This document shows positions 1 through 64,000 of a DNA stretch of 64,000 bases, piece after piece (position 1 is the stretch's first letter; every line of letters begins with the position of its first letter). Source of the stretch: Comamonadaceae bacterium. GTDB lineage: Bacteria; Pseudomonadota; Gammaproteobacteria; Burkholderiales; Burkholderiaceae_C. The notes below the pieces were generated by a model. It worked only from the letters and a program-made list of their open reading frames with translations. It was not told the origin of the DNA and searched no databases. A program made the position numbers and the translations under genes. The stretch covers positions 1 through 64,000 of the forward strand of contig CANFJF010000011.1 in assembly GCA_947447355.1 (NCBI GenBank), given 5' to 3'.

Positions 1-1256
1 CCTATCGTGCTTGTCACGTTGAACTGTCCGCCGTGTCGTTGCGCCACGTGTTTGACAATGGCCAGTCCCAAGCCAGTGCCGCCGGTTTCACGCGAACGGC
101 TGCGGTCGACGCGGTAAAAACGCTCTGTCAAACGGGGCAAATGCTCGGAGGCAATGCCGGGGCCGCTGTCTTCGACGAAGAACTCAGCCCAGCCATCGCC
201 ACGCAAGTGCCAACCGGTTCGGATGCTGCCACCTGCGGGTGTGTAGCGCACAGCATTGCTCAACAGGTTGGACATGGCGCTGTGCAATTCTGATTTGTTG
301 CCAGAGACCGAAAATGCGATCTCAGCGATCTGCGTGATTTCATGAGGCGGCTGCGCTAAGACACTGGACAAAGCACGAGTTTCTTGGAGTGCAGGGGCCA
401 ACAGGTCTTCGGTATGAATCCAGTCGCCTTGTCCCGGCACGGGGCTGCCTTCAAGGCGGGACAGCGTGAGCAGATCGCTCACCAGCATTTGCATGCGTTG
501 CGCCTGCTGGCTCATCATCCCCAAGTACAGGTTCCGATCTGTCTCGTTGACTGGAATGTTCTGCAGTGTTTCCACAAAACCGCTGAGCACCGTGAGGGGG
601 GTGCGGATTTCATGGGACACATTGGCCACAAAATCTCGCCGCATGGTGTCAGCGAGCTCGACCGCCGTCACATCGCGCGTCAGCATGAGCTTGCGCTTCT
701 GGCCGTAAGGGTGAATTTGAACCGATATTTTGGAGGGCACAGAGGGCCGGGCACCGATGCCACCGATCTGTATTTCAGTGCTGAAATCAGAGCCCAAGAA
801 GTAAGTTTTAAATACCGGTGATCGCACCAAATTCTGGATGTATTGGCCGACGTCTTTTTGGGGATCAAAACCGAGTTGGTGCGCGGCTGTCAGGTTGACC
901 CACTCGATGCGACCTTCGGCATCGAGCAGAATCACGCCATTGGGGGAGGCCTGAATCGCAGCGAGAAAATTATCCAAGCGGGCATTACTGTCTTGCGTAT
1001 GACCTTCCAGCTTTTTAATGATTTTGCGGCTGCGCTCAAACAGCTCGGCCCACATGCCGGAGAATTTAGGAGTCTGAGATGTGTCTGCCGTGTTGAGCCA
1101 TTTCAGCATTCGCCGCACGCGTTGCCAGTCAAGCAGGCTCCATAGCACTGCGCCGACCAAAGCACCGGTGAAAGTCCAGCCAGCCGATGCGTGCCTCAGC
1201 CCCCACGCCGACGCCAACGCAACAAACAGCAGAAGTTCAAACAAGCGTTGCGTCAT
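1..1256 (-). CDS. phoR: Phosphate regulon sensor histidine kinase PhoR (3' end cut by window edge)
   Basis: Membrane histidine kinase that senses phosphate limitation through the Pst transporter and phosphorylates PhoB. About 418 residues are visible; the C-terminus runs off position 1, probably by only a few residues because the final G-box motif (TGGTGLGLAIVKH) is already present. In order: hydrophobic N-terminal segments in roughly the first 40 residues, a PAS-type sensory region (about 85-190), the HisKA phospho-acceptor motif SHEIRTPL with His at about residue 215, then the N-box (SNLLSNAVRY) and the HATPase motif DSGPGIA. The ATG overlaps the phoB stop in an ATGA tetranucleotide, so the two are translationally coupled. 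The gene has no stop inside the window. Last gene of the pst-pho operon. Identity is firm from family motifs plus position after phoB. Confidence 0.95.
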   Translation of the reverse strand, partial: MTQRLFELLLFVALASAWGLRHASAGWTFTGALVGAVLWSLLDWQRVRRMLKWLNTADTSQTPKFSGMWAELFERSRKIIKKLEGHTQDSNARLDNFLAAIQASPNGVILLDAEGRIEWVNLTAAHQLGFDPQKDVGQYIQNLVRSPVFKTYFLGSDFSTEIQIGGIGARPSVPSKISVQIHPYGQKRKLMLTRDVTAVELADTMRRDFVANVSHEIRTPLTVLSGFVETLQNIPVNETDRNLYLGMMSQQAQRMQMLVSDLLTLSRLEGSPVPGQGDWIHTEDLLAPALQETRALSSVLAQPPHEITQIAEIAFSVSGNKSELHSAMSNLLSNAVRYTPAGGSIRTGWHLRGDGWAEFFVEDSGPGIASEHLPRLTERFYRVDRSRSRETGGTGLGLAIVKHVAQRHGGQFNVTSTI

Positions 1257-1984
1257 GCTGCGGAAATGGACTGACCCTGTTCTGAGTTTCCGGCGCTGTT
1301 CTGAGCGGTCAAGCGGTAACCTGCGCCGCGAACTGTTTCAATCATGCAGGCGGCTTCGCCCAAAGACTCACGCAAGCGCTTGACGTGCACATCGACCGTG
1401 CGTTCTTCAATGAACACGTGGTCACCCCAGACCTTGTCGAGCAAGGTGCTGCGGGTGTGGACTCGCTCAGCGTGTTTCATCAGGTAGTGCAGCAGCTTGA
1501 ACTCGGTCGGGCCAATCTTGAGTTCTTTGCCACGAAAGGTCACCCGATAAGTGCCCGCGTCCAACGTCAGTTCGCCGAGTTGCACGGAGTCTTTGACAAT
1601 TTCCGGGGTGCGACGGCGCAGCAGGGCGCGAATGCGCGCCAGTAATTCTTGCGTCGAAAACGGCTTGGTGATGTAGTCGTCAGCACCCGCGTCCAGCCCC
1701 TGCACTTTGTCGGATTCGTCACTGCGGGCCGTGAGCATGATGATGGGCACAGTCTTTGTACGGTCACTTTTGCGCCATTGCCGCGCCAGCGTGGCGCCGC
1801 TCTCGCCGGGCAGCATCCAGTCCAGCAAGATCAAGTCCGGCAGCACAGCATCGACTTCTCGTTGAGCGGCCGCACCGTCAAACACCACGATGGGGGAGAA
1901 GCCGTTGTGGCGCAGATTGACGGCAATCAATTCAGCAATTGACGGCTCGTCTTCGACCACCAAAACGCGAGGTAGTTTTCTCAT
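1253..1984 (-). CDS. phoB: Phosphate regulon response regulator PhoB
   Basis: OmpR/PhoB-family transcription factor that binds Pho boxes when phosphorylated by PhoR. The receiver domain (about 1-120) has the acidic pair E11-D12, phospho-acceptor D55 in LILLDWMLPG, T85 and K107, all in the expected places. The C-terminal winged helix (about 135-230) carries the usual TEFKLLHYLM and RTVDVHVKRLRE segments. Length 243 residues is slightly more than usual because of a short polar tail. The start ATG overlaps the phoU stop (ATGA) and its own stop overlaps the phoR start, giving a tightly coupled phoU-phoB-phoR set. A target for this protein is visible upstream of pstS in the same operon. Confidence 0.97.
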   Translation of the reverse strand: MRKLPRVLVVEDEPSIAELIAVNLRHNGFSPIVVFDGAAAQREVDAVLPDLILLDWMLPGESGATLARQWRKSDRTKTVPIIMLTARSDESDKVQGLDAGADDYITKPFSTQELLARIRALLRRRTPEIVKDSVQLGELTLDAGTYRVTFRGKELKIGPTEFKLLHYLMKHAERVHTRSTLLDKVWGDHVFIEERTVDVHVKRLRESLGEAACMIETVRGAGYRLTAQNSAGNSEQGQSISAA

Positions 1985-2682
1985 TTGACGACCGATTCAA
2001 CCTTGCTCACGGGCGTGTGACGGACGTCCTCACCTTTGACGATAAAGATGATTTGTTCGGCGATATTTTTAGCGTGGTCACCGACGCGTTCAATCGACTT
2101 GGCTAAAAACAACAGGTCCAAGCTCGGCGAAATGGTGCGCGGATCTTCCATCATGTAGGTGATGAGTTTGCGCAAAAATCCGTTGTACTCATCATCGATC
2201 TGGTCATCTTCTTTGATGATGGTCACAGCCATCGTGGTGTCAAGCCGTGCGAACGAATCGAGGGTTTTGCGCAGCATGGCTGCTGCCAGATCGGCGGCCA
2301 CGCGCAACTCTGACGTCGGCAGGTTGCGGGGTGAACCGCTTTTGATGATGGACTTGACCATGCGTGCCATGCGCTCGATCTCGTCGCCGGCACGCTCCAG
2401 GTTTTGCGTGGTCCGTGAAATGGCCATCAAAAAGCGCAGATCTCGTGCCGTGGGTTGGCGCCGACCGATGGTGGAAATGATGTCGTGATCAATCCGCAAT
2501 TCCATCTGGTTGATCTTGGCCTCGTTTTCAATCACCTGTTCTGCCGTCGCCAGGTTCATGTGAACCAGCGCATAAATCGCTTGGTGCAACTGAGATTCAA
2601 CCAAGCCGCCCATCTCGAGCACATTGGTGGAGATGGTGTTCAGCTCGGTGTCGAACTGACTGGAGATGTGTTTTTCACTCAT
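1981..2682 (-). CDS. phoU: Phosphate signalling protein PhoU
   Basis: Cytoplasmic, metal-binding helical protein that links the Pst transporter to PhoR and represses the Pho response when phosphate is plentiful. The 233-residue product shows the two repeated three-helix PhoU domains; the repeated E/D-rich signatures (for example RAGDEIERMARM in the first half and ERVGDHAKNIAEQI in the second) are clear. It lies 2 nt from the pstB stop and overlaps phoB by 4 nt, the common pstSCAB-phoU arrangement. No anomalies seen. Confidence 0.97.
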   Translation of the reverse strand: MSEKHISSQFDTELNTISTNVLEMGGLVESQLHQAIYALVHMNLATAEQVIENEAKINQMELRIDHDIISTIGRRQPTARDLRFLMAISRTTQNLERAGDEIERMARMVKSIIKSGSPRNLPTSELRVAADLAAAMLRKTLDSFARLDTTMAVTIIKEDDQIDDEYNGFLRKLITYMMEDPRTISPSLDLLFLAKSIERVGDHAKNIAEQIIFIVKGEDVRHTPVSKVESVVK

Positions 2683-2684
2683 GA

Positions 2685-3461
2685 TTAACCAAACCTTCCT
2701 GTGATGTAGTCTTCGGTCTCGGTGCGCTTGGGCTTGAAGAAAATCTGCTCAGTCGAGCCGAATTCCATCAGTTCACCCAAGTACATGTAGGCGGTGAAGT
2801 CACTGCAACGTGCCGCTTGCTGCATGTTGTGCGTGACGATGGCGATGGTGTAGTCCTGTTTGAGTTCATGCACCAGTTCTTCGACCTTGCCGGTCGAAAT
2901 CGGGTCGAGCGCCGAGGTCGGTTCGTCAAGCAGCAAGACAGAAGGTTTGACCGCCACACTGCGGGCAATGCACAGACGCTGTTGTTGGCCGCCGGACAGC
3001 GACAAACCGTTCTGACCGAGCTTGTCTTTGACTTCATTCCACAGCGCGGATTTGGTCAGCGCCCACTCAACGCGTTCGTCCATGTCACTTTTGTTCAGGT
3101 TGTCATACAGACGCACGCCAAAGGCGATGTTGTCGTAAATCGTCATCGGGAACGGCGTTGGTTTTTGGAAGACCATACCGATGCGGGCGCGCAGCAAGTT
3201 CAGGTCTTGACTTTTGTCCAGGATGTTTTTGCCATAAAAGTTGATCTCGCCTTCCGCGCGCTGGCCGGGGTAGAGGCTGTACATGCGGTTCAGCGTGCGC
3301 AGCAAGGTCGACTTGCCGCAGCCCGACGGGCCGATGAAGGCGGTTACCTTGCGCTCGGCAATGTTCATCGTCACATCTTTGAGGCCACGAAAGTTGCCGT
3401 AATAAAAATTGAGGTTGCGCACCTCGAGGGCGTTTTTCAGTTCGGTGGTGGTTTCAGCCAT
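2685..3461 (-). CDS. pstB: Phosphate ABC transporter ATP-binding protein PstB
   Basis: ATPase of the high-affinity phosphate importer, working on the inner face of the membrane with PstA/PstC. Walker A is GPSGCGKST, the Q-loop region reads [10 protein letters not shown] (diagnostic for PstB), the signature is LSGGQQQR, and Walker B is [13 protein letters not shown] with a following switch His in VTHNMQQA. I chose the ATG at 3461 (258 residues, [10 protein letters not shown]); an in-frame TTG four codons upstream (3473) is possible but less likely. It follows pstA after roughly 60 nt and precedes phoU by 2 nt. Confidence 0.96.
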
Positions 3462-3524
3462 TGACAGGTCCAAGGTTCAAAATGGGTTGAAGAAGCGGGT
3501 ATGCGTAATTTTTGAAGGCGGCGC

Positions 3525-4385
3525 TCAGGCGCTGACTTTTTCCCGGAAGAAGACGCGCGCCAAAATGTTAAAGGCCAGGACAGCCATGGTGACGAGCAGT
3601 GCGCCACCCCACGCCAGTCGAATCCAGTTGTCGTAAGGACTCATGGCGAATTGGTAGATCACGACCGGCAGGTTGGCCATCGGTGCCCCCATGTTGGTGC
3701 TGTAAAACTGGTTGTTCAGCGCCGTGAACAGCAGGGGTGCTGTCTCACCGCTGATGCGGGCAACGGCCAGCAGCAAGCCGGTGATCACGCCGCTTTTAGC
3801 GGCGCGCAGTGTCACCAGCGTCGAGACCTTCCAACGCGGTGCACCCAGTGCAAAAGCCGCTTCACGCAGACTGCCTGGCACCAGTCGCAACATGTTTTCA
3901 GTGGTCCGCATGACGACCGGCACAGCGATCAGGGACAAGGCCAAGCTGCCGGCATAACCCGAGAAGTTGCCCACGGTGGCGACTGCGATGGAGTACACAA
4001 ACAAACCCAGCACGATGGAGGGGGCGGACAACATGATGTCAGTCACGAAGCGGGTGACCTCTGCGGTTTTGCTTTGGTCACCATATTCGGTCAGGTAGAT
4101 GCCGGCCAAAATGCCCACCGGTGTTGAGACCAAGACCGACAGGCCGACCATCATCAAGCTGCCGATGATGGCGTTTCTCAAGCCGCCACCCTCTGAGCCG
4201 GGTGCCGGCGTGTCTTGAGTGAACATGTTCCAGTCAATGGCGGCTAGGCCGTTGGAAAACAGCACGAACAAAATCCACAGCAGCACCGCCAGACCGATCG
4301 CCATGGCGCTCATGGACAGCACCAAGCCTTGCGCATTCGCCCAGCGACGGCGGCGGTAAAGTTGGTGATTGAAATTAGTCATCAT
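3525..4385 (-). CDS. pstA: Phosphate ABC transporter permease PstA
   Basis: Inner-membrane permease subunit of the PstSCAB phosphate importer. 286 residues with about six hydrophobic segments and the cytoplasmic coupling loop (EAAFALGAPRWKVSTLVTLRA, of the EAA type that docks on PstB) in the C-terminal half. The start is one of two adjacent ATG codons (4385 or 4382) preceded by an AAAGGA ribosome site that lies across the pstC stop codon, so translation is coupled to pstC. N-terminal basic stretch (YRRRRWANAQG) is typical. Confidence 0.96.
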   Translation of the reverse strand: MMTNFNHQLYRRRRWANAQGLVLSMSAMAIGLAVLLWILFVLFSNGLAAIDWNMFTQDTPAPGSEGGGLRNAIIGSLMMVGLSVLVSTPVGILAGIYLTEYGDQSKTAEVTRFVTDIMLSAPSIVLGLFVYSIAVATVGNFSGYAGSLALSLIAVPVVMRTTENMLRLVPGSLREAAFALGAPRWKVSTLVTLRAAKSGVITGLLLAVARISGETAPLLFTALNNQFYSTNMGAPMANLPVVIYQFAMSPYDNWIRLAWGGALLVTMAVLAFNILARVFFREKVSA

Positions 4386-4386
4386 C

Positions 4387-5397
4387 TCAAGATCCTTTGG
4401 CTTTATCGGCCCGCAAGACCAAAATTTTGGCCATGGCTAGCACGACGAAGGTGATCACAAAGAGCACAAACGCGAGCGCGAACAGGGCCGCGATGTGAAA
4501 TTCGTCGGCCTCCCCAAACTCGTTGGCCAAGGTCGACGCGATGGACGTACCCGGTGAAAACAAAGACGTTGGCATGCGGTTGGCGTTGCCAATGACAAAG
4601 GTCACCGCCATGGTCTCGCCCAAGGCGCGCCCCAAGCCGAGCATGATCCCGCCGATGACGCCCTTTTGGGTGTACGGCAGAACCACTTTGCGCACCACTT
4701 CCCAGGTGGTGCAACCCAGACCGTACGCTGATTCACGCAAGATGGGTGGTGTGACTTCAAAGACATCGCGCATCACGGCGGCGATGAACGGCAGCACCAT
4801 GAAGGCCAGCACAATGCCGGCGGCCAAAATGCCCATCCCGTTGGTGGCACCACCAAACAAAAAGCCTACCAGCGGCATCCCGCCCAGCACTTTTTGCAGT
4901 GGCATTTGCAGGTAGTCGGCGAACAAGGGCGCAAAGACGAACAAGCCAAACATGCCGTAGATGATGGAAGGCACAGCCGCCAGTAACTCGATGGCAGTCC
5001 CCAGCGGGCGACGCAGCCAGACCGGGCAGGTTTCGGTCAAAAAGACCGCAATACCAAACGCGAGCGGCACCGCGATCAACATCGCAATACCGGCGCTGGC
5101 CAAGGTGCCGACGATGGCAATCGCAGCACCAAATTCTTCGTTGACGATGTCCCACTCAACATACCAAAGGAAATGCAGGCCAAACTTGTGCAGGGCAGGC
5201 CAGGCATTGATAAACAAGGACGCAATGATGCCGGTCAGCGCGATCAACACCAGCAGCGAAAAGCTTTGTGTGATGCGGTGAAAAAAGAAGTCTTGAATGC
5301 GCTGGCGCTTGGCCACGGCGATCATGTCTTGACTGCCTGTTTCGCTGCTTGAATCACTGGGGTTAGATGGCAAAGTCATGATGGCTTCCACGCTCAT
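4387..5397 (-). CDS. pstC: Phosphate ABC transporter permease PstC
   Basis: Second inner-membrane permease of the phosphate importer. 336 residues with a polar N-terminal tail of about 35 residues, then six or so hydrophobic segments; the coupling loop ESAYGLGCTTWEVVRKVVLP is visible around residue 230, followed by the conserved GRALGETMAVTFVIGN motif. The ATG at 5397 has an upstream AAGG ribosome site. It is separated from pstS by 87 nt that contain a stem-loop (5430-5466), and it overlaps the pstA ribosome site at its end. Confidence 0.96.
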   Translation of the reverse strand: MSVEAIMTLPSNPSDSSSETGSQDMIAVAKRQRIQDFFFHRITQSFSLLVLIALTGIIASLFINAWPALHKFGLHFLWYVEWDIVNEEFGAAIAIVGTLASAGIAMLIAVPLAFGIAVFLTETCPVWLRRPLGTAIELLAAVPSIIYGMFGLFVFAPLFADYLQMPLQKVLGGMPLVGFLFGGATNGMGILAAGIVLAFMVLPFIAAVMRDVFEVTPPILRESAYGLGCTTWEVVRKVVLPYTQKGVIGGIMLGLGRALGETMAVTFVIGNANRMPTSLFSPGTSIASTLANEFGEADEFHIAALFALAFVLFVITFVVLAMAKILVLRADKAKGS

Positions 5398-5429
5398 TTG
5401 AATACCTTGGAGTTGTCTGCTACTGAATA

Positions 5430-5466
5430 AAACCCGCCGATCTGCTGGTGGCAGTTCGGCGGGTTT
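5430..5466 (-). terminator. Intercistronic stem-loop between pstS and pstC
   Basis: An 11-bp perfect inverted repeat (AAACCCGCCGA / TCGGCGGGTTT) with a 15-nt loop, followed on the minus strand by a short T-rich run (TTTTATT). It has the shape of an intrinsic terminator placed after pstS. In a pst operon such an element would be expected to let only part of transcription continue into pstCAB-phoU-phoBR and to protect the pstS message, giving an excess of the periplasmic receptor. The function is inferred from position and shape. Confidence 0.75.
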
Positions 5467-5484
5467 ATCGGTTGACCCAGAAAA

Positions 5485-6516
5485 TTACTTCTGAATTTGT
5501 GACCAGACCTTGCTGCGAATCTGATTCGTCAGGCTGTCAGGCAGCGAGACGTAGTCGAGATCGTCAGCCATTTTCTTGCCGTTTTTGAAAGCCCAGTCAA
5601 AGAACTTCAAGGCTTCTGCGGAGGCTGCTTTGTCGGCTGGGTTTTTGTACATCAAGATGAACGAAGCCGTGCTGATCGGCCAGCTGGCAGCACCCTTGGC
5701 GTTGACCATCGACACGCCCATGCCTGGAACGCTGAACCAGTCAGCACCGGCTGCGGCGGAGGCAAAGGTTTTGTCGTCCGGGCTGACGTACTTGCCGTCG
5801 GCGTTTTGCAGTTGCATGAAGTTCATGCCGTTTTTCTTGACGTAAGCATATTCCACGTAGCCGATGGCACCTTTGATGCGGTTGACGTTGGCGGCGACGC
5901 CTTCGTTGCCTTTGCCGCCGACGGAAGAAGCCGCTGGCCACTTGACCGCCGCGTTTTTGCCAACCTTGTCAGCCCATTCTTTGCTGATGGACGACAGGTA
6001 GTCGGTGAAGTTGAAAGTCGTGCCCGAACCGTCAGCGCGGTGCACCACGGTGATGTTGTCGTTCGGCAGCTTTTTACCAGGGTTCAACGCGACCAGCTTG
6101 GCATCGTTCCATTTGACGATGGTGCCGAGGTAAATTTCAGCCAGTACGGGGCCGGTGATGCGCAACTCACCTGGTTTGAAACCGTCCAGATTCAACACGG
6201 GCACAGTGCCACCAATGATGGCTGGGAACTGAACCATGCCGTCTTTGTCCAGATCTTCACCGCTGACAGGGGCGTCAGAAGCCCCAAAAGTCACTGTTTT
6301 CGCGCGGATTTGTTTCAGACCACCGGAGGAGCCGATGGATTGGTAGTTCATGCCGATGCCGGACACAGCCTTGTAACCTTCGGCCCATTTGGCATAAATC
6401 GGGAACGGGAATGTGGCGCCAGCGCCGGTCAGGTCTGCGGCCATGGCGGAGCTCATGGCGAGGCTGGCAAAAGCAGCCGCAACGACTGTTTTGAGGAGTG
6501 TGCGTTTGGTATTCAT
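5485..6516 (-). CDS. pstS: Periplasmic phosphate-binding protein PstS
   Basis: High-affinity phosphate receptor of the Pst importer. 343 residues with a classical Sec signal peptide (cleavage expected after SSAMA at about residue 26). The mature protein starts with the PstS signature ADLTGAGATFPFPIYAKW, then the phosphate-site segments IGSSGGLKQI, FGASDAPVSG and HRADGSGTTFNFTDYL. First gene of the operon. A Pho box lies about 50-70 nt upstream of the ATG, so expression should rise on phosphate starvation through PhoB. Confidence 0.98.
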   Translation of the reverse strand: MNTKRTLLKTVVAAAFASLAMSSAMAADLTGAGATFPFPIYAKWAEGYKAVSGIGMNYQSIGSSGGLKQIRAKTVTFGASDAPVSGEDLDKDGMVQFPAIIGGTVPVLNLDGFKPGELRITGPVLAEIYLGTIVKWNDAKLVALNPGKKLPNDNITVVHRADGSGTTFNFTDYLSSISKEWADKVGKNAAVKWPAASSVGGKGNEGVAANVNRIKGAIGYVEYAYVKKNGMNFMQLQNADGKYVSPDDKTFASAAAGADWFSVPGMGVSMVNAKGAASWPISTASFILMYKNPADKAASAEALKFFDWAFKNGKKMADDLDYVSLPDSLTNQIRSKVWSQIQK

Positions 6517-6567
6517 ATAAGTCCCTTGGGTTGGTGCGTGAAGAACAAACTGAACTTTATGGCGCTT

Positions 6568-6587
6568 GTGTGACAGCAGTGTGACAG
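6568..6587 (-). promoter_or_regulatory. Pho box (PhoB binding site) upstream of pstS
   Basis: On the minus strand two direct repeats CTGTCACA lie 11 nt apart (6569-6576 and 6580-6587 on the plus strand as TGTGACAG). This is the spacing and sequence of a Pho box (tandem CTGTCA-type repeats). About 10 nt further downstream is an A/T-rich CATAAAGT that could serve as the -10 of a PhoB-activated promoter. A third, inverted copy of the core (6596-6603) makes part of the site palindromic. Confidence 0.85.
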
Positions 6588-6629
6588 CGCGATGTTGTCA
6601 CACTCTCCTGCGGAAGGTGTGACTTCTTG

Positions 6630-7988
6630 TCAAAAAGTGCTTGATGGCTTGGAAAGGGCTTGCTGTGAGGCGCGCCACAGCAGCGCCAGAAAGCAGCACG
6701 CTACCGCAGCCAGTGCCAGCGTGGCGGCGGTCCAAAAACTGGCTGGCAGCTGCGATGCGGGCATGCCGGCGGTCCCGACATAGGCCAGAAAGTAGCCGCC
6801 CGTCAGGCCAAAGCCCCACAACAACACGCTGTAAATCAACAGCGGCATCAAGGTGATGCGGTAACAGCGGAGCAAAAAGGCGCAGACCGCTTGCAGTGAG
6901 TCGGCCAAATGGTAGAGCGCCACCCAAACTAACAGCGTCGATGCGGTGAGTACGACTTCCGGATTGAGCGAATACCAGGCGGGGATCTGCTTGCTCAGGA
7001 TCCACAGCAGCAAAGCCAGCGCCGAGGCGCTCAGCGCGGACAGGCTCAGTGCCAAGCCGACCACACGCCGCGCTTGAGCCGGCTGGCCAGCGCCGATCCA
7101 GAACGACACGCGAGCGCTGCAGGCAATCGCCAGCGACAGCGGCACCATGTAGAGCACGGCAGCCATGCTGGCAGCAATTTGGTGGCTGGCCGCCGCCACC
7201 GTGCCCAATCGAGCGATGAACAGCGCCATCAGCGTGAAGGAGGTCACTTCCACCATGTAGGACAGACCGGCCGGCAAACCGAGGCGTGCAAACGCCCTGA
7301 TCTGCCGCCAGTTGGGTTTCTCCATGCGGGCCCAGATGCGGTAGGGCAGGTAGAGCGCGTTGGTGCGAAGCAACAGCAGTGCGAGCAACAGCAATAGGTA
7401 ATTGACGACCAGCGTGGCCCAAGCGCAGCCGACCGCGCCCATGGGCTCCAACCCAGCACCGCCGGCAACGAACCAGATCGACAGCGGAATCTTGACGCTC
7501 AGGGCGCCGATTTGCAGCCAGGTGACCAGCACCGGTTTGCCCAGCGCTTGGTTGAGTGTGCTGAAGAGCCGGAACAACAGCGACGGCACAAAAGCCATGG
7601 CTAGCACCGCCAAGTAAGCCTGAACCTCGCCTTGCATGGACGCCGGAATCTTGGCCCAGTGCAGCAGCGCCCCTGGAAACAACAGCGCGCCAATGCCGGC
7701 GATGCTGATGAGGCCGCACAAATACAGGCTCTGCCTGATCGACTGGCCGACCGCGTGGTTGTTGCGTGCGCCGCGCATTTCCGCCCAGATCGGCAGCAAG
7801 GCCTGAATGATGCCGATCAGGCCGACGTAAACGCTGATGTAGATGGCTGAGCCGACCGACAAGGCGGCCAGCGCGGTGTCGCTGTAGCGGCCGGCGATGA
7901 CGGTGTCGGCGACACCAAAAGCCATGACGGCGAGCTGCCCCACCAGCACGGTGCTGGCGTGCTTGCCGATGATCTTGAGTTCTTTCAC
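6630..7988 (-). CDS. MATE-family multidrug/toxin efflux transporter
   Basis: Inner-membrane sodium- or proton-coupled drug antiporter of the MATE (NorM/DinF) superfamily. About 12 hydrophobic segments are visible. The N-terminal half contains IGKHASTVLVGQLAVMAFGVADTVIAGRYS, read here as two adjoining parts, matching the first MATE helices; the second half contains QIAASMAAVLYMVPLSLAIACSARV, also split across TM7-8 in the family. I chose the GTG at 7988 (10 nt after the stop of the upstream gene); a further in-frame GTG at 8057 would overlap that gene by 59 nt. The substrate is not predictable. It is convergent with nothing and ends about 30 nt before the pst promoter region. Confidence 0.88.
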   Translation of the reverse strand: MKELKIIGKHASTVLVGQLAVMAFGVADTVIAGRYSDTALAALSVGSAIYISVYVGLIGIIQALLPIWAEMRGARNNHAVGQSIRQSLYLCGLISIAGIGALLFPGALLHWAKIPASMQGEVQAYLAVLAMAFVPSLLFRLFSTLNQALGKPVLVTWLQIGALSVKIPLSIWFVAGGAGLEPMGAVGCAWATLVVNYLLLLLALLLLRTNALYLPYRIWARMEKPNWRQIRAFARLGLPAGLSYMVEVTSFTLMALFIARLGTVAAASHQIAASMAAVLYMVPLSLAIACSARVSFWIGAGQPAQARRVVGLALSLSALSASALALLLWILSKQIPAWYSLNPEVVLTASTLLVWVALYHLADSLQAVCAFLLRCYRITLMPLLIYSVLLWGFGLTGGYFLAYVGTAGMPASQLPASFWTAATLALAAVACCFLALLWRASQQALSKPSSTF

Positions 7989-7998
7989 AGGCCGAACA

Positions 7999-9735
7999 TC
8001 ACGGACGTGCCGCGGCAGCCGACGGTTTAAAGCGGCGGAACACCACCACGTTTTCACTGCGGTCGGCGGGGCGTCGCAGCAAGATCATTCGCTCCCACTC
8101 AGCGCGGTTGACGCTTTGGCCCATGCTCTTCAGCGAGTCGGTGTCGACCAGCAGGTACTGGCAACTGGTGTCTGGGCCGACAGGGCGAAGGTCGAGCTTT
8201 TGGTGGTATCGAAGGGCGGCTATCTGGGCGGTGTTCAGGCCCAGGACTTCGACGCAGGCTTGGCGGTTCACTTGGCGCGCAATTTGGTGCGACAGAGACG
8301 CATAACTGCGGGCGAAGTCCAGCAGCGGCAGCCAGAGCGTCATCAGCAGCAGCCAGCACAGTGTTGTGCCGCCAGCGGGCAAGATCAAGGACTTCCAGAT
8401 GGCTGCGCGATGTTGACCGACACGCCATTTCACCAGCCAGGCCCAGGCCAGCGTGGCCAGCAAGGCCAAGCCAAATGCCAGCGCTGAAAAGCTCGGTTCA
8501 AAGCCTGGCGCCAACTTGGCCACGTTGGCCGCAGGTTGTTTGGGGACGCCGGTCTGCATGGCGACCCAAATCACCCAGATCGCGATCGTGCAAGAGGTAA
8601 AAAACAGCAGCGTGAACCAGTCGATCAGCGAGGCCACGCTGCGCCTGAGGGTCGGCAGCGCAAAGGCGGCGAGCGTCGCCAGCGGTGGCAGGCTCAGCAG
8701 CAAGCTGCGGTCGGAGGCGCCGGTCAGCAACGTGGTGCCGACAGCCACGATGGCAAACCACAAGGGCAGGGCGACATGGCGACTGGTGAGCTGGCGTCGC
8801 CAGCGAAACAGTGTCCACAGTGCCAGCGGCCAAGCTGGCCATGGAAACCACAGCAGCAAGCGGATGATGCTGCCCCATTCTTTGTGGGCTTCAGACCGGC
8901 TCAGTGCGGCAACGTCAATGCGCCAAACCCAGAGATCGAGCAGATAGGCCAGAGCCGCCGTTGCCAAGGTGGCGCCCAGCATCAGCTGCATCCAGCCTCG
9001 GGTATTGGGTCTGTCGCTGGCATCGCCGCCCCAGCGGCTGTGAGCCCATTCCACCAACACGCTGCCCAAACCGAGCAGCGCCGCGACCGTGGGTGCGCCG
9101 CTCAACGCGAGCCCGACCGAGCCCACTACAAAGCCGGAGGCCGGGCCTAAAACGCGCCAAGGACTGCGGTACGGACTGGCGGCCACGCTGTAAAACATCA
9201 GTGTCATGAACCCAAGCTGGGCCATAGCCGGCGTTGTTTCGTGTGACAACTGGGCCAGACCTAGGCACGCAATCAGGGCTAGCAGGCCTGCATCAGCGAT
9301 GGCTCTGGCGTAATCCGCCGGCTTGGCTTCGCCGCCAAAGGCAAACGCCACCGGTTGGGCCTGTGGGCTGCGGGCGAGGTAATACACCGAGTACCAAGTC
9401 GCGGCCAGTGTCAACACCAGCAGCAAGATATAAGGCAGGCGCGCGGCCAAAGCGGGGTCCCAAAAGGGCATCACCTGAATCGCCAGCGCACCCATCCAGT
9501 AGGGCAGCAGGCTGTCAAAGCCGGCGGTGATGCCGATCAAATTTGGGTGAAACCAGTCACTGCCCGTGATCGCCATTTGTTGCATGACGCCAAAAGTGGT
9601 GATATCCACGTCCTTCCAAGGGCCACGCCCGACCAGTCCCGGCAGCACATACGCCACGCAGAAAAGCACCAGCGCAAGGCGCGGCAACCTGCGAACGGCA
9701 GACTGAGCAATGAGGGCGGGAGAAGGCTGGTTCAC
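7999..9735 (-). CDS. ArnT-like polytopic membrane glycosyltransferase-family protein
   Basis: 578-residue inner-membrane protein with roughly ten to twelve hydrophobic segments and a C-terminal soluble tail. The first periplasmic loop has the GRGPWKDVDITTFG signature, resembling the (R/G)xPWxxDE-type loop of ArnT/PMT glycosyltransferases that transfer sugars from polyprenyl carriers. The acceptor and donor are unknown; the acidic residue pattern is weaker than in true ArnT, so it could be a degenerate or specialised member. Start is a GTG at 9735. It lies between rpmE2 and the MATE gene on the same strand, and the rpmE2 terminator separates it from rpmE2. Confidence 0.7.
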   Translation of the reverse strand: MNQPSPALIAQSAVRRLPRLALVLFCVAYVLPGLVGRGPWKDVDITTFGVMQQMAITGSDWFHPNLIGITAGFDSLLPYWMGALAIQVMPFWDPALAARLPYILLLVLTLAATWYSVYYLARSPQAQPVAFAFGGEAKPADYARAIADAGLLALIACLGLAQLSHETTPAMAQLGFMTLMFYSVAASPYRSPWRVLGPASGFVVGSVGLALSGAPTVAALLGLGSVLVEWAHSRWGGDASDRPNTRGWMQLMLGATLATAALAYLLDLWVWRIDVAALSRSEAHKEWGSIIRLLLWFPWPAWPLALWTLFRWRRQLTSRHVALPLWFAIVAVGTTLLTGASDRSLLLSLPPLATLAAFALPTLRRSVASLIDWFTLLFFTSCTIAIWVIWVAMQTGVPKQPAANVAKLAPGFEPSFSALAFGLALLATLAWAWLVKWRVGQHRAAIWKSLILPAGGTTLCWLLLMTLWLPLLDFARSYASLSHQIARQVNRQACVEVLGLNTAQIAALRYHQKLDLRPVGPDTSCQYLLVDTDSLKSMGQSVNRAEWERMILLRRPADRSENVVVFRRFKPSAAAARP

Positions 9736-9819
9736 GGCGAGTTGGGGAAAAAGAAGAGGGCGAGAAGCGGACTTGGCTGGGGCTCAATCATCAGGGAAAT
9801 TCAGGTTTCAGGGCGAAAA

Positions 9820-9848
9820 AAAAGCAGCCTGAATTTCAGGCTGCTTTT
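9820..9848 (-). terminator. Intrinsic terminator after rpmE2
   Basis: Near-perfect 14-bp inverted repeat (AAAAGCAGCCTGAA / TTCAGGCTGCTTTT) with a one-base centre, followed on the minus strand by eight T residues. It lies 27 nt after the rpmE2 stop codon and ends that transcript before the ArnT-like gene. Confidence 0.92.
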
Positions 9849-9874
9849 CGGATCGGCTTGAAACGATTCGCAGT

Positions 9875-10132
9875 TTACTTGGCGGCAGTTTTGCCGAAGC
9901 GGTTGCGGAAGCGCTCGACACGACCACCCATGTTGTCCACGGATTTTTGTGTGCCGGTGTAAAAAGGATGCGATTCGCTGGACGTGTCCAGTTTGTACAA
10001 AGGCAATTCGCGGCCATCATCCATCTTCACCATTTCTTTGGTGTTGACGCATGAACGGGTGACAAACTTGAAGTTGTTTGACAAGTCCACGAAGCAAACT
10101 TCGCGGTAATTGGGGTGAATCCCGTCTTTCAT
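9875..10132 (-). CDS. rpmE2: Ribosomal protein bL31, type B
   Basis: Large-subunit ribosomal protein L31. 85 residues, beginning MKDGIHPNYREVCFVD, with the conserved SHPFYTGTQK segment and the basic C-terminal VERFRNRFGK. It lacks the CxxC zinc ligands of the zinc-binding form, so it is the type-B (zinc-independent, YkgM-like) paralogue, which is the usual form in Burkholderiales. Located 90 nt after rho on the same strand, with a strong terminator behind it. Confidence 0.96.
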   Translation of the reverse strand: MKDGIHPNYREVCFVDLSNNFKFVTRSCVNTKEMVKMDDGRELPLYKLDTSSESHPFYTGTQKSVDNMGGRVERFRNRFGKTAAK

Positions 10133-10222
10133 AGTCTTTCCTTATTCGTTGCGGTAGCCACCCAAGCCAGTCCTGGACACTTTCCGCTAAGCCGCACATT
10201 ATGGCATTAAAAAACGTGGGGA

Positions 10223-11485
10223 CTAGCCTCCGCGCCTCATCATGTCAAAGAACTCGTGGTTATTTTTGGTGGCCTTCATGTTTTTCAACATCAATTCCAT
10301 CGACTCGATTTCGTCCATGTTGTACATGAACTGACGCAGAATCCGTGACTTTTGCAGAATTTCTGGCGACAGCAGCAACTCTTCTTTACGGGTACCGCTG
10401 CGGTTCAGGTTGATGGCCGGGAACACGCGTTTTTCGTACAAACGACGGTCCAGATGAATCTCGCAGTTGCCGGTGCCTTTGAACTCTTCAAAGATCACTT
10501 CGTCCATGCGGCTACCGGTGTCGATCAAAGCCGTGCCGATGATGGTCAGGCTGCCGCCTTCTTCGATCTTGCGGGCTGCACCAAAAAATCGCTTAGGACG
10601 CTGCAAGGCATTGGCATCCACGCCGCCGGTCAGCACTTTCCCTGACGATGGCAGCACGTTGTTGTAAGCGCGGGCGAGGCGGGTGATGGAGTCCAGCAAA
10701 ATCACCACATCTTTGCCAAGCTCAACCAGACGTTTGGCACGTTCGATGACCATTTCAGCCACGTGAACGTGACGCGCCGCGGGCTCGTCAAAGGTCGATG
10801 AAATCACTTCGCCGCGCACGCTGCGCTGCATTTCGGTCACTTCTTCCGGGCGTTCGTCAACCAGCAACACCATCATCACGGAGTCTGGATAGTTGGCAGT
10901 GATGGCGTGAGCGATGTTTTGCATCATCACGGTCTTGCCGGATTTTGGCGGTGCCACCAGCAAGGCGCGCTGGCCTTTGCCAATTGGGGCAATGATGTCG
11001 ATGATCCGGCTGGTCAGGTTTTCTTCGCCCTTGATGTCGCGTTCTAACTTGTACTGCTCGCGCGGGAACAGTGGCGTCAAGTTTTCGAACATCACCTTGT
11101 GCTTGTTGTCTTCAGGTGCGCCGTCGTTGATGCGATCGAGCTTGTTGAGTGCAAAGTAACGCTCGCCGTCTTTCGGCGTGCGGACTTCGCCTTCGATCAT
11201 GTCGCCGGTGTGCAGATTAAAACGGCGGATCTGGCTTGGGCTGATGTAGATGTCGTCGGTCGAGGCGGTGTAGCTTGAGTCTGGTGCGCGCAAAAAGCCG
11301 AAGCCATCGGGCAGCACTTCAAGGACGCCGTCGGCGACGATGGTTTCCCCCGTCTTGGCGCGCTTTTTGATGATGGCAAACATCAATTCCTGCTTGCGCA
11401 TACGGCCAACGTTTTCGATCTCAAGGGCTTCGGCTTGCTTGAGGACTTCAGACACGTGCAGTGCCTTGAGTTCGTTTAAGTGCAT
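10223..11485 (-). CDS. rho: Transcription termination factor Rho
   Basis: Hexameric RNA-dependent ATPase that terminates transcription. 420 residues: N-terminal helical domain (1-45), cold-shock-like RNA-binding domain with GFGFLR and [12 protein letters not shown] (about 55-100), Walker A APPKSGKT (178-185), Walker [17 protein letters not shown], and the Q-loop/R-loop region [20 protein letters not shown]. Normal length for the family and no insertions. Its 5' leader of about 240 nt back to the trxA terminator is long, as is usual for the autoregulated rho gene. Confidence 0.98.
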
Positions 11486-11725
11486 GGGGTTACCTGCGTA
11501 ATGAGAACTCTAAGAAAAGAGTTCAACTGAAAAAAACGGGGGGAGGTTGGGTCAGTCGAGTCACTGAGATGACGGTTCAGAGGAAAATTTCTAAAACCGG
11601 GTGCCAGTGCTGGAATCCGCAATCTCTGTCTAGAAGACAGCAGCGAATGTTGTGAATTATGACAGGAAAAAAGAAGGGTTAATCAGGCTCTGCGGTGCGC
11701 TATGACCCAAGGATGAGCGGGGATG
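11486..11725 (-). other. Long rho 5' leader / promoter region without a gene
   Basis: About 240 nt between the trxA terminator and the rho ATG. No reading frame of substance is present on either strand. It must hold the rho promoter and an untranslated leader; in other bacteria Rho represses its own synthesis by premature termination in such a leader. No specific hairpin or riboswitch motif was recognised. Confidence 0.5.
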
Positions 11726-11727
11726 AA

Positions 11728-11757
11728 AAAAAAGAAGCTCCTCAGAGCTTCTTTTTT
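11728..11757 (-). terminator. Intrinsic terminator after trxA
   Basis: 13-bp perfect stem (AAAAAAGAAGCTC / GAGCTTCTTTTTT) with a 4-nt loop, and a run of eight T on the minus strand. It starts 10 nt after the trxA stop codon and separates trxA from the rho leader. Confidence 0.93.
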
Positions 11758-11767
11758 GACGAGGGCT

Positions 11768-12100
11768 TTAGGCCAGTTGCTGGTCGATGAAGGCGGTCAG
11801 TTGAGACTTACTCATGGCACCAACTTTGGTCGCGGCCAGTTCGCCGTCTTTGAACAACATCAGCGTCGGGATGCCGCGAATACCGAACTTGGCCGGGATG
11901 TCGCGGTTTTCGTCGACGTTCATCTTGGCAATCTGCAGTTTGCCTTCATAGCTGGTGGCAACTTCATCGAGGATAGGCGCAATCATTTTGCAAGGACCGC
12001 ACCATTCGGCCCAGTAGTCCACCAAAACAGGTTGGATCGACTTCAGCACATCGGCTTCGAAGGTGGCATCGGTGGTATGTTTAATCAGTTCGTTGGCCAT
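11768..12100 (-). CDS. trxA: Thioredoxin 1
   Basis: Cytoplasmic thiol-disulfide oxidoreductase. 110 residues with the full active site WAEWCGPCK (C34, C37), the cis-proline loop RGIPTLMLF and the buried acidic residue preceding VDYWAEW. Typical length. Monocistronic: divergent from the AddB-like gene and followed by its own terminator. The trxA-rho neighbourhood is common in Betaproteobacteria. Confidence 0.98.
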
Positions 12101-12198
12101 GAGGGCTCCTTCAGAAGTGTTGCAAGATATGGCAAATTAATTGTCATTGTGGCAGAAAGAAAGTACCTTGGCTGGCAGTGACGCCTTCCACTTTTCCT

Positions 12199-14766
12199 AT
12201 GGGTACGATAGTCAGTTTTCCACTTCCACCTCTATCTCTATTTGTGACTTCAACCCATTTCATCGATGTCAACTGGTCCCGCGTGACGCAGCAGCTCCAC
12301 GAGCACATTGCAGGCCGCGGTTTGCACCCGGCTGCTTGCGTGGTGCTGGTGCCCTATGCTCAGTTGATGCAGCAGGCCCGCATGGCTTGGGCGGCGCAAG
12401 GAACGGCCTCGTTTGTGCCGCGCTTTGAAACCACCATGAACTGGGCCAACAGTTTGCAGGCGCCGATGGACGGTCCTTTTGAGTCCGCTGTCAGCGACAT
12501 AAGGATGGACGCGGCTTGTGACTTGCTGACGGCCGCCGGACTGTTGGAACGTGCCGGTCTGGGCGCGCACAAAGACTTGTTGGCAGCTCGTTTGGTGGAG
12601 TCGGCTTGGTCGGTGGCGCGGCTGGCTGCGGCTTTGCCGCCAGCACAACGTCCGGAATGGGGGCAGCGTCTAGGCGGCTTGTTGGCGGCCGGCATGGATG
12701 CACCGCTGCTGGCGCTGGAGTCGGCAGTGGGCCAGGTTGCCGTGGCTTGGGCGTCGACCTCGGCCTATCCGACCGATGTTTTGTTCGGTGCCACGGGTGA
12801 TTTGTTGCTGGTACTGGAAGGTTTTCAGACGGATCCGTTGACAGACGCTTTGAAGGCGCATTGGGGTGACCGCGCGGTGACTTTGCGCTTGGTTGATGAT
12901 GACTTGCCCAGCCAAGAAACGCCCCCATCCTTGCAACTCGCGCAAGATGCCGAAGACGAGGCGCAGCGCGCCACCGCCTGCGTGCTGGCGCGACTTGTCC
13001 AAGGCTGTTGGCCGGTCGCGTTGGTGGCGCAAGACCGCGTGCTGACCCGCCGCGTGCGCGCCATGCTCGCTAACAAAGGTGTGGCGGTGCGCGACGAAAC
13101 CGGCTGGAAACTGTCCACCACTCGGTCTGCGGCTGCGCTCATGAGCCTGTTACGGGCCGCAACTTGGGACGCCTCAACCGACGCCATGCTGGACTGGCTG
13201 AAAAATGCGCCTGTCTTTAACGCCGCAGCTGTCACAGCAGCCGAAATCGAATTGCGAAAAACCGGTGTGCGCGAATGGCGTTCGGTCAGCCACGCTGAAA
13301 CGGCCGCACTGACCGCTAGCGCCGCGTTGGCCGCATTGGCTGCTCCGTTGCTGGCGCCGCTGCAAGGTGGCAAAGCACTGATGGCTTGGCTGCGCTCACT
13401 TCGTGCTGCGCTGCAGGCGTCCAGGCAATGGGAAGGCTTGCTCAGCGACACCGCGGGGCAGGCCGTGATGGACGCGCTGCGGTTGCGCGAAGGAATGGAA
13501 AATGAATTTGAAACCTTCGGTGCGCGCATGAGCCTGCGCGACTTCACCGCCTGGGTCAATCAGGTGTTGGAGTCGGCCAGCTTCACGCCTGAGCACCCGC
13601 CCGAGGCGCAAGTGGTGATCTTGCCGCTGAGCCAATTGCTCGGCAGGCCGATGCAGGCGGTGGTTTTCCCTGGCGCTGATGAAGTCCGTTTGCCGGTGTC
13701 GCCAGAGCCGCCCGGTCAGTGGACGCCGGCGCAACGTGAGTTGCTGGGTTTGCCTTCACGCGAGACGCTGGCTGCTGCGGCCCGCGCGTCATGGCTGTAT
13801 GCCTTGCAGTTCAATCCGGTCGACGTGCTGTGGCGCAACAGCGAAGGCGGCGAGCGCATCATGCCGAGTGGATTTGTGCAGGCCTCGCTGCTCGTGCCCG
13901 AGGTTGAATTGGCGGCAGATGTGCGCGTACAGCGATCGCTGACCCTGCAACCAACACCCATGCCAGCGCCCATGGGTGAGGCGCTGCCAGTGCTGCGTTT
14001 GTCAGCCAGCGCGTATGAAGATTTGCGCCGCTGCCCCTACCGGTTTTTTGCGATGCGCCAACTCAAGCTGCAACCGGTCGAGGAACTGGATGGTGAGTTG
14101 GGCAAGCGCGATTTTGGCAATTGGCTGCACGCGTTGCTCAGCCACTTTCATGTGGCGCTCAAGCAAGCTCCGACAACCGAGATGCCTGAGCGGGTGCTGA
14201 TGATGAACCAAGCCGCTGAAAGGGCCACGCGGGAGATGGCGCTGGCCGACAGCGAGTTCTTGCCCTTTGCCGCCGCGTGGCCAAAGGTGCGGGCGGGCTA
14301 CCTGCTGTGGCTGACGGGTCATGAGGCCACAGGCGCGCAATTTGCCGAGGCTGAGCAATGGAAAGAAATGCCCATCGGCCCGCTCACGCTGATTGGCAAG
14401 ATCGACCGGATTGACCGCTTGCCCGATGGCCAGCCGATGGTGATGGATTACAAAACCGAGGCGCGCAGCACCACCGCGGATCGCATCAACGACCCGCAGG
14501 AAGACACGCAGTTGCCTTTTTATGCGGCGCTGCTGAGTGACGATCCTTTGAGCGCGGTCTATGTGAATCTGGGCGAAAAAGAGCCGACTAAAAGTTATCC
14601 GCAAGAGTCCATCGTGGACCTGCGAGACGAGTTAATTGGCAGCATTTTGAGTGACATGAGCCGCATCGCCGAGGGTGCGCGTTTGCCGGCGATCGGCGAA
14701 GGCAAGGCCTGCGACTATTGCGATGCCCGCGGCCTGTGCCGGCGTGACTTTCGGGTGGCCGCATGA
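12199..14766 (+). CDS. AddB-like PD-(D/E)XK nuclease subunit of a RecBCD/AddAB-type complex
   Basis: Predicted partner of the AddA helicase-nuclease in double-strand break processing. About 855 residues. The C-terminus has a RecB-family nuclease domain: the acidic motif IGKIDRIDR and then MVMDYKTE, with QLPFYAALL downstream. Cys residues in RRCPYRFF and in CDYCDARGLC surround the nuclease domain in the pattern of the AddB iron-sulfur cluster. No clear Walker A is seen in the N-terminal helicase-like part, so it is probably not a second motor. The longest frame begins at a GTG (12178); I prefer the ATG at 12199, but neither has a strong ribosome site. Its stop overlaps the addA start (ATGA). 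Confidence 0.85.
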   Translation: MGTIVSFPLPPLSLFVTSTHFIDVNWSRVTQQLHEHIAGRGLHPAACVVLVPYAQLMQQARMAWAAQGTASFVPRFETTMNWANSLQAPMDGPFESAVSDIRMDAACDLLTAAGLLERAGLGAHKDLLAARLVESAWSVARLAAALPPAQRPEWGQRLGGLLAAGMDAPLLALESAVGQVAVAWASTSAYPTDVLFGATGDLLLVLEGFQTDPLTDALKAHWGDRAVTLRLVDDDLPSQETPPSLQLAQDAEDEAQRATACVLARLVQGCWPVALVAQDRVLTRRVRAMLANKGVAVRDETGWKLSTTRSAAALMSLLRAATWDASTDAMLDWLKNAPVFNAAAVTAAEIELRKTGVREWRSVSHAETAALTASAALAALAAPLLAPLQGGKALMAWLRSLRAALQASRQWEGLLSDTAGQAVMDALRLREGMENEFETFGARMSLRDFTAWVNQVLESASFTPEHPPEAQVVILPLSQLLGRPMQAVVFPGADEVRLPVSPEPPGQWTPAQRELLGLPSRETLAAAARASWLYALQFNPVDVLWRNSEGGERIMPSGFVQASLLVPEVELAADVRVQRSLTLQPTPMPAPMGEALPVLRLSASAYEDLRRCPYRFFAMRQLKLQPVEELDGELGKRDFGNWLHALLSHFHVALKQAPTTEMPERVLMMNQAAERATREMALADSEFLPFAAAWPKVRAGYLLWLTGHEATGAQFAEAEQWKEMPIGPLTLIGKIDRIDRLPDGQPMVMDYKTEARSTTADRINDPQEDTQLPFYAALLSDDPLSAVYVNLGEKEPTKSYPQESIVDLRDELIGSILSDMSRIAEGARLPAIGEGKACDYCDARGLCRRDFRVAA

Positions 14767-17700
14767 CGCAGCCAGCCGCTTACGAACGCAATGGCAAGCT
14801 GGTCTCGGCCGATGCCTTTTATGCCATTGCCTGCGACCCCCGCCGCAGCGTGGCGGTCGAGGCCTGTGCGGGCGCCGGCAAGACCTGGATGCTGGTCTCG
14901 CGCATGGTGCGCGCCTTGCTTGAAGGCGTAGAGAAAGCCGGCACAGATGGCCACCTGCAACCGCAGGAAATTCTTGCCATCACCTTCACCAAGCGTGCGG
15001 CTGGCGAAATGCGCGAACGGCTCTACGAATGGCTCGCCGAATTTGCCCATGCAGACCGCGCTAAGTTGCTGCACGAATTGCAGATTCGCGGAGTGCCGGG
15101 CTTGCACGACGAGGCCACGGCATCACGCTTGGCAACGCAGCTTCAGGGCTTGTATGCGGCCATGTTGGCCACCGGCCGGTCGGTGCAAATCCGCACCTTC
15201 CACGGTTGGTTCGCGGCTTTGCTGCGCAGCGCCCCGGTGGCTGTCTTGCAAACCCTGGGCTTGCCGGTCAACTACGACTTGCTGGAAGACGACAGCCAAG
15301 CCCGGGCACTGGTCTGGCGGCGCTATTACCAGACCTTGGTTGGCAACCCGGCCTTGAAGGCAGACTTCGAAGCCGTCGTGTTTGCCTATGGCCGCTCGCA
15401 AACCGACAAAGCCCTGCAAGCGGCTCTCGACAAACGCGTTGAGTTCGCACTGGCCGACGCGGCCGGAGTGACTGATGAATCAGTAAAAACTTTCGGCAAG
15501 CAATTCCCGGCGTTCGCAGCTCTAGCGGACCCCGAAGATGCTTTTACCGCCGGTCCGGCACACCAACTGTTGGTCGACGCGGCGATCGCTTTGGGGCGTG
15601 CGACGGCGGTGACTTTTTCGGCCAAAGGCGTTGAGTTGGAGCGCGCCTTGACCTCCGGCGACAAAGGCGCTGTTTACCTAGCCTTGCTGACGACTGAAGG
15701 TAAGCCCCGTAAATTTGGCGAAAAAATAATCGGCATCAGCACGGTGCGCGAAGCGCAAGAACTCGTGTTGGCCGTGGCCGCAGCCCGCCATCAACACGAG
15801 GCCTGGGCCTACCAACAACGTATGGCGCGCTTGACGCGCTTGCTGATCGCCGAGTTCGCCGAGCTCAAGCGCGAACGCGGTTGGGTTGACATGAACGATG
15901 TCGAACGCGCCGCACTGGTCATGCTGGGTGATCCGGTGTTGTCGGGCTGGGTGCAAGAAAAACTCGATGCCCGCGTCCGCCATCTGCTGATCGACGAATT
16001 CCAAGACACCAATCCCTTGCAGTGGCAGGCATTGCTAGCTTGGCTGGGCAGCTACGCTGGTGCCGGGCAAGCGCCCAGTGTTTTTATCGTGGGTGACCCG
16101 AAGCAAAGTATTTACCGCTTCCGGCGCGCCGAGCCGCAGGTGTTTCGCGCGGCGCAAGCTTTTGTACAGAGCGGGTTGGGTGGTGACTTGCTGAGTTGCG
16201 ACCACACCCGGCGTAACGCCCAAGGTGTCATCATTGCCGTCAATGCGGCCATGGCGCAAGCCGTTGAAGTCGATGGCTACGATGGATTTCGTGCACACAG
16301 CACGGACTCCGCGCAGCTGGGCGCGGTCGGGCGCTTGCCGCCTATCTTGCGCGTCAAGGCTGCGAAGTCTGACGACGCGGAGCCCACAGATTGGCGCGAC
16401 AGCCTGACGCAGCCCCGCGAAGTCCCCGAAGAAACACTGCGCACGCTGGAAGCCCGCCAAGCCGCTGCGTGGATTGCTTTACAACTTGAGACAGCGCCCC
16501 TCAAGCCCGCCAACATCATGGTGCTGTCGCGCAAACGCGCAGGCTTGTTGCCTTTGCAAAACGAATTGCGCGCGCTCAACATTCCCGCGCAGATCGGCGA
16601 AAAAACCGCCTTGATTGAATGCTGCGAAGTGCAAGACATCGTGGCGCTGTTGGATGCGTTGGTGTCGCCGCAACACGATTTGTCGTTGGCGCGGGCTTTG
16701 CGGTCGCCGCTGTTTGGCGTTGATGACACGGCGCTGGTACAGCTCGCATTGGCGCAGCGTAGGCTGAGCCAGCCCTGGTATCAGCTGCTGCAAGATGATG
16801 CCGTGAGTCCGCTGGCAGAACTGCAAACCGCCGAGGCCAAAAGCTTTGCCGGTGTGGCGTTGCAATTGGCGCGCTGGAAAAATTGGCTGGACACGCTGCC
16901 GCCGCACGACGCGCTGCAATCCATTTACGACGACGGTGATGTGTTGGCGCGCTTTGCCGCCGCCGCACCCGACGCGCAGCGCGTTGCCATGCTGGCCAAC
17001 TTGCGTGCCTTGCTGTCGGTGACCTTGCAAGTCGACGGCGGTCGCTACACCACGCCTTACGGCTTGGTCCGTGCGCTCAAAGCCGGCGGCATTCAGGCGC
17101 CGGCAACCGTCAGTCAAGAGGCGGTTCGGCTCTTGACCATCCATGGCGCCAAGGGGCTGGAGGCTGAAGCCGTGTTGCTGCTGGACACCGACACGCCGCC
17201 GCGCAGCGCCGACAGTATGGGCGTGCTGGTCGACTGGCCGGGCGAATCTGCCGTGCCGCATCGCTTTGTTTTTCTGGTCAGCGAAAGCCGTCCGCCAGCT
17301 TGCTGTGCCGATGCTTTGCAGGCCGAGAAGGACGAGCGTCACCGCGAAGAACTCAACGCTTTGTACGTCGCCCTGACGCGGGCCAAGACAACACTGGCGA
17401 TGTCGTCGATTGAGCCGCACCGCGCCGCCCCTGGCAGCTGGTGGCTGCGTTTGCACGCGTTGGCCACAGAGTGGCCGCAGCCGACCCCGACAGTTGTTGC
17501 GACTGAACTCACTGTCGCGTCAGTGATCGATTTCCCCGAACTACCGCCCGCGCCTTTGCTGCCGGTGGCTATTGCCAAACCGGCGGCTGATTCAGCTGCA
17601 TCGCGAACCGGTCAGGCCATGCACCGTTTGCTTGAATGGGGCGCTTTGTCTGAACAACATGTGCGTGCCATCACCCGAGAGTTTCGCTTGGATGTGGCGC

Positions 17701-18038
17701 AAGCCCAAGCGGCCTTGGCCGGTGCCAAAGCGGTTTTGGCTGGCGCTGGCGCATGGGCTTGGAACCCAGCGGTCGTCAGCTGGCAGGGCAACGAGGTTGA
17801 GCTGGCTTACGAGGGGCAAAGCCTGCGCTTAGACCGCTTGGTGCAGCGAAAAGACGCGGGGCACGAAGGCCATTGGTGGGTGCTGGACTACAAGTCAAAT
17901 GCCGCGCCGCAGGACCTGCCGGAGCTGCGTGTGCAGATGCAGACCTACTGCGATGCAGTGCAGGCGGTTTACCCCGGGCAAACAGTCAAGGCGGCTTTTT
18001 TGACGGCCCAGGGGAAGTTGCTTGAAGTGGAACTGTAA
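14763..18038 (+). CDS. addA: AddA-like UvrD/Rep-family helicase-nuclease
   Basis: ATP-dependent 3'-5' helicase with nuclease activity for recombinational repair of DNA ends. 1091 residues. Walker A ACAGAGKT (34-41), FTKRAAGEMRERL (motif Ia), Walker B LLIDEFQDTNPLQW (about 408), motif III VGDPKQSIYRFRRAE, motif V HGAKGLEAEAV (about 794), motif VI ALTRAKTTL, and a C-terminal RecB-type nuclease domain with WWVLDYKSNA (about 1038). The four-base overlap with the AddB-like gene supports a two-subunit AddAB enzyme in place of RecBCD. Could also be annotated simply as UvrD-helicase domain protein. Confidence 0.9.
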   Translation: MTQPAAYERNGKLVSADAFYAIACDPRRSVAVEACAGAGKTWMLVSRMVRALLEGVEKAGTDGHLQPQEILAITFTKRAAGEMRERLYEWLAEFAHADRAKLLHELQIRGVPGLHDEATASRLATQLQGLYAAMLATGRSVQIRTFHGWFAALLRSAPVAVLQTLGLPVNYDLLEDDSQARALVWRRYYQTLVGNPALKADFEAVVFAYGRSQTDKALQAALDKRVEFALADAAGVTDESVKTFGKQFPAFAALADPEDAFTAGPAHQLLVDAAIALGRATAVTFSAKGVELERALTSGDKGAVYLALLTTEGKPRKFGEKIIGISTVREAQELVLAVAAARHQHEAWAYQQRMARLTRLLIAEFAELKRERGWVDMNDVERAALVMLGDPVLSGWVQEKLDARVRHLLIDEFQDTNPLQWQALLAWLGSYAGAGQAPSVFIVGDPKQSIYRFRRAEPQVFRAAQAFVQSGLGGDLLSCDHTRRNAQGVIIAVNAAMAQAVEVDGYDGFRAHSTDSAQLGAVGRLPPILRVKAAKSDDAEPTDWRDSLTQPREVPEETLRTLEARQAAAWIALQLETAPLKPANIMVLSRKRAGLLPLQNELRALNIPAQIGEKTALIECCEVQDIVALLDALVSPQHDLSLARALRSPLFGVDDTALVQLALAQRRLSQPWYQLLQDDAVSPLAELQTAEAKSFAGVALQLARWKNWLDTLPPHDALQSIYDDGDVLARFAAAAPDAQRVAMLANLRALLSVTLQVDGGRYTTPYGLVRALKAGGIQAPATVSQEAVRLLTIHGAKGLEAEAVLLLDTDTPPRSADSMGVLVDWPGESAVPHRFVFLVSESRPPACCADALQAEKDERHREELNALYVALTRAKTTLAMSSIEPHRAAPGSWWLRLHALATEWPQPTPTVVATELTVASVIDFPELPPAPLLPVAIAKPAADSAASRTGQAMHRLLEWGALSEQHVRAITREFRLDVAQAQAALAGAKAVLAGAGAWAWNPAVVSWQGNEVELAYEGQSLRLDRLVQRKDAGHEGHWWVLDYKSNAAPQDLPELRVQMQTYCDAVQAVYPGQTVKAAFLTAQGKLLEVEL

Positions 18039-18095
18039 TAATTCAGGTTTGCACCAAGGGTCGCCTGATTCCTCTCGGATGGCTGCTTGGCGCGA

Positions 18096-19445
18096 ATGGA
18101 CTTTTTCTTGAGCAAAACACCTTCCTTGTCAATGGGCACTGCTGCCCGCCGCGTGGCTGTCATTGGTGGCGGTCCTGCGGGCCTGATGGCGGCTGAAATT
18201 TTGTCGCATGTTGGCTCGGCGATCTCGGTGCAGGTGTTTGACGCCATGCCATCGGTCGGCCGCAAGTTTTTGCTAGCTGGCAAAGGCGGCTTGAACCTCA
18301 CGCATTCCGAGCCGCCGGCCACGTTCAACCCTCGTTACGGCGACCGCGCCGCTTCGCTCGAACCTTTGCTGGCCGACCTCGGGGGAGCTGAAGTGCGTCA
18401 GTGGGCCGAAGGCCTGGGCGTTGACACGTTTGTTGGAAGTTCGGGGCGGGTCTTTCCCAAAGACATGAAAGCGGCGCCTTTGCTGCGTAGCTGGCTGCAT
18501 CGTTTGCGGGCGTCGGGGGTTCAGTTCTCCATGCGGCATCGCTGGCTCGGCTGGGCTGACAACGGCACGCTCCGTTTTTCAACGCCATCAGGTGAGCAAT
18601 CGGTGCAGGTCGACGCCGTTGTCTTGGCCCTTGGCGGTGGCAGCTGGTCCCGGCTGGGCTCTGACGGTGCTTGGGTGCCGTTGTTGGTGGAGCGCGGTAT
18701 TGATGTGCAGCCCTTACGGCCGTCCAATTGCGGTTTTGATGTCGCTGCGCGGCCGGTCGGGCTGGCTGAGTCTGCTGAAAATGCGGAGACTTCAACGTCA
18801 GGTTGGTCAGCGTATTTCGCCAGCCGTTTTGCCGGCCAGCCGTTCAAGTCAGTGGCGATCAATCTCACCGACTCGCTGGGCCGACAGTTCAGCCGTCGTG
18901 GCGAATTTGTGGCGACGGCGACGGGCGTCGAAGGCAGTTTGGTTTACGCCGCATCGAGCTTTCTACGTGACGACATTGAGCGCACGGGCAGCGCCATCTT
19001 CACGCTCGACCTGCTGCCCGACAAGTTGGCCCAGCAGGTGCTGGGGGAGGTTCGCCACCCGCGCGGTTCGCGTTCGCTGTCGAGTCATCTGAAAAGCCGG
19101 CTGGGTCTGGAAGGTATCAAGGCCGCGATTCTTCATGAGCTGCTGGATAAAGAATCCATGGCCGACCCCGCCAAATTGGCCGCCGCTATCAAGGCGTTGC
19201 CGATCACGGTGATCCGGACACGGCCGATTGACGAAGCCATCAGCAGCGCGGGCGGTGTGTCCTTTGCCGCGGTGGACGCTGATCTGAAAATCAAAGTCAG
19301 TCAGCCAACTGACGTCGCCATTTTTTGTGCCGGTGAAATGCTCGATTGGGAAGCCCCCACCGGTGGCTACCTGATGACCGCCTGCTTTGCCAGTGGCCGC
19401 GCGGCCGGGCAGGGCGTTTTAAGACACTTTGGGATCACAGCATGA
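18096..19445 (+). CDS. BaiN/HI0933-type NAD(P)/FAD-dependent oxidoreductase
   Basis: Flavoprotein of the HI0933/BaiN superfamily (TIGR03862-like subfamily). The FAD-binding motif VAVIGGGPAGLMAAEIL is at the N-terminus, the family signature GRKFLLAGKGGLNLTHS follows at about residue 50, and the second FAD segment GEMLDWEAPTGGYLMTACFASGRAAG is at the C-terminus. The physiological substrate is not known for most members. The ATG at 18096 is one choice; ATG 18132 (MGTAARRVAVIGG) is equally plausible because no strong ribosome site is present at either. Its stop overlaps the next small gene (ATGA). Confidence 0.85.
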   Translation: MDFFLSKTPSLSMGTAARRVAVIGGGPAGLMAAEILSHVGSAISVQVFDAMPSVGRKFLLAGKGGLNLTHSEPPATFNPRYGDRAASLEPLLADLGGAEVRQWAEGLGVDTFVGSSGRVFPKDMKAAPLLRSWLHRLRASGVQFSMRHRWLGWADNGTLRFSTPSGEQSVQVDAVVLALGGGSWSRLGSDGAWVPLLVERGIDVQPLRPSNCGFDVAARPVGLAESAENAETSTSGWSAYFASRFAGQPFKSVAINLTDSLGRQFSRRGEFVATATGVEGSLVYAASSFLRDDIERTGSAIFTLDLLPDKLAQQVLGEVRHPRGSRSLSSHLKSRLGLEGIKAAILHELLDKESMADPAKLAAAIKALPITVIRTRPIDEAISSAGGVSFAAVDADLKIKVSQPTDVAIFCAGEMLDWEAPTGGYLMTACFASGRAAGQGVLRHFGITA

Positions 19446-19732
19446 TTGTTCGTTTTCACATTGACCAGTTTGAAAAGGGCAGCTTCGACTACCGCGTCAC
19501 GTACGAGGGTGAAGATCTGTACGCCGATGCGGGACTAACGAGCATCGAAGAATGCATTGCTGCGGCGGTGGACGGCTTGGGCCAAGATGCGCTGGGTGCC
19601 GAGATTGCCTATAAAAGCGTCATCAGCGGCACCTACCCGCTGGCCTCGCTGGCCCTGATGTCCGCACAAATAGCCGAACACGCGGAAAACTCAACGACGG
19701 CCATTGAAGAGTTGTTGCGGCAGCCTTTGTAA
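19442..19732 (+). CDS. Small protein of unknown function coupled to the flavoprotein gene
   Basis: 96 residues from the ATG at 19442, which overlaps the stop of the flavoprotein gene as ATGA; this junction decides the start, although the frame is open further upstream. Acidic, no signal peptide or membrane segment, starting MIVRFHIDQFEKGSFDYRV and with a helical C-terminal half. I do not recognise the family. The coupling suggests co-expression with the flavoprotein, but any functional link is inference. Confidence 0.7.
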   Translation: MIVRFHIDQFEKGSFDYRVTYEGEDLYADAGLTSIEECIAAAVDGLGQDALGAEIAYKSVISGTYPLASLALMSAQIAEHAENSTTAIEELLRQPL

Positions 19733-19761
19733 AAAATTTCTATCGATAGGGGACATAAAAA

Positions 19762-20619
19762 ATGGCAAAAATAATAGGTGGTATTGGGACTTCGCATGTG
19801 CCCACCATTGGCGTGGCGTATGACAAGGGTCGGCAAAACGAACCCGCTTGGGCACCGCTGTTTGACGGCTACAAGCCAGTCGCCGCTTGGTTGGAGGCGC
19901 AGAAAGCCGATGTGTTGGTGTTCTTCTACAACGACCACGGGACCACTTTTTTCTTCGACATGTACCCCACCTTTGCACTCGGTGTCGGAGAGCAATTTCA
20001 GGTGGCTGACGAAGGGGCAGGCTTGCGTGATCTGCCGCCGATTCGTGGCGACGTGAAGTTGCAAGCGCACATTGCGCAGAGTCTTGTCAACGATGAATTT
20101 GACCTGACGGTATTTCAGGACAAACCCATCGACCATGGCGTTGCGTCACCGCTGCCCTTGCTGTGGCCGCATCAACCGGACTGGCCCGGAACGGTGGTGC
20201 CCATCGCCATCAATGTGTTGCAGTACCCGCTGCCAACCGCCCGTCGTTGCTATCGTTTGGGGCAGGCGGTTCGGCGTGCGATTGAGTCTTACCCGGAAGA
20301 TTTGCGGGTAGTTGTTGTGGGTACTGGGGGCTTGTCGCACCAGATACATGGTGAGCGCACCGGCTTCAACAACACCGAATGGGACATGACGTTTCTGGAG
20401 CTCCTGCAGCACGACCCGGAACAACTCACCAAGATGACGCACACCGACTTTGTGCGTTTGGGCGGCGCGGAGAGCGTTGAGCAAATCATGTGGCTGGCCA
20501 TGCGGGGTGCGTTGGGCGGGCCGATTCGAAAAATCCACCAGAACTACTACCTGGCCACAACCACCGCCATGACCGTGGTGCTTTACGAAGAAGGTGTTGA
20601 GTCGGAGGCGAGTGTATGA
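19762..20619 (+). CDS. LigB-family class III extradiol ring-cleavage dioxygenase, catalytic (beta) subunit
   Basis: Non-haem iron(II) enzyme of the protocatechuate 4,5-dioxygenase/gallate dioxygenase family, cleaving a dihydroxylated aromatic acid next to its hydroxyls. 285 residues, close to LigB/PmdB. The iron ligands H12 (GTSHVP) and H59 (YNDHG) and the catalytic-His segment GTGGLSHQ followed by NNTEWD (third, acidic ligand) are all in place. Good ribosome site (AGGGGA) before ATG. The stop overlaps the LigA-like gene, so the pair forms an alpha/beta enzyme with the beta gene first, the reverse of ligAB. The exact substrate (protocatechuate, gallate or a relative) is not determined by these motifs. 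Confidence 0.88.
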   Translation: MAKIIGGIGTSHVPTIGVAYDKGRQNEPAWAPLFDGYKPVAAWLEAQKADVLVFFYNDHGTTFFFDMYPTFALGVGEQFQVADEGAGLRDLPPIRGDVKLQAHIAQSLVNDEFDLTVFQDKPIDHGVASPLPLLWPHQPDWPGTVVPIAINVLQYPLPTARRCYRLGQAVRRAIESYPEDLRVVVVGTGGLSHQIHGERTGFNNTEWDMTFLELLQHDPEQLTKMTHTDFVRLGGAESVEQIMWLAMRGALGGPIRKIHQNYYLATTTAMTVVLYEEGVESEASV

Positions 20620-20975
20620 ACCCCCAACTGATTGGCATGTGCGACATTCCGGGGACTTATGTTTTTGACATTGAAACCAGCAACAAGGCCTTGCGCTTAA
20701 ACCGTTTTTTTTGGAAGATGATCGGAGCCGAATGGCGCGCACGCTTCGTGGCGGACCCGGAAGCAGTGCTGACGGAATCCGGCTTGAATGAGACTGAAAA
20801 AGAGTTGATCCGAACGTGTGACTGGCTTGGCTTGGTTCGCATCGGTGCCAATTTTTTTGTCCTCGAAAAATTTGCGCGGGTCATGAAAGTCAGCAACATG
20901 CAGGTCTATGCGCTGATGCGCGGCGAGTCCTTTGAAGAATTTTTGGCGACCCGAAAAGTGCCGGACGCACGTTGA
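20616..20975 (+). CDS. LigA-like small (alpha) subunit of extradiol dioxygenase
   Basis: 119-residue all-helical subunit that caps the active site of LigB-type dioxygenases. It has the LigA features: DIPGTYVFDIETSNKALRLN near the start and a helical core, FVLEKFARVM to the end. Translationally coupled to the LigB gene (ATGA at 20616). It is somewhat shorter than LigA of the lignin-degrading sphingomonads (about 139 residues), lacking part of the C-terminus. Confidence 0.85.
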   Translation: MNPQLIGMCDIPGTYVFDIETSNKALRLNRFFWKMIGAEWRARFVADPEAVLTESGLNETEKELIRTCDWLGLVRIGANFFVLEKFARVMKVSNMQVYALMRGESFEEFLATRKVPDAR

Positions 20976-20989
20976 AAGAAGCATTGCTT

Positions 20990-22279
20990 ATGTGTCCAGA
21001 AGAATCAAATCAGTCAGTCGTTGTTCGCGGCCCTGAAACCAGCGCCCAACGCGCCTTGAAGACATGGCCCGCGGGTGGATTTACCCGGGCGCCCTATTGG
21101 GTTTATGTCGATCCGGATGTGTACGCGAAGGAGCAGCTGACAATTTTCAGGGGCAAGACTTGGAACTACCTGGGTCTCGAGGTCGAAGTGCCTGAGCCCG
21201 GTTCCTTCAAAACCACCTACATCGGCGAGACCTCCGTCTTGCTGACCCGTGCCGAAGACGGCTCACTCAACGCCATGGTCAACCGCTGCGCGCACCGCGG
21301 CAACATGGTTTGCCGTGAAGCTTTTGGAACCGTCAAAAAGCTGAACTGTGTCTACCATGCGTGGAACTACAACCTCAAAGGCGACCTGACCCATGCCGCC
21401 TTTCGCCATGGCTTGCGAGGTGAGGGCGGTCTGCCTAAAGACTTCGACATGGCCGAGCATGGTCTGCAGAAACTCCGCGTGGCCACCTTGTGCGGCTTGG
21501 TATTTGCCACCTTCTCAGACGACACAGAACCGCTGGAAGATTGGCTTGGGGATGTGGCCACAGGCATCCGTCGTGTGCTGCACAAGCCGCTGAAGGTTCT
21601 GGGCTACGACACGCAGCGAATTCATGCGAATTGGAAGGCGTATCACGAGAACCCGCGCGACTCGTATCACGCCAACATTCTGCATACCTTTTACGGCACC
21701 TTTGGACTGTCACGTCAGTCACAGGAGTCAGGCATGGTCTTAGATGGCGCTGGGCGGCACGTCTATTTTTACACCAAGGCTGGCACTGAGAAAAAATCTG
21801 AAGACTTCAACACCACGGCGGCAGACCTTCGCTCCCACAATGACGACATGAAGCTGGAAGATCCCAGTATTTTGAAATGGCGCGACGAGTTCGGCGACGG
21901 CGTCAGCATTCAAATTTTGACGACGTATCCGTCTTTTGTGTTGCACCAGATCGCCAACAGTCTGGCCACCCGCCAATTGCTCCCCAAGGGCCCCGGACAG
22001 TGTGATCTGGTTTGGACTTATTTTGGTTTTGAAGACGATGACGCAGAAACCACACGCATGCGCTTGCTGCAAGCTAATCTGGCCGGTTCTGCCGGCATGG
22101 TCTCTGTTGAAGATGCGGCGGTTTGCGAGATGATGCAGCGCGCCATGGCGGACGGTCAAAGTGGTGAGTCCTTCATCGAGATGGGCGGCCGTGAGCTTGA
22201 CAGCGGTGGTGCCAGCAAACTGTCGGAACGTGCCATTCGTAATTTTTGGCACAACTACCGCCAGGATATGGGCCTGTGA
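20990..22279 (+). CDS. Rieske non-haem iron aromatic-ring dioxygenase, large (alpha) subunit
   Basis: Oxygenase component that hydroxylates an aromatic acid, related to the anthranilate/terephthalate/salicylate-type alpha subunits. Rieske cluster ligands C100 and H102 (CAHRG), C120 and H123 (CVYHAW). Mononuclear iron ligands D224/H227/H232 lie in NPRDSYHANILH, with the later Asp in SVEDAAV. I chose the ATG at 20990, preceded by GAAAGAAG; the frame is open from a TTG at 20972. About 429 residues. No ferredoxin reductase or cis-diol dehydrogenase gene is next to it, so electron supply must come from elsewhere. Its place after the LigBA genes suggests it makes the catechol-type substrate for them. 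Confidence 0.9.
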   Translation: MCPEESNQSVVVRGPETSAQRALKTWPAGGFTRAPYWVYVDPDVYAKEQLTIFRGKTWNYLGLEVEVPEPGSFKTTYIGETSVLLTRAEDGSLNAMVNRCAHRGNMVCREAFGTVKKLNCVYHAWNYNLKGDLTHAAFRHGLRGEGGLPKDFDMAEHGLQKLRVATLCGLVFATFSDDTEPLEDWLGDVATGIRRVLHKPLKVLGYDTQRIHANWKAYHENPRDSYHANILHTFYGTFGLSRQSQESGMVLDGAGRHVYFYTKAGTEKKSEDFNTTAADLRSHNDDMKLEDPSILKWRDEFGDGVSIQILTTYPSFVLHQIANSLATRQLLPKGPGQCDLVWTYFGFEDDDAETTRMRLLQANLAGSAGMVSVEDAAVCEMMQRAMADGQSGESFIEMGGRELDSGGASKLSERAIRNFWHNYRQDMGL

Positions 22280-22770
22280 TGAGCGCCCACAACATGCCTT
22301 ACGAAAACCACCATCGTGCCGTTGAAAATCTGATTTTCGAGTGGGCACGTGCCATTGACGAAAACCGTGTTGAGGCGATTTGCGAATTGCTAAGCCCGCA
22401 AGGCCGTTACACCGTGACTTCGCGTTTCAACAGTGACCGTCAACTGCCCTTGGCTGTCATTGATTGCCACAGTGCGGCGCAATTGCGTGACCGCATCAAG
22501 TCCATGCGGATTGCCAACATTTATGAACCTCACCACTACCGACACATGGTCTCGGGAGTCCAGATCACTGGCGAGGAGGACGGTGCTTTGCTGGTGCGTT
22601 CGAACTACCTGGTCGTGCGCACCATGGACTTGGATGGCAACATGAAGATTTACTCGACCGGTCAATGCCTTGACCGTGTCGAAGTGACCCCTCAGGGTGT
22701 TTTATTCAGAAGCCGGAAATTCATCTACGACTCGCGCGTCATTGAAACCTTGCTTGTGATTCCCTTGTAG
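22279..22770 (+). CDS. Aromatic-ring dioxygenase small (beta) subunit
   Basis: Structural beta subunit of the Rieske oxygenase (NTF2/SnoaL-like fold). 163 residues from the ATG at 22279, which overlaps the alpha-subunit stop as TGATG. The family pattern is seen in YEPHHYRHMVSGVQI and in the strand-rich C-terminus ending VLFRSRKFIYDSRVIETLLVIP. The pair resembles TphA2-TphA3 or AndAc-AndAd in gene order and size. Confidence 0.88.
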   Translation: MSAHNMPYENHHRAVENLIFEWARAIDENRVEAICELLSPQGRYTVTSRFNSDRQLPLAVIDCHSAAQLRDRIKSMRIANIYEPHHYRHMVSGVQITGEEDGALLVRSNYLVVRTMDLDGNMKIYSTGQCLDRVEVTPQGVLFRSRKFIYDSRVIETLLVIPL

Positions 22771-22826
22771 TGCGCGTTCCATCTCTTGCGTGAATTCAAC
22801 TTATTAGAAGAGAAAAGAGACAAAAA

Positions 22827-23846
22827 ATGCAGCCACCTGTCATCGCTAACCTGAACCCCGGCGCCGATTTCAGCCGTCGCAAGTTTGTTGCTTCATCCCT
22901 CTTGCTTGCGGCACCCGCTTGGCCCTTGCAAGGTGCAAACGCTCAAAGCGGTGGGTGGCCTCAAAAACTCATTCGCATCGTGGTGCCTAATCCGCCGGGG
23001 GGAACAGCCGATCTGTTTCCGCGGCTCATTGCGGAGCCCTTGGCGAAACGATTAGGCCAAGCCATCGTGGTTGAAAACAAGCCCGGCGCGGCAGGCAACA
23101 TTGCTGCGGAATACCTGTTCAATGCTGAACCCGATGGCTACACCCTGATGGCGGCGCCACCGCCACCGCTGTCCATCAACGTGAGCCTGTATCCAAAGCT
23201 GAACTACGCGCCGTCTAAGTTTGTGCCTGTCACGGTCATGGCGCTGGTTCCCAACGTGCTGATGGTGCATCCGTCCTTGCCCGTCAAGACGGTGCAGGAA
23301 TTCATGGCCTATGCCAAGGCCAATCCCGAAAAAATCAGCTATGCCTCTCAAGGCAATGGTTCTACGGCGCACTTGACTGCGGAGCTTTTCAAACTCAAAA
23401 CAGGACTGCAAATGCTGCATGTCCCCTACAAGGGTGATGCCCCGGCCATGGCAGACCTGCTGGCCGGTCATGTCAATGTGATGTTTGGCAATATTGCGGC
23501 CGCTTCGGCCTATGCACGCAGCGGCAAACTTCGTATTTTGGGTGTGACCAGCGCTGTGCGCCAAGCGTCCATGCCGAACCTTCCTGCGTTGAATGAACTG
23601 ATTCCCGGCATGATTGCCATGGCTTGGTTTGCACTGGTGGCGCCACCACGGACACCACCTGAAATTGCGGCCAAACTATCTTCCACCGTGGCCGAAATTC
23701 TGCGCTTGCCGGAAATCGTCCATCGGTTTTCTGAAGTTGGTGCGGAACCTGTGGGAAATACGCCGGATGAGATGGCCATTTGGATGAAGGAGGACACCGA
23801 ACGTTGGCGCGCTGTTATCAAGGCCGGCAATATCCGCGTCGATTAA
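22827..23846 (+). CDS. Bug/TctC-family periplasmic receptor (Tat-type signal)
   Basis: Tripartite tricarboxylate transporter substrate-binding protein. 339 residues with an N-terminal twin-arginine motif SRRKFVASS followed by a hydrophobic stretch, so export is probably through Tat, unlike the other Bug proteins in this window. Ligand-pocket signatures VPNPPGGTADLFPRL, NKPGAAGN and the pattern PDGYTL are present. It is the last gene of the dioxygenase cluster and probably binds the aromatic acid that cluster degrades (compare TphC of terephthalate operons). No TctA/TctB genes are adjacent. Confidence 0.9.
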   Translation: MQPPVIANLNPGADFSRRKFVASSLLLAAPAWPLQGANAQSGGWPQKLIRIVVPNPPGGTADLFPRLIAEPLAKRLGQAIVVENKPGAAGNIAAEYLFNAEPDGYTLMAAPPPPLSINVSLYPKLNYAPSKFVPVTVMALVPNVLMVHPSLPVKTVQEFMAYAKANPEKISYASQGNGSTAHLTAELFKLKTGLQMLHVPYKGDAPAMADLLAGHVNVMFGNIAAASAYARSGKLRILGVTSAVRQASMPNLPALNELIPGMIAMAWFALVAPPRTPPEIAAKLSSTVAEILRLPEIVHRFSEVGAEPVGNTPDEMAIWMKEDTERWRAVIKAGNIRVD

Positions 23847-23864
23847 ACCGCTTATCCGCTCCGT

Positions 23865-24482
23865 TTATAGCGGTTTGATTTGCACCTTGCGCCACTTGAT
23901 GGGGCCACCGGGTGCGCCTTTGACGCCTGCGGCAAACTGCAGCGCGAACGGGCCACTGGACAACTTGCTGTTTTGCGCCCTGGCCGTGACGATACCGTTC
24001 AACTTGACCGACAACTCTGATCCCTTTGCAGTGATCTCGTAGGTGTTCCACTGGCCGCCCGCTTTGTAGGTGATCGGTACTGGCACGGCGGCGACATCGA
24101 CGATCGCTCCTGTACCGTATTTCGGGTCTGGGCGTAGGTCCCAGATATTCACTTCGTAGGAAGTGTCAGAGCCTATTTTTTGCGGATTTGCAGCGCGGAT
24201 AAAGATACCGCTGTTGGTATCGGTAGCAGCCCAGAACTCGGCATAGATGACGAAGTCTGTGTATGAGTTTTTAGACACCAGAAATCCACTTGTCCCCTTG
24301 TCGGCCACGATGGCGCCAGCTTCAGTTCGCCAATTGGCATCGCCGATCTGGTTCCAATTTTCTAATCCTTTGTCGCCTTCAATCAAGGTCACCCAGCCAG
24401 AACTCGGCGACTGGCTTGCGCAGCCGAATATTGTGACAGCGACAAATGAAAGAAGCAGGCGGATGGCTGACAAGCGTTTCAT
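23865..24482 (-). CDS. DUF1080 (3-keto-disaccharide hydrolase fold) lipoprotein
   Basis: 205-residue exported lipoprotein: lipobox FGCA at about residues 19-22 preceded by a hydrophobic segment. The body has the concanavalin-like DUF1080 pattern: WVTLIEGDKGLENWNQIG, NSYTDFVIYAEFW, TNSGIFIRA and SYEVNIWD, with the final WRKVQIKPL strand. Some DUF1080 proteins are 3-keto-glycoside hydrolases, many are uncharacterised. Convergent with the Bug gene (18 nt between stops). Confidence 0.82.
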   Translation of the reverse strand: MKRLSAIRLLLSFVAVTIFGCASQSPSSGWVTLIEGDKGLENWNQIGDANWRTEAGAIVADKGTSGFLVSKNSYTDFVIYAEFWAATDTNSGIFIRAANPQKIGSDTSYEVNIWDLRPDPKYGTGAIVDVAAVPVPITYKAGGQWNTYEITAKGSELSVKLNGIVTARAQNSKLSSGPFALQFAAGVKGAPGGPIKWRKVQIKPL

Positions 24483-24810
24483 GTTGATTTCCTAGAGTAA
24501 GTCGGTTTGTTCAGTTGTGGACATCTCGGCGCGACCTTAACATCTTGGCTGCCCATTGTTTACTGGGGAAAGCCCAGCCTCTTGCGTCCTAACCGATGCT
24601 CACCGCGGCGATGCCCGTGCAATAGCCTGAACGCATGATGGGCTTCATGTTGCAGAAGTGAGTCGGCTATAGCGCTGGATATTTCGTCAGACTGGACCCA
24701 TAAACTATGACCAATAAAATAACCATACGCAATGAAGTTCGCTGATTTGTGAGTTCAATACGATTAAATTAGAATTTAAAAATTAATTAAAATAACGTAA
24801 AAAAGGCTCT
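24483..24810. other. Intergenic region, divergent promoters, no gene seen
   Basis: About 330 nt between the divergent DUF1080 gene and the small membrane protein gene. The right half is clearly A/T-rich (AATTAATTAAAATAACG near 24781) and probably holds the promoter of the small membrane protein genes. No open frame of more than about 20 codons with a ribosome site, no RNA gene and no strong hairpin recognised. Confidence 0.5.
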
Positions 24811-24960
24811 ATGTTGGAATCTGTCGCAATCGTTTTAATCATCCTTTGGGCGCTTGGCATGGTGTCTTCGTACACCATTGGAGGATTTATTCATATTTTG
24901 TTGGTAATCGCTGTGGTTGTCGTCCTGATACGTGTGATTCGTGGACGTCCTCCCCTGTAA
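24811..24960 (+). CDS. Small lmo0937-type membrane protein (49 residues)
   Basis: Tiny two-helix inner-membrane protein beginning MLESVAIVLIILWALGMVSS, with TIGGFIHILLVIAVVV as the second helix and a basic end (RVIRGRPPL). This matches the lmo0937/DUF5670 family, which is often associated with general stress or stationary phase. Preceded by an AAAAAGGCTCT spacer with a plausible ribosome site. The function of the family is not established. Confidence 0.85.
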   Translation: MLESVAIVLIILWALGMVSSYTIGGFIHILLVIAVVVVLIRVIRGRPPL

Positions 24961-24972
24961 CCGGTGTCAAGC

Positions 24973-25194
24973 ATGAACACACTCAGATTCTTGGCTATTC
25001 TTCTGATCGTTGGCGGATCCCTTGGCGCTGCTTATGGCGGTTTTGATTACACCAAGGAAACCCACGAGGCCAACCTGGGTCCGCTTCAACTTCAAGTGAA
25101 AGAGCAGGAGCGCGTGAACATCCCCATGTGGGCAGGTCTTGGCTCGGTTGGCATCGGACTGTTGCTGTTGCTCGTCGGTTCACGCAAAAAGTGA
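24973..25194 (+). CDS. Small membrane protein, unknown function
   Basis: 73 residues from the ATG at 24973 (a GTG three codons upstream is also in frame). Two hydrophobic helices, FLAILLIVGGSLGAAYGGF and the C-terminal LGSVGIGLLLLLVG, separated by a polar stretch with THEANLGPLQLQVKEQERVNIP, and a basic end (SRKK). Found 12 nt after the lmo0937-type gene and likely co-transcribed with it. Similar pairs occur in many proteobacteria; no function is known. Confidence 0.75.
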   Translation: MNTLRFLAILLIVGGSLGAAYGGFDYTKETHEANLGPLQLQVKEQERVNIPMWAGLGSVGIGLLLLLVGSRKK

Positions 25195-25216
25195 ACAAGT
25201 CTGACACCGTTTCAGG

Positions 25217-25423
25217 ATGCTCGGACTGCACATGCCCAGCCCTCTTCGCAGTCACACTCTGCTGCTGGACAACAGTGACTTGATCCTGATCAGGGACGCT
25301 TTGTCTCTGATGATTCAGCACTGCGCTGAGGAAATCTGCAAAGGCTCAGAAGAGCCCTTTTATTTTTGCCAACGAGAGGCAGAAAAAATCTTGGAGCGCC
25401 TTGCGTTTAACGACGAGCCATAG
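25217..25423 (+). CDS. Small hypothetical protein
   Basis: Up to 68 residues, with a predicted helical body (LDNSDLILIRDALSLMIQHC) and two to three cysteines. The start is uncertain: ATG 25217 or ATG 25232 (MPSPLRSH). No signal peptide. I do not recognise the family. It lies between the small membrane proteins and the FMN reductase on the same strand. Amphipathic pattern and ordinary codon use argue that it is real, but the evidence is modest. Confidence 0.5.
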   Translation: MLGLHMPSPLRSHTLLLDNSDLILIRDALSLMIQHCAEEICKGSEEPFYFCQREAEKILERLAFNDEP

Positions 25424-25468
25424 CGTTTTAAGTCTAAATTGACCGATTGATTTCTAAAGGAAAAGTAC

Positions 25469-26017
25469 ATGACCCCCTTCAAAATAGCCTTCGTCGTGGG
25501 CAGTCTGCGCAAAGATTCGATCAACCGAAAATTGGCCCTGGCGCTGGCCAAACTGGCGCCGTCTGATGCGGTGTTCGAACCGCTACGCATTGATGACTTG
25601 CCGCTCTACAACCAGGATGATGACGGCCAGCCCTCGGAGCCTGTCAAGCGTATGAAGGCTCAGGTCGCTGCTTCACAGGGCGTGCTGTTCATCACGCCTG
25701 AATACAACCGGTCGATTCCCGGCGTACTGAAAAACGCGCTGGACCATGGCTCGCGTCCGTATGGGAAAAGTGTCTGGGATGGCAAGCCAGCCGGTGTGAT
25801 CGGTGCATCGATGGGCCCGATAGGCACAGCGATGGCGCAGCAGCATTTGCGTAACATTCTCGCGTACCTCAACATGCCCACGCTGGGTCAGCCGGAGGCT
25901 TTTATCCACCACAAGGACGGCCTTTATGACGCGGCTGGCAACATCGGCCCGGATAGCGTGAAGTTCTTGCAGGGCTGGGTTGACCACTACGTGGCGTTTG
26001 TCAAGAAGCACGGTTAA
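25469..26017 (+). CDS. NADPH-dependent FMN reductase (ChrR/YieF family)
   Basis: Flavodoxin-fold FMN quinone/chromate reductase. 182 residues. FMN phosphate loop GSLRKDSINRKLA at the N-terminus and the second flavin-contact motif PEYNRSIPGVLKNALDHGSR, both diagnostic of the NADPH-dependent FMN reductase family; the Y-N-x-S-I-P-G-x-L-K-N motif is intact. Strong ribosome site AAAGGAAAAG before ATG. Likely protects against quinone redox cycling. Ends in a clear terminator. Confidence 0.92.
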   Translation: MTPFKIAFVVGSLRKDSINRKLALALAKLAPSDAVFEPLRIDDLPLYNQDDDGQPSEPVKRMKAQVAASQGVLFITPEYNRSIPGVLKNALDHGSRPYGKSVWDGKPAGVIGASMGPIGTAMAQQHLRNILAYLNMPTLGQPEAFIHHKDGLYDAAGNIGPDSVKFLQGWVDHYVAFVKKHG

Positions 26018-26038
26018 ACCTGTGTCTAAAAAAAGCCC

Positions 26039-26068
26039 GAAAAGCCACCTGTGAAGGTGGCTTTTTTT
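26039..26068 (+). terminator. Intrinsic terminator after the FMN reductase gene
   Basis: Ten-base stem (AAAGCCACCT / AGGTGGCTTT) with a GTGA loop followed by a run of T residues (26062-26068). Confidence 0.92.
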
Positions 26069-26099
26069 ATCGCCTTTGAAGCGCTGACCTGCTGACCCG

Positions 26100-27974
26100 A
26101 TGACCTACCACCAGATCTTGATTCTTACCATCCTCGGTGCCACAGTGCTGATGTTTTTATGGGGACGCTGGCGACATGACATGGTCGCGGTTGGCGCGCT
26201 GCTGGCTTGTGTGTTGGGCGGGCTGATTGTGCCGTCCGATGCCTTCACTGGTTTTGCCAATCCGGCGGTGATCTCGGTGCTCTGCGTGCTGATCTTGAGT
26301 CGCGGCTTGCAGCTGTCGGGGGCGGTCGATGTCTTGGTCCGTCTGACCCTGCCAAAAAAGGGCGGGCCAACTTTGAGCTTGGCTGCTCTGGTCGGTCTGG
26401 GTGCAGTGCTGTCGGGCTTCATGAACAACGTCGGTGCCATGGCGCTGCTGATGCCTGTGGCCATTCAACTGGCCGGCCGGCTCAAACTGCCGCCCGGTCG
26501 TGTGTTGATGCCGCTGGCCTTCGGCACCATTCTGGGTGGCATGACAACACTGATAGGGACGCCACCAAATCTGATTGTTTCTGGCTTCCGGGCCCAGAGT
26601 GGCGCTGGCAGTTTTGGCATGTTTGACTTCACGCCGGTTGGCTTGGCCGTTGCCGCTGCAGGTGTGGCTTTTGTGGCTGTGGCTTGGCGTTTGGTACCGG
26701 CGCGCAAACAGCAGGGTGCTGGTGACTTTGAAACTGGTGCTTACCGGACCGAAGTCCGTGTGCTGCCCGACAGCAAGGCGGCCGGCATGACGATGAACGA
26801 CCTTGAGATGGCATTGGACGAAGCCGATGCGTTGGTGTTCGGCGTGGTTCGCCATGATCGGCATCTGACCGCGCCGCAAGCCGGCCGGCTGGTGCTGGCG
26901 GGTGACATTTTGATCATTGAGGCTGATGTGGCGACTCTGGGCACTGTGTTATCGGGGCTGGGCCTGGAACTTGAAGAGGCGGTTAAGCCGGATCCAGCGC
27001 TGATGGAGAAAGAACGAGTGGTGGAGGGTGCAGGGAAGAGTGTCGTAAAGAACGACGTAAAGATCGACGCTGAGGCGGATGACAAAGAAGCGAAAGAAGC
27101 CAAGACCCCACCTTCGGACGAGATCGAGTTGATGGAGTTGGCAGTGCTGCCGATGTCGACCATCGCTGGCTTGTCGGCCAGGGACATGCGGCTGCGCATG
27201 CGTTACGGATTGAACTTGCTGGCCGTGTCGCGCGAAGGCACGCGCTCAAAAGCCAGGCTGAGCAGCTTGACGATACAGCCCGGCGATCTGCTGCTGATGC
27301 AGGGCTCCAGCGAGGCGCTGGCCGAATTTTCGGCCGACTCCGGCTGCGTGCCACTGGCCGAGCGTGAGTTGCACATGCCCAACAGCAAAAAGGCGGTGAT
27401 GGCCAGCGCGATCATGGCGCTGTCCGTCGGCGCTGCTGCGCTTGGCCTCTTGCCGGCTGCGATTTCTTTTGCCCTCGGCGTGCTCGCCACGATGGTGCTG
27501 CGAACCGTCCCGCTGCGGGCTGTCTATGACGCGATCGATTGGCCGGTCGTGGTGCTGCTGGGAGCGCTGATTCCGGTGGCCGGTGCGATGGAGACGACCG
27601 GCACAGCCGATTTGATCGCCCGCTTTTTGCTCGACAGCGTTGCCCAAGGCAATGCAGTGATTGGGCTGGTGCTGATTTTGGTGGTCACGATGTGTCTGTC
27701 AGACCTGATGAACAACGCGGCCACTGCAGCTGTGATGTGTCCGATAGCGATTGGCACCGCCAGCGCGTTAGGGGTTCATGTTGACCCCTTTTTGATGGCG
27801 GTGGCGATCGGCGCGTCATGCGCTTTCTTGACGCCGATCGGTCATCAGAACAATACTTTGATCCTCGGGCCCGGCGGTTTTCGGTTCGCTGACTACTGGC
27901 GTCTTGGGTTGCCCCTGGAACTGCTGGTGATCGCCGTCAGTGTTCCGATGCTACTGTGGGTCTGGCCGCTTTGA
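26100..27974 (+). CDS. SLC13/DASS-type permease with two cytoplasmic TrkA-C domains
   Basis: 624-residue inner-membrane carrier of the SLC13-like family (dicarboxylate, sulfate or other anion transport). N-terminal helices with two re-entrant family signatures: GFMNNVGAMALLMPVAIQLA and, in the C-terminal half, LSDLMNNAATAAVMCPIAIG, each followed by a GTPPNLIV or TPIGHQNN segment. Between the halves are two TrkA-C (RCK_C) regulatory domains joined by a highly charged linker (roughly residues 295-345). The ligand cannot be assigned. It stands alone, after a terminator and before a hairpin. Confidence 0.88.
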   Translation: MTYHQILILTILGATVLMFLWGRWRHDMVAVGALLACVLGGLIVPSDAFTGFANPAVISVLCVLILSRGLQLSGAVDVLVRLTLPKKGGPTLSLAALVGLGAVLSGFMNNVGAMALLMPVAIQLAGRLKLPPGRVLMPLAFGTILGGMTTLIGTPPNLIVSGFRAQSGAGSFGMFDFTPVGLAVAAAGVAFVAVAWRLVPARKQQGAGDFETGAYRTEVRVLPDSKAAGMTMNDLEMALDEADALVFGVVRHDRHLTAPQAGRLVLAGDILIIEADVATLGTVLSGLGLELEEAVKPDPALMEKERVVEGAGKSVVKNDVKIDAEADDKEAKEAKTPPSDEIELMELAVLPMSTIAGLSARDMRLRMRYGLNLLAVSREGTRSKARLSSLTIQPGDLLLMQGSSEALAEFSADSGCVPLAERELHMPNSKKAVMASAIMALSVGAAALGLLPAAISFALGVLATMVLRTVPLRAVYDAIDWPVVVLLGALIPVAGAMETTGTADLIARFLLDSVAQGNAVIGLVLILVVTMCLSDLMNNAATAAVMCPIAIGTASALGVHVDPFLMAVAIGASCAFLTPIGHQNNTLILGPGGFRFADYWRLGLPLELLVIAVSVPMLLWVWPL

Positions 27975-27995
27975 GGGCTGCGACAAACGGGAGTG

Positions 27996-28027
27996 CACGG
28001 GGCTCAACGCGATGGTTGAGCCCCGTG
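27996..28027. terminator. Hairpin between convergent genes
   Basis: 13-bp perfect stem (CACGGGGCTCAAC / GTTGAGCCCCGTG) with a 6-nt loop, placed between the stops of the SLC13 permease and the convergent secreted protein gene. There is no long T run, so it may act as a bidirectional but weak terminator or as a message-stabilising hairpin. Confidence 0.7.
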
Positions 28028-28038
28028 TGAGCATCAGT

Positions 28039-28374
28039 TTACTTGCCGGTTTTCGGTGGACGACCACCGCTCTTGACGCATTCATCCATGGTTTTGAACG
28101 CAGTGAAGTTCGTGGTTTGCTTGTAACTGGCGCTGGTTTTGTCGTGGCAGATGCTGGTCTTTGATTTTTTGACGGCGGGCTCGTCGCCCGCTTTCGCTGT
28201 AGCTGCCGCAGGAGCCGCCGCAGTTGGAACTGCGGGCGTTGCTGCAGCAGGCTTTGCAGGTGTTGCCGGGGCTGTGGCGGCCGTTGGCGCCGTCTTCGGT
28301 GCAGGAGTGGTCTGTGCAGATGCCACAAACCCAGCTGTTGCAAGCAGCGCAAAAATCAGAGTGTTCTTCAACAT
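28039..28374 (-). CDS. Exported Ala/Pro-rich protein with C-terminal two-cysteine motif
   Basis: 111 residues from the ATG at 28374 (an upstream ATG at 28407 adds 11 residues without a signal-like start). Signal peptide MLKNTLIFALLATAGFVASAQ, then a low-complexity linker rich in alanine, proline and threonine (about residues 20-62), then a compact domain with the motif ICHDKTSASYKQTTNF and MDECVKSGGRPPK. The CH...F..F....C...GGR.P pattern recurs in small proteobacterial exported proteins, often beside or fused to nucleases, but has no assigned role. It lies directly downstream of the secreted nuclease gene on the same strand. Confidence 0.7.
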   Translation of the reverse strand: MLKNTLIFALLATAGFVASAQTTPAPKTAPTAATAPATPAKPAAATPAVPTAAAPAAATAKAGDEPAVKKSKTSICHDKTSASYKQTTNFTAFKTMDECVKSGGRPPKTGK

Positions 28375-28458
28375 GTGTGTCTTCCAAAAGCATGGCAAAA
28401 GGGCCACGTTGATTTAACGCTGCCAATCCCATTTGGGTTGACGCGCGCTTTTCCGGGG

Positions 28459-29235
28459 TCATGGGCGCTGAGTCGGGATGTCAGTTTCTTTGATGCTTGG
28501 CAAAAATGAAATGCCTGTTCTTTTCACGAGTTCTGCATAGCTGATGGGGGCTGAAGCTTGCGTTGCGTTCGCATTTTCATGCCAGTAGGCCCAGGCTTTG
28601 TTCTTCTGCTCGTCATAGACCAGCTTGAACAGGTACTTGGGAACGCGAACCTGTCCCGGGCCAATGCCGGGACTTAAGGCGATGCTGGGCACATACACCG
28701 GGCCCGTGATGACGTACACATCGCCCGTCGCACGGGACGCATATTTTCGTGTCGTTGCCTCGACGGTTTTGGCCCAGACGCCGCGGTTATGTTCAGGCGC
28801 TTGGGGCACCATATTGGCCAGCGAAAAACTTTGCGCCATGGCCTGGGCTGTTGGCATGTCACCCGCAGGCGCCATGTGACCGCGATCGTATCCGTTGCCT
28901 TTGTAGTCCTCTAGCGTGGCTCGCTCGGCAGACCGGAGTCGTGCATCCGCAAAAAACCGATTGGTTCGCTTTTCATGCGTCTCGGCGATGGATGCTTTGT
29001 TGAGTTTCTCAGCGACGAACACCGGCGTTTTGCTTTCCCCTGAATGCAAGATAGCAAAAGCGTCGTAGCAAAGTGCACGTTGCGTTGGGCGCTTCTCAAC
29101 GAGGGGCGCGGTTCGGTGTGCAAAAAACTGCGGACAGGCGGCGAAGTCTTCAGCCGCATGGCTCTGCGTGGCTGTTCCGAAGGCCAAGAGGTAAGCGAGG
29201 GGCGAAACTGCTGCCGAGGGTGGTAAAAATCGCAT
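28459..29235 (-). CDS. Secreted DNA/RNA non-specific endonuclease (NUC1 family)
   Basis: Sugar-nonspecific beta-beta-alpha-metal nuclease exported to the periplasm or medium. 258 residues from ATG 29235, with a signal peptide (cleavage near SHA-AED). The catalytic DRGHMAPAGD motif has His at about residue 120, followed by the metal-binding Asn region (SLANMVPQAPEHNRGVW). These positions are intact, so it is probably active. Upstream is about 150 nt of divergent promoter space. A small exported two-cysteine protein follows. Confidence 0.9.
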   Translation of the reverse strand: MRFLPPSAAVSPLAYLLAFGTATQSHAAEDFAACPQFFAHRTAPLVEKRPTQRALCYDAFAILHSGESKTPVFVAEKLNKASIAETHEKRTNRFFADARLRSAERATLEDYKGNGYDRGHMAPAGDMPTAQAMAQSFSLANMVPQAPEHNRGVWAKTVEATTRKYASRATGDVYVITGPVYVPSIALSPGIGPGQVRVPKYLFKLVYDEQKNKAWAYWHENANATQASAPISYAELVKRTGISFLPSIKETDIPTQRP

Positions 29236-29388
29236 CTGCAATCTGATAAATCATTTTTATGAGTGATTAGATTGTTACTTGCATTTCCCTCGATTTTTGA
29301 GCATTTCACCGACATTTCTTCGGGTGACTGCAGAGAAGAAGTCACCACACCATAATGAAGTCAGAAAAATTTCTTAAAGGATGATGTT

Positions 29389-30087
29389 TTGATCAAGTTC
29401 TACTACAACACAGCCCCCAACCCCGCCAAAGTGGCCTTGTTTCTGGAGGAGTCAGGTCTGGCGTACGAGATCGTGCCGGTTGACACCCGCAAGGGAGAGC
29501 AGCACACAGCTGACTACGCCGCCATCAACCCGAATGCCAAGGTGCCCGCCATTGATGACGAGGGTGTCGTCGTCTTCGACAGCAATGCGATTTTGTTGTA
29601 CCTCGCCGAAAAGACCGGTGAGTTCCTGCCAAAGGACAGCCCCCAAGCGCGGGCGCAGATGTACTCGTGGCTGATGTTCATTGCCACAGGTGTCGGCCCT
29701 TACTCCGGGCAGGCGGTGCATTTTCGGCATTTCGCGCCGGAGCCCAAGGCTTATGCCCTCAATCGATATGACTTTGAAGCCTGGCGCCATTGGGGCATCT
29801 TGGACGCCCATCTTGCCAAGCATCGCTTCATGCTGGGCGATGACTACACCCTCGTCGACATGGCTTTCTGGGGCTGGGCCAGAGCCGTACCATTTGTGCT
29901 GGGTGCCGACGCCTGGGACAAACTGCCCAACGCCAAGCGACTGCTCGATGACATCAATGCACGGCCGGCCGCTAAGCGTGCAGACGCTTTGAAAACGCAA
30001 TATGCCTTCAAGGCGGACATGGATGAAAGCGCACGAAACGCTTTATTTCCACAAAATGTACGCTTGCAAACCACTGAACTGAAATAA
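29389..30087 (+). CDS. Glutathione S-transferase family protein
   Basis: 232-residue soluble GST. The thioredoxin-like N-terminal domain has the cis-proline loop AKVPAIDDEG and the glutathione gamma-glutamyl contact FDSNAILLYLAE; the helical C-terminal domain contains DDYTLVDMAFWGW. The start is a TTG at 29389: the ATG codons at 29381 and 29384 are out of frame and stop immediately, while AAAGGA sits just upstream. Substrate unknown. Next gene is another GST 4 nt after its stop, so they form an operon. Confidence 0.88.
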   Translation: MIKFYYNTAPNPAKVALFLEESGLAYEIVPVDTRKGEQHTADYAAINPNAKVPAIDDEGVVVFDSNAILLYLAEKTGEFLPKDSPQARAQMYSWLMFIATGVGPYSGQAVHFRHFAPEPKAYALNRYDFEAWRHWGILDAHLAKHRFMLGDDYTLVDMAFWGWARAVPFVLGADAWDKLPNAKRLLDDINARPAAKRADALKTQYAFKADMDESARNALFPQNVRLQTTELK

Positions 30088-30091
30088 CCGA

Positions 30092-30970
30092 ATGTCTGAT
30101 TTGAACACCTACACCCCACCCACAGTCTGGACTTTTGACAGCGAAAACGGTGGGAAATTCGCCAATATCAACAGACCGGTGGCGGGGTCGACGCATGAGC
30201 AGGTTCTGCCGCGCGGCAAGCACCCGTTCCAGCTGTATTCATTGGCGACGCCCAACGGGGTCAAGGTCACCGTCATGCTCGAAGAGTTGCTAGCGCTTGG
30301 CTTCAGCGCCGCTGAATACGACGCCTGGCTCATTCGCATTCAGAAGGGCGATCAATTCGGCAGCGGTTTTGTCGATGTCAACCCGAACTCCAAAATTCCG
30401 GCGCTGATGGACTACAGCGGATCAAAGCCGGTGAGAGTGTTTGAGTCCGGGGCGATTTTGATGTACTTGGCGGAGAAGTTTGGCGTGTTGCTGCCGACGG
30501 AGCCGGCCGCGCGCGCGGAGTGTTTGTCTTGGTTGTTTTGGCAGATGGGTAGCGCGCCGTATTTGGGCGGTGGCTTTGGACATTTCTACGCCTATGCACC
30601 GACAAAAATGGAGTACCCCATCAACCGTTTTTCGATGGAGGTCAAGCGGGAGTTGGACGTGCTCAACCGACGACTGGCCGACAGTCGCTATGTGGGCGGG
30701 GACGATTACACCATTGCCGATATCGCTATCTGGCCTTGGTACGGGGGGTTGGTCTTAGGGCAGTTGTACGACGCTGCTGAATTTTTGCAGGTGCAGGAAT
30801 ACACGCATGTGGTTCGCTGGGCTAACGAGATTGCCAAGCGTCCCGCCGTGATTCGTGGCCGCATGGTCAATCGGGTGATGGGACCTCTGGAATCGCAACT
30901 GCATGAACGTCACGACGCCAGCGACTTTGACACGCAAACGCAAGACAAGCTGGTGCCTGCATCCCCGTAA
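30092..30970 (+). CDS. YghU-like glutathione S-transferase/disulfide-bond oxidoreductase
   Basis: 292 residues, longer than ordinary GSTs because of an N-terminal extension of about 45 residues (including TPPTVWTFDSENGGKFANIN and RGKHPFQLYS), which is the YghU/YfcG type. GSH-binding loop NSKIPALMDY with FESGAILMYLAEKFG; helical domain with GGDDYTIADIAIWPW. In E. coli YghU has disulfide-bond reductase activity with glutathione. Located 4 nt after the preceding GST gene; no ribosome site stronger than ATAACCGA. Confidence 0.88.
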   Translation: MSDLNTYTPPTVWTFDSENGGKFANINRPVAGSTHEQVLPRGKHPFQLYSLATPNGVKVTVMLEELLALGFSAAEYDAWLIRIQKGDQFGSGFVDVNPNSKIPALMDYSGSKPVRVFESGAILMYLAEKFGVLLPTEPAARAECLSWLFWQMGSAPYLGGGFGHFYAYAPTKMEYPINRFSMEVKRELDVLNRRLADSRYVGGDDYTIADIAIWPWYGGLVLGQLYDAAEFLQVQEYTHVVRWANEIAKRPAVIRGRMVNRVMGPLESQLHERHDASDFDTQTQDKLVPASP

Positions 30971-31104
30971 GGGCGTAAAAATGTGTTTTTCATTTGGTTG
31001 ATTGACCTGAGTTCAGTTGAATGTTTGAATCCAAGGGTTGTTTTCTTCCCTGCGATTTGTGATATTTTTCTGAACTCTATTTAGATACTTAAACGTATCC
31101 AATC

Positions 31105-32085
31105 ATGATGAAAAAAAGCGCTCAATTCCTTCGTTCCGTCGGATTTTTTGTGTCGGTGGCAGTCTGTGCTTTATCCACAGTTGGCGCTCAAACATTTCCG
31201 GCACGTCCCATCACCATCGTGGTGCCGTTCCCTCCGGGCGGGCCCACCGATAGCAGTGCTCGGCTGGTCGGGAAGTCCTTGGGCAGCATCCTCAAACAGG
31301 CTGTTGTCATTGAGAACAGGCCGGGTGCCGGTGGTACCACGGGTTCGACCTATGTGGCGCGTGGAACCGCAGACGGCTACACGCTTCTTTGGGGCAGTAC
31401 GAGCAGCCTTGGCGTCGCACCCACGCTATATCCGAAACTTGGCTACGCACCGCTGACGTCATTTGCCCCTCTGGGCATGGTTGCACGCAGCCCGATTATT
31501 TTGGCCGGTCGCGGTGATATGGCCGCCAACACGCTCAAGGAATTTATCGCTTTGAGCCGTGAGAAAAAACTGTCTTACGGTTCTGCCGGTAGCGGCTCCA
31601 TCAACCATCTTGTGGGTGAATGGTTTAAGAATGAAGCGAACGTCGACATGCTCCACGTTCCCTACAAGGGCGGCCTGCCTGCGTTGAATGATCTGCTGGG
31701 CGGCCAGATCGACATGGTGTTCGAAACCATCCCAACGGTCAGTCCCTTCCTGAAATCTGAACGTCTCAAGGTATTGGCCACTGCGGGGCGGTCCCGGTCT
31801 GCGTTGCTGCCCAACGTTCCGACTGTCAGGGAGGTCATCGGCGGTAACTTCGAAGCCTATTCGTGGGTCGGTTTGGTGGCACCCGCCAACACACCGCCAG
31901 AAACTTTGAAAATATTGTCAGACGCTATGCGGACCGCTGAAAACGACCCATTGCTGCAAGCTGAAATCGCCGCGACCGGGCTGGAGCCGGTGAAAAGCTC
32001 GCCTGAAAAATTCAGACAAGACATTGAGTCCGAACTCGCCAAATGGACGCGCTTGGTGCTCAAGGTCAAGCCAACAGTGGACTGA
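31105..32085 (+). CDS. Bug/TctC-family periplasmic receptor
   Basis: 326 residues (start at either of two adjacent ATG codons). Sec signal peptide ending near VGAQT, then the family pocket motifs VVPFPPGGPTDSSARL, ENRPGAGGTTG and AYSWVGLVAPANTPPE. First gene of the FAD hydroxylase-VOC-fumarylacetoacetase cluster and so a candidate receptor for its aromatic substrate. A promoter region of about 130 nt precedes it. Confidence 0.9.
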   Translation: MMKKSAQFLRSVGFFVSVAVCALSTVGAQTFPARPITIVVPFPPGGPTDSSARLVGKSLGSILKQAVVIENRPGAGGTTGSTYVARGTADGYTLLWGSTSSLGVAPTLYPKLGYAPLTSFAPLGMVARSPIILAGRGDMAANTLKEFIALSREKKLSYGSAGSGSINHLVGEWFKNEANVDMLHVPYKGGLPALNDLLGGQIDMVFETIPTVSPFLKSERLKVLATAGRSRSALLPNVPTVREVIGGNFEAYSWVGLVAPANTPPETLKILSDAMRTAENDPLLQAEIAATGLEPVKSSPEKFRQDIESELAKWTRLVLKVKPTVD

Positions 32086-32125
32086 AGTTCTCGGTTTTCA
32101 AGCAACTAGCAAGCAGCAGAATCAC

Positions 32126-33313
32126 ATGAAAATAACCATCATTGGCGCCGGTTTGGGTGGCCTCGCAGCGGGGTTGGCGCTTCTTAAAAAAGGCTTTGAC
32201 GTCACTATTTTGGAGCAGGCGGCAGAACTCAAAGAGATCGGTGCTGGCGTACAACTGGGCCCCAATGCGACGGGCGTGCTTTTTCGATTGGGGCTTGGCG
32301 ATGCACTTGAAAAAATTGCTTCGGAGCCGATTGGCAAACGTGTTCGGCTCTGGAATACCGGCCAGATATGGCCTTTGTTTGATCTCGGTAGCGTTTCACG
32401 CGAGGCCTATGGTTATCCGTACTTGACGGTGCATCGTGCCGATCTGCTTCAAGTGCTTGCCGATGGCGTTCGCCGCTTAAAGAGCGATGCGATTCGCTTG
32501 GGCATCAAGGTCTGCGGTCTGACGCAACATGAGCGCGGCGTCACCATTCGAACAAGCTCTGGTGCAGTCATTGAATCCGATTTGGTCGTGGGCGCGGATG
32601 GTGTTCATTCCAAAGTCAGAGAGGCGCTCTTCGGACTGGATGCGCCGCGTTACTCGGGTGTGATGGCCTGGCGCGGGGTGATTGAGGCGTCTGCGTTGCC
32701 AGCGCACATGCGCGAGCTCTATGGCTCAAACTGGGTCGGCCCCGGCGCGCATGTGGTGCAGTACCCGCTGCGCAATGGCGAGCTCGTCAATTTCGTGGGG
32801 GCTGTAGAGGCCAATCGTTGGGATGTCGAGTCATGGTCGGAGAAGGGCTCGCACGACGAGTGTCTGAATGACTTCAAGGGTTGGCATGAAGAAGTGCAGA
32901 CCCTTATTAAAGCCATCAAAATTCCCTACAAATGGGTATTGATGGTGCGCGATCCGATGCCCCAATGGAGCCAAGGCCGGGTGACCCTCCTTGGGGATGC
33001 CTGCCATCCGACCTTGCCATTTCTTGCGCAGGGGGCGGCCATGGCCATTGAGGATGGTTACATTCTGGCGCGCGCCCTTGAGAAGTATTCGCATGCTCCG
33101 ACTGTCGCTTTCGAGCGTTATGAAGAGGCCCGCCAAGAGCGGACTGCGCGTGTTGTCGTGGGTTCTGCTGCCAATACCAAGCGGTTCCACAACCCCGCAT
33201 TGGCGCATGCAGAGGGGGCGGCGGATTACGTGAGTCGCGAGTGGAATGAAGCGCGCGTCAAGGAGCGTTATGAATGGCTGTTCAACTACGACATTGACGC
33301 GGTTGAACTCTGA
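32126..33313 (+). CDS. FAD-dependent aromatic hydroxylase (3-hydroxybenzoate 6-hydroxylase / salicylate hydroxylase family)
   Basis: Single-component class A flavoprotein monooxygenase that hydroxylates an aromatic acid with NAD(P)H and oxygen. 395 residues from ATG 32126. Dinucleotide motif ITIIGAGLGGLAAGLAL, the DG motif VVGADGVHSKVR, and the GD motif LLGDACHPTLPFLAQGAAMAIED. The best family match is 3-hydroxybenzoate 6-hydroxylase (product gentisate), but 4-hydroxybenzoate- or salicylate-type reactions cannot be excluded. Followed 2 nt later by a VOC gene and then fumarylacetoacetase, implying a para-hydroquinone ring-cleavage route. Confidence 0.85.
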   Translation: MKITIIGAGLGGLAAGLALLKKGFDVTILEQAAELKEIGAGVQLGPNATGVLFRLGLGDALEKIASEPIGKRVRLWNTGQIWPLFDLGSVSREAYGYPYLTVHRADLLQVLADGVRRLKSDAIRLGIKVCGLTQHERGVTIRTSSGAVIESDLVVGADGVHSKVREALFGLDAPRYSGVMAWRGVIEASALPAHMRELYGSNWVGPGAHVVQYPLRNGELVNFVGAVEANRWDVESWSEKGSHDECLNDFKGWHEEVQTLIKAIKIPYKWVLMVRDPMPQWSQGRVTLLGDACHPTLPFLAQGAAMAIEDGYILARALEKYSHAPTVAFERYEEARQERTARVVVGSAANTKRFHNPALAHAEGAADYVSREWNEARVKERYEWLFNYDIDAVEL

Positions 33314-33315
33314 CC

Positions 33316-33882
33316 ATGAGCCGCCTGGAACCATCTCAAATGGGTCAAGTATGCAAGCCACCCACGGTATTTGGTTTGCATCATTTCGCTTGGCGCTGCC
33401 GTGATGCTGAAGAAACACGCGCGTTCTATGAAGACTTGCTTGGGTTGCCGCTGATTCACTTGATACGGCTAGACCATGTCCCGAGCACGGGTGAGTATTG
33501 CCCTTATGTGCATTTGTTTTTTGAGATGGCCGATGGTTCCAGCATCGCTTTCTTTGATTTGGGTGATGGGGAAATGGCACAGCCATCGGCCAATACGCCG
33601 GCATGGGTCAACCATATCGCCTTGCGTCTTGGGTCTCTTGACGAACTTGCCGTCATGAAGCTGCGTCTGGAAACGGCCGGCATCGACGTCGTAGGCATCA
33701 CTGACCATCACTTCGTGAAGTCGATTTATTTCTTTGACCCAAACGGGTTTCGTCTTGAATTCACCGTGCCCACCGGAACCAGCGCGCAGCACGAAGGTTT
33801 CAAGGCGAACGCTCGGCAAGCGCTTGATGAATGGACCCGCGAAAAGTTAGCAGCGACTCGCGAGCTCAAGTCTGAGAAATGA
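33316..33882 (+). CDS. VOC-superfamily protein (glyoxalase/dioxygenase fold)
   Basis: 188 residues with one to two vicinal-oxygen-chelate modules: GLHHFAWRCRDAEETRAFYEDLLGL in the N-terminal part, and WVNHIALRL with FFDPNGFRLEFTVP in the second. Candidate metal ligands are His in LHHF, His in NHIAL and Glu in RLEF. Placed between the aromatic hydroxylase and the fumarylacetoacetase, it is a candidate ring-cleavage dioxygenase or isomerase for the pathway, since no homogentisate or gentisate cupin dioxygenase gene is seen in the window. Its stop overlaps the next start (ATGA). Confidence 0.75.
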   Translation: MSRLEPSQMGQVCKPPTVFGLHHFAWRCRDAEETRAFYEDLLGLPLIHLIRLDHVPSTGEYCPYVHLFFEMADGSSIAFFDLGDGEMAQPSANTPAWVNHIALRLGSLDELAVMKLRLETAGIDVVGITDHHFVKSIYFFDPNGFRLEFTVPTGTSAQHEGFKANARQALDEWTREKLAATRELKSEK

Positions 33883-35204
33883 AAAAATTAAATGCAACGC
33901 ATGATCCACTGCGACGGTCATGGGTCGAATCCGCCAACCAGCCAGCTTGCGATTTTCCGATTCAAAATTTGCCCTTGGGGGTGTTCAGTCTCGACGGACA
34001 AAAACGCGCCGGGGTGGCCATCGGCGACAAAATTGTCGATCTGCAGCAAGTGCTGAATGCCAAGCTGCTCGATGGCGATGCCGCAACCGCTATCCGCGCG
34101 ACGGAAGGCGGTCAGTTGAAGGGCCTGATGGCGTTGGGGAATGAGGGTGCATCGGCACTGCGCTCGCAACTGTCCGACTTGTTGCGCAGTGACAGTCCTC
34201 GGCTGTTGCGCGCGCGTGAACTGGAGCACCAGATCCTGCTGCCGATCGATAGCGTGGCCATGGAACTGCCTTGCGAGATTGGTGACTACACCGATTTTTT
34301 GACTTCTCAGCACCACACTGAGCGGCATGGCCGATTCAAAGGTCTGAAAGATCCGCTGCCGCCCGCGTTCAAGTCCTTGCCCGTGGCTTACCACGGACGT
34401 GCGTCCTCACTACGCGTGAGCGGCACAGCGGTGACTCGTCCCAACGGACAGTACAAAGATGCGCAGGGTCAGCTTGTCTTTGGCCCTGCGCCCATGCTGG
34501 ACTTTGAACTCGAGCTCGCCGCCTTCGTGGCCCGCGGCAATACCTTGAGCGAACCCATCCCCATCCGCGCGGTGCAGGACTATATTTTTGGCTACTGCCT
34601 TCTCAATGATTGGTCAGCCAAAAGCATCCAGTGGTGGGAGCAGGTACTCGGTCCTTTCTTGGGTAAAAGTTTCATCTCTTCCATTTCTCCGTGGATCGTG
34701 ACGTCCGAAGCCTTGCTGCCGTTTCGCCTCCCTGCACCGCTTCGTCCGGTAGGTGACCCCGCGCCTTTGCCTTATCTGCAAGGCGATGAGGATCAGCGCG
34801 AAGGCGGTATTGACATTGAACTCGAAGCCTGGATGTCAACGTCAACGCAACGCCATGAACAGCGTCCGCCAGTGCGCATCACTCAAACACATTTGCAAAA
34901 TCTCTACTGGACTTTCGGTCAGATGTTGACCCATCACGCCAGTAATGGCTGCAATCTGCGCGCCGGTGACTTGATTGGCAGTGGCACCATTTCTGGTCCT
35001 GACGATATGACGCGAGCCTGCATCACCGAGTTGACTAATGCGGGTGCCGACCCACTTCCATTAGGGGGCAATGAATGTCGTCTTGCGCTTGAAGATGGCG
35101 ACGAAATAATTCTCAAGGCCCGCGCAACACGCGAGGGCGCTGTCTCCATCGGATTTGGCGAGTGCCGCGGTCGAATTTTTCCTGCAAAGAATTGGCCTGT
35201 CTAA
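33879..35204 (+). CDS. fahA: Fumarylacetoacetase
   Basis: Hydrolyses 4-fumarylacetoacetate to fumarate and acetoacetate, the last step of the homogentisate route. 441 residues, typical of the full-length enzyme: N-terminal SH3-like domain (LPLGVFSLDGQKRAGVAIGD), then the metal and catalytic segment DYTDFLTSQHHTERHG (about 136-151; Asp and His as in mouse FAH), LDFELELAAFV, and GSGTISGPDDMTRACITEL. The coupling to a VOC gene and a hydroxylase, rather than to hmgA, is unusual, so the real substrate may be a related dioxo acid. Confidence 0.9.
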   Translation: MKKLNATHDPLRRSWVESANQPACDFPIQNLPLGVFSLDGQKRAGVAIGDKIVDLQQVLNAKLLDGDAATAIRATEGGQLKGLMALGNEGASALRSQLSDLLRSDSPRLLRARELEHQILLPIDSVAMELPCEIGDYTDFLTSQHHTERHGRFKGLKDPLPPAFKSLPVAYHGRASSLRVSGTAVTRPNGQYKDAQGQLVFGPAPMLDFELELAAFVARGNTLSEPIPIRAVQDYIFGYCLLNDWSAKSIQWWEQVLGPFLGKSFISSISPWIVTSEALLPFRLPAPLRPVGDPAPLPYLQGDEDQREGGIDIELEAWMSTSTQRHEQRPPVRITQTHLQNLYWTFGQMLTHHASNGCNLRAGDLIGSGTISGPDDMTRACITELTNAGADPLPLGGNECRLALEDGDEIILKARATREGAVSIGFGECRGRIFPAKNWPV

Positions 35205-35307
35205 ATGGGCCTGTCAAGTTTGGCCTTTCTCGAAGCGCTGCATGGCTGACAGGCGCCGAGGGTTTCCCCTCTGCAATCCGCCTGAAATAAAAAATAACAT
35301 TTTAAAA

Positions 35308-35760
35308 ATGACCAACACTCAGACTGAACCCAAGCTTTTGATTCCTCCACTCAAACCGTTTTACGACGCGGTCGAACCGCTGTCGTGGCTGTTGATACGT
35401 CTGACGGTCGGGCTGATGCTGCTGCCGCACGGGATTCCAAAATTGTTGGACGGTGTGGCCGCCACTGCTGCTGCTGCGCTGGTGAAGCGCGGCATCGGTG
35501 CTGCTGAACCGCTCGCGGTGGTGCTCATCATCTTGGAGACGGTGGGCGGTTTGTGCATTGCGTTGGGCCTGTTCACACGCTTTTTTGCAGCGGCCATCAC
35601 CATCGAGATGTTCGTGATCGTCTACAACTACTTCCCGAAATTTGGCTGGACTGGACCCGGCTATGAATACACGCTGATGTGGGGCTTGATCATGTTCGCC
35701 GTTGCGTTGCGCGGTGGGGGTCCTTGGTCGCTGGATCGAAAAATCGGCAAGCAGTTGTAG
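35308..35760 (+). CDS. DoxX-family membrane protein
   Basis: 150-residue inner-membrane protein with four hydrophobic segments: LLIRLTVGLMLLPHGIPKLL, PLAVVLIILETVGGLCIALGLFTRF, AAITIEMFVIVYNYF, and YTLMWGLIMFAVALRGGGPWSLDR. These are the DoxX family signatures. DoxX-type proteins are often found beside quinone or aromatic oxidation genes; their role is not well defined. Start ATG 35308 chosen because the upstream frame runs through fahA. Weak A-rich ribosome site. Confidence 0.85.
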   Translation: MTNTQTEPKLLIPPLKPFYDAVEPLSWLLIRLTVGLMLLPHGIPKLLDGVAATAAAALVKRGIGAAEPLAVVLIILETVGGLCIALGLFTRFFAAAITIEMFVIVYNYFPKFGWTGPGYEYTLMWGLIMFAVALRGGGPWSLDRKIGKQL

Positions 35761-35807
35761 GTTCAATGAAGTTGAAAATGAAAGTGAAAATGAAAATAAG
35801 AGACGTC

Positions 35808-36785
35808 ATGATGCATCGTTTCAGTTGCATCCTCGCCAGCACGGTTGTCGCGCTGTTGCCAGCATTGGCCTTGGCGCAAAGCTGGAGTCCGACCAAGACG
35901 ATTACCTTTGTGGTGCCGGTGGCACCAGGCTCCAGCAATGACTTGATTGCCCGCATGCTGTCAGAGCGCTTGCCTGCCAAACTGGGCCAACCCGTGATTG
36001 TCGACAACCGGCCCGGGGCCAGCGGTCTGGTCGGTGCGGCCAGCGTGGCGCGATCGGCACCGGACGGCCACACCATCGTGATTGTCCCCAGCGACGTCTA
36101 CATGGCACCCATTCTCACGCCCAAGGCGGGCGGTGCAAACTTCGATGTCATCAAGGACTTCACGCCCATCCTCACCGCCGGCTCCGCGCCCGTGCTGATC
36201 GTGGTCAGCCCGTCTATCAACGTCAAAACACCGCAAGAGCTGGTGGCTTACCTGAAGAAAAACGGGCCGACGAGTTATGGCAGCCCTGGCACGGGTTCGC
36301 CCATGAATATCGCTGGGGAAATGTTCAAGCGCTCAACCGGAACGCAGTTGAACCATGTGCCTTACCGTGGCGTTTCGCCCGCCGTCAATGCCGTCTTGTC
36401 TGGGGAATTACCGTTGTCGATTGTTGCCCTTGCCGGTGCGGCTCCGCACATCGCCGTTGGTAAGCTGGTGCCGGTGGCGCTGGTTGAAAAACAGCGCTCT
36501 GAATTGATTCCCAACCTGCCCACGTTGACCGAGTCAGGCATTCCCGGTGTGGAGACCACGGTGTTCTTCCAAATTTTGGCGCCCGCCGGCACACCTGCGC
36601 CGGTGATTCAGCGCTTCAACACAGAGATCAATGCCATCTTGGCAACGCCTGACTTCAAGGAACGCCTGCGCACGATGGGCGTGCAGCCTGCCGGGGGCAC
36701 GTCTGCCGACGCAGCTAAGTTGGCGCGTGACACCTTTGCACGCAACCAGCAGCTGGTCAAGGAACTGCGCATCGTGGTCGAATAG
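35808..36785 (+). CDS. Bug/TctC-family periplasmic receptor
   Basis: 325 residues from ATG 35808 (a second ATG is adjacent; a further upstream ATG at 35766 gives a highly basic MKLKMKVKMKIR leader). Sec signal ending near ALALAQ. Pocket motifs VVPVAPGSSNDLIARML, VDNRPGASGLVG and ILAPAGTPAPV. It ends the fumarylacetoacetase/DoxX group on the plus strand. Ligand unknown. Confidence 0.88.
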   Translation: MMHRFSCILASTVVALLPALALAQSWSPTKTITFVVPVAPGSSNDLIARMLSERLPAKLGQPVIVDNRPGASGLVGAASVARSAPDGHTIVIVPSDVYMAPILTPKAGGANFDVIKDFTPILTAGSAPVLIVVSPSINVKTPQELVAYLKKNGPTSYGSPGTGSPMNIAGEMFKRSTGTQLNHVPYRGVSPAVNAVLSGELPLSIVALAGAAPHIAVGKLVPVALVEKQRSELIPNLPTLTESGIPGVETTVFFQILAPAGTPAPVIQRFNTEINAILATPDFKERLRTMGVQPAGGTSADAAKLARDTFARNQQLVKELRIVVE

Positions 36786-36850
36786 GTCTGAATGCCAATC
36801 TCATGCTGGAGTTTGGGCCAACATGCTGGAAGGTGACGAAAGCAGGTAGA

Positions 36851-36866
36851 CTGTGTTTTTATACAG
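36851..36866 (+). promoter_or_regulatory. LexA box (SOS operator) of umuDC
   Basis: CTGTGTTTTTATACAG matches the CTGT-N8-ACAG LexA consensus exactly. It lies 10 nt before the umuD ATG, so LexA would block transcription at the start of the operon until DNA damage. Confidence 0.92.
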
Positions 36867-36876
36867 TTTTCGAATC

Positions 36877-37341
36877 ATGCTTTCCTCCCGACTTGACCCC
36901 TCTCTTGACCAAACTCCTCAGCCTTTAGCGCCCAGCCTGCCAGCCGTCCAGCTGCGGTTGATTAGCCACCGGCTGTCGGCCGGTTTTCCTTCCCCTGCCG
37001 CCGATTACACCGAAGAAGCGCTCAACCTCAACGACTACCTGGTGCGCAACAAACCGGCCACCTTCATGTTCACGGTCAAGGGTGACTCCATGACCAACGC
37101 TGGCATCCACCACGAAGACAAGGTGGTGGTCGACCGCTCACTGACGCCGCAGTCTGGAGATATTGTGGTCGCCGTGGTGAACAGTGACTACACCATCAAG
37201 CGGTTGCGCTACCGGCAAGGCCAACCCGAACTCTGGCCAGAGAACCCGATCTACGCGCCCATCACGTTTGCAGAAGGCGCTGAGCTCGAAATCTGGGGCG
37301 TTGTGGTTGGCGTGGTGCGGCGCCTCCCTACGCGGGGCTGA
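36877..37341 (+). CDS. umuD: UmuD-like subunit of translesion polymerase V
   Basis: Self-cleaving S24-family protein that activates the UmuC polymerase after RecA-stimulated cleavage. 154 residues from ATG 36877 (a GTG at 36853 lies inside the LexA box and is not a sensible start). Predicted cleavage at A35-G36 ([10 protein letters not shown]). Catalytic Ser71 in [10 protein letters not shown] and Lys108 in [10 protein letters not shown], 37 residues apart exactly as in E. coli UmuD (S60/K97). Followed by umuC 2 nt later; SOS-controlled through the adjacent LexA box. Confidence 0.95.
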
Positions 37342-37343
37342 AC

Positions 37344-38648
37344 GTGCCAACATCTGCACTGGTGCCGCAGTTTGCGCTGGTCGACGTCAACAACTTTTAC
37401 GTTTCCTGTGAGCGCGTCTTTCAGCCCAAGCTGGAGAGCGTGCCGATGGTGGTGCTGTCCAACAACGACGGTTGCGCCGTGGCGCGCAGCGGGGAGGTCA
37501 AGGCCTTGGGCGTGAAGATGGGCACGCCGTGGTTCAAGATGAAAGACTTGGCCGCCGAGCACGGCATTCAAGCGTTCTCATCCAACTACGCGCTGTATGG
37601 CGACATGAGCAACCGGGTTGTCAGCATCTTGCGTGACTTCGCCCCCGACATCGAGGTCTACAGCATCGACGAAAGCTTCTTGCGCGTGGAGTCTGTGGTG
37701 CGGCATTACGGCGGCGGTGTCGCCATGGGTCAACTCATGCGGCAGCGCATTCGGCAATGGACAGGGCTGCCCGTTTGTGCCGGCCTAGGTCCGACCAAAA
37801 CCTTGGCCAAGCTGGCCAATCATCTGGCCAAGAAGAACCCGGAGTTCAACGGCGTGTGCGACTTGCACGCGCTGAGCAAACCAGAGCGTTTGCAGTGGAT
37901 GTCGCAAACCGACGTCGGCGAGGTCTGGGGCGTCGGTCGGCGCATTGCCCTGCGGCTTCAAGCTATGGGCGTACACACCGTGTTGGACCTGCGTCGCCAG
38001 TCGCCCAAACACATGCAGGCGCAGTTTGGCGTGGTGATGGAGCGCACCTGCAACGAATTGCGCGGTGTGTCTTGTCTAGAGCTCGAAGATGTGGCGCCAC
38101 CGAAGCAGCAAATCATGAGTTCTCGCAGCTTTGGTACGCCGGTGATCACATTGACAGAATTGCGGGAAGCGGTCGCGAGCTACGTCGCCAAGGCGGCTGA
38201 AAAACTGCGCCAGCAAGGCTCCGTAGCAGCGGCCGTGCAAGTCTTCGTGCAGACCAATCGCTTCAAGGCCAACGATCCGCAATACAACGCTGGTTGGCTG
38301 GTGCCGCTGATGGACCCGAGCAGCGACACACTGGCGCTCACGCGCGCAGCTCTCTTCGGCTTGGAGCTGATTTACAAGCCCGGCTACCAGTATAAAAAAG
38401 CTGGCGTCATGCTGACCATGCTGTCCAGCCAAGCCGCCAGACAAAAAACATTGTTTGACGACCCGCTGGCCCGTGCGCGCTCAGCCCGGTTGATGGCCGC
38501 GCTCGACACAGTCAACAGAACCTATGGGCGCAACACCCTGCGCACCGGCGTGTGCGGCACCGCAGAGCGGTGGGGGATGAAGTCCGAGAACCGATCAGGC
38601 AGTTTCACCACGCAATGGGATGAACTGCCTGAGGCTAAGGCTCAGTAA
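37344..38648 (+). CDS. umuC: UmuC, Y-family translesion DNA polymerase V
   Basis: Error-prone polymerase that copies damaged templates. 434 residues from a GTG start. Catalytic residues: first Asp in [17 protein letters not shown] and the acidic pair in [12 protein letters not shown]; HhH region [19 protein letters not shown] and [16 protein letters not shown]-terminal little-finger domain and the usual UmuC tail. Its 3' end (about 38526-38640) is repeated, decayed and frameshifted, at 46206-46320. Coupled to umuD. Confidence 0.95.
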
Positions 38649-38703
38649 CGGGTGATGTCCGAAGCCTGCAGTCCCTGCCAAGGGGTACTGCCAGGGGCCG
38701 TGA

Positions 38704-39981
38704 TCAAACCGCCGCTAACGCCTGCTCCAGGTCTTCTAACAAGTCGTCGATGTGCTCAATGCCGATAGACAGCCGCACCATGTCGGGTTTGACGCCGGCT
38801 TTGGCCAACTCGTCCGCGTTGAGCTGACGGTGTGTGGTGGAGGCGGGGTGGCAGGCCAGCGACTTGGCATCTCCAATATTGACCAAACGTGTGAAGAGCT
38901 TGAGCGCGTCTTGAAAGCGGGCGCCAGCCTCCAAACTGTCGCTGGCTTTCAAGCCGAAGCTGATGATGCCTGAGGCACGTCCTGTCATGAGTTTTTGCAC
39001 CAGCTGATGATCGGGATGATCGGGTAAACCAGCGTAATTGACCCAACTCACTTTCGCATGAGATTGGAGGTGTTTGGCGACTTTGAGCGCGTTCTCGCAA
39101 ATGCGGTCCATGCGCAGTGCCAGCGTTTCGATGCCTTGCAAAATCTGGAACGCTGCCATCGGGCTGAGCGCTGCGCCCATGTTGCGCAGGGGCACCACGC
39201 GCGCGCGGCCAATGTAGGCGGCGGCTCCGAGCGCCTCGGTGTAGACCACGCCGTGGTAGCTGACATCAGGCTCGTTGAGCCGCTTGAAGCGCTCCTTGTG
39301 TTCTGCCCAAGGGAACTTCCCTGAATCGACAATTGCGCCGCCGATAGTCGTGCCATGTCCGCCCAAGTATTTGGTGAGCGAATGCACCACGATGTCTGCG
39401 CCATGCTCAATGGGGCGGCACAGGTACGGACTGGCCACGGTGTTGTCCACAATCAGCGGCACACCGTGGGCGTGGGCTACTTTGGCCAGTGCGGTCAGGT
39501 CGGTGATATTGCCCAGCGGGTTGCCAATGCTTTCACAGTAAACGGCTTTGGTGCGCGCATCGATCAGCTTGGCAAAGGCGGCCGGGTCGCGGTAGTCGGC
39601 AAAGCGCACCTCGACGCCCATTTGTGGGAAGGTGTGGGCAAACAGGTTGTAGGTGCCGCCGTACAAGGTGGCGGTCGAGACAATGTTGTCGCCCGCTTCG
39701 GCAATGGTTTGTATGGCATAGGCAATGGCCGACATGCCAGAGGCCACCACCAGCGCGCCTATACCGCCTTCTAACGCCGCCACGCGCGCCTCTAGGACGC
39801 CGTTGGTCGGGTTCATGATGCGGCTGTAAATATTGCCCGCAACTTTGAGGTCGAACAAGTCAGCCCCGTGCTGAGTGTTGTCAAACGCGTAAGCCACCGT
39901 TTGGTAGATGGGAACGGCCACCGCTTTGGTGGTCGGGTCTGGTGTGTAGCCCGCGTGAACGGCAAGGGTTTCAATGCGCAT
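38704..39981 (-). CDS. metY: O-acetylhomoserine sulfhydrylase / aminocarboxypropyltransferase
   Basis: PLP enzyme of methionine biosynthesis that makes homocysteine from O-acetylhomoserine and sulfide. 425 residues from ATG 39981, which has AGGAAG upstream; the longer frame (start 40032) has no such signal. PLP-binding Lys204 in VVHSLTKYLGGHG; PLP contacts in VASGMSAIAY and LYGGTYNLF; long-form length typical of MetY. No SAM or other riboswitch was recognised in the short upstream region. Convergent with umuC. Confidence 0.92.
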   Translation of the reverse strand: MRIETLAVHAGYTPDPTTKAVAVPIYQTVAYAFDNTQHGADLFDLKVAGNIYSRIMNPTNGVLEARVAALEGGIGALVVASGMSAIAYAIQTIAEAGDNIVSTATLYGGTYNLFAHTFPQMGVEVRFADYRDPAAFAKLIDARTKAVYCESIGNPLGNITDLTALAKVAHAHGVPLIVDNTVASPYLCRPIEHGADIVVHSLTKYLGGHGTTIGGAIVDSGKFPWAEHKERFKRLNEPDVSYHGVVYTEALGAAAYIGRARVVPLRNMGAALSPMAAFQILQGIETLALRMDRICENALKVAKHLQSHAKVSWVNYAGLPDHPDHQLVQKLMTGRASGIISFGLKASDSLEAGARFQDALKLFTRLVNIGDAKSLACHPASTTHRQLNADELAKAGVKPDMVRLSIGIEHIDDLLEDLEQALAAV

Positions 39982-40072
39982 GATTTTGCTTCCTAGGTTA
40001 AAAATCCAACGGCTGGACTCGCAGTATGGCATTCCTGATGCATTCAGCGCGTTGTTGAACCCCCGTCTTTAG

Positions 40073-40273
40073 AGCGCCCGTACCTCATACCTTGTAAGAC
40101 GCCAACACCTGTTTCGGGAAAAGCTCTTCCACGTCCAGATGCCGGTAGCAGACCCCTTGTTCACCCGAGTTCGACAGGTGGACGGGCCGACATGACGGCG
40201 TCCAACTCGCCGTTGAGCAGCATGGCGTTCAGGCTGTCGTCGCTGACGTTGGTGATGGGGGTGCCATCAAATT
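40073..40273 (-). pseudogene. Decayed, internally deleted copy of the dihydroxyphthalate decarboxylase-like gene
   Basis: 40089-40163 aligns with 46346-46420 (3 mismatches in 75 positions) and preserves the reading of the last residues (QVLASYKV) with a stop. After a 13-nt junction, 40177-40269 aligns with 46781-46873 (about 90 percent identical by hand count). The intervening 360 bp of the intact gene are missing. It starts beside metY and ends at the border of the AT-rich island, so it marks that border. No product is possible. Confidence 0.88.
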
Positions 40274-40282
40274 ACGCTCGAA

Positions 40283-41638
40283 CTAAAGAATCACCACCTC
40301 TTTTAAGATTTGATCAATGGGTTGATTCAAGTTCATATGCCATATCAGCGACAAAATGCGGTCGGCTTGTTCTGGTTTGTAATGATGATGCGTTAGTGAT
40401 TTGAATTTATTGTCAACATCACACACTTGCAATGGATGAAGAAAATGTCCATGTGGCATATCGACTTGCACTTCGAATTTTTTTCCTTGGTGCGTGGTGA
40501 TCGTCATGATGCACGGCATGCGATCTGGAAATTGTTGGGTTAAACCGTCACTCACATCAATACTTATTTTTTCAGCCAATGCATGGAGATCTGCATCAAC
40601 CAATCGATGCGATTCAAATATTTGTTCACTGAACACGCCATCGGTCAATACGCCTGCCACAATCCATGGCATGCTGTGATCTGCAGTTTCGCGATTGCTT
40701 GGATGCCATTTTTCTTTTTCACTGGCGACCTCATTCCACGCAAACCAATAGGTCTGAATATGCACATGGGAAATTTCATCGACACGGCATTGCTGATGCA
40801 GTTGCATGGCCGCCAATATCGGTGTTTGCGAGTGGTAATCACACAAATAACTTTTCATGTGAGACAAAGATAAAGCATAGGTATCCGTCGGCTGCGATGG
40901 CAATAAAGGCCATGTAAATTTTTTAGTGATTTCGAATAAACCTCTCACGCCCTCAAACGGTTGTGCAGGTGCATCAAAATCCAATTGAGCCAGCATCGCA
41001 GCAAAAACACCATTGCGCGCCGCATTACCCGACGCACCGGACTTCCACATTGACAAGGTACCCGTTCGGGCCACACCCATGGGCAAATGTCCTGTTAAAG
41101 CAATAGAAACTGCATTGGCTGTCTGCTGTTCATTGAGTTTGAGCAAATGACAAACACCTACTGTTGTCCCCACCGTGGCATACAAAACATTGTCCAAACC
41201 ATGCTCACGAAAATTGCCCGATTGAAACAGATGATAAAAAATTTCATAAGCCAACGTAACGGCCGTGATTGTCTCTTGAAGTGTTGAATTTTTAAATTGG
41301 GCGACGGCTAATATTCCTGCCCAGCAATCACTGCCGTGCCCACCACCGCCTGGATAAGTGTCTGCACCATCAAGGTAACGAATCATGACGCCGTTAGCAA
41401 ATGCGACCATCTCTAAGCTGGAGAAATGCGGCGTTCCGATTAACTGAGCCTGTGGCAATGCGGCATGTTGCATTGCCATATGGCGTGCGATCGTGCATGG
41501 TTTTTTGTCATAGCCCGCAACTGCACAAGCAATGACATCGACCAGTCTTTTTCTGCAATCCCTCACCGCATCCGAAGACAAATTCGAGAAAGAAAAGTGT
41601 GCTGCGTAATGAGCAATTTGTCGAAGCGTTTGATCCAT
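40283..41638 (-). CDS. MmgE/PrpD-family protein
   Basis: All-helical MmgE/PrpD family (2-methylcitrate dehydratase, cis-aconitate decarboxylase and relatives), acting on tri- or dicarboxylic acids. About 451 residues from ATG 41638. Family signature RLVDVIACAVAGYDK near the start, then the region YLDGADTYPGGGGHGSDCWA, equivalent to the PrpD D-N/T-x-P-G-x-H-P motif, and MWKSGASGNAARNGVFAAMLA. Clearly richer in A/T than flanking chromosomal genes. Divergently transcribed from the other island genes, with a shared promoter gap of about 125 nt. The reaction is uncertain: the family also contains proteins of unknown role. Confidence 0.85.
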   Translation of the reverse strand: MDQTLRQIAHYAAHFSFSNLSSDAVRDCRKRLVDVIACAVAGYDKKPCTIARHMAMQHAALPQAQLIGTPHFSSLEMVAFANGVMIRYLDGADTYPGGGGHGSDCWAGILAVAQFKNSTLQETITAVTLAYEIFYHLFQSGNFREHGLDNVLYATVGTTVGVCHLLKLNEQQTANAVSIALTGHLPMGVARTGTLSMWKSGASGNAARNGVFAAMLAQLDFDAPAQPFEGVRGLFEITKKFTWPLLPSQPTDTYALSLSHMKSYLCDYHSQTPILAAMQLHQQCRVDEISHVHIQTYWFAWNEVASEKEKWHPSNRETADHSMPWIVAGVLTDGVFSEQIFESHRLVDADLHALAEKISIDVSDGLTQQFPDRMPCIMTITTHQGKKFEVQVDMPHGHFLHPLQVCDVDNKFKSLTHHHYKPEQADRILSLIWHMNLNQPIDQILKEVVIL

Positions 41639-41763
41639 AGCTTCCAGTTTACGAACTTGCATCAGCCTTTCGCACATGACACTTGTAGGTGTTAACCCCC
41701 TGACGATAAAAATTAAACGAGCTAAAGTTCCAGCAGTTTTTTTACGAAATAAAGGTGAGAAAA

Positions 41764-42732
41764 ATGATAAAAGTTCGAGGTTTAAATAAAGTATTCATTT
41801 TAATTTCTTGCTTATTCGTCAATCTTTCACAAGCTCAGGACTACCCAACCAAACCCATCACATTGATTGTTCCCTTTGCTCCCGGTGGCGGATCTGATTT
41901 GGTCAGTCGTGTAGTAGCGAATGAATTATCCAAAGGACTCGGACAACGAGTTGTGATTGAAAACAAACCGGGCGCAGGCGGCAATATTGGTTTTGCTGCA
42001 GGTTCACGTGCTGCGCCCGATGGCTACACACTCACCACAGTCACACAAAACATCACCGTCAATCCGCATGTTCTCAAAGAAATGCCTTTTGATCCGCTCA
42101 AAGATTTGCAACCCATTTCATTGATGGTGCAGTACTACTCCATGTTGGTGGTGAGCCCAAGCTTGCCCGTGCAAAACATGGCTGAATTGGTAGCTTATGG
42201 AAAAGCCAACCCTGGTGTACTCACTGGTGGACATGGAGGCGTGGGAGGTCAAGCACACTTATCTATGGTATTGATTGCCAGTGCCGCAGGTTTTAAGATG
42301 GAATACATTCCATACAAAGGTGAAGCACCCGTATTGCCCGACTTAATGGCGGGTCGAACCTCTATGACGGTTCAATCATTTGGCGGCTTAGGACAGCACG
42401 TGGATTCTGGTCGTTTGCGTGCCATTGGCGTGACATCCCCCAAGCGTGTGGCTCAATTTCCAAAGGTGTCCACCATCGGAGAGACTCTGCCCGGTTTTCA
42501 ACTCGCAGGTTGGTATGGCATTGCTGTACCGGCAAGTACGCCAGCGCCTATTGTCAAAAAACTCAATGATCAAATGAAAATTGCATTGAATGCACCCGAA
42601 GTCAAAAAAGTACTCACAGAAATGGGTTTGGTTGTCTCGTACAACACGCCCGAAGAGTTCAGCATACTCATTAAAGAGGATTACAGACGTATCCAAAAAG
42701 TAGTGGCCGAAGCAGGAATTAAACCCCAATGA
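41764..42732 (+). CDS. Bug/TctC-family periplasmic receptor (island)
   Basis: 322 residues from ATG 41764, preceded by AAAGGTGAG (a GTG at 41755 is inside that ribosome site). Signal peptide ending SQAQ; pocket motifs VPFAPGGGSDLVSRV, ENKPGAGGN and ASTPAPIVKKLNDQM. First gene of the plus-strand island operon. Its stop overlaps the AroQ-like start (ATGA). Codon use is AT-rich in contrast to the Bug genes outside the island. Confidence 0.9.
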   Translation: MIKVRGLNKVFILISCLFVNLSQAQDYPTKPITLIVPFAPGGGSDLVSRVVANELSKGLGQRVVIENKPGAGGNIGFAAGSRAAPDGYTLTTVTQNITVNPHVLKEMPFDPLKDLQPISLMVQYYSMLVVSPSLPVQNMAELVAYGKANPGVLTGGHGGVGGQAHLSMVLIASAAGFKMEYIPYKGEAPVLPDLMAGRTSMTVQSFGGLGQHVDSGRLRAIGVTSPKRVAQFPKVSTIGETLPGFQLAGWYGIAVPASTPAPIVKKLNDQMKIALNAPEVKKVLTEMGLVVSYNTPEEFSILIKEDYRRIQKVVAEAGIKPQ

Positions 42733-43208
42733 GCTTTGATTCAAGCAAACTGACTCGAACCGTTTTTGTTTTAAACGGTTCCAACCTTAATTTATTGGGC
42801 ACGCGCGAACCCGATTTGTATGGAACGCAAACGTTATCCGACGTACAAAAGTTGTGTGAAAAAACCTGCCAAGCCAAAGATCTTGTTTTAGATTTCAGAC
42901 AAAGCAATCACGAAGGCGTTCTGATTGATTGGGTGCACGAAGCGCATCATGCCAATGCGTCGGTCGTCATCAATGCTGGGGCATACGCTCGTACCTCTCT
43001 TGCACTGCACGATGCGGTCATAGCGGTGACAATTCCTGTCATTGAAATTCACATCACCAATATTTACAAACGCGATTCATTCAGACCCCCCTCCTATCTC
43101 AGTCGTGCGGCACAAGGTGTTATTTGTGGCCTTGGTATTCAAGTATACAAATACGGTATTGAAGCCGTTGCCGATTTAATTGACGTCCCATCGATTTTAA
43201 AAATATGA
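42729..43208 (+). CDS. AroQ-like type II 3-dehydroquinate dehydratase homologue in a catabolic context
   Basis: 159-residue dodecameric-type dehydroquinase homologue. LNGSNLNLLGTREPDLYG keeps the catalytic Arg and Tyr of the lid; RQSNHEGVLIDWVHEA and IEIHITNIYKRDSFRPPSY keep the catalytic His and Arg. The usual NPGAYTHTS loop is altered to NAGAYARTS, and Pro in LNGPN is Ser. Fully embedded in the island operon with ATGA overlaps on both sides, so it is not the housekeeping shikimate gene. It may act on 3-dehydroquinate derived from quinate or on a related cyclic hydroxy acid; this is inference. Confidence 0.82.
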   Translation: MSFDSSKLTRTVFVLNGSNLNLLGTREPDLYGTQTLSDVQKLCEKTCQAKDLVLDFRQSNHEGVLIDWVHEAHHANASVVINAGAYARTSLALHDAVIAVTIPVIEIHITNIYKRDSFRPPSYLSRAAQGVICGLGIQVYKYGIEAVADLIDVPSILKI

Positions 43209-44710
43209 ATTATTCTGAAAAAAATCCCCCAGCCGATTTTGATGTGGTGGTGGTGGGTGCGGGTGGATCAGGTTTGGCATCGGCTTTAGAGGCTGCTCAA
43301 AACGGTTTGCGAGTGTTGATCGTCGAAAAAGCACCGCAACCCGGTGGTGCAACCGCATGGTCAGTCGGCGCGTTCACAACCAGTTCGTCGCCGCATCAAA
43401 AAAAAGCGGGGGTTGTAGATAGTCGCGATCAACACTTTATTGATATGGATTTGGTCAACGCTAATGCAAAAAGGGCAGACAACATGCAGTTGCGTCGATT
43501 GCTGGTTGATAAAGCCCCCGAAACATTGCAATGGTTGATGGATCTGGGTGTCGAATTCATGGGTCCTCATGCCGAGTCGCCACATACACAACCACGAATG
43601 CACAATGCCGTTCCAGGCGGTGTGGCCTTGGTTTATTACCTCGTTAAACATTGCAAAAAAGCAGGCGTTCAAATCGCATGCAATACAAAATTACAAGATC
43701 TTTTATTTAAGGATGGAAAGGTTTGTGGCGTACAGGTTTTAAATAACGAAAAAATTCAAAACTTTTATGCAAAGCGAGCTGTTATTTTAGCAAGCGGCGA
43801 CTTCAGCGGCAGTCGGTCTATGCGCGAACGCTTCTTCGACCCTGCTGTTGTCAATGCAGCGCCTGTTGTTTCTATCAACACAGGTGACGGTCTCTTGGTT
43901 GCCGAAAAATATGGTGCACAAATTATCAATGGCGACTATGCGGCTTTTTATATTCCACGCATGCGTTTTGTACCGCAAGAAAATGTAGGATGGATTGCAC
44001 GTTTGCCACCGACTAAAACGATTGCTCAATTGATGCAGTGGGCAATGAAGTATTTACCGCCTGCCATCATTCGTCCTTTCATGATGAAAATGGTCACCAC
44101 CGTATTAGGACCTGAACCCGCTCTTTTCAAAGCAGGCGCGGCATTGATCAATGTTGCAGGCGGCTTGATTGACGTTGACTTCAAAAGTCCAGCGCGCAAG
44201 TTGGCCTTAGACCACCACAACAAAGGCTATATTGTTTTTGATCAAAAATTAGCCCAACAATTTCAAACGTGGCCTCATTTTATTTCGACGGCCCCTGGCA
44301 TTGCTTATGCTTATCTCAAAGATTACGAGCACTCAAGACCTGATATTTTTCATCGCGCCGACACGATTAATCAACTGGCGCAAACCATTCAGATCGATTG
44401 CACACAACTCCATAATGCATTGCAACAACACAATCAAAAAAATCCTGCATGCGGACCTATCGAACAAGGCCCTTTTTATGCGCTGGGTCCTGTGCGTGGA
44501 TACATCACCATCACCGAAGGCGGTTTGGATGTGAATGAACAGTTGCAAGTGATCGGCAAAAATCAACAACCAATTCCTCATTTGTACGCCTGCGGATCAG
44601 CAGGTCAAGGTGGTGTGTTACTCGATGGCCACGGTCATCATCTGTCTTGGGCTTTTGTATCGGGGCGTCATGCGGCCCAACAAGTTCTTCAAGAAACATC
44701 GATCTATTAA
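43205..44710 (+). CDS. FAD-dependent dehydrogenase (fumarate reductase/KstD-like flavoprotein)
   Basis: 501 residues. N-terminal FAD motif DVVVVGAGGSGLASALEAAQNGLRVLIVEKA and the C-terminal FAD clamp LYACGSAGQGGVLLDGHGHHLSWAFVSGR show the fumarate reductase/succinate dehydrogenase flavoprotein superfamily that includes 3-ketosteroid-delta-1-dehydrogenase. The substrate domain (about 130-350) diverges from known enzymes. No signal peptide. Coupled by overlap to the AroQ-like gene, so probably a dehydrogenase for a cyclic or polycarboxylic intermediate. AT-rich. Confidence 0.85.
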   Translation: MNYSEKNPPADFDVVVVGAGGSGLASALEAAQNGLRVLIVEKAPQPGGATAWSVGAFTTSSSPHQKKAGVVDSRDQHFIDMDLVNANAKRADNMQLRRLLVDKAPETLQWLMDLGVEFMGPHAESPHTQPRMHNAVPGGVALVYYLVKHCKKAGVQIACNTKLQDLLFKDGKVCGVQVLNNEKIQNFYAKRAVILASGDFSGSRSMRERFFDPAVVNAAPVVSINTGDGLLVAEKYGAQIINGDYAAFYIPRMRFVPQENVGWIARLPPTKTIAQLMQWAMKYLPPAIIRPFMMKMVTTVLGPEPALFKAGAALINVAGGLIDVDFKSPARKLALDHHNKGYIVFDQKLAQQFQTWPHFISTAPGIAYAYLKDYEHSRPDIFHRADTINQLAQTIQIDCTQLHNALQQHNQKNPACGPIEQGPFYALGPVRGYITITEGGLDVNEQLQVIGKNQQPIPHLYACGSAGQGGVLLDGHGHHLSWAFVSGRHAAQQVLQETSIY

Positions 44711-44713
44711 TCC

Positions 44714-46261
44714 ATGAAGACTTCAACCGACGTCATTGTTGTAGGTGCTGGCAATGCTGCATTGTCTGCGGCCATCGCCGCGCAAGAACAGGGCGCACAA
44801 GTCACTGTGCTTGAGCGAGCGCCCGAGTCTGAGAGTGGTGGAAATTCACGCTATGCCGCAGGAGCCTTTCGATTTCTCTACAACGATGCTCAAGACATTA
44901 TTGATCTGGTTCCCGATTTAACGTCAGATGAAATTCAAAAAACAGATTTCGGATCTTATTCAGCACAACGCTATTTTGATGATTTATACCAAGTCACTCG
45001 TTATCGTACCGACCCCGATTTATGCGAAGTCTTGGTGAGTCAATCTCACGACACGATGAAATGGCTCCGTAGCAAAGGTGTGCGATTCACTCCAATTTGG
45101 GGGCGAAGCGCCATTAAACGCGATGGGCGATTTATTTTTACGGGTGAACTCACCTTGGACGCTTGGGGCGGGGGCGAAGGTTTAATTGCGGCAGAAAAAA
45201 AAGCGGCACTCAAAAGTGGTGTCAACATCCTATATGAAACAGGTGCGATTGATTTACTCCATGATGGCAATCGAATCACCGGCGTTCGTGTTCAAGGATC
45301 GCAAGGCACACAAGAAATCCACGCAAAATCTGTGGTGTTGGCTTGCGGGGGCTTCGAGGCCAATACCGAATGGCGCACCCGGTACCTAGGACCTGGATGG
45401 GAGTTGGCTAAAGTTCGGGGTTCTCGTTTTAACAATGGCGACGGCATTCGAATGGCCTTAGATTTGGGCGCCATGCCAACAGGACATTGGTCCTGGTGTC
45501 ATTCGGTTTGTTGGGACAACCATGCGCCGCCCTCAGGTGATTTGAGCGTGGGTGATGCGTTTCAAAAATTCAGCTACCCATACAGCGTCATGATTAATTC
45601 AACGGGTCGACGTTTTGTGGATGAAGGCATGGATATGCGCATCAAGACCTACAGCAAAATGGGCCGCATTGTTTTATCGCAACCCGATCAATTTGCTTGG
45701 CAGATTTTCGACTCTAAAGTGGTGCCCTTGCTGCGTGACGAATACCGAATCAAGCGAGTCACCAAAGTCACCGCAGCCACATTAGAAGAGTTGGCAAGTA
45801 AACTCGATGGTGTAGATGCTCAATCCTTTTTGGATGAAATCAAATTGTTTAATGCCGCGGTTGATACAGCAACGCCCTTTGACCCTCAAGTGAAAGATGG
45901 ACGAGGCACAAAAGGCTTGAGCGTACCCAAATCCAATTGGGCACAGACCATCGATCAAGGACCCTTCGAGGCCTATCAAGTGGGATGTGGCATCACATTC
46001 ACTTTTGGCGGATTGGCGATTTCTCCGTCTACCAGTCAAGTTTTAGACACAGCAAAAAAACCAATTGAAGGCCTTTACGCCGCGGGTGAAATGGTGGGTG
46101 GCTTGTTTTATTTTGGATATCCGGGCGGGTCGGGTTTGATGGCTGGCTCTGTATTCGGAAGAAACGCGGGTCTGCATGCGGCCCAATCAGCCATTACCAA
46201 ACCTAGTGGCGTAACACCCTTCGCACGGGCGTCTGCTGCACCGCAGAGCACTGGGGAATGA
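44714..46261 (+). CDS. TcuA-like FAD-dependent dehydrogenase with a chimeric C-terminal tail
   Basis: 515 residues, most like tricarballylate dehydrogenase TcuA: NAALSAAIAAQEQGAQVTVLERAP with SGGNSRYAAGAFRF at the N-terminus, VVLACGGFEANTEWRTRYLGP in the middle, and GLYAAGEMVGGLFYFGYPGGSGLMAG with FGRNAGLHAA at the C-terminus. The last about 17 codons (GVTPFARASAAPQSTGE) are not native: the DNA aligns with the umuC 3' end in another frame, so the original stop was lost and the gene now ends in a umuC remnant. Probably still active because the FAD clamp is complete. Last gene of the island operon. Confidence 0.85.
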   Translation: MKTSTDVIVVGAGNAALSAAIAAQEQGAQVTVLERAPESESGGNSRYAAGAFRFLYNDAQDIIDLVPDLTSDEIQKTDFGSYSAQRYFDDLYQVTRYRTDPDLCEVLVSQSHDTMKWLRSKGVRFTPIWGRSAIKRDGRFIFTGELTLDAWGGGEGLIAAEKKAALKSGVNILYETGAIDLLHDGNRITGVRVQGSQGTQEIHAKSVVLACGGFEANTEWRTRYLGPGWELAKVRGSRFNNGDGIRMALDLGAMPTGHWSWCHSVCWDNHAPPSGDLSVGDAFQKFSYPYSVMINSTGRRFVDEGMDMRIKTYSKMGRIVLSQPDQFAWQIFDSKVVPLLRDEYRIKRVTKVTAATLEELASKLDGVDAQSFLDEIKLFNAAVDTATPFDPQVKDGRGTKGLSVPKSNWAQTIDQGPFEAYQVGCGITFTFGGLAISPSTSQVLDTAKKPIEGLYAAGEMVGGLFYFGYPGGSGLMAGSVFGRNAGLHAAQSAITKPSGVTPFARASAAPQSTGE

Positions 46262-46320
46262 ATCTGAAACCGATCAGGCAGCTTCACCACGCGCTGGAAT
46301 GAGGTGCGTGAAGTCAAGTG
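46206..46320 (+). pseudogene. Duplicated, frameshifted umuC 3'-end remnant
   Basis: Aligns with 38526-38640 of intact umuC: both contain CACCGCAGAGC and ACCGATCAGGCAG, about 80 percent identical by hand, with a 2-nt gap after the shared ATGA. The copy cannot be read as UmuC. Its first part has been captured as the tail of the TcuA-like gene. It lies 20 nt before the end of the intact decarboxylase-like gene (46342), an arrangement that suggests umuC was originally next to that gene. Confidence 0.85.
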
Positions 46321-46341
46321 ATGAATGCGCCTAACCTGAGT

Positions 46342-47340
46342 TCACACCTTGTAAGACGCCAACACCTGTTTCGGGAAAAGCTCTTCCACATCCAGATGCC
46401 GGTAGCACACGCCTTGTTCAAAGCCGAATTTGAGGAACGCGGCCAGTGTGGCGTGGTTGATCCGGCCGCCTTGCTCAGGGCCAATTCCGTAAGGGTAAAA
46501 GTCGTCGCCGAAGATGCCGCGCAGTCGACTGGTGGTGTCGGTGATCCAAGCCATCGGGGCGTGTGACGCAGTGACGTCTGAAAGACGTTCCATCGAGCGA
46601 TTTTTGGCGTCTAAAAAAGCTTTGTACAGGTTCATGCCAACCCAAGGGTGGGCGTCAAGCACCGGTGTTCTGAGCACCAGCGAATGCATGATGGGGAAGA
46701 TTTGGGTGTCTTTGAAATACCGCTGCTCGGCCGCTTGCGCATCAGGCATCAAGCGCACGATGCCTTGGCCAATGCCAGCCGGTGGGCGTGCCGACATGAC
46801 GGCGTCTAACTCGCCGTTGAGCAGCATGGTGTTCAGACTGTTGTCGCTGACGTTGGTGATGTGGATGCCATCAGGTAACTTGAGTTTGACCTTTTCTTTG
46901 CGCCCCGGCTGGTTGACACCGGCCTGAATCCACTGAATGTCTTTGAGCTTGAGCCCCACGTAATCGCTCAGGTAGCCGCGCCCGTAGATGCCTGCGGTTT
47001 GCGCCCACTCGGGGATGCCGATGCGTTTGCCCTGCAAGTCTTCCGGCCGTTTGATGGCACTGCCTTCGCGCACATAAAACATCGAGTGCCGAAAGGCGCG
47101 CGAGATGAACACGGGCAGCGCGGAGATGCTGGTGTCGTCTTGTGATCGCAGGGCAATGTACTTGCCCATCGACATCTCGGAAATGTCCCACTCGCGGTAC
47201 AGGGTGAAGCGGTAAAAGATTTCTTCAATCGGCAGGTCCAGCGTGCGCAGTTGGATACCTTCAGCGTGCACCGTGCCGTCGGTCACGTCACGGGTGTGGT
47301 CGTAGAGGCCAAGGGCCAGAGTGAGTGGTAGCGGGTTCAT
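46342..47340 (-). CDS. 4,5-dihydroxyphthalate decarboxylase-like protein (PBP2 fold)
   Basis: 332 residues without a signal peptide, starting MNPLPLTLALGLYDHTRDV. Family features: DLPIEEIFYRFTLYREWDISEMSMGKY, LPVFISRAFRHSMFYV and KRPEDLQGKRIGIPEWAQTAGIYGRGYLSDY, all typical of the Pht5/OhpD type, which has a periplasmic-binding-protein fold but acts in the cytoplasm. Known members decarboxylate 4,5-dihydroxyphthalate to protocatechuate. Its start ATG abuts the Bug stop (4-nt spacing), so it is in one operon with it. A decayed copy lies at 40073-40273. Confidence 0.8.
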   Translation of the reverse strand: MNPLPLTLALGLYDHTRDVTDGTVHAEGIQLRTLDLPIEEIFYRFTLYREWDISEMSMGKYIALRSQDDTSISALPVFISRAFRHSMFYVREGSAIKRPEDLQGKRIGIPEWAQTAGIYGRGYLSDYVGLKLKDIQWIQAGVNQPGRKEKVKLKLPDGIHITNVSDNSLNTMLLNGELDAVMSARPPAGIGQGIVRLMPDAQAAEQRYFKDTQIFPIMHSLVLRTPVLDAHPWVGMNLYKAFLDAKNRSMERLSDVTASHAPMAWITDTTSRLRGIFGDDFYPYGIGPEQGGRINHATLAAFLKFGFEQGVCYRHLDVEELFPKQVLASYKV

Positions 47341-48336
47341 TCAGTAGGCCTCGATGTGTGCTGTTTTGATGACGCGAGCCCATTTGTCGGACTCGACTTT
47401 TACAAATTGAGCCAGCTCTTCGGGGGTGCTGTAGACGGCCTCTTGTCCCTGCTTGCTCAGTTGTTCTTTGTGCTCGGCATTTTTACCCAAACCCACCATT
47501 TCACGGTTCAAGCGCGAAATGATAGCGGCTGGCGTGCCCGCCGGCGCGAACAAGCCATACCAAGAACTGGCTTGTGCGCCGGGGTAGCCGAGCTCTGCCA
47601 GCGTGGGCGTGTCGGGCAAAGCGTCAATGCGTTTGGGTGACGTCACAGCCAGCGGGCGCAAGCGGTTGACGCGGATGAACGACAGGCTAGAAACCACACC
47701 GCCAAACATCATTTCCGTTTCACCCGCCACGACCGCTGCGGCGGCAGGCGCACTGCCTCGATATGGGATGTGCGTGATGTCCACCCCCGACGCCATTTTG
47801 AACAATTCTGCGGCCAAATGCAGTGGTGATCCATTGCCGCCCGATGCAAAGTTGATGCTGCCTGGTTTCGCCTTGGCCATGGCCACCAGTTCGGGCAGCG
47901 TTTTGGCGGGGAATGCCGGGTTGACCACGAGGATTTGATAACCCTGAGCCACCATGCTGATGGGCGCAAAGTCTTTGAACGGATCGTAATTGACCTTACC
48001 TAAGTGCGGTGTGATGGCGAAGTTAGGTGCAAAACCCAGCGTCAGCGTGTAGCCATCGGGTTTGGAGCGGGCGACCAGTTCTGTGCCCAAGTTGCCACCC
48101 GCGCCGGCCTTGTTGTCGACAAAAACCTGCTGACCTAGAGCCACGGACAAACGCTGAGCAATCAGCCGGCCAAGTGCGTCATTGCCACCGCCGGGCGGGA
48201 AGGGCACGACGAGACGAATGGGCTTGTTTGGAAAATCTTGTGCGACGGCCCGCGGGACGTGCAGCGCAAAGGCGAAGACGGTAGCCGCTGCAAGGGACAC
48301 CCACAGACGCAGAGAAATGAGGGACATACGGGTCAT
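47341..48336 (-). CDS. Bug/TctC-family periplasmic receptor
   Basis: 331 residues with a Sec signal ending at VAQD; a second Met at codon 4 could be the start. Pocket motifs VVPFPPGGGNDALGRL, DNKAGAGGNLG and LFAPAGTPAAIISRL. First gene of a two-gene operon with the decarboxylase-like gene; it could bind the phthalate-type substrate. Divergent from nothing close; a 179-nt gap follows to the small helical gene. Confidence 0.9.
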   Translation of the reverse strand: MTRMSLISLRLWVSLAAATVFAFALHVPRAVAQDFPNKPIRLVVPFPPGGGNDALGRLIAQRLSVALGQQVFVDNKAGAGGNLGTELVARSKPDGYTLTLGFAPNFAITPHLGKVNYDPFKDFAPISMVAQGYQILVVNPAFPAKTLPELVAMAKAKPGSINFASGGNGSPLHLAAELFKMASGVDITHIPYRGSAPAAAAVVAGETEMMFGGVVSSLSFIRVNRLRPLAVTSPKRIDALPDTPTLAELGYPGAQASSWYGLFAPAGTPAAIISRLNREMVGLGKNAEHKEQLSKQGQEAVYSTPEELAQFVKVESDKWARVIKTAHIEAY

Positions 48337-48515
48337 TTAGTTTCCATTACAACAACCATTAACTTTGCAATAAGCATAAACGGTAATGGGGTAGGACAGG
48401 TCACGGCATTGCCAGCATTGACGTTTTTAGACGCGACTCAATGGCCAGGCGTTGGGAGTCAAGCAAAGACGTCAATGAACTTAAAGTGCGAGTGTGTCCC
48501 GCACGTTGCAATGTT

Positions 48516-48773
48516 TCAGCCTTGCTTCAATGCGTCTTCAAACTCAGCCAACTCTTGCGCGATGGCCGCGTATTTTTTGGACTTGGCTTTGTTCTCTGCC
48601 CACTGGAGGGTGGCTTCTTCCAAGTCTTCTTTGTAATTGGCGAGTGCTGCTTCTTTGATCTTCTCGGTGACCTTTTTGTCCGCGCTGGACCACAGGTCGA
48701 TCAGGTCTGACAGACCGTTGTCGAAATCGTCGAACGTTTCAAGGTAGATCCGTTTGCCGCTTTTATCTGACAT
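48516..48773 (-). CDS. Small acidic helical protein, unknown function
   Basis: 85 residues from ATG 48773 (an ATG six codons upstream is also in frame). No signal peptide. Highly charged with a long amphipathic helical region (SDLIDLWSSADKKVTEKI and WAENKAKSKKYAAIAQELAEF). I do not recognise the family. Preceded by a promoter-sized gap shared with the divergent old-yellow-enzyme gene. The coding pattern (regular heptad-like hydrophobics) supports a real gene. Confidence 0.65.
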   Translation of the reverse strand: MSDKSGKRIYLETFDDFDNGLSDLIDLWSSADKKVTEKIKEAALANYKEDLEEATLQWAENKAKSKKYAAIAQELAEFEDALKQG

Positions 48774-48959
48774 ATTTTCTTCTTTGTGCATGAGAGTTTG
48801 AGTGAAACTGAACTAGCCACGGGTTGATAGACAGCCCGGGTCTATGATGAGATATGCCACCACTGGCTATATTTCACACGGAGAATTAGAGCGTACTTTT
48901 GATCGATGCGGTTTTCTGCTCATGGCCTAAGTCGTTCGATTCAGTCATTTACTTTGGCA

Positions 48960-50951
48960 ATGCCTCAACACGTACCCGAATCAGCTTATCCGCATCTGTT
49001 GTCGTCCATTCAACTGGGGGGTTCAGTTTTGCGCAACCGCATTGTGCACGCAGCCATCTCGACCCGTCTGGGTGTTCAAGGCGGATTGAGTCCGGAATAT
49101 CTGGCGTACTGCGAGACACGCGCCCGAGGCGGTGCCGCCATGCTGGTGACCGAACCGTTAGGTCTCACCCTCGATCAGAATGCGATGCGGCTACCCACTT
49201 GGAATGACACTCACATGAGTGACCTCAGCCGTTTGGCTGATGCGGTCGAGTCTGCAGGCTGTCGGCTGATGGGCCAATTGCAGGACCCTGGCCGTGGGCG
49301 CCACATACCCGGCCGAAGCACCAGCGCGTTGGCTCCAAGCGCTGTGCCGGATGACCTCAGCGGCACCATGCCGCGCGCTATGTCGCTTGCAGATGTGTCA
49401 GCGTGGGTCGACATGGTGGCCGACCGCGCTGCAAGGCTGCAGCGGGCCGGCTTCTCCGGTGTTGAATTCTCGGCGTGCCATGGTCATTTGTTCCACCTGT
49501 TTCTTTCTCCCCGTGCCAACCAACGCACTGACCGTTATGGCAACGACACCACTGGCCGGACCCGCTGGTTGTCGGAGATGGTGTTGGCGGTTCGTGCTGT
49601 CTGCGGGGATCGTTTTGTGATCGGACTGAAGCTCCCAGGGGACGACGGCATGTCCGACAGCGTGCCGCCGGAAGAGTCGATTCGAATCACCGAGGCTTTG
49701 CTTGACCAGTGTCGCCCTGATTACCTCGCTTATGCGCAGGGAGCCCATGCCCGAACGCTGGAGATGCACATGCCCGATGCGGCAGGACCGCGCATGCCTT
49801 ATCTGGGCTTGATTGAGCGGCTGGCGGGCCACGCGCGTGGCGTACCCGTGATGGCGCTCGGCCGCATCACTGACCCTGCGGAGGCTGAAGCTGTTCTGGC
49901 TGCGGGCAACATGTCCCTGGTGGGGCTTGGACGCCCTTTGATCACGGACCCCAATTGGCCACAAAAAGCGCAGGCAGGCAAGGCCAACAGCATTCGCTAC
50001 TGCGTGTCCTGTAATACTTGTTGGAAGACGATCACTCAAGACCGCCCGATTGCGTGCGACAACAATCCTGCGCTGGCTGCGGGGCAGGAGGGGACGCCCT
50101 TGCTGCGAGCCGTGCAGTCCAAGCGGGTCGTGGTAGTGGGTGCTGGCGTGGCAGGGCTCGAAGCGGCCTGGGTGGCAGCTGCGCGTGGCCATCATGTCAC
50201 GGTGCTGGGTGCTTCGCTTGAAGCCGGCGGTAAAGCGCGACGTGCCGCGCATCTGCCGGCCTTGCAATCGCTGTCCAGCGTCTACGACTACCAAGTCGAA
50301 CGCGGTCGTGAACACGGTGTTCACTTTGACCTTGGGCGCGTCGCCGCGTTGGCCGATGTCTTGACACTAGCGCCTGATGTGGTGGTGCTGGCCACCGGTG
50401 CGACCCCCTGCTGGCCGATCGAACTCCCCGCTGCACTGCAAGCTGACGGCTGGATTCCCGATTTGCCAACGCTGTGCAGGCAGTTGATGGGGCACTCCCA
50501 ACGTCAACCCGGCACGGCGGTTGTATGGGACTTAGACCCCGCTGATGCGACCTATGCGGTGGTCGAACATTTGGCGAGCCTGTTTGAACGCGTGGTGGTT
50601 CTGACACCCCGCGATGCGATTGCGCAGGACTGTAGTCTGGTCGCGCGGCAAAGCATTTTGCGCCGCTTGCATCTGGCGAGGGTCGAGGTGTTGACTCAAC
50701 GTGAAATTCGTTGGAACGAGCATTTCGAAGAGACTGCTACGTTAATGCACCACAGCATCTATGGGGGCGATGCCATGGAATTGACGGACGTTGCGCTGCT
50801 CACCTACGCGACGCCAAGGGTGCCGAACACAGCACTCCTGGAGCCCTTGTTGGGCAACGGCATTGCGGTTCACCAAGTGGGTGATTGTCTGGTGGCGGGT
50901 GACACTTTGTCTGCCACCGCTCGGGGCTATTCAATCGGAAAATTACTTTAG
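48960..50951 (+). CDS. Old-yellow-enzyme/2,4-dienoyl-CoA reductase-like flavoprotein with Fe-S cluster
   Basis: About 663 residues. N-terminal FMN TIM barrel: YPHLLSSIQLGGSVLRNRIVHAA, GVEFSACHGHLFHLFLSPRANQRTDRYG (substrate-site His and Arg region), and AEAVLAAGNMSLVGLGRPLITDP. Iron-sulfur cysteines CVSCNTCW and IACDNNP follow. Then an FAD/NAD domain VVVVGAGVAGLEAAWVAA and a closing ATGATPCW region. This architecture is that of FadH, stachydrine demethylase Stc2 and similar enzymes. I chose ATG 48960; ATG 48906 is in frame. The enzyme probably reduces an enone or dienoyl acid. Confidence 0.87.
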   Translation: MPQHVPESAYPHLLSSIQLGGSVLRNRIVHAAISTRLGVQGGLSPEYLAYCETRARGGAAMLVTEPLGLTLDQNAMRLPTWNDTHMSDLSRLADAVESAGCRLMGQLQDPGRGRHIPGRSTSALAPSAVPDDLSGTMPRAMSLADVSAWVDMVADRAARLQRAGFSGVEFSACHGHLFHLFLSPRANQRTDRYGNDTTGRTRWLSEMVLAVRAVCGDRFVIGLKLPGDDGMSDSVPPEESIRITEALLDQCRPDYLAYAQGAHARTLEMHMPDAAGPRMPYLGLIERLAGHARGVPVMALGRITDPAEAEAVLAAGNMSLVGLGRPLITDPNWPQKAQAGKANSIRYCVSCNTCWKTITQDRPIACDNNPALAAGQEGTPLLRAVQSKRVVVVGAGVAGLEAAWVAAARGHHVTVLGASLEAGGKARRAAHLPALQSLSSVYDYQVERGREHGVHFDLGRVAALADVLTLAPDVVVLATGATPCWPIELPAALQADGWIPDLPTLCRQLMGHSQRQPGTAVVWDLDPADATYAVVEHLASLFERVVVLTPRDAIAQDCSLVARQSILRRLHLARVEVLTQREIRWNEHFEETATLMHHSIYGGDAMELTDVALLTYATPRVPNTALLEPLLGNGIAVHQVGDCLVAGDTLSATARGYSIGKLL

Positions 50952-51000
50952 GATGGACGTTGTCAGCCGTCCTAAATCGAGCGTCAAAAAAGGATTCATC

Positions 51001-52011
51001 ATGAAGTCGAGCCGTTCCGCCTCTCTCTGTTTTTGGCTTCGAGGTAGCCTCTTGAGTATGTTGATGACGGCGGTGTTGTTGCCTTTGAGCGCACAAGCTC
51101 AGACGGCGAAGACTGATTGGCCGACGCGACCCGTCACCTGGGTCAACCCGTTTGCCGCGGGGTCTGCCGTGGACGTGGTGGCGCGAATCATTTCGCAGAA
51201 GGTCGCCGCCAACACAGGCCAGGGTATGAACGTGGACAACAAGACCGGCGCCAGTGGGAACATTGGCACCGACTTTGCCGCTCGTGCACGACCCGACGGC
51301 TACACACTGCTGCTGGGGTCACCCGGCACCATGGCGATCAACCCTTTTCTTTTTTCGAAATTACCCTATGACGCCATCAAGGATTTCACGTCTGTCACGC
51401 AGTTGGTGTCCTTCCCGCAAGTGGTGGTCGCCAGCCCTAAGCAGAGCTTCAAGACGATTCCAGAATTGATCGCCGCCGCCAAGGCGCAACCAGGTCAATT
51501 GGCCCATGCATCCTCTGGCCCAGGAAGCACCTCCCATTTGGTGATGGAGTTGATCAAAGCTGACGCGGGCATTCGACTGATTCACGTGGGTTACCGCGGT
51601 GGTGCGCCAGCGATGCAGGCGGTGATCGGCGGTGATGTGCAAACGGGTGTTGAGGGACTGCCTTCGTTGGTGGGATTGATCAAATCGGGGAGCATCGTGC
51701 CGTTGGCGGTGACCTCACTCAAGCGTTCGGCACAATTGCCTCAAGTGCCTGCGATGTCGGAGTTCATTCCAGGTTTTGATGCAACGGCTTGGATTGTGCT
51801 GATGGCACCTGCGGGAACGCCTGCACCGATCGTCAGCCGCATTGCAGCCGAAGTGAAGAAGGCTCTCGACGACCCGGGTGTTCGTCAGCAGTTGGAAGCC
51901 CAGGGTGCCATTGTGGTGGGCTCTACGCCTGCCGAAACAGCTGCTTTTCACTTCAGCGAAATGGCGAAATTCAAGCGCGCGGTTGAGATTTCTGGCGCTA
52001 AAGCGGATTGA
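51001..52011 (+). CDS. Bug/TctC-family periplasmic receptor
   Basis: 336 residues from ATG 51001 (AAAAGGATTCATC upstream). Signal peptide ending SAQAQT. Pocket motifs VNPFAAGSAVDVVARI, DNKTGASGN and LMAPAGTPAPIVSRI. Some pocket residues differ from the usual VPFPPGG loop, which may mean a different ligand. It follows the old-yellow-enzyme gene by about 50 nt and is convergent with the FAD dehydrogenase gene. Confidence 0.9.
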   Translation: MKSSRSASLCFWLRGSLLSMLMTAVLLPLSAQAQTAKTDWPTRPVTWVNPFAAGSAVDVVARIISQKVAANTGQGMNVDNKTGASGNIGTDFAARARPDGYTLLLGSPGTMAINPFLFSKLPYDAIKDFTSVTQLVSFPQVVVASPKQSFKTIPELIAAAKAQPGQLAHASSGPGSTSHLVMELIKADAGIRLIHVGYRGGAPAMQAVIGGDVQTGVEGLPSLVGLIKSGSIVPLAVTSLKRSAQLPQVPAMSEFIPGFDATAWIVLMAPAGTPAPIVSRIAAEVKKALDDPGVRQQLEAQGAIVVGSTPAETAAFHFSEMAKFKRAVEISGAKAD

Positions 52012-52040
52012 TCAACATTGGAGGGTCTGTCTCGGCGTCT

Positions 52041-53378
52041 TCAATCGAGCGCTTGTGCCACCCGCCAGCCTAGACCAAACGCCTGAGCCAGCCCATTGCC
52101 CGGCAAATAGCCATCTGCACCACGGCCAGCCAAGCCGGCTGCACTGCCGCCGGCCGCAAATAAGCCAGCGATGGCTTGTCCGTCTTGCCCCAGCACGGCG
52201 CCACGCGCGTCCGTCAGTAAGCCGCCCTGCGTGTGCGACAACGCACCCGTGACCCAAGAGGCTTTGAAGGGCGGCTCAAGCACACGGGGGAAAGCCTGCC
52301 GGCCTAATGGATCCTTGGCCTGGCCGGTGGCATAAAGTGACACTTGTCTGAATGTTTCTTCAAGTCCGCGTTCATTGACGCCGGCCACTTGGGCAAGCGA
52401 TTGCACCGTATCTGCGCTCATCACGCGATCGGCATGAAGTGCCTGCTGGTAGGCTGAATGGTTCTTCAGTTGCGCTTCTATGAAGGCGTCAAAGATCTCA
52501 AGCGCCAGCCCATCAGGCTGTCCAATAACATGGGGCGCCAACGACGAGGGACCCAGATCCTCAGGAACGAAACGCAGGCCCTGCCGATCGACCATGACAC
52601 CTCCGAGGCTGGGTATCGACATGCCGAGTCGGGTTGCGCCACCGGGATGTGTATGACCCTGGCCCTGGAAGCCGTCCATTCCCCAGACTTGCGCACCCCA
52701 CTGCAAACCCATTTGCAGGGTGCTACCGTCTTGCGTTGATGATCCATTGTTGAGTGCGCCTGCCATTGCTGGGATCCAGGTCGCCACCATGTCTGCGTTG
52801 GCACCAAAACCGCCACCCGCCAACACGAGGTTGCGCGTTTCAAACTGGACTTCAGTCGCTCCTGCAGTCGGTTGTAAATGAATCGAAAAGCCGTGCGCCA
52901 AGCGCTGAACACGCGAGATGCACTGGAAAAATTGAAGGTTGGGCTTCTGGTTGATTTGTTCGCGAAACCAGGCATGAAAACGTGCCCCTGATGCCGGTTG
53001 GATGCTGTGAAAACGAAGTGTGCGGTGGCCGGGTGCGACGACATCGGGCAAGAAGTGAATCGGCGCATCACAACGATGAATGAAAAAATCAACCACCTCC
53101 GGCAAAGCATGGGCCACTGAGGAGGCGATATTTTCGTTGACGCAATCAGGCGCAAAGGCGCGGACATCGGCCAACCAGCCCTCAGGCTGTTCGTCAATGC
53201 CTGATGCATGCTGAAGCTGTGATCCCGCCGCTGGGAACAAACCACCGCTGATGGCAAAGTTGTTGGGTGACTGCGCCATGGGGTCGATCAGCACGGCTTG
53301 AAGACCCCGTGCTTGGACCGCGAGCGCGACGGTCATACCGGCGGCTCCGGCTCCTAATATCACTACATCTGTTTGCAT
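52041..53378 (-). CDS. FAD-dependent dehydrogenase (fumarate reductase flavoprotein-like)
   Basis: 445 residues. N-terminal FAD motif TDVVILGAGAAGMTVALAVQARGLQAVLID, mid motif NLVLAGGGFGANADMVATWIP, and C-terminal clamp IAGLFAAGGSAAGLAGRGADGYLPGNGLAQAFGLGWR. Belongs to the same superfamily as the two island dehydrogenases but is GC-rich and not a close copy. Substrate unknown. The neighbours (old yellow enzyme, Bug receptor) suggest a reductive or dehydrogenating route for an alicyclic acid. About 300 nt without a gene follow upstream. Confidence 0.85.
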   Translation of the reverse strand: MQTDVVILGAGAAGMTVALAVQARGLQAVLIDPMAQSPNNFAISGGLFPAAGSQLQHASGIDEQPEGWLADVRAFAPDCVNENIASSVAHALPEVVDFFIHRCDAPIHFLPDVVAPGHRTLRFHSIQPASGARFHAWFREQINQKPNLQFFQCISRVQRLAHGFSIHLQPTAGATEVQFETRNLVLAGGGFGANADMVATWIPAMAGALNNGSSTQDGSTLQMGLQWGAQVWGMDGFQGQGHTHPGGATRLGMSIPSLGGVMVDRQGLRFVPEDLGPSSLAPHVIGQPDGLALEIFDAFIEAQLKNHSAYQQALHADRVMSADTVQSLAQVAGVNERGLEETFRQVSLYATGQAKDPLGRQAFPRVLEPPFKASWVTGALSHTQGGLLTDARGAVLGQDGQAIAGLFAAGGSAAGLAGRGADGYLPGNGLAQAFGLGWRVAQALD

Positions 53379-53686
53379 GTGTCATTCTCCTGCGTATGTC
53401 TTGCGCGTGATTGCAAGAGACTGTTCTTTTGGTTCTCTATCGAAAATGCCAGCGTCAAATTCGGTGGTCTTATGAAGGCACTCATTTGCTCGCGCAAGTA
53501 CGAGTTCACGTGCTCAATGGGGGTCTGCATCTGAGGTCATTGGCCATACCGCTGCGACCTTCAAAGCCTCTACATGAATCCAATAACGACGCTTGCTTCA
53601 AGCTCAAGGTAGCTTAGCCCCACTTTGGTTCGCTCTCCTGCGCAGGGCTTTGCTGCGAGCCAAGATGAGGGTTTTCCCGTTGATCG
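53379..53686. other. Intergenic region without a convincing gene
   Basis: About 310 nt between the FAD dehydrogenase and the Baeyer-Villiger gene. One short frame exists on each strand (plus 53411-53617; minus 53570-53920) but neither has a ribosome site or a recognisable domain, and the minus one runs into the monooxygenase gene. Likely promoter space, possibly with vestigial sequence. Nothing else seen. Confidence 0.45.
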
Positions 53687-55666
53687 ATGGCTGATCCAAG
53701 GTGCGACACTTGGCTTCATGCGATTGAAATGCCTACCCGTTCCGTTAATGCCGCGATGATGTCGAATTTTCCGGACGACACAAAACTCAGGGAAATCCTG
53801 AAGGAAGCTCATCTTCCCAGTCTTCTGGGTACCTTGGCCCACGCCACTCATGACCTGACTCTCCTTAGAGAGGAATTTCGTCCGAACTATATTGAAACTG
53901 CTGCTGGCTTCCAGCCGCAAGGAGGCCTTTCGGCCAGTGCGCAGGAGAAAGCGCGCGATATGGCGTTCGACTCCATAAAGGAATTGCGCAAAGGGGTCTA
54001 TGACGCCAAACCGCCTCTGGGAAGAGCCCAGGTACGGCAGATCATGGCGTACATGGTCGGACCGTTCTCAGATGATCACTTCACCTTGCTGCTGAATGAA
54101 TTGGGACTACCAGAGTACACGGAAGCCCCTCAGTGGCATAAATCCAATCTTGCTCCGGATACAGATTTCACCGTGGCGATCATCGGTGCCGGCCTGGCTG
54201 GTGTGGGCGCGGCATACCGCCTGAAGCAAGCCGGCATACCGTTCGTCATCCTGGAAAGACACCAAGAAGTTGGCGGCGTTTGGTCGGAGAACAACTACCC
54301 CGGGTGCCACCTCGATACCAGCAACTTCAATTACAGCTATTCGTTCAACCAGAACCCTCACTGGAAAGAAGAATATGCAAGCCGAGCGGCTGTATTGGAA
54401 TACCTTCAGGGAAGCGCCGAGAAATTCGGCCTGCTTGAGCATATACGCTACAGCACTGAAGTGGTGGCTGGCGACTACAACGAGAGTGATGGCAGCTGGA
54501 ACCTGACGCTCAGGAAGCCTGACGGCAGCAGCGAACAGCTTCGCGTGCAAGCCTTGATAAGCGCCGTTGGCCAACTCAACCGTCCAAACTATCCCGTTAT
54601 CGAGAACATCGACGTTTTTGCAGGACATGCCTGGCACACGGCGCGCTGGAATCACGAGGTGGATCTTACGGGCAAGCGAGTCGGCGTCATCGGCACAGGC
54701 GCGAGCGGATTCCAGGCGATCCAGAAGATTGCGCAGGTCGCCGGCGAATTGACCGTGTTCCAGAGGTCGCCGCCCTGGGTCAGGTCCACGCCAGGCTACA
54801 ACAGCCTGTTGAAGGAAGGCAGCCGCTGGCTCTTCGCCAACGTTCCCAATTACCACCGGTGGTTTCGCGTCTATCGAATGTGGGCCGGCATGTGCCGCCG
54901 CGCCTATACAGAGGTGGACCCCGCCTGGAAACATCCGGTCTCCATGTCGCAGAAGAACGAAGAGCTGCGTCAGCTGATGATGACGCAGCTCGAAAGATCC
55001 TTGGCAGATCGGCCTGATCTGTTGAAGAAGATGACGCCGGACTATCCACCTTTCGCCAAGCGCTGTGCGTCGGATGACGGCAAGTGGTTCGAAACCCTCA
55101 AGAAGCCGAATGTGAAACTGGTGAGCGAAAAGATCATCAAGGCGCACGAAGGCGGCATCGAGACCGCCGACGGTGAGTTACACGAACTCGATATCATCGT
55201 TTTCGGCACAGGTTTCAAGGCTGCTGATTTCCTGTCGACTTTGCCGCTGACTGGCCGCGGCGGCGTCAAGCTAAAGGATCAGTGGCATGGCGATGATGCC
55301 CGCGCCTATTACGGCATCACCGTTCCCAATTTCCCAAATCTGTTCTGCCTGTACGGGCCGAATACGAACATCAACGGCAATGCCAGTTTGGTGCTGCTCT
55401 CCGAAGCCGGCGCCATGTACATCGTGGAGTGCATCAGGCTGCTGCTGGAATCCAAGAAACGAGGAATGGAAGTGCGCCAGGAAGTGTTGGACCGCTTCAA
55501 CGAACGCATCGACGCAGCCAGCGGCTCAGTGGTGTATGGCGCTGCGACAGTGAACAGTTGGTATAAAAACGCCAGTGGCAGGTTGACCCAAAACTGGCCG
55601 CTGCCGACCGTCGAATACTGGAACGGAACGCGCGAAGTGAATAAGGACGACTATCTGTTCCTTTAG
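53687..55666 (+). CDS. Baeyer-Villiger flavin monooxygenase, 4-hydroxyacetophenone monooxygenase type
   Basis: Converts a ketone to an ester or lactone using FAD, NADPH and oxygen. Up to 659 residues; possible later starts are ATG 53729 and 53756/53759. An N-terminal extension of about 150 residues precedes the first FAD motif VAIIGAGLAGVGAAYRL (about 165), typical of the HAPMO subgroup. The BVMO fingerprint FAGHAWHTARW (about 311) is complete and the NADPH motif VGVIGTGASGFQAIQKI (about 335) follows. GC-rich codon use differs from its right-hand neighbours. A Bug receptor follows 150 nt later. Confidence 0.92.
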   Translation: MADPRCDTWLHAIEMPTRSVNAAMMSNFPDDTKLREILKEAHLPSLLGTLAHATHDLTLLREEFRPNYIETAAGFQPQGGLSASAQEKARDMAFDSIKELRKGVYDAKPPLGRAQVRQIMAYMVGPFSDDHFTLLLNELGLPEYTEAPQWHKSNLAPDTDFTVAIIGAGLAGVGAAYRLKQAGIPFVILERHQEVGGVWSENNYPGCHLDTSNFNYSYSFNQNPHWKEEYASRAAVLEYLQGSAEKFGLLEHIRYSTEVVAGDYNESDGSWNLTLRKPDGSSEQLRVQALISAVGQLNRPNYPVIENIDVFAGHAWHTARWNHEVDLTGKRVGVIGTGASGFQAIQKIAQVAGELTVFQRSPPWVRSTPGYNSLLKEGSRWLFANVPNYHRWFRVYRMWAGMCRRAYTEVDPAWKHPVSMSQKNEELRQLMMTQLERSLADRPDLLKKMTPDYPPFAKRCASDDGKWFETLKKPNVKLVSEKIIKAHEGGIETADGELHELDIIVFGTGFKAADFLSTLPLTGRGGVKLKDQWHGDDARAYYGITVPNFPNLFCLYGPNTNINGNASLVLLSEAGAMYIVECIRLLLESKKRGMEVRQEVLDRFNERIDAASGSVVYGAATVNSWYKNASGRLTQNWPLPTVEYWNGTREVNKDDYLFL

Positions 55667-55818
55667 ATTTTTGCCTTGACCAAAGAGATTGGCTCTATGA
55701 ACGATGGCTACTCTCATCTCGATTGAGGTGTTATGAATCGACTTGTGACGGTGTCGTGTCGCGGGATCATCCAGGCCAAGTTGATCCCTTAACTGCAATA
55801 CCCTGAAAGACAATCGAC

Positions 55819-56787
55819 ATGATGGTTCAAACACTCGCCAAGGTAATTTTTGTTGTTGGGCTAGGGTTCTCGCTATCCGTTCATTCGCAGGACTACCCGA
55901 GCAAGCCTATCAAGCTCATCGTCCCGATTGGAACGGGCGCCGCCTTTGACACCGTAACGCGTATCTTGGCTGAAAAGCTCCGGAACAAGTGGGGCCAACC
56001 CGTCATCGTCGAGAACCGTGCAGGCGCCTCTCACAACATTGGTGCCGAGGCCGTGTTCAGGTCCACGCCCGACGGTTACACCATGCTGTTTGCTCCGCCT
56101 CCGGCCTTGGTAATCAACAAGAGCCTTTTCTCGAAACTCGCATACGACCCGGATGCATTTGTGCCTGTGTCGGTAGTCGTGTCCACTTACAACGTTCTGG
56201 TGGTGAATGCCAGTGTGCCTGCGCAGAGCGTGCAGCAGTTGATCGCCCTCGCCAAAGCCAATCCTGACCGGCTGAACTACGCTTCGGCTGGGAGCGGCAG
56301 CACTCCGCACCTTGCGGCCGAGATGTTCAAGACGATGGCCGAGGTCAAAATCGCACACATCCCGTTCAAGGGAACCAGCCAGGCGATCCTGGAACTGATG
56401 GGAGGGCGGGTGGACGTCATGTTTACGGATATCGGCTTGGCCCTGCCACATATTCGCTCAGGCAAGCTGCGCGTGCTGGCCGTTGCCAGCGAGAAGCGTA
56501 GCAGCGTCCTGCCGGATACACCGGCGATGTCCGAGGTGCTGCCGGGGTTTCTTTCCGTACTTTGGCTGGGCGTTGTGGCACCGAGTGGCACTCCGCCTGC
56601 AATCGCCAACCAGTTCTCCAGCGCGATCGCCGAGATACTGAAACAACCTGACGTCGCCAACCGGCTGCTCGAGCTGAATTTCGAGCCTGTCGGCAGCACT
56701 CCAGGTGCCATGTCGCTCTTCATGGCGCAGGAACGCGTGCGCTGGAAAAAAGTAATTCGCGATAGCGGTGCAACTGCCGACCAGTAA
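55819..56787 (+). CDS. Bug/TctC-family periplasmic receptor
   Basis: 322 residues, Sec signal ending near SVHSQD. Pocket motifs VPIGTGAAFDTVTRIL (an unusual loop for the family), ENRAGASHNIG and VVAPSGTPPAIANQF. Codon use resembles the preceding monooxygenase, so the two probably travelled together. Convergent with the tetR gene. Confidence 0.9.
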   Translation: MMVQTLAKVIFVVGLGFSLSVHSQDYPSKPIKLIVPIGTGAAFDTVTRILAEKLRNKWGQPVIVENRAGASHNIGAEAVFRSTPDGYTMLFAPPPALVINKSLFSKLAYDPDAFVPVSVVVSTYNVLVVNASVPAQSVQQLIALAKANPDRLNYASAGSGSTPHLAAEMFKTMAEVKIAHIPFKGTSQAILELMGGRVDVMFTDIGLALPHIRSGKLRVLAVASEKRSSVLPDTPAMSEVLPGFLSVLWLGVVAPSGTPPAIANQFSSAIAEILKQPDVANRLLELNFEPVGSTPGAMSLFMAQERVRWKKVIRDSGATADQ

Positions 56788-56805
56788 TGGTTGTTCTAAC
56801 CAACT

Positions 56806-57501
56806 TCAGATAATGTGTTTGCCTGTCTTGATTTCAAGCGCCATGAAACCCGCCGAAGCGAACTGCACCAACTGAGCCACCAACTCTTGTGGGTCTTTGT
56901 GATTGATCATGCCCTTGGACAGGTTTTTCACACTCTTGGCCTTTGGTCGTGACGCGGTCAACGCGGCACCCACCAAAAAATACAAACGCCAGACTAAACT
57001 GGGTCTGGAAACATTCGGTAAACAACGCTCCAATAGCCGCAAGAAACGTTCGTTCATGTCATCGTACAGTTCAACAACAATTTGCTCGGACAACTTTTCA
57101 TATTCGGCACTGAGGCTCAAAGACAACGAAACCACTGGGTTGGATCTGGATGCCATGGTCTGCAAAAACATAGGTGAAACCCAAGCTGTCACCAACTCTT
57201 CGACGGAGATGTCCGCTTTTCGTTCTAATAAATCAAACTGCTTGATGCGAGCGGAGTTTAATGGCTCGGCAAAGCCTTCGAGAACACTCTTGAAAAGTCC
57301 TTCTTTGTCTCCGAAGTAGTAGGAAATCAAGGCTGAATTGGCTTTCGCCTCTTGGGCAATTTCCCGAATTGACACGCCTGAAAAGCCTTTGCGTATAAAA
57401 AGCGTTCTAGCAGCTTCCAGCAAGCGCACTTTGGTATCCACAACCGAGGGTAACGGTCTTGTAATGGCTACCTTATGAACGGGCCGCATCATCTTTTTCA
57501 T
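56806..57501 (-). CDS. TetR/AcrR-family transcriptional regulator
   Basis: 231 residues. N-terminal helix-turn-helix domain (about 22-70) with LLEAARTLFIRKGFSGVSIREIAQEAKANSALISYYFGDKEGLF, a classic TetR DNA-binding domain; the C-terminal ligand domain is variable and resembles CerR-type regulators with a second TetR_C region. Divergent from the luciferase-like gene. A 19-bp palindrome in the shared intergenic space is its probable operator, so it likely controls the adjacent oxidation genes in response to their substrate. Confidence 0.9.
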   Translation of the reverse strand: MKKMMRPVHKVAITRPLPSVVDTKVRLLEAARTLFIRKGFSGVSIREIAQEAKANSALISYYFGDKEGLFKSVLEGFAEPLNSARIKQFDLLERKADISVEELVTAWVSPMFLQTMASRSNPVVSLSLSLSAEYEKLSEQIVVELYDDMNERFLRLLERCLPNVSRPSLVWRLYFLVGAALTASRPKAKSVKNLSKGMINHKDPQELVAQLVQFASAGFMALEIKTGKHII

Positions 57502-57631
57502 TGATCAAATCGTACAGGATTCAGTGCAACTTTCCAGATGCCCCTGTAGATTTGAAAAATTCCTTCGGGTCTAGGGAATTCCCTCACGCTAGAGGGCTGT
57601 GCTTACGACCTTGGACTACGTATGATGGTTG

Positions 57632-57650
57632 TATTAATCATTGATTAATA
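57632..57650. promoter_or_regulatory. 19-bp palindrome, candidate TetR operator
   Basis: Perfect inverted repeat TATTAATCA-T-TGATTAATA in the 164-nt gap between tetR and the luciferase-like gene. It lies 15 nt before the luciferase-like ATG, overlapping its likely ribosome-site-proximal promoter end. Size and symmetry fit a TetR-family dimer. No second copy was found by eye before the liv operon, the receptor or the Bug gene. Confidence 0.7.
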
Positions 57651-57665
57651 TCCAAAGGAATCTCT

Positions 57666-58694
57666 ATGAAATTCGGAATTTTCGACCAGAACGATGCGTC
57701 CGGTAGACCTCTGCATGTGCAGTATGAGCAGCGTCTGGAATTGGCAGAAATGTACGATCAGAACGGATTTCACTGCTACCACCTGAGCGAGCACCACGCT
57801 ACACCGCTAAGCATGGGGCCATCGCAAAGCGTCTTTCTCTCTGCCGTTGCACAAAGAACTCGCAAACTCAAACTTTGCCCTTTGGTCTACCTCTTGCCCA
57901 TTCACCATCCGGTTCGCTTGGCCGAAGAAATCTGCATGCTGGATCAGCTCTCAAACGGCCGTTTTGAATTTGGTGTAGGCCGCGGTGTCAACCCCCATGA
58001 GCTTGAAGCTCTAGGTTTTGCCCCAGCAACTGCCGTTGGGGCTTATGCAGAAGCCTATGAGATCCTGATGAAATATTTTTCTTCGGACGTGCTGAACTAT
58101 CCTGGAAAGTTCTGGAACATTCAGAACTTGCCAGTCACGCTCAAACCTTATCAAACGCCACATCCACCCGTTTGGTACGCCGTGGCCACCGCAGATTCAG
58201 CAGTTTGGCCAGCGCAGAATCGTGTCAACATAATCTGCGGAGGGCCTGAGATCAAGGTACGTGAAATAAGTGATCGATACCGACAAGAAGCATCCCAAGG
58301 ACAAACAGCAGATCAAGTTCATCCCTTGATCGGTGTTTGGCGTTATGTTGTGGTCGCCGACACGGATGAGGCCGCGATGGAGATTGCTGAAAAAGCTTGG
58401 CCCAGTTTTTACGACAACTTCTACAAGCTTTGGCGTATGCATGGCACTGAACCAGAACGCATGAAATTGAGTCCCCACTACGCCGGCATGGTGGCCAGTG
58501 GACATGCTGTCGCGGGCTCACCTGAAACCGTAGCCCACGCACTGACCCAAAAAGCCAGAGCGGGAAATTTGAACTATCTAGTGAGTCAGTTCATGTTTGG
58601 CAACCTGCCCCATGAACATGCTAAACGCTCGGTTGAATTATTCTCAAGAAAAGTCATGCCTGCGATTCAAACTGCCTCTCAGGCATGGCTTTGA
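57666..58694 (+). CDS. LLM-class flavin-dependent monooxygenase (bacterial luciferase-like)
   Basis: 342-residue F420- or FMN-type luciferase-like TIM barrel. MKFGIFDQN start, GFHCYHLSEHHATPLSMGPS, LKLCPLVYLLPIHHPVRLAEEICMLDQLSNGRFEFGVGRG, and YAVATADSAVW show the family (FMN-dependent alkanal monooxygenase subgroup). It probably works with a separate flavin reductase. Divergent from tetR and preceded by the palindrome; ribosome site AAAGGAAT. Oxidises an unknown substrate, probably one imported by the neighbouring Liv-type system. Confidence 0.9.
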   Translation: MKFGIFDQNDASGRPLHVQYEQRLELAEMYDQNGFHCYHLSEHHATPLSMGPSQSVFLSAVAQRTRKLKLCPLVYLLPIHHPVRLAEEICMLDQLSNGRFEFGVGRGVNPHELEALGFAPATAVGAYAEAYEILMKYFSSDVLNYPGKFWNIQNLPVTLKPYQTPHPPVWYAVATADSAVWPAQNRVNIICGGPEIKVREISDRYRQEASQGQTADQVHPLIGVWRYVVVADTDEAAMEIAEKAWPSFYDNFYKLWRMHGTEPERMKLSPHYAGMVASGHAVAGSPETVAHALTQKARAGNLNYLVSQFMFGNLPHEHAKRSVELFSRKVMPAIQTASQAWL

Positions 58695-58749
58695 TGGCCG
58701 GTGCTGGGAGTCCAGACTAACCCATCACGCTTATAACCATGAAGCAATG

Positions 58750-58781
58750 AAGCCGGTGGATGCTGTCGCGTCCACCGGCTT
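58750..58781. terminator. Hairpin between luciferase-like and receptor genes (convergent)
   Basis: 11-bp perfect stem (AAGCCGGTGGA / TCCACCGGCTT) with a 10-nt loop between the convergent stops of the luciferase-like monooxygenase and the Liv-type receptor. Probably a bidirectional terminator; the T runs are short. Confidence 0.7.
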
Positions 58782-58796
58782 TACTATGAGGTCTGA

Positions 58797-59993
58797 TTAA
58801 CGCGGGACTTTTAGGAATTTCCATATTTTCTTGTCGATATCAGCAGCCAAGACGGTCGTTGGAATGTGCCCATCGCCCGTATCGCGAATAGTGTATTTGT
58901 AAGCGCCACTGAAAGCTTTGAGTTTCAAGAACTCGTTCTTGATTGACTCGCGGGCTTTCTTGGGATCGGTATTTCCGTCGATGCCTGCACGACGCATGAT
59001 GTCAGCATATAACAAGACGCCGTCATATCCAATGGCCCAGTTCGCAACATTGAAGGGCACGCCAATTGATGCATCTGCACGCTGCAAAGCACGCTTGGCC
59101 ATGCTGGAGTAGACGGCTTGATCGCTTTGACCGGGAGGGCCAGATTCATTGGTTGAAAAACCGATGACATGCCAATTCCGACCGTTTTCACCAACAATAT
59201 TGATGAATGGTCCTGACCACAAAATACTTGTGTTGAGTACCGGCACCTTGACGCCTTGTAGGGTCAAGTCTTTGGCTAACAACATGGCTTGAGCAGGGAA
59301 GGCCGCAGCCAGAATTGCATCAGGGTTGCTGCTTTTAATCTGAATTGCTGCAGCTGATAAGTCCGTGGCCCGTGATGAAAATTCGACGACTTCCAGTACT
59401 TCCAAGCCCATCTGCTTGGCCAGTGAGACATAGGCATCTGCGCTGGCCTTGCTGGAGGCTTCACGCACATCTGCAACGATGACTACCTTTTTCACTTTAG
59501 GGTAGGCCTTCAGAAAATCCTTCATGCCTTCTGGCATCAGTGTGTCGTCTGGTGGCTGCAAACGAACGGTCCAAGGTTTGATCGTGATCCCAGGCTTTAC
59601 CGCGTTCACGCTGATCGCTGGCATATTTAATTGATTGGCTAATGGGCTGACCGTTTCCCATTGGGTGCCTGTCATCGGACCCACCACGCCAAAGTGGCCT
59701 TCACTGACGAATTTTCGGAACAATAATACGGCCTGTCCAGGATCTGTCTGCGAGTCTCCGACATCGACTTGAAGCAAGCTACCATTGATACCGCCCTTGG
59801 AATTGATATCTTCAACGGCGAGTTTGACCACTAAGTCTTGCGATTTGCCATAGCTGCCTAAAGGGCCCGTCAGCGGCGTGATCAAACCGATTTTGATGGG
59901 TGGTTTCTGCTGGGCCGTTGCAACTGACACGCTAAGTGCCAAGGCTGCGCCAGAAAGCGCTGTAATCAACAATTTTCGTTTCGATGGGAACAT
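58797..59993 (-). CDS. Liv-type ABC transporter substrate-binding protein
   Basis: Periplasmic receptor of the branched-chain amino-acid/hydrophobic-acid ABC importer family. 398 residues; Sec signal ending VATAQQ. PBP1 features: IKIGLITPLTGPLGSYGKSQ and LAVEDINSKGGINGSLLQV at the N-terminus, then FGVVGPMTGTQWETVSPLANQLNMPAIS. Last gene of the minus-strand liv operon, separated from livM-livG-livF by two SDR genes. Ligand probably not an amino acid, given the surrounding oxidoreductases. Confidence 0.92.
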   Translation of the reverse strand: MFPSKRKLLITALSGAALALSVSVATAQQKPPIKIGLITPLTGPLGSYGKSQDLVVKLAVEDINSKGGINGSLLQVDVGDSQTDPGQAVLLFRKFVSEGHFGVVGPMTGTQWETVSPLANQLNMPAISVNAVKPGITIKPWTVRLQPPDDTLMPEGMKDFLKAYPKVKKVVIVADVREASSKASADAYVSLAKQMGLEVLEVVEFSSRATDLSAAAIQIKSSNPDAILAAAFPAQAMLLAKDLTLQGVKVPVLNTSILWSGPFINIVGENGRNWHVIGFSTNESGPPGQSDQAVYSSMAKRALQRADASIGVPFNVANWAIGYDGVLLYADIMRRAGIDGNTDPKKARESIKNEFLKLKAFSGAYKYTIRDTGDGHIPTTVLAADIDKKIWKFLKVPR

Positions 59994-60032
59994 TACGAGT
60001 CTCCTGTTTTTAGGTGGATTAAGAAAAGGAAT

Positions 60033-60878
60033 TTAAATCTTGTTTTGCGCCCGAAATCCATCGGCCGTTTTAAACGCCTGCAAGATGCGTTGGTGTCGGT
60101 CTTCAATCACTGGCACAGCCGCCCTATCAGTGAAGATGAAAAATTCTTTGTTCTGCATGGCCTGCCAAATACGGCGAGCTACAAAATCTGGAGAAACACC
60201 AACCGAAATAAGCGCCTCAGTCAAAAATTCTTGTTCTGGACGCTGAGTGGGGCCACCCAGCCTTAGTGGTCGACTACTCGCACTGCCAAAGTCAGTCACC
60301 ACAGCGCCAGGGCAGACTACTGACACATTGACAGGTGTGCCAGCTAGCTCGTTACGCAGTCCTTCCGACATGGCGAGCACTGCGTATTTAGTCATAGAGT
60401 AGGCACCCGTCAACCAATTTGGATTAACTTGTAATCCGCCAATCGACGCTGTATTAATGAAATGCGCAGCTTGACCGTGCTTGCGAATACGAGGCAAGAT
60501 GTGATGAATCCCATGTACGACGCTCTTGATATTGACATCGATCACCCACTGCCAATCTTGCAACCTCATCTCCTCCATAGGCACACCATGCATGGCGATG
60601 CCTGCATTGTTAAATGCAACATAGATATCGCCAAATGTTTGCTCCGCAAAGTCGGCGAGCGCCTTAATTGAATCAGTATCAGACACATCTGTGACATACG
60701 CTGCCACACTTAGACCTTCATCGGCGCACTGTTGACGACATTGCTCTAGTGGCTCTGCCTGAATGTCAGCTAGCACGACATGCATGCCTTGCTGTGCCAG
60801 CAACTTGGCTGTTGCTGCGCCGATTCCAGACGCTGCGCCTGTCACGATGGCTGTTTTATTGGATAAATAAGTAGGCAT
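60033..60878 (-). CDS. SDR-family oxidoreductase (1)
   Basis: Classical short-chain dehydrogenase, 281 residues. Cofactor motif TGAASGIGAATA, NNAG motif AFNNAGIAMHG, catalytic Ser-Tyr-Lys with NTASIGGLQ and YSMTK. It has a C-terminal extension compared with the usual 250-residue SDR. Twenty nt downstream of the second SDR gene; 39 nt separate it from the receptor gene. Embedded in a transporter operon, so it probably oxidises or reduces the imported compound or an alcohol/ketone intermediate. Confidence 0.9.
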   Translation of the reverse strand: MPTYLSNKTAIVTGAASGIGAATAKLLAQQGMHVVLADIQAEPLEQCRQQCADEGLSVAAYVTDVSDTDSIKALADFAEQTFGDIYVAFNNAGIAMHGVPMEEMRLQDWQWVIDVNIKSVVHGIHHILPRIRKHGQAAHFINTASIGGLQVNPNWLTGAYSMTKYAVLAMSEGLRNELAGTPVNVSVVCPGAVVTDFGSASSRPLRLGGPTQRPEQEFLTEALISVGVSPDFVARRIWQAMQNKEFFIFTDRAAVPVIEDRHQRILQAFKTADGFRAQNKI

Positions 60879-60898
60879 GAGGTTTATTCAATCAGTTG

Positions 60899-61732
60899 TT
60901 ATGACAGGGCGAGTACGCCGCCATCGACAGGTATCAAGGTTCCTGTGATGTAACTGCTTGCATCGGAGGCCAGCAAGAGAGTTAGGCCATGAAGTTCAGT
61001 AGGCTGGCCTAGACGTCCCAATGGAACGCGCTTGCTCAGACTCAATGCCGTTGCTGGGTCATGTAAACGCCCGCCAGCAATATTAGTTTCAATGAATCCT
61101 GGTGCAATTGCATTGACGCGAATCCCATGCGGTGCCAATTCAATGGCGGCTTGTCGCATTAACTGAATGACCGCTGATTTCACCGTCGAGTAAGCGTACG
61201 AAACAAAGGGTTCAGCCTTAACGCCGGCAATAGATGCCGTCAGCACCAAACTTCCATGCTTCTGCTGCTTCATGACGGTCACGGCACTTTGTAAGGCATT
61301 GACGACCCCATGCAAATTAATGCGAAATACGCTCTCCCATGTGTCCGGGGACTGTGCTTCAATGCACCCAGTCAAGACACCCGACTGGGTACCAAAACCA
61401 GGTCCTCCGCTGATACCTGCATTTGCAAATAAACCATCCAGACCATGGCGCTGCGAGACAAAATCTGCCACGTGCTTTTTCAAATTCTCTGCATCAGTCA
61501 CGTCAACCGGTTGACTTTTCACATGACCGCCTAAAGCTTGCAGTCGGTCATGAATCCCTTTAAGGGCTGTTGCATCTCGGTCAAGTAATAACACATGAGC
61601 GCCATTGCTGGTCAGCACTTCTGCCATCGCGGCGCCAAGACCGCTGGCGGCGCCCGTCACTACATAAGACTTACACGAAACATTAAAGATATTTTGAGCG
61701 CTCAAAGCATTGACGGGTGGATGCTCGGTCAT
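60899..61732 (-). CDS. SDR-family oxidoreductase (2)
   Basis: Classical short-chain dehydrogenase, 277 residues. Cofactor motif TGAASGLGAAMAE, LFANAGISGGPG, catalytic Ser in LTASIAGVKA and YAYSTVK. C-terminal PVDGG motif (IPVDGGVLALS) typical of 3-oxoacyl-ACP reductase-like SDRs. Start ATG overlaps the livF stop (ATGA). Paired with the other SDR, it could catalyse successive alcohol oxidations. Confidence 0.9.
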   Translation of the reverse strand: MTEHPPVNALSAQNIFNVSCKSYVVTGAASGLGAAMAEVLTSNGAHVLLLDRDATALKGIHDRLQALGGHVKSQPVDVTDAENLKKHVADFVSQRHGLDGLFANAGISGGPGFGTQSGVLTGCIEAQSPDTWESVFRINLHGVVNALQSAVTVMKQQKHGSLVLTASIAGVKAEPFVSYAYSTVKSAVIQLMRQAAIELAPHGIRVNAIAPGFIETNIAGGRLHDPATALSLSKRVPLGRLGQPTELHGLTLLLASDASSYITGTLIPVDGGVLALS

Positions 61733-62451
61733 GCTGCTTGGCCCATGTAACTGGCCATCACACGGGGGTCTTTCGCCAAGTCTTTGGCGGACCCTTCTAA
61801 AGTGAACTCTCCGTGGGTGAGCACCATGGCTCGGTGGGAAAGCTCCAAAGCGCGTGTGACATTTTGCTCGACTAATAAAATTGCTACACCTGCATCGCGC
61901 AATTCAGCTAATGCCCTGAACACCTCCTTGGTGAACATGGGAGATAGTCCCATCGATGGCTCATCAATCAGCAACAACTGTGGCCGATTGATGATGGCCC
62001 GCGCTACTGAGAGCATTTGTTGTTCACCGCCAGACAAGTTACCTGCCCATTGATCTTTGCGCTCTTGCAAGCGAGGAAAGCGAGCGTATACATTTTCTAG
62101 TGCATGCTCAAAAGTCATGTTCGCGGGACGAATTTCCCATGCCAATCGCAGGTTGTCCTCGACTAGCATGGTCTGTAGCGTCCCACGCCCTTCAGGGACA
62201 TGAAGCATCCCTTGTCGTGCCAGCTCATGTGTGGGGGTCTTGGCAATATCGAGCCCTAGGAAGGTGGCGGTACCTGCAGAAATCGGAAGAATGCCTGAGA
62301 TGGCGCGCATCAAACTCGTCTTGCCTGCGCCATTGGCGCCGATCACCGCAACGGTCTCTCCTTCTTTGACTTCAAGCGTTACTCCACGCAATGCACGTAT
62401 GGGTCCGTAATTCGCCCCCAAACCCTGTACTTTAAGTAGGATTTTTTTCAT
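61729..62451 (-). CDS. livF: Liv-type ABC transporter ATP-binding protein LivF
   Basis: 240-residue ATPase of the branched-chain/hydrophobic-acid importer. Walker A GANGAGKTS (38-46), signature LSGGEQQMLSVARA, Walker B LLLIDEPSMGLSPMF, and VEQNVTRALEL as the switch region. The LivF-type GRGTLQTMLVEDNL segment is present. Overlaps livG by 4 nt and the SDR-2 gene by 4 nt. Confidence 0.93.
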   Translation of the reverse strand: MKKILLKVQGLGANYGPIRALRGVTLEVKEGETVAVIGANGAGKTSLMRAISGILPISAGTATFLGLDIAKTPTHELARQGMLHVPEGRGTLQTMLVEDNLRLAWEIRPANMTFEHALENVYARFPRLQERKDQWAGNLSGGEQQMLSVARAIINRPQLLLIDEPSMGLSPMFTKEVFRALAELRDAGVAILLVEQNVTRALELSHRAMVLTHGEFTLEGSAKDLAKDPRVMASYMGQAA

Positions 62452-63242
62452 GCATCTTCTCCTTCGCTATCGAGACCTAAATAGGCCTTGAGTACATCTG
62501 GATGCTGGAGCACTTCATCGGCGTTACCTTGCGCTATTTTCTTTCCGTAGTCCATCGCCAGAATACGATCTGACAATTTTCGAATCATGTTCATGTCATG
62601 CTCGATCAGCATGATCGCGCCGACATTGGTGCGAATTTTCTGCACATCAAGCATGAGTTGCTGCGTTTCAGACTCGTTCATGCCCGCGGCCGGCTCATCG
62701 AGTAAAAGTAATTTTGGATCGCCCGCCAATGCGCGTGCTATTTCCAGCCGACGCGCATCACCATACGACAGTGAGGCCGCTGACTGGTTCGCTTTATCGG
62801 CCAATTGAAGTAAGGCAAGCCAATGCATGGCTTTCTCCAATACTTCTTTGCGATGCCCAGCTCCAAAAAGTGAACGCATGGGTTTCACGGCAAATATTTT
62901 GAACGCAACCAGCACGTTCTCCAATACGCTCATGCGTTTGAATAAACGAATATTCTGAAAAGTACGGCCTACGCCCAACCGACCGATGTGGTGCATTGGT
63001 AAATGAGTAATCTCAGTCTTACCCAATTGAATATGCCCGGAAGTGGCACGATAAAACCCAGTGATCGTATTGATTAAAGCGGTCTTTCCCGCACCATTGG
63101 GTCCTATGACACCGAGGATCTCACCGGGCATCACTTCTAGGTCAATACCGTCTAGCGCTTTGATGCCACCAAAATGTTTGCAAAGGGCGCCTACCTTCAA
63201 CACAGGCTCAAGCTTCAGTGGGCTTTGATGTTCGCTGCTCAT
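62448..63242 (-). CDS. livG: Liv-type ABC transporter ATP-binding protein LivG
   Basis: 264-residue ATPase, LivG type. Walker A GPNGAGKTALINTITGF (about 47-63), LivG-specific RTFQNIRLFKRMSVLENVLVAF, signature SLSYGDARRLEIARAL, Walker B LLLLDEPAAGMNESE. An N-terminal leader of about 14 residues is unusual but short. Lies 3 nt after livM and overlaps livF, so the three are one operon. Confidence 0.93.
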   Translation of the reverse strand: MSSEHQSPLKLEPVLKVGALCKHFGGIKALDGIDLEVMPGEILGVIGPNGAGKTALINTITGFYRATSGHIQLGKTEITHLPMHHIGRLGVGRTFQNIRLFKRMSVLENVLVAFKIFAVKPMRSLFGAGHRKEVLEKAMHWLALLQLADKANQSAASLSYGDARRLEIARALAGDPKLLLLDEPAAGMNESETQQLMLDVQKIRTNVGAIMLIEHDMNMIRKLSDRILAMDYGKKIAQGNADEVLQHPDVLKAYLGLDSEGEDA

Positions 63243-63245
63243 ACC

Positions 63246-64000
63246 TCAAGACCTCGCGCTTTTAAATCGCGTTGTCAATGTTCGAAACGCCAGCAGCCCT
63301 TGTGGTCTAAAGAGTAGGATCACCAAAATAGCCAAGCCAAAAACAGAAGGCCGCCAATCTGCGAGAACCCGCAAATATTCGGGCAGCAGTGTCATGACCG
63401 AAGCACCAATCAAGGGGCCCCACAAGTTGTTGACACCACCCAGGACAACATAGAGAACCACATAAACCGACAGCAAAACATCAAAGCTCTCAGGCCTAAC
63501 GAAATTCATGTAGTGACCAAATAGCGAACCAGCCACTGCGGCAATGGCGGCACCTGCAGAAAACCCCATCAGCCGAACTGCTGTCACATTGATGCCCAGG
63601 GATGCTGCAACGCGGTCGTCTTCACGCACGGCATCACAAATACGCTGAATGGGACTATGCGATAAGAAAAACAATATTGCCCCCACGATGGCCATGGCTA
63701 CCAGCACGCCGCTCAGGTCAGCGCCGACCATGCCCCCAAAGCCCGAAACACCCCCCACATATTTAACGTTCTCGATCACCACACGCACACAAAAAGTGAT
63801 GCCCAAGGTAACCAAAATCAGATAGATACCGCGTTGGCGTAAGGCCGGATAACCCAAGACCGCTGCTATCGCAGCTGACACTAGTGCAGCCAACAAAGTT
63901 GCAGGCAACAAAGGCCATCCAAACTTGACTGTCAAAATCCCCGCGCCATAGCAACCGATGGCCATGAAGGCGCCTTGAGCAAACGACAAACTGCCGGTGA
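63246..64000 (-). CDS. livM: Liv-type ABC transporter permease LivM (5' end cut by window edge)
   Basis: Permease of the hydrophobic-acid importer. About 250 residues are visible, with six or more hydrophobic segments, the LivM segment YPALRQRGIYLILVTLGITFCVRV, and the coupling-loop region ICDAVREDDRVAASLGINVTAVRLMGFSAGA. The reading continues to the window end (TGSLSFAQGAFMAIGCYGAG is the family core), so the true start lies outside. A livH permease gene would be expected further upstream. Confidence 0.9.
   Translation of the reverse strand, partial: TGSLSFAQGAFMAIGCYGAGILTVKFGWPLLPATLLAALVSAAIAAVLGYPALRQRGIYLILVTLGITFCVRVVIENVKYVGGVSGFGGMVGADLSGVLVAMAIVGAILFFLSHSPIQRICDAVREDDRVAASLGINVTAVRLMGFSAGAAIAAVAGSLFGHYMNFVRPESFDVLLSVYVVLYVVLGGVNNLWGPLIGASVMTLLPEYLRVLADWRPSVFGLAILVILLFRPQGLLAFRTLTTRFKSARS

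Follow-up and report, generated by a model that had tools for sequence, protein, structure and literature searches.

To our knowledge, gene gain that proceeds without a mobile-element enzyme seldom leaves a readable scar. In an E. coli system, according to the extracts of the report considered here, 56 of 60 Lac- clones gave a duplication product in PCR; 14 were sequenced, with sizes of 109–950 bp (PMC3240628). Homology-facilitated illegitimate recombination (HFIR), in which recipient DNA is expected to be lost at the illegitimate end and the joint to show 3–10 bp of microhomology, is invoked in the available part of a further report for T6SS loci of Vibrio and, with reference to other work, for Rhs loci (PMC5361080). 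A literature search on umuDC, genomic islands and insertion in the Comamonadaceae found nothing. We have analysed a 64,000 nt stretch of DNA from a Comamonadaceae bacterium (hereafter the window), in which two alleles of one locus lie in direct order, umuC-metY-dhp' on the left and umuC'-dhp on the right, with a cassette of foreign-looking genes between them. The features of this region are as follows.

36853..38648, + strand, umuD-umuC, intact (umuC, NCBIfam NF002955, 456 bits, cut-off 431; umuD-type, NF007621, 151 bits)
38704..40032, − strand, metY, O-acetylhomoserine sulfhydrylase (TIGR01326, 648 bits, cut-off 495)
40085..40275, − strand, left dhp relic (blastn end 40269; similarity by eye to about 40275)
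40283..41677, − strand, cassette gene 1, MmgE/PrpD family protein, prpD-like (PF03972, PF19305)
41755..42732, + strand, cassette gene 2, TctC-type solute receptor, tctC (PF03401)
42729..43208, + strand, cassette gene 3, type II 3-dehydroquinate dehydratase, AroQ (NF003806, PF01220)
43205..44710, + strand, cassette gene 4, FAD-dependent dehydrogenase, FAD1 (PF00890)
44714..46261, + strand, cassette gene 5, TcuA-like FAD dehydrogenase, FAD2 (NF006130)
46200..46311, + strand, displaced umuC 3' tail, with a 2-base deletion, adjoining dhp
46342..47340, − strand, intact dhp, predicted 4,5-dihydroxyphthalate decarboxylase-like (PDB 9jp7_A, E 2.7e-67)
47341..48336, − strand, tctC2, TctC-type receptor paired with dhp (PF03401)

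Self-blastn of the window (E ≤ 1e-3) recovered all three repeat pairs that the preliminary description had placed around the island, namely the dhp 3' end (40085–40163 with 46342–46420, 79 bp, 94.9%), a second stretch of dhp (40177–40269 with 46781–46873, 93 bp, 91.4%) and the umuC tail (38519–38623 with 46200–46302, 83.8%, 2 gap bases). Their scores of 128, 124 and 99 bits compare with at most 38 bits for the best plus-strand chance match in 20 windows shuffled in 500-bp blocks. The umuC repeat had been given a start 6 bases late and an end beyond that computed here (38623 or 38632); its frameshift is real, in that the displaced tail lacks 2 bases and the umuC-like reading switches frame. Two further off-diagonal self-matches were a 29-bp hairpin (9820–9848) and a weak inverted match between tctC2 (48035–48120) and 51232–51317.

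The repeats reach the cassette on both sides. On the left, only 7–13 bp separate the end of the dhp relic from the stop of the prpD-like gene, whose C terminus matches those of its homologues (compared with genomes G022 and G007). On the right, the umuC tail starts at the point where the FAD2 homologues in the same two genomes stop (about codon 495), and over its final ~20 codons FAD2 runs through the displaced umuC tail in another frame. Direct repeats of the anchor thus touch the insert at both ends, as they do in a single-crossover (Campbell-like) product. The left relic represents the 3' 532 bp of dhp with a net internal loss of ~347 bp. The similarity of the intact dhp product to 9jp7_A is full-length (residues 21–348 of 9jp7_A), and no Pfam or NCBIfam profile matched above its cut-off.

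The cassette between the repeats comprises 5.9 kb and five genes and, as the preliminary description had stated for the island, is richer in A and T than its flanks. Its GC content is 0.467, and in 1-kb steps GC is 0.45–0.50 across 40.5–46 kb, 0.59–0.61 over 36–39.5 kb and 0.57–0.58 over 46.5–48.5 kb, with a dip to 0.52 at 48–49 kb. GC3 of the five genes is 0.41–0.46, compared with 0.60–0.76 in eight surrounding genes (0.66–0.76 for umuDC, metY, dhp and tctC2). The cassette proteins share 42–73% identity with their G007 and G022 counterparts, whereas rpoB shares 93% with that of G007, and from GC3 and this contrast in identity the cassette is foreign-looking. FAD2 scores 560.7 against one of two NCBIfam profiles named tricarballylate dehydrogenase TcuA (NF006130, cut-off 369) and 250.9 against the other (TIGR02485, cut-off 372.55), and FAD1 falls below the cut-off of every one of the 25 NCBIfam families among the matches listed (of 61). 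Judged by family names, the cassette probably serves the import and oxidation of a tricarboxylate-like or hydroaromatic acid.

Searches of the genus, family, order and plasmids found no donor of the AT-rich cassette. Among six cassette-like loci opened from the FAD2 search of the genus (which leave out G078, with a FAD2 match of 50%), those of G022 and G007 carry all five genes in order and those of G027, G059, G031 and G047 do not; in a contig scan, only L153 (apparently the same as G007:C110) among the best 80 of 582 carries all five. FAD1 gave 16 matches, including its own, in 399 genomes of the order (E ≤ 1e-100; best other 49%) and seven, including its own, in 399 of the family (E ≤ 1e-110; best other 48%), both sets being samples that list neither G007 nor G022. 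Six plasmid records matched, all below 60%. Among the listed FAD2 matches of at least 50% (six genomes), all lie off the contig of the umuC-tail or metY match, where one is present. Beyond tctC2, the segment 48515–48788, which matches in relatives had suggested to be a dispersed repeat, is single-copy in this genome and reached no Rfam gathering score in a scan of the whole window; it reads as an ordinary 85-residue gene, with matches in 15 of 87 genus genomes including its own, three of them over less than 40 bp only.

Comparison with 86 other genomes of the genus, many of them fragmented assemblies, provided a counterpart for each half of the structure. In one genome, G079, umuC directly adjoins dhp, with neither metY nor cassette; this is an empty target, and the umuC/decarboxylase junction that had been put forward as the point of entry therefore exists in island-free form. 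Window positions 30107–38632 (91.1%) and 46208–48387 (93.0%) join at this single G079 junction, the latter stretch, from displaced tail and spacer to dhp-tctC2, being collinear with it; dhp and tctC2 are neighbours in 10 of 13 relative loci opened (L034–L043). The left unit resembles G066 instead. Its metY, spacer and dhp relic align without gaps to the metY-dhp junction of G066:C18 (91.2% over 805 bp), and the G066 type extends to the spacer before metY and to the last ~150 bp of the intact umuC (last bin 89% G066, 82% G079). The nearest DNA to metY itself, whose conserved start lies 17 codons into the open reading frame, is in G059 (93.1%), followed by the half gene of G066:C18 (91.3%). The umuC-metY junction recurs in G066:C14 and G059:C89, and in G009, where umuC is cut down to its tail. 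In G066 the umuC-metY and metY-dhp junctions are on separate contigs, each with a metY copy of its own (the two share 85.3% over 621 bases), and umuC-metY-dhp was seen on a single contig in none of the relatives. The preliminary description had one unit present twice; there are indeed two units, but they are not identical, metY lying inside the left and being absent from the right. The order umuC-metY-island without repeats, which had been named as evidence against that reading, did not appear in the 86 genomes among the listed FAD2 matches of at least 50%. The gene after umuC varies among relatives (dhp, metY, a flavin reductase or an endonuclease). An apparent second umuC tail in G052 was rejected as a copy, since the two contig ends concerned overlap exactly over 149 bp.

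On these grounds we consider it probable that DNA of a relative was integrated through a single anchor, in a Campbell-like manner, at the umuC-dhp locus, and then decayed. A donor fragment would have brought the five-gene cassette linked to a umuC-metY-dhp version of the locus, and would have entered a cell with the umuC-dhp form. The two would have paired, by RecA-type pairing, over the little sequence that they had in common between umuC tail and dhp, where one homologous crossover would have taken place; in the simplest form the fragment would have been a re-closed circle, its anchor partly degraded, recombining by a Campbell-like single crossover. The product would be two alleles in direct order with the cassette between them, of which the redundant dhp' and umuC' would then have decayed. 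The single event, its direction, the RecA-type pairing, the circle and the way in which the DNA entered we infer; both junction types in relatives, the repeat ends at the cassette, the foreign composition and the read-through of FAD2 into the displaced tail are observed. Recombination with a relative's DNA, one of two origins suggested earlier, stands as the likeliest route.

The other, tandem duplication followed by insertion, is less favoured and in our view unlikely. A umuC tail and dhp 3' half (about 0.7 kb) would have been duplicated in one lineage, the cassette captured at the junction, and metY later gained on the left or lost on the right. Repeat ends abutting the cassette are expected at a duplication junction, and of 172 positions the dhp relic shares slightly more with the intact copy of this genome (160) than with G066 or G079 (157 each). 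However, an extra gain or loss of metY is required although relatives already hold both junction types, and the umuC tails of the window have diverged more than its dhp copies. Since each junction has its own counterpart, in G066 and in G079, the joining of two alleles is favoured over simple tandem duplication.

Strict HFIR of a linear piece, with homology at one end and a microhomology joint at the other, appears less likely still. It draws on the same ingredients, would fit the junction of FAD2, broken off at its native end, with the middle of umuC, and is invoked in the part of PMC5361080 available to explain how old genes were displaced in T6SS loci of Vibrio. However, a recipient stretch of similar size is generally removed, according to the extracts of PMC3240628, whereas here the target is duplicated and nothing is missing between umuC and dhp relative to G079. 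Under strict HFIR the whole displaced tail should also be of recipient type, and the pattern of sites does not favour this. Up to 38591, 8 of the 10 differing sites in the tail agree with G066, and from 38615 onwards 6 of 7 agree with G079. Single-anchor integration with a crossover inside the tail would predict such a switch, though at most of the G066-like sites the base is that of the majority and G079 alone departs from it.

Base-level support for donor and recipient copies of the anchor is nevertheless weak, the sites being few and mixed. As read off the alignment, the intact umuC ends like G066 (EAKAQ and EAHAK, stop) and the EVK of the displaced tail is common only to G079. Intact dhp is nearer to G079 (930/999) than to G066 (911/999). 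Over 112 bp the displaced umuC tail matches G079 at 85.7% and G066 at 87.5%, and among the aligned rows it shares a base exclusively with G079 only at 38635 and with G066 only at 38518. Sites in the dhp relic split 8:8 between G066 and G079, with one matching neither. The shift towards G066 in the intact umuC tail was not significant (51:51 versus 21:9, p = 0.06; p = 0.19 without the last bin). Branching in a umuDC tree was not resolved, and rpoB, searched for species-tree polarity, matched in 8 of 16 genomes, G079 not among them.

Two explanations are very improbable. The remnant of a site-specific element that targeted umuC-family genes and lost its integrase would accord with rulB and rumB being described insertion hotspots (PMC4542609, in the part available) and with the differing genes downstream of umuC, but the cassette has no recombinase, umuC is intact, the rulB element left a 3-bp repeat in that account and not ones of ~105 and ~532 bp, and in relatives, eight proteins encoded close to the end of umuC or metY (three without a Pfam family) included no recombinase. 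Equally hard to credit is an assembly chimera of two strains, which the single assembly behind this structure (179 contigs, 93.8% complete, 1.35% contaminated) might suggest, as the copies are 5–16% apart, carry net deletions of 2 and ~347 bases and include FAD2 joined to mid-umuC, which is probably not the appearance that a mis-join at identical k-mers would produce. A transposon, integrative element or classical genomic island was rejected: in keeping with the preliminary description, which had needed none of these features, a scan of ten proteins from the island and its surroundings found no integrase, transposase or other recombinase, and the 64 kb hold no tRNA.

Both parental junctions of the proposed single-anchor integration occur in sequenced relatives and the scar retains parts of both, so that this route is testable with further genomes. 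A broader idea, which we regard as doubtful, is that within this genus the umuC 3' end could be a recurrent, recombinase-free capture site, the short 3' ends of umuC and dhp anchoring single-crossover uptake of neighbours' DNA, perhaps aided by damage-linked repair. Displaced 3' tails would then be its footprints: those of umuC here and in G009, and those of dhp here and in both G060 and G014.

The locus most resembles the E. coli system of a conjugated, linearised plasmid and single crossover at a degraded anchor, where, in the extracts of PMC3240628, direct copies of part of the anchor gene (109–950 bp) likewise flank foreign DNA and a site-specific recombinase is unnecessary; the present case differs in being natural, in its diverged and decayed alleles, and in a circle that is only inferred. 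With HFIR, as set out there, it shares one homologous and one illegitimate end and foreign genes beside a chromosomal anchor, but has duplication in place of the usual target deletion. As in the 3' module displacement of Vibrio T6SS and Rhs loci (PMC5361080, in part), an old 3' part is orphaned downstream of the insert, although here the genes are umuC and dhp rather than effector modules and the new umuC 3' end is almost unchanged in sequence. Integron-like elements in rulB, from what is available of PMC4542609, also have a umuC-family gene as insertion neighbourhood, yet they carry xerD and a 3-bp repeat, whereas here there is no tyrosine recombinase, no such repeat and an uninterrupted umuC. 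The cluster is a readable instance of an already known process.

We read this region as two alleles of one locus with a five-gene cassette between them; umuC-metY-dhp' lies to the left of the cassette and umuC'-dhp to its right, where dhp is a 4,5-dihydroxyphthalate decarboxylase-like gene and primes mark partial copies.

36853 to 38648, plus strand: intact umuD-umuC
38704 to 40032, minus strand: metY
40085 to 40275, minus strand: dhp', the left relic of dhp
40283 to 46199: between the repeats, five genes: PrpD-like (minus strand), followed by tctC, aroQ, FAD1 and FAD2 (plus strand), the last two encoding FAD dehydrogenases
46200 to 46311, plus strand: umuC', the displaced umuC 3' tail
46342 to 47340, minus strand: intact dhp
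47341 to 48336, minus strand: tctC2, a TctC-type receptor gene paired with dhp

Self-comparison of the 64 kb window gave three strong direct repeats, two stretches of the dhp 3' half and the umuC tail, scoring 128, 124 and 99 bits against a chance maximum of 38 bits over 20 shuffles of the window in 500-bp blocks, which upholds the flanking repeats of the preliminary description. The A/T-richness it reported was also confirmed, with a GC content of 0.467 from 40283 to 46199 and a GC3 of 0.41–0.46 in the five cassette genes against 0.66–0.76 in umuDC, metY, dhp and tctC2. The frameshift claimed for the second umuC tail reflects a deletion of two bases, and dhp' has lost about 347 internal bases net. 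In keeping with an island lacking transposase, integrase or tRNA site, no tRNA was found in the 64 kb window and no recombinase among ten scanned proteins. Elsewhere in the window, a 29-base hairpin (9820–9848, A-run 5', T-run 3') is probably an ordinary terminator. An 85-residue gene (48515–48773, minus strand; DUF7939 match under the cut-off; one copy in this genome) also occurs on umuC, metY or dhp contigs in five relatives (G079, G059, G027, G054 and G066), with varying intervening genes.

The prpD stop codon lies 7–13 bases from the end of dhp', depending on where similarity is judged to end, and FAD2 homologues in genus genomes G022 and G007 terminate at the start of the umuC repeat; the repeat edges are therefore the cassette edges. 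FAD2 itself (44714–46261) carries a C-terminal extension of about 20 residues, which is the umuC tail read out of frame.

Searches for dhp covered 149 genomes (55 with a match, E <= 0.001), and those for FAD2 and for DNA 38500–40283 each covered 87 genus genomes, own genome included throughout. In G079, umuDC directly adjoins dhp-tctC2, with metY and cassette absent between, and the window aligns to it over 30107–38632 (91.1%) and 46208–48387 (93.0%). In G066, contig C18 carries dhp then metY, ending within metY, and matches window 39359–40163 without gaps (805 bp, 91.2%); contig C14 carries umuC followed by a distinct metY (85.3% identity to the first over 621 bases). These junctions, umuC-dhp in the one genome and dhp-metY and umuC-metY in the other, therefore argue for two alleles in the window. 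The G066 metY pair (L108, L121) may itself mark a similar between-allele insertion masked by contig ends. The umuC-metY order recurs in G059, and other genes lie 3' of umuC in G041 (flavin reductase), G054 (DNA/RNA endonuclease) and G052 (the same, provided that two contigs with an exact 149 bp overlap are neighbours). In G009 a 34-codon umuC tail (L110:558-660), a second displaced or orphaned 3' end, adjoins metY, and upstream umuC is absent from the contig. Orphan dhp 3' ends, the remaining gene absent, occur among unrelated neighbours in G060 (L045:9015-9176; a GntR/aminotransferase protein and one without Pfam match) and G014 (L046:9309-9603; a VWA protein and trehalase).

Across 82 compared loci the full five-gene set was present in three, two of which (L116 and L153) are one contig, judging by length; among loci examined and matches listed, only G022 and G007 have window order, and other genomes, G078 among them, may carry it as well. 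Their proteins are 42–73% identical to those of the cassette, whereas rpoB of this genome (G000) is 93% identical to that of G007 and 99% to that of G066 or G059. The G022 and G007 versions of the cassette have a GC content of 0.62–0.63 against 0.467, and the donor was therefore not found among them. Among listed FAD2 matches of at least 50%, in six other genus genomes, the gene was never on the contig of that genome's umuC-tail or metY match, where such a match exists, although fragmented assemblies could hide neighbours. FAD2 scores above the NF006130 cut-off and below that of TIGR02485; family names suggest that the cassette may serve TctC uptake and TcuA-like oxidation of a tricarboxylate-like or hydroaromatic acid.

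Base-level comparisons pointed both ways. In favour of the single-crossover joining of two alleles set out below, the end of intact umuC and the stretch after it, with the metY spacer, are nearest to G066 when compared in 150-bp bins (89% and 90%), umuC' ends as in G079, its differing sites are G066-like up to 38591 (8/10) and G079-like from 38615 on (6/7), and intact dhp matches G079 at 930/999 positions against 911/999 for G066. Against it, the G066-like states in umuC' are mostly majority states, over 112 bp this tail shares 85.7% identity with G079 and 87.5% with G066, dhp' sites divide 8:8 between G066 and G079 (one neither), the dhp relic as a whole is marginally nearest to its own intact copy, the umuC shift toward G066 has p = 0.06 (0.19 with the last bin omitted), and the umuDC tree has no supported branches. 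Taken together, these comparisons do not settle the direction of transfer.

Our working hypothesis, held with moderate confidence, is a Campbell-like (single-crossover) integration, in which an incoming umuC tail-metY-dhp'-cassette molecule and a recipient chromosome of the umuC-dhp form would yield the observed order in a single step by one homologous crossover. Tandem duplication would also supply two locus copies, but alone should give the same allele twice, whereas those in the window differ, and we think it unlikely. The preliminary inference of recombination or duplication was mostly right, with foreign-looking DNA between the repeats, except for simple tandem duplication, as the alleles differ by metY; that difference, and both parental junctions in relatives, are what is added here. 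Homology-facilitated illegitimate recombination (HFIR) is more doubtful still, since it deletes target DNA, according to an E. coli study (PMC3240628). There, linearised DNA with one homologous end duplicated part of its anchor, a duplication PCR product being obtained from 56/60 Lac- clones (14 sequenced, 109–950 bp). We chose the term Campbell-like because the study's authors explain these duplications by partly degraded molecules that had re-closed and integrated through a single crossover, not by HFIR. The process is already known, and the window is a readable example of it: like those single-crossover products, in which part of the anchor is duplicated, it carries a duplicated umuC tail and duplicated dhp 3' stretches.
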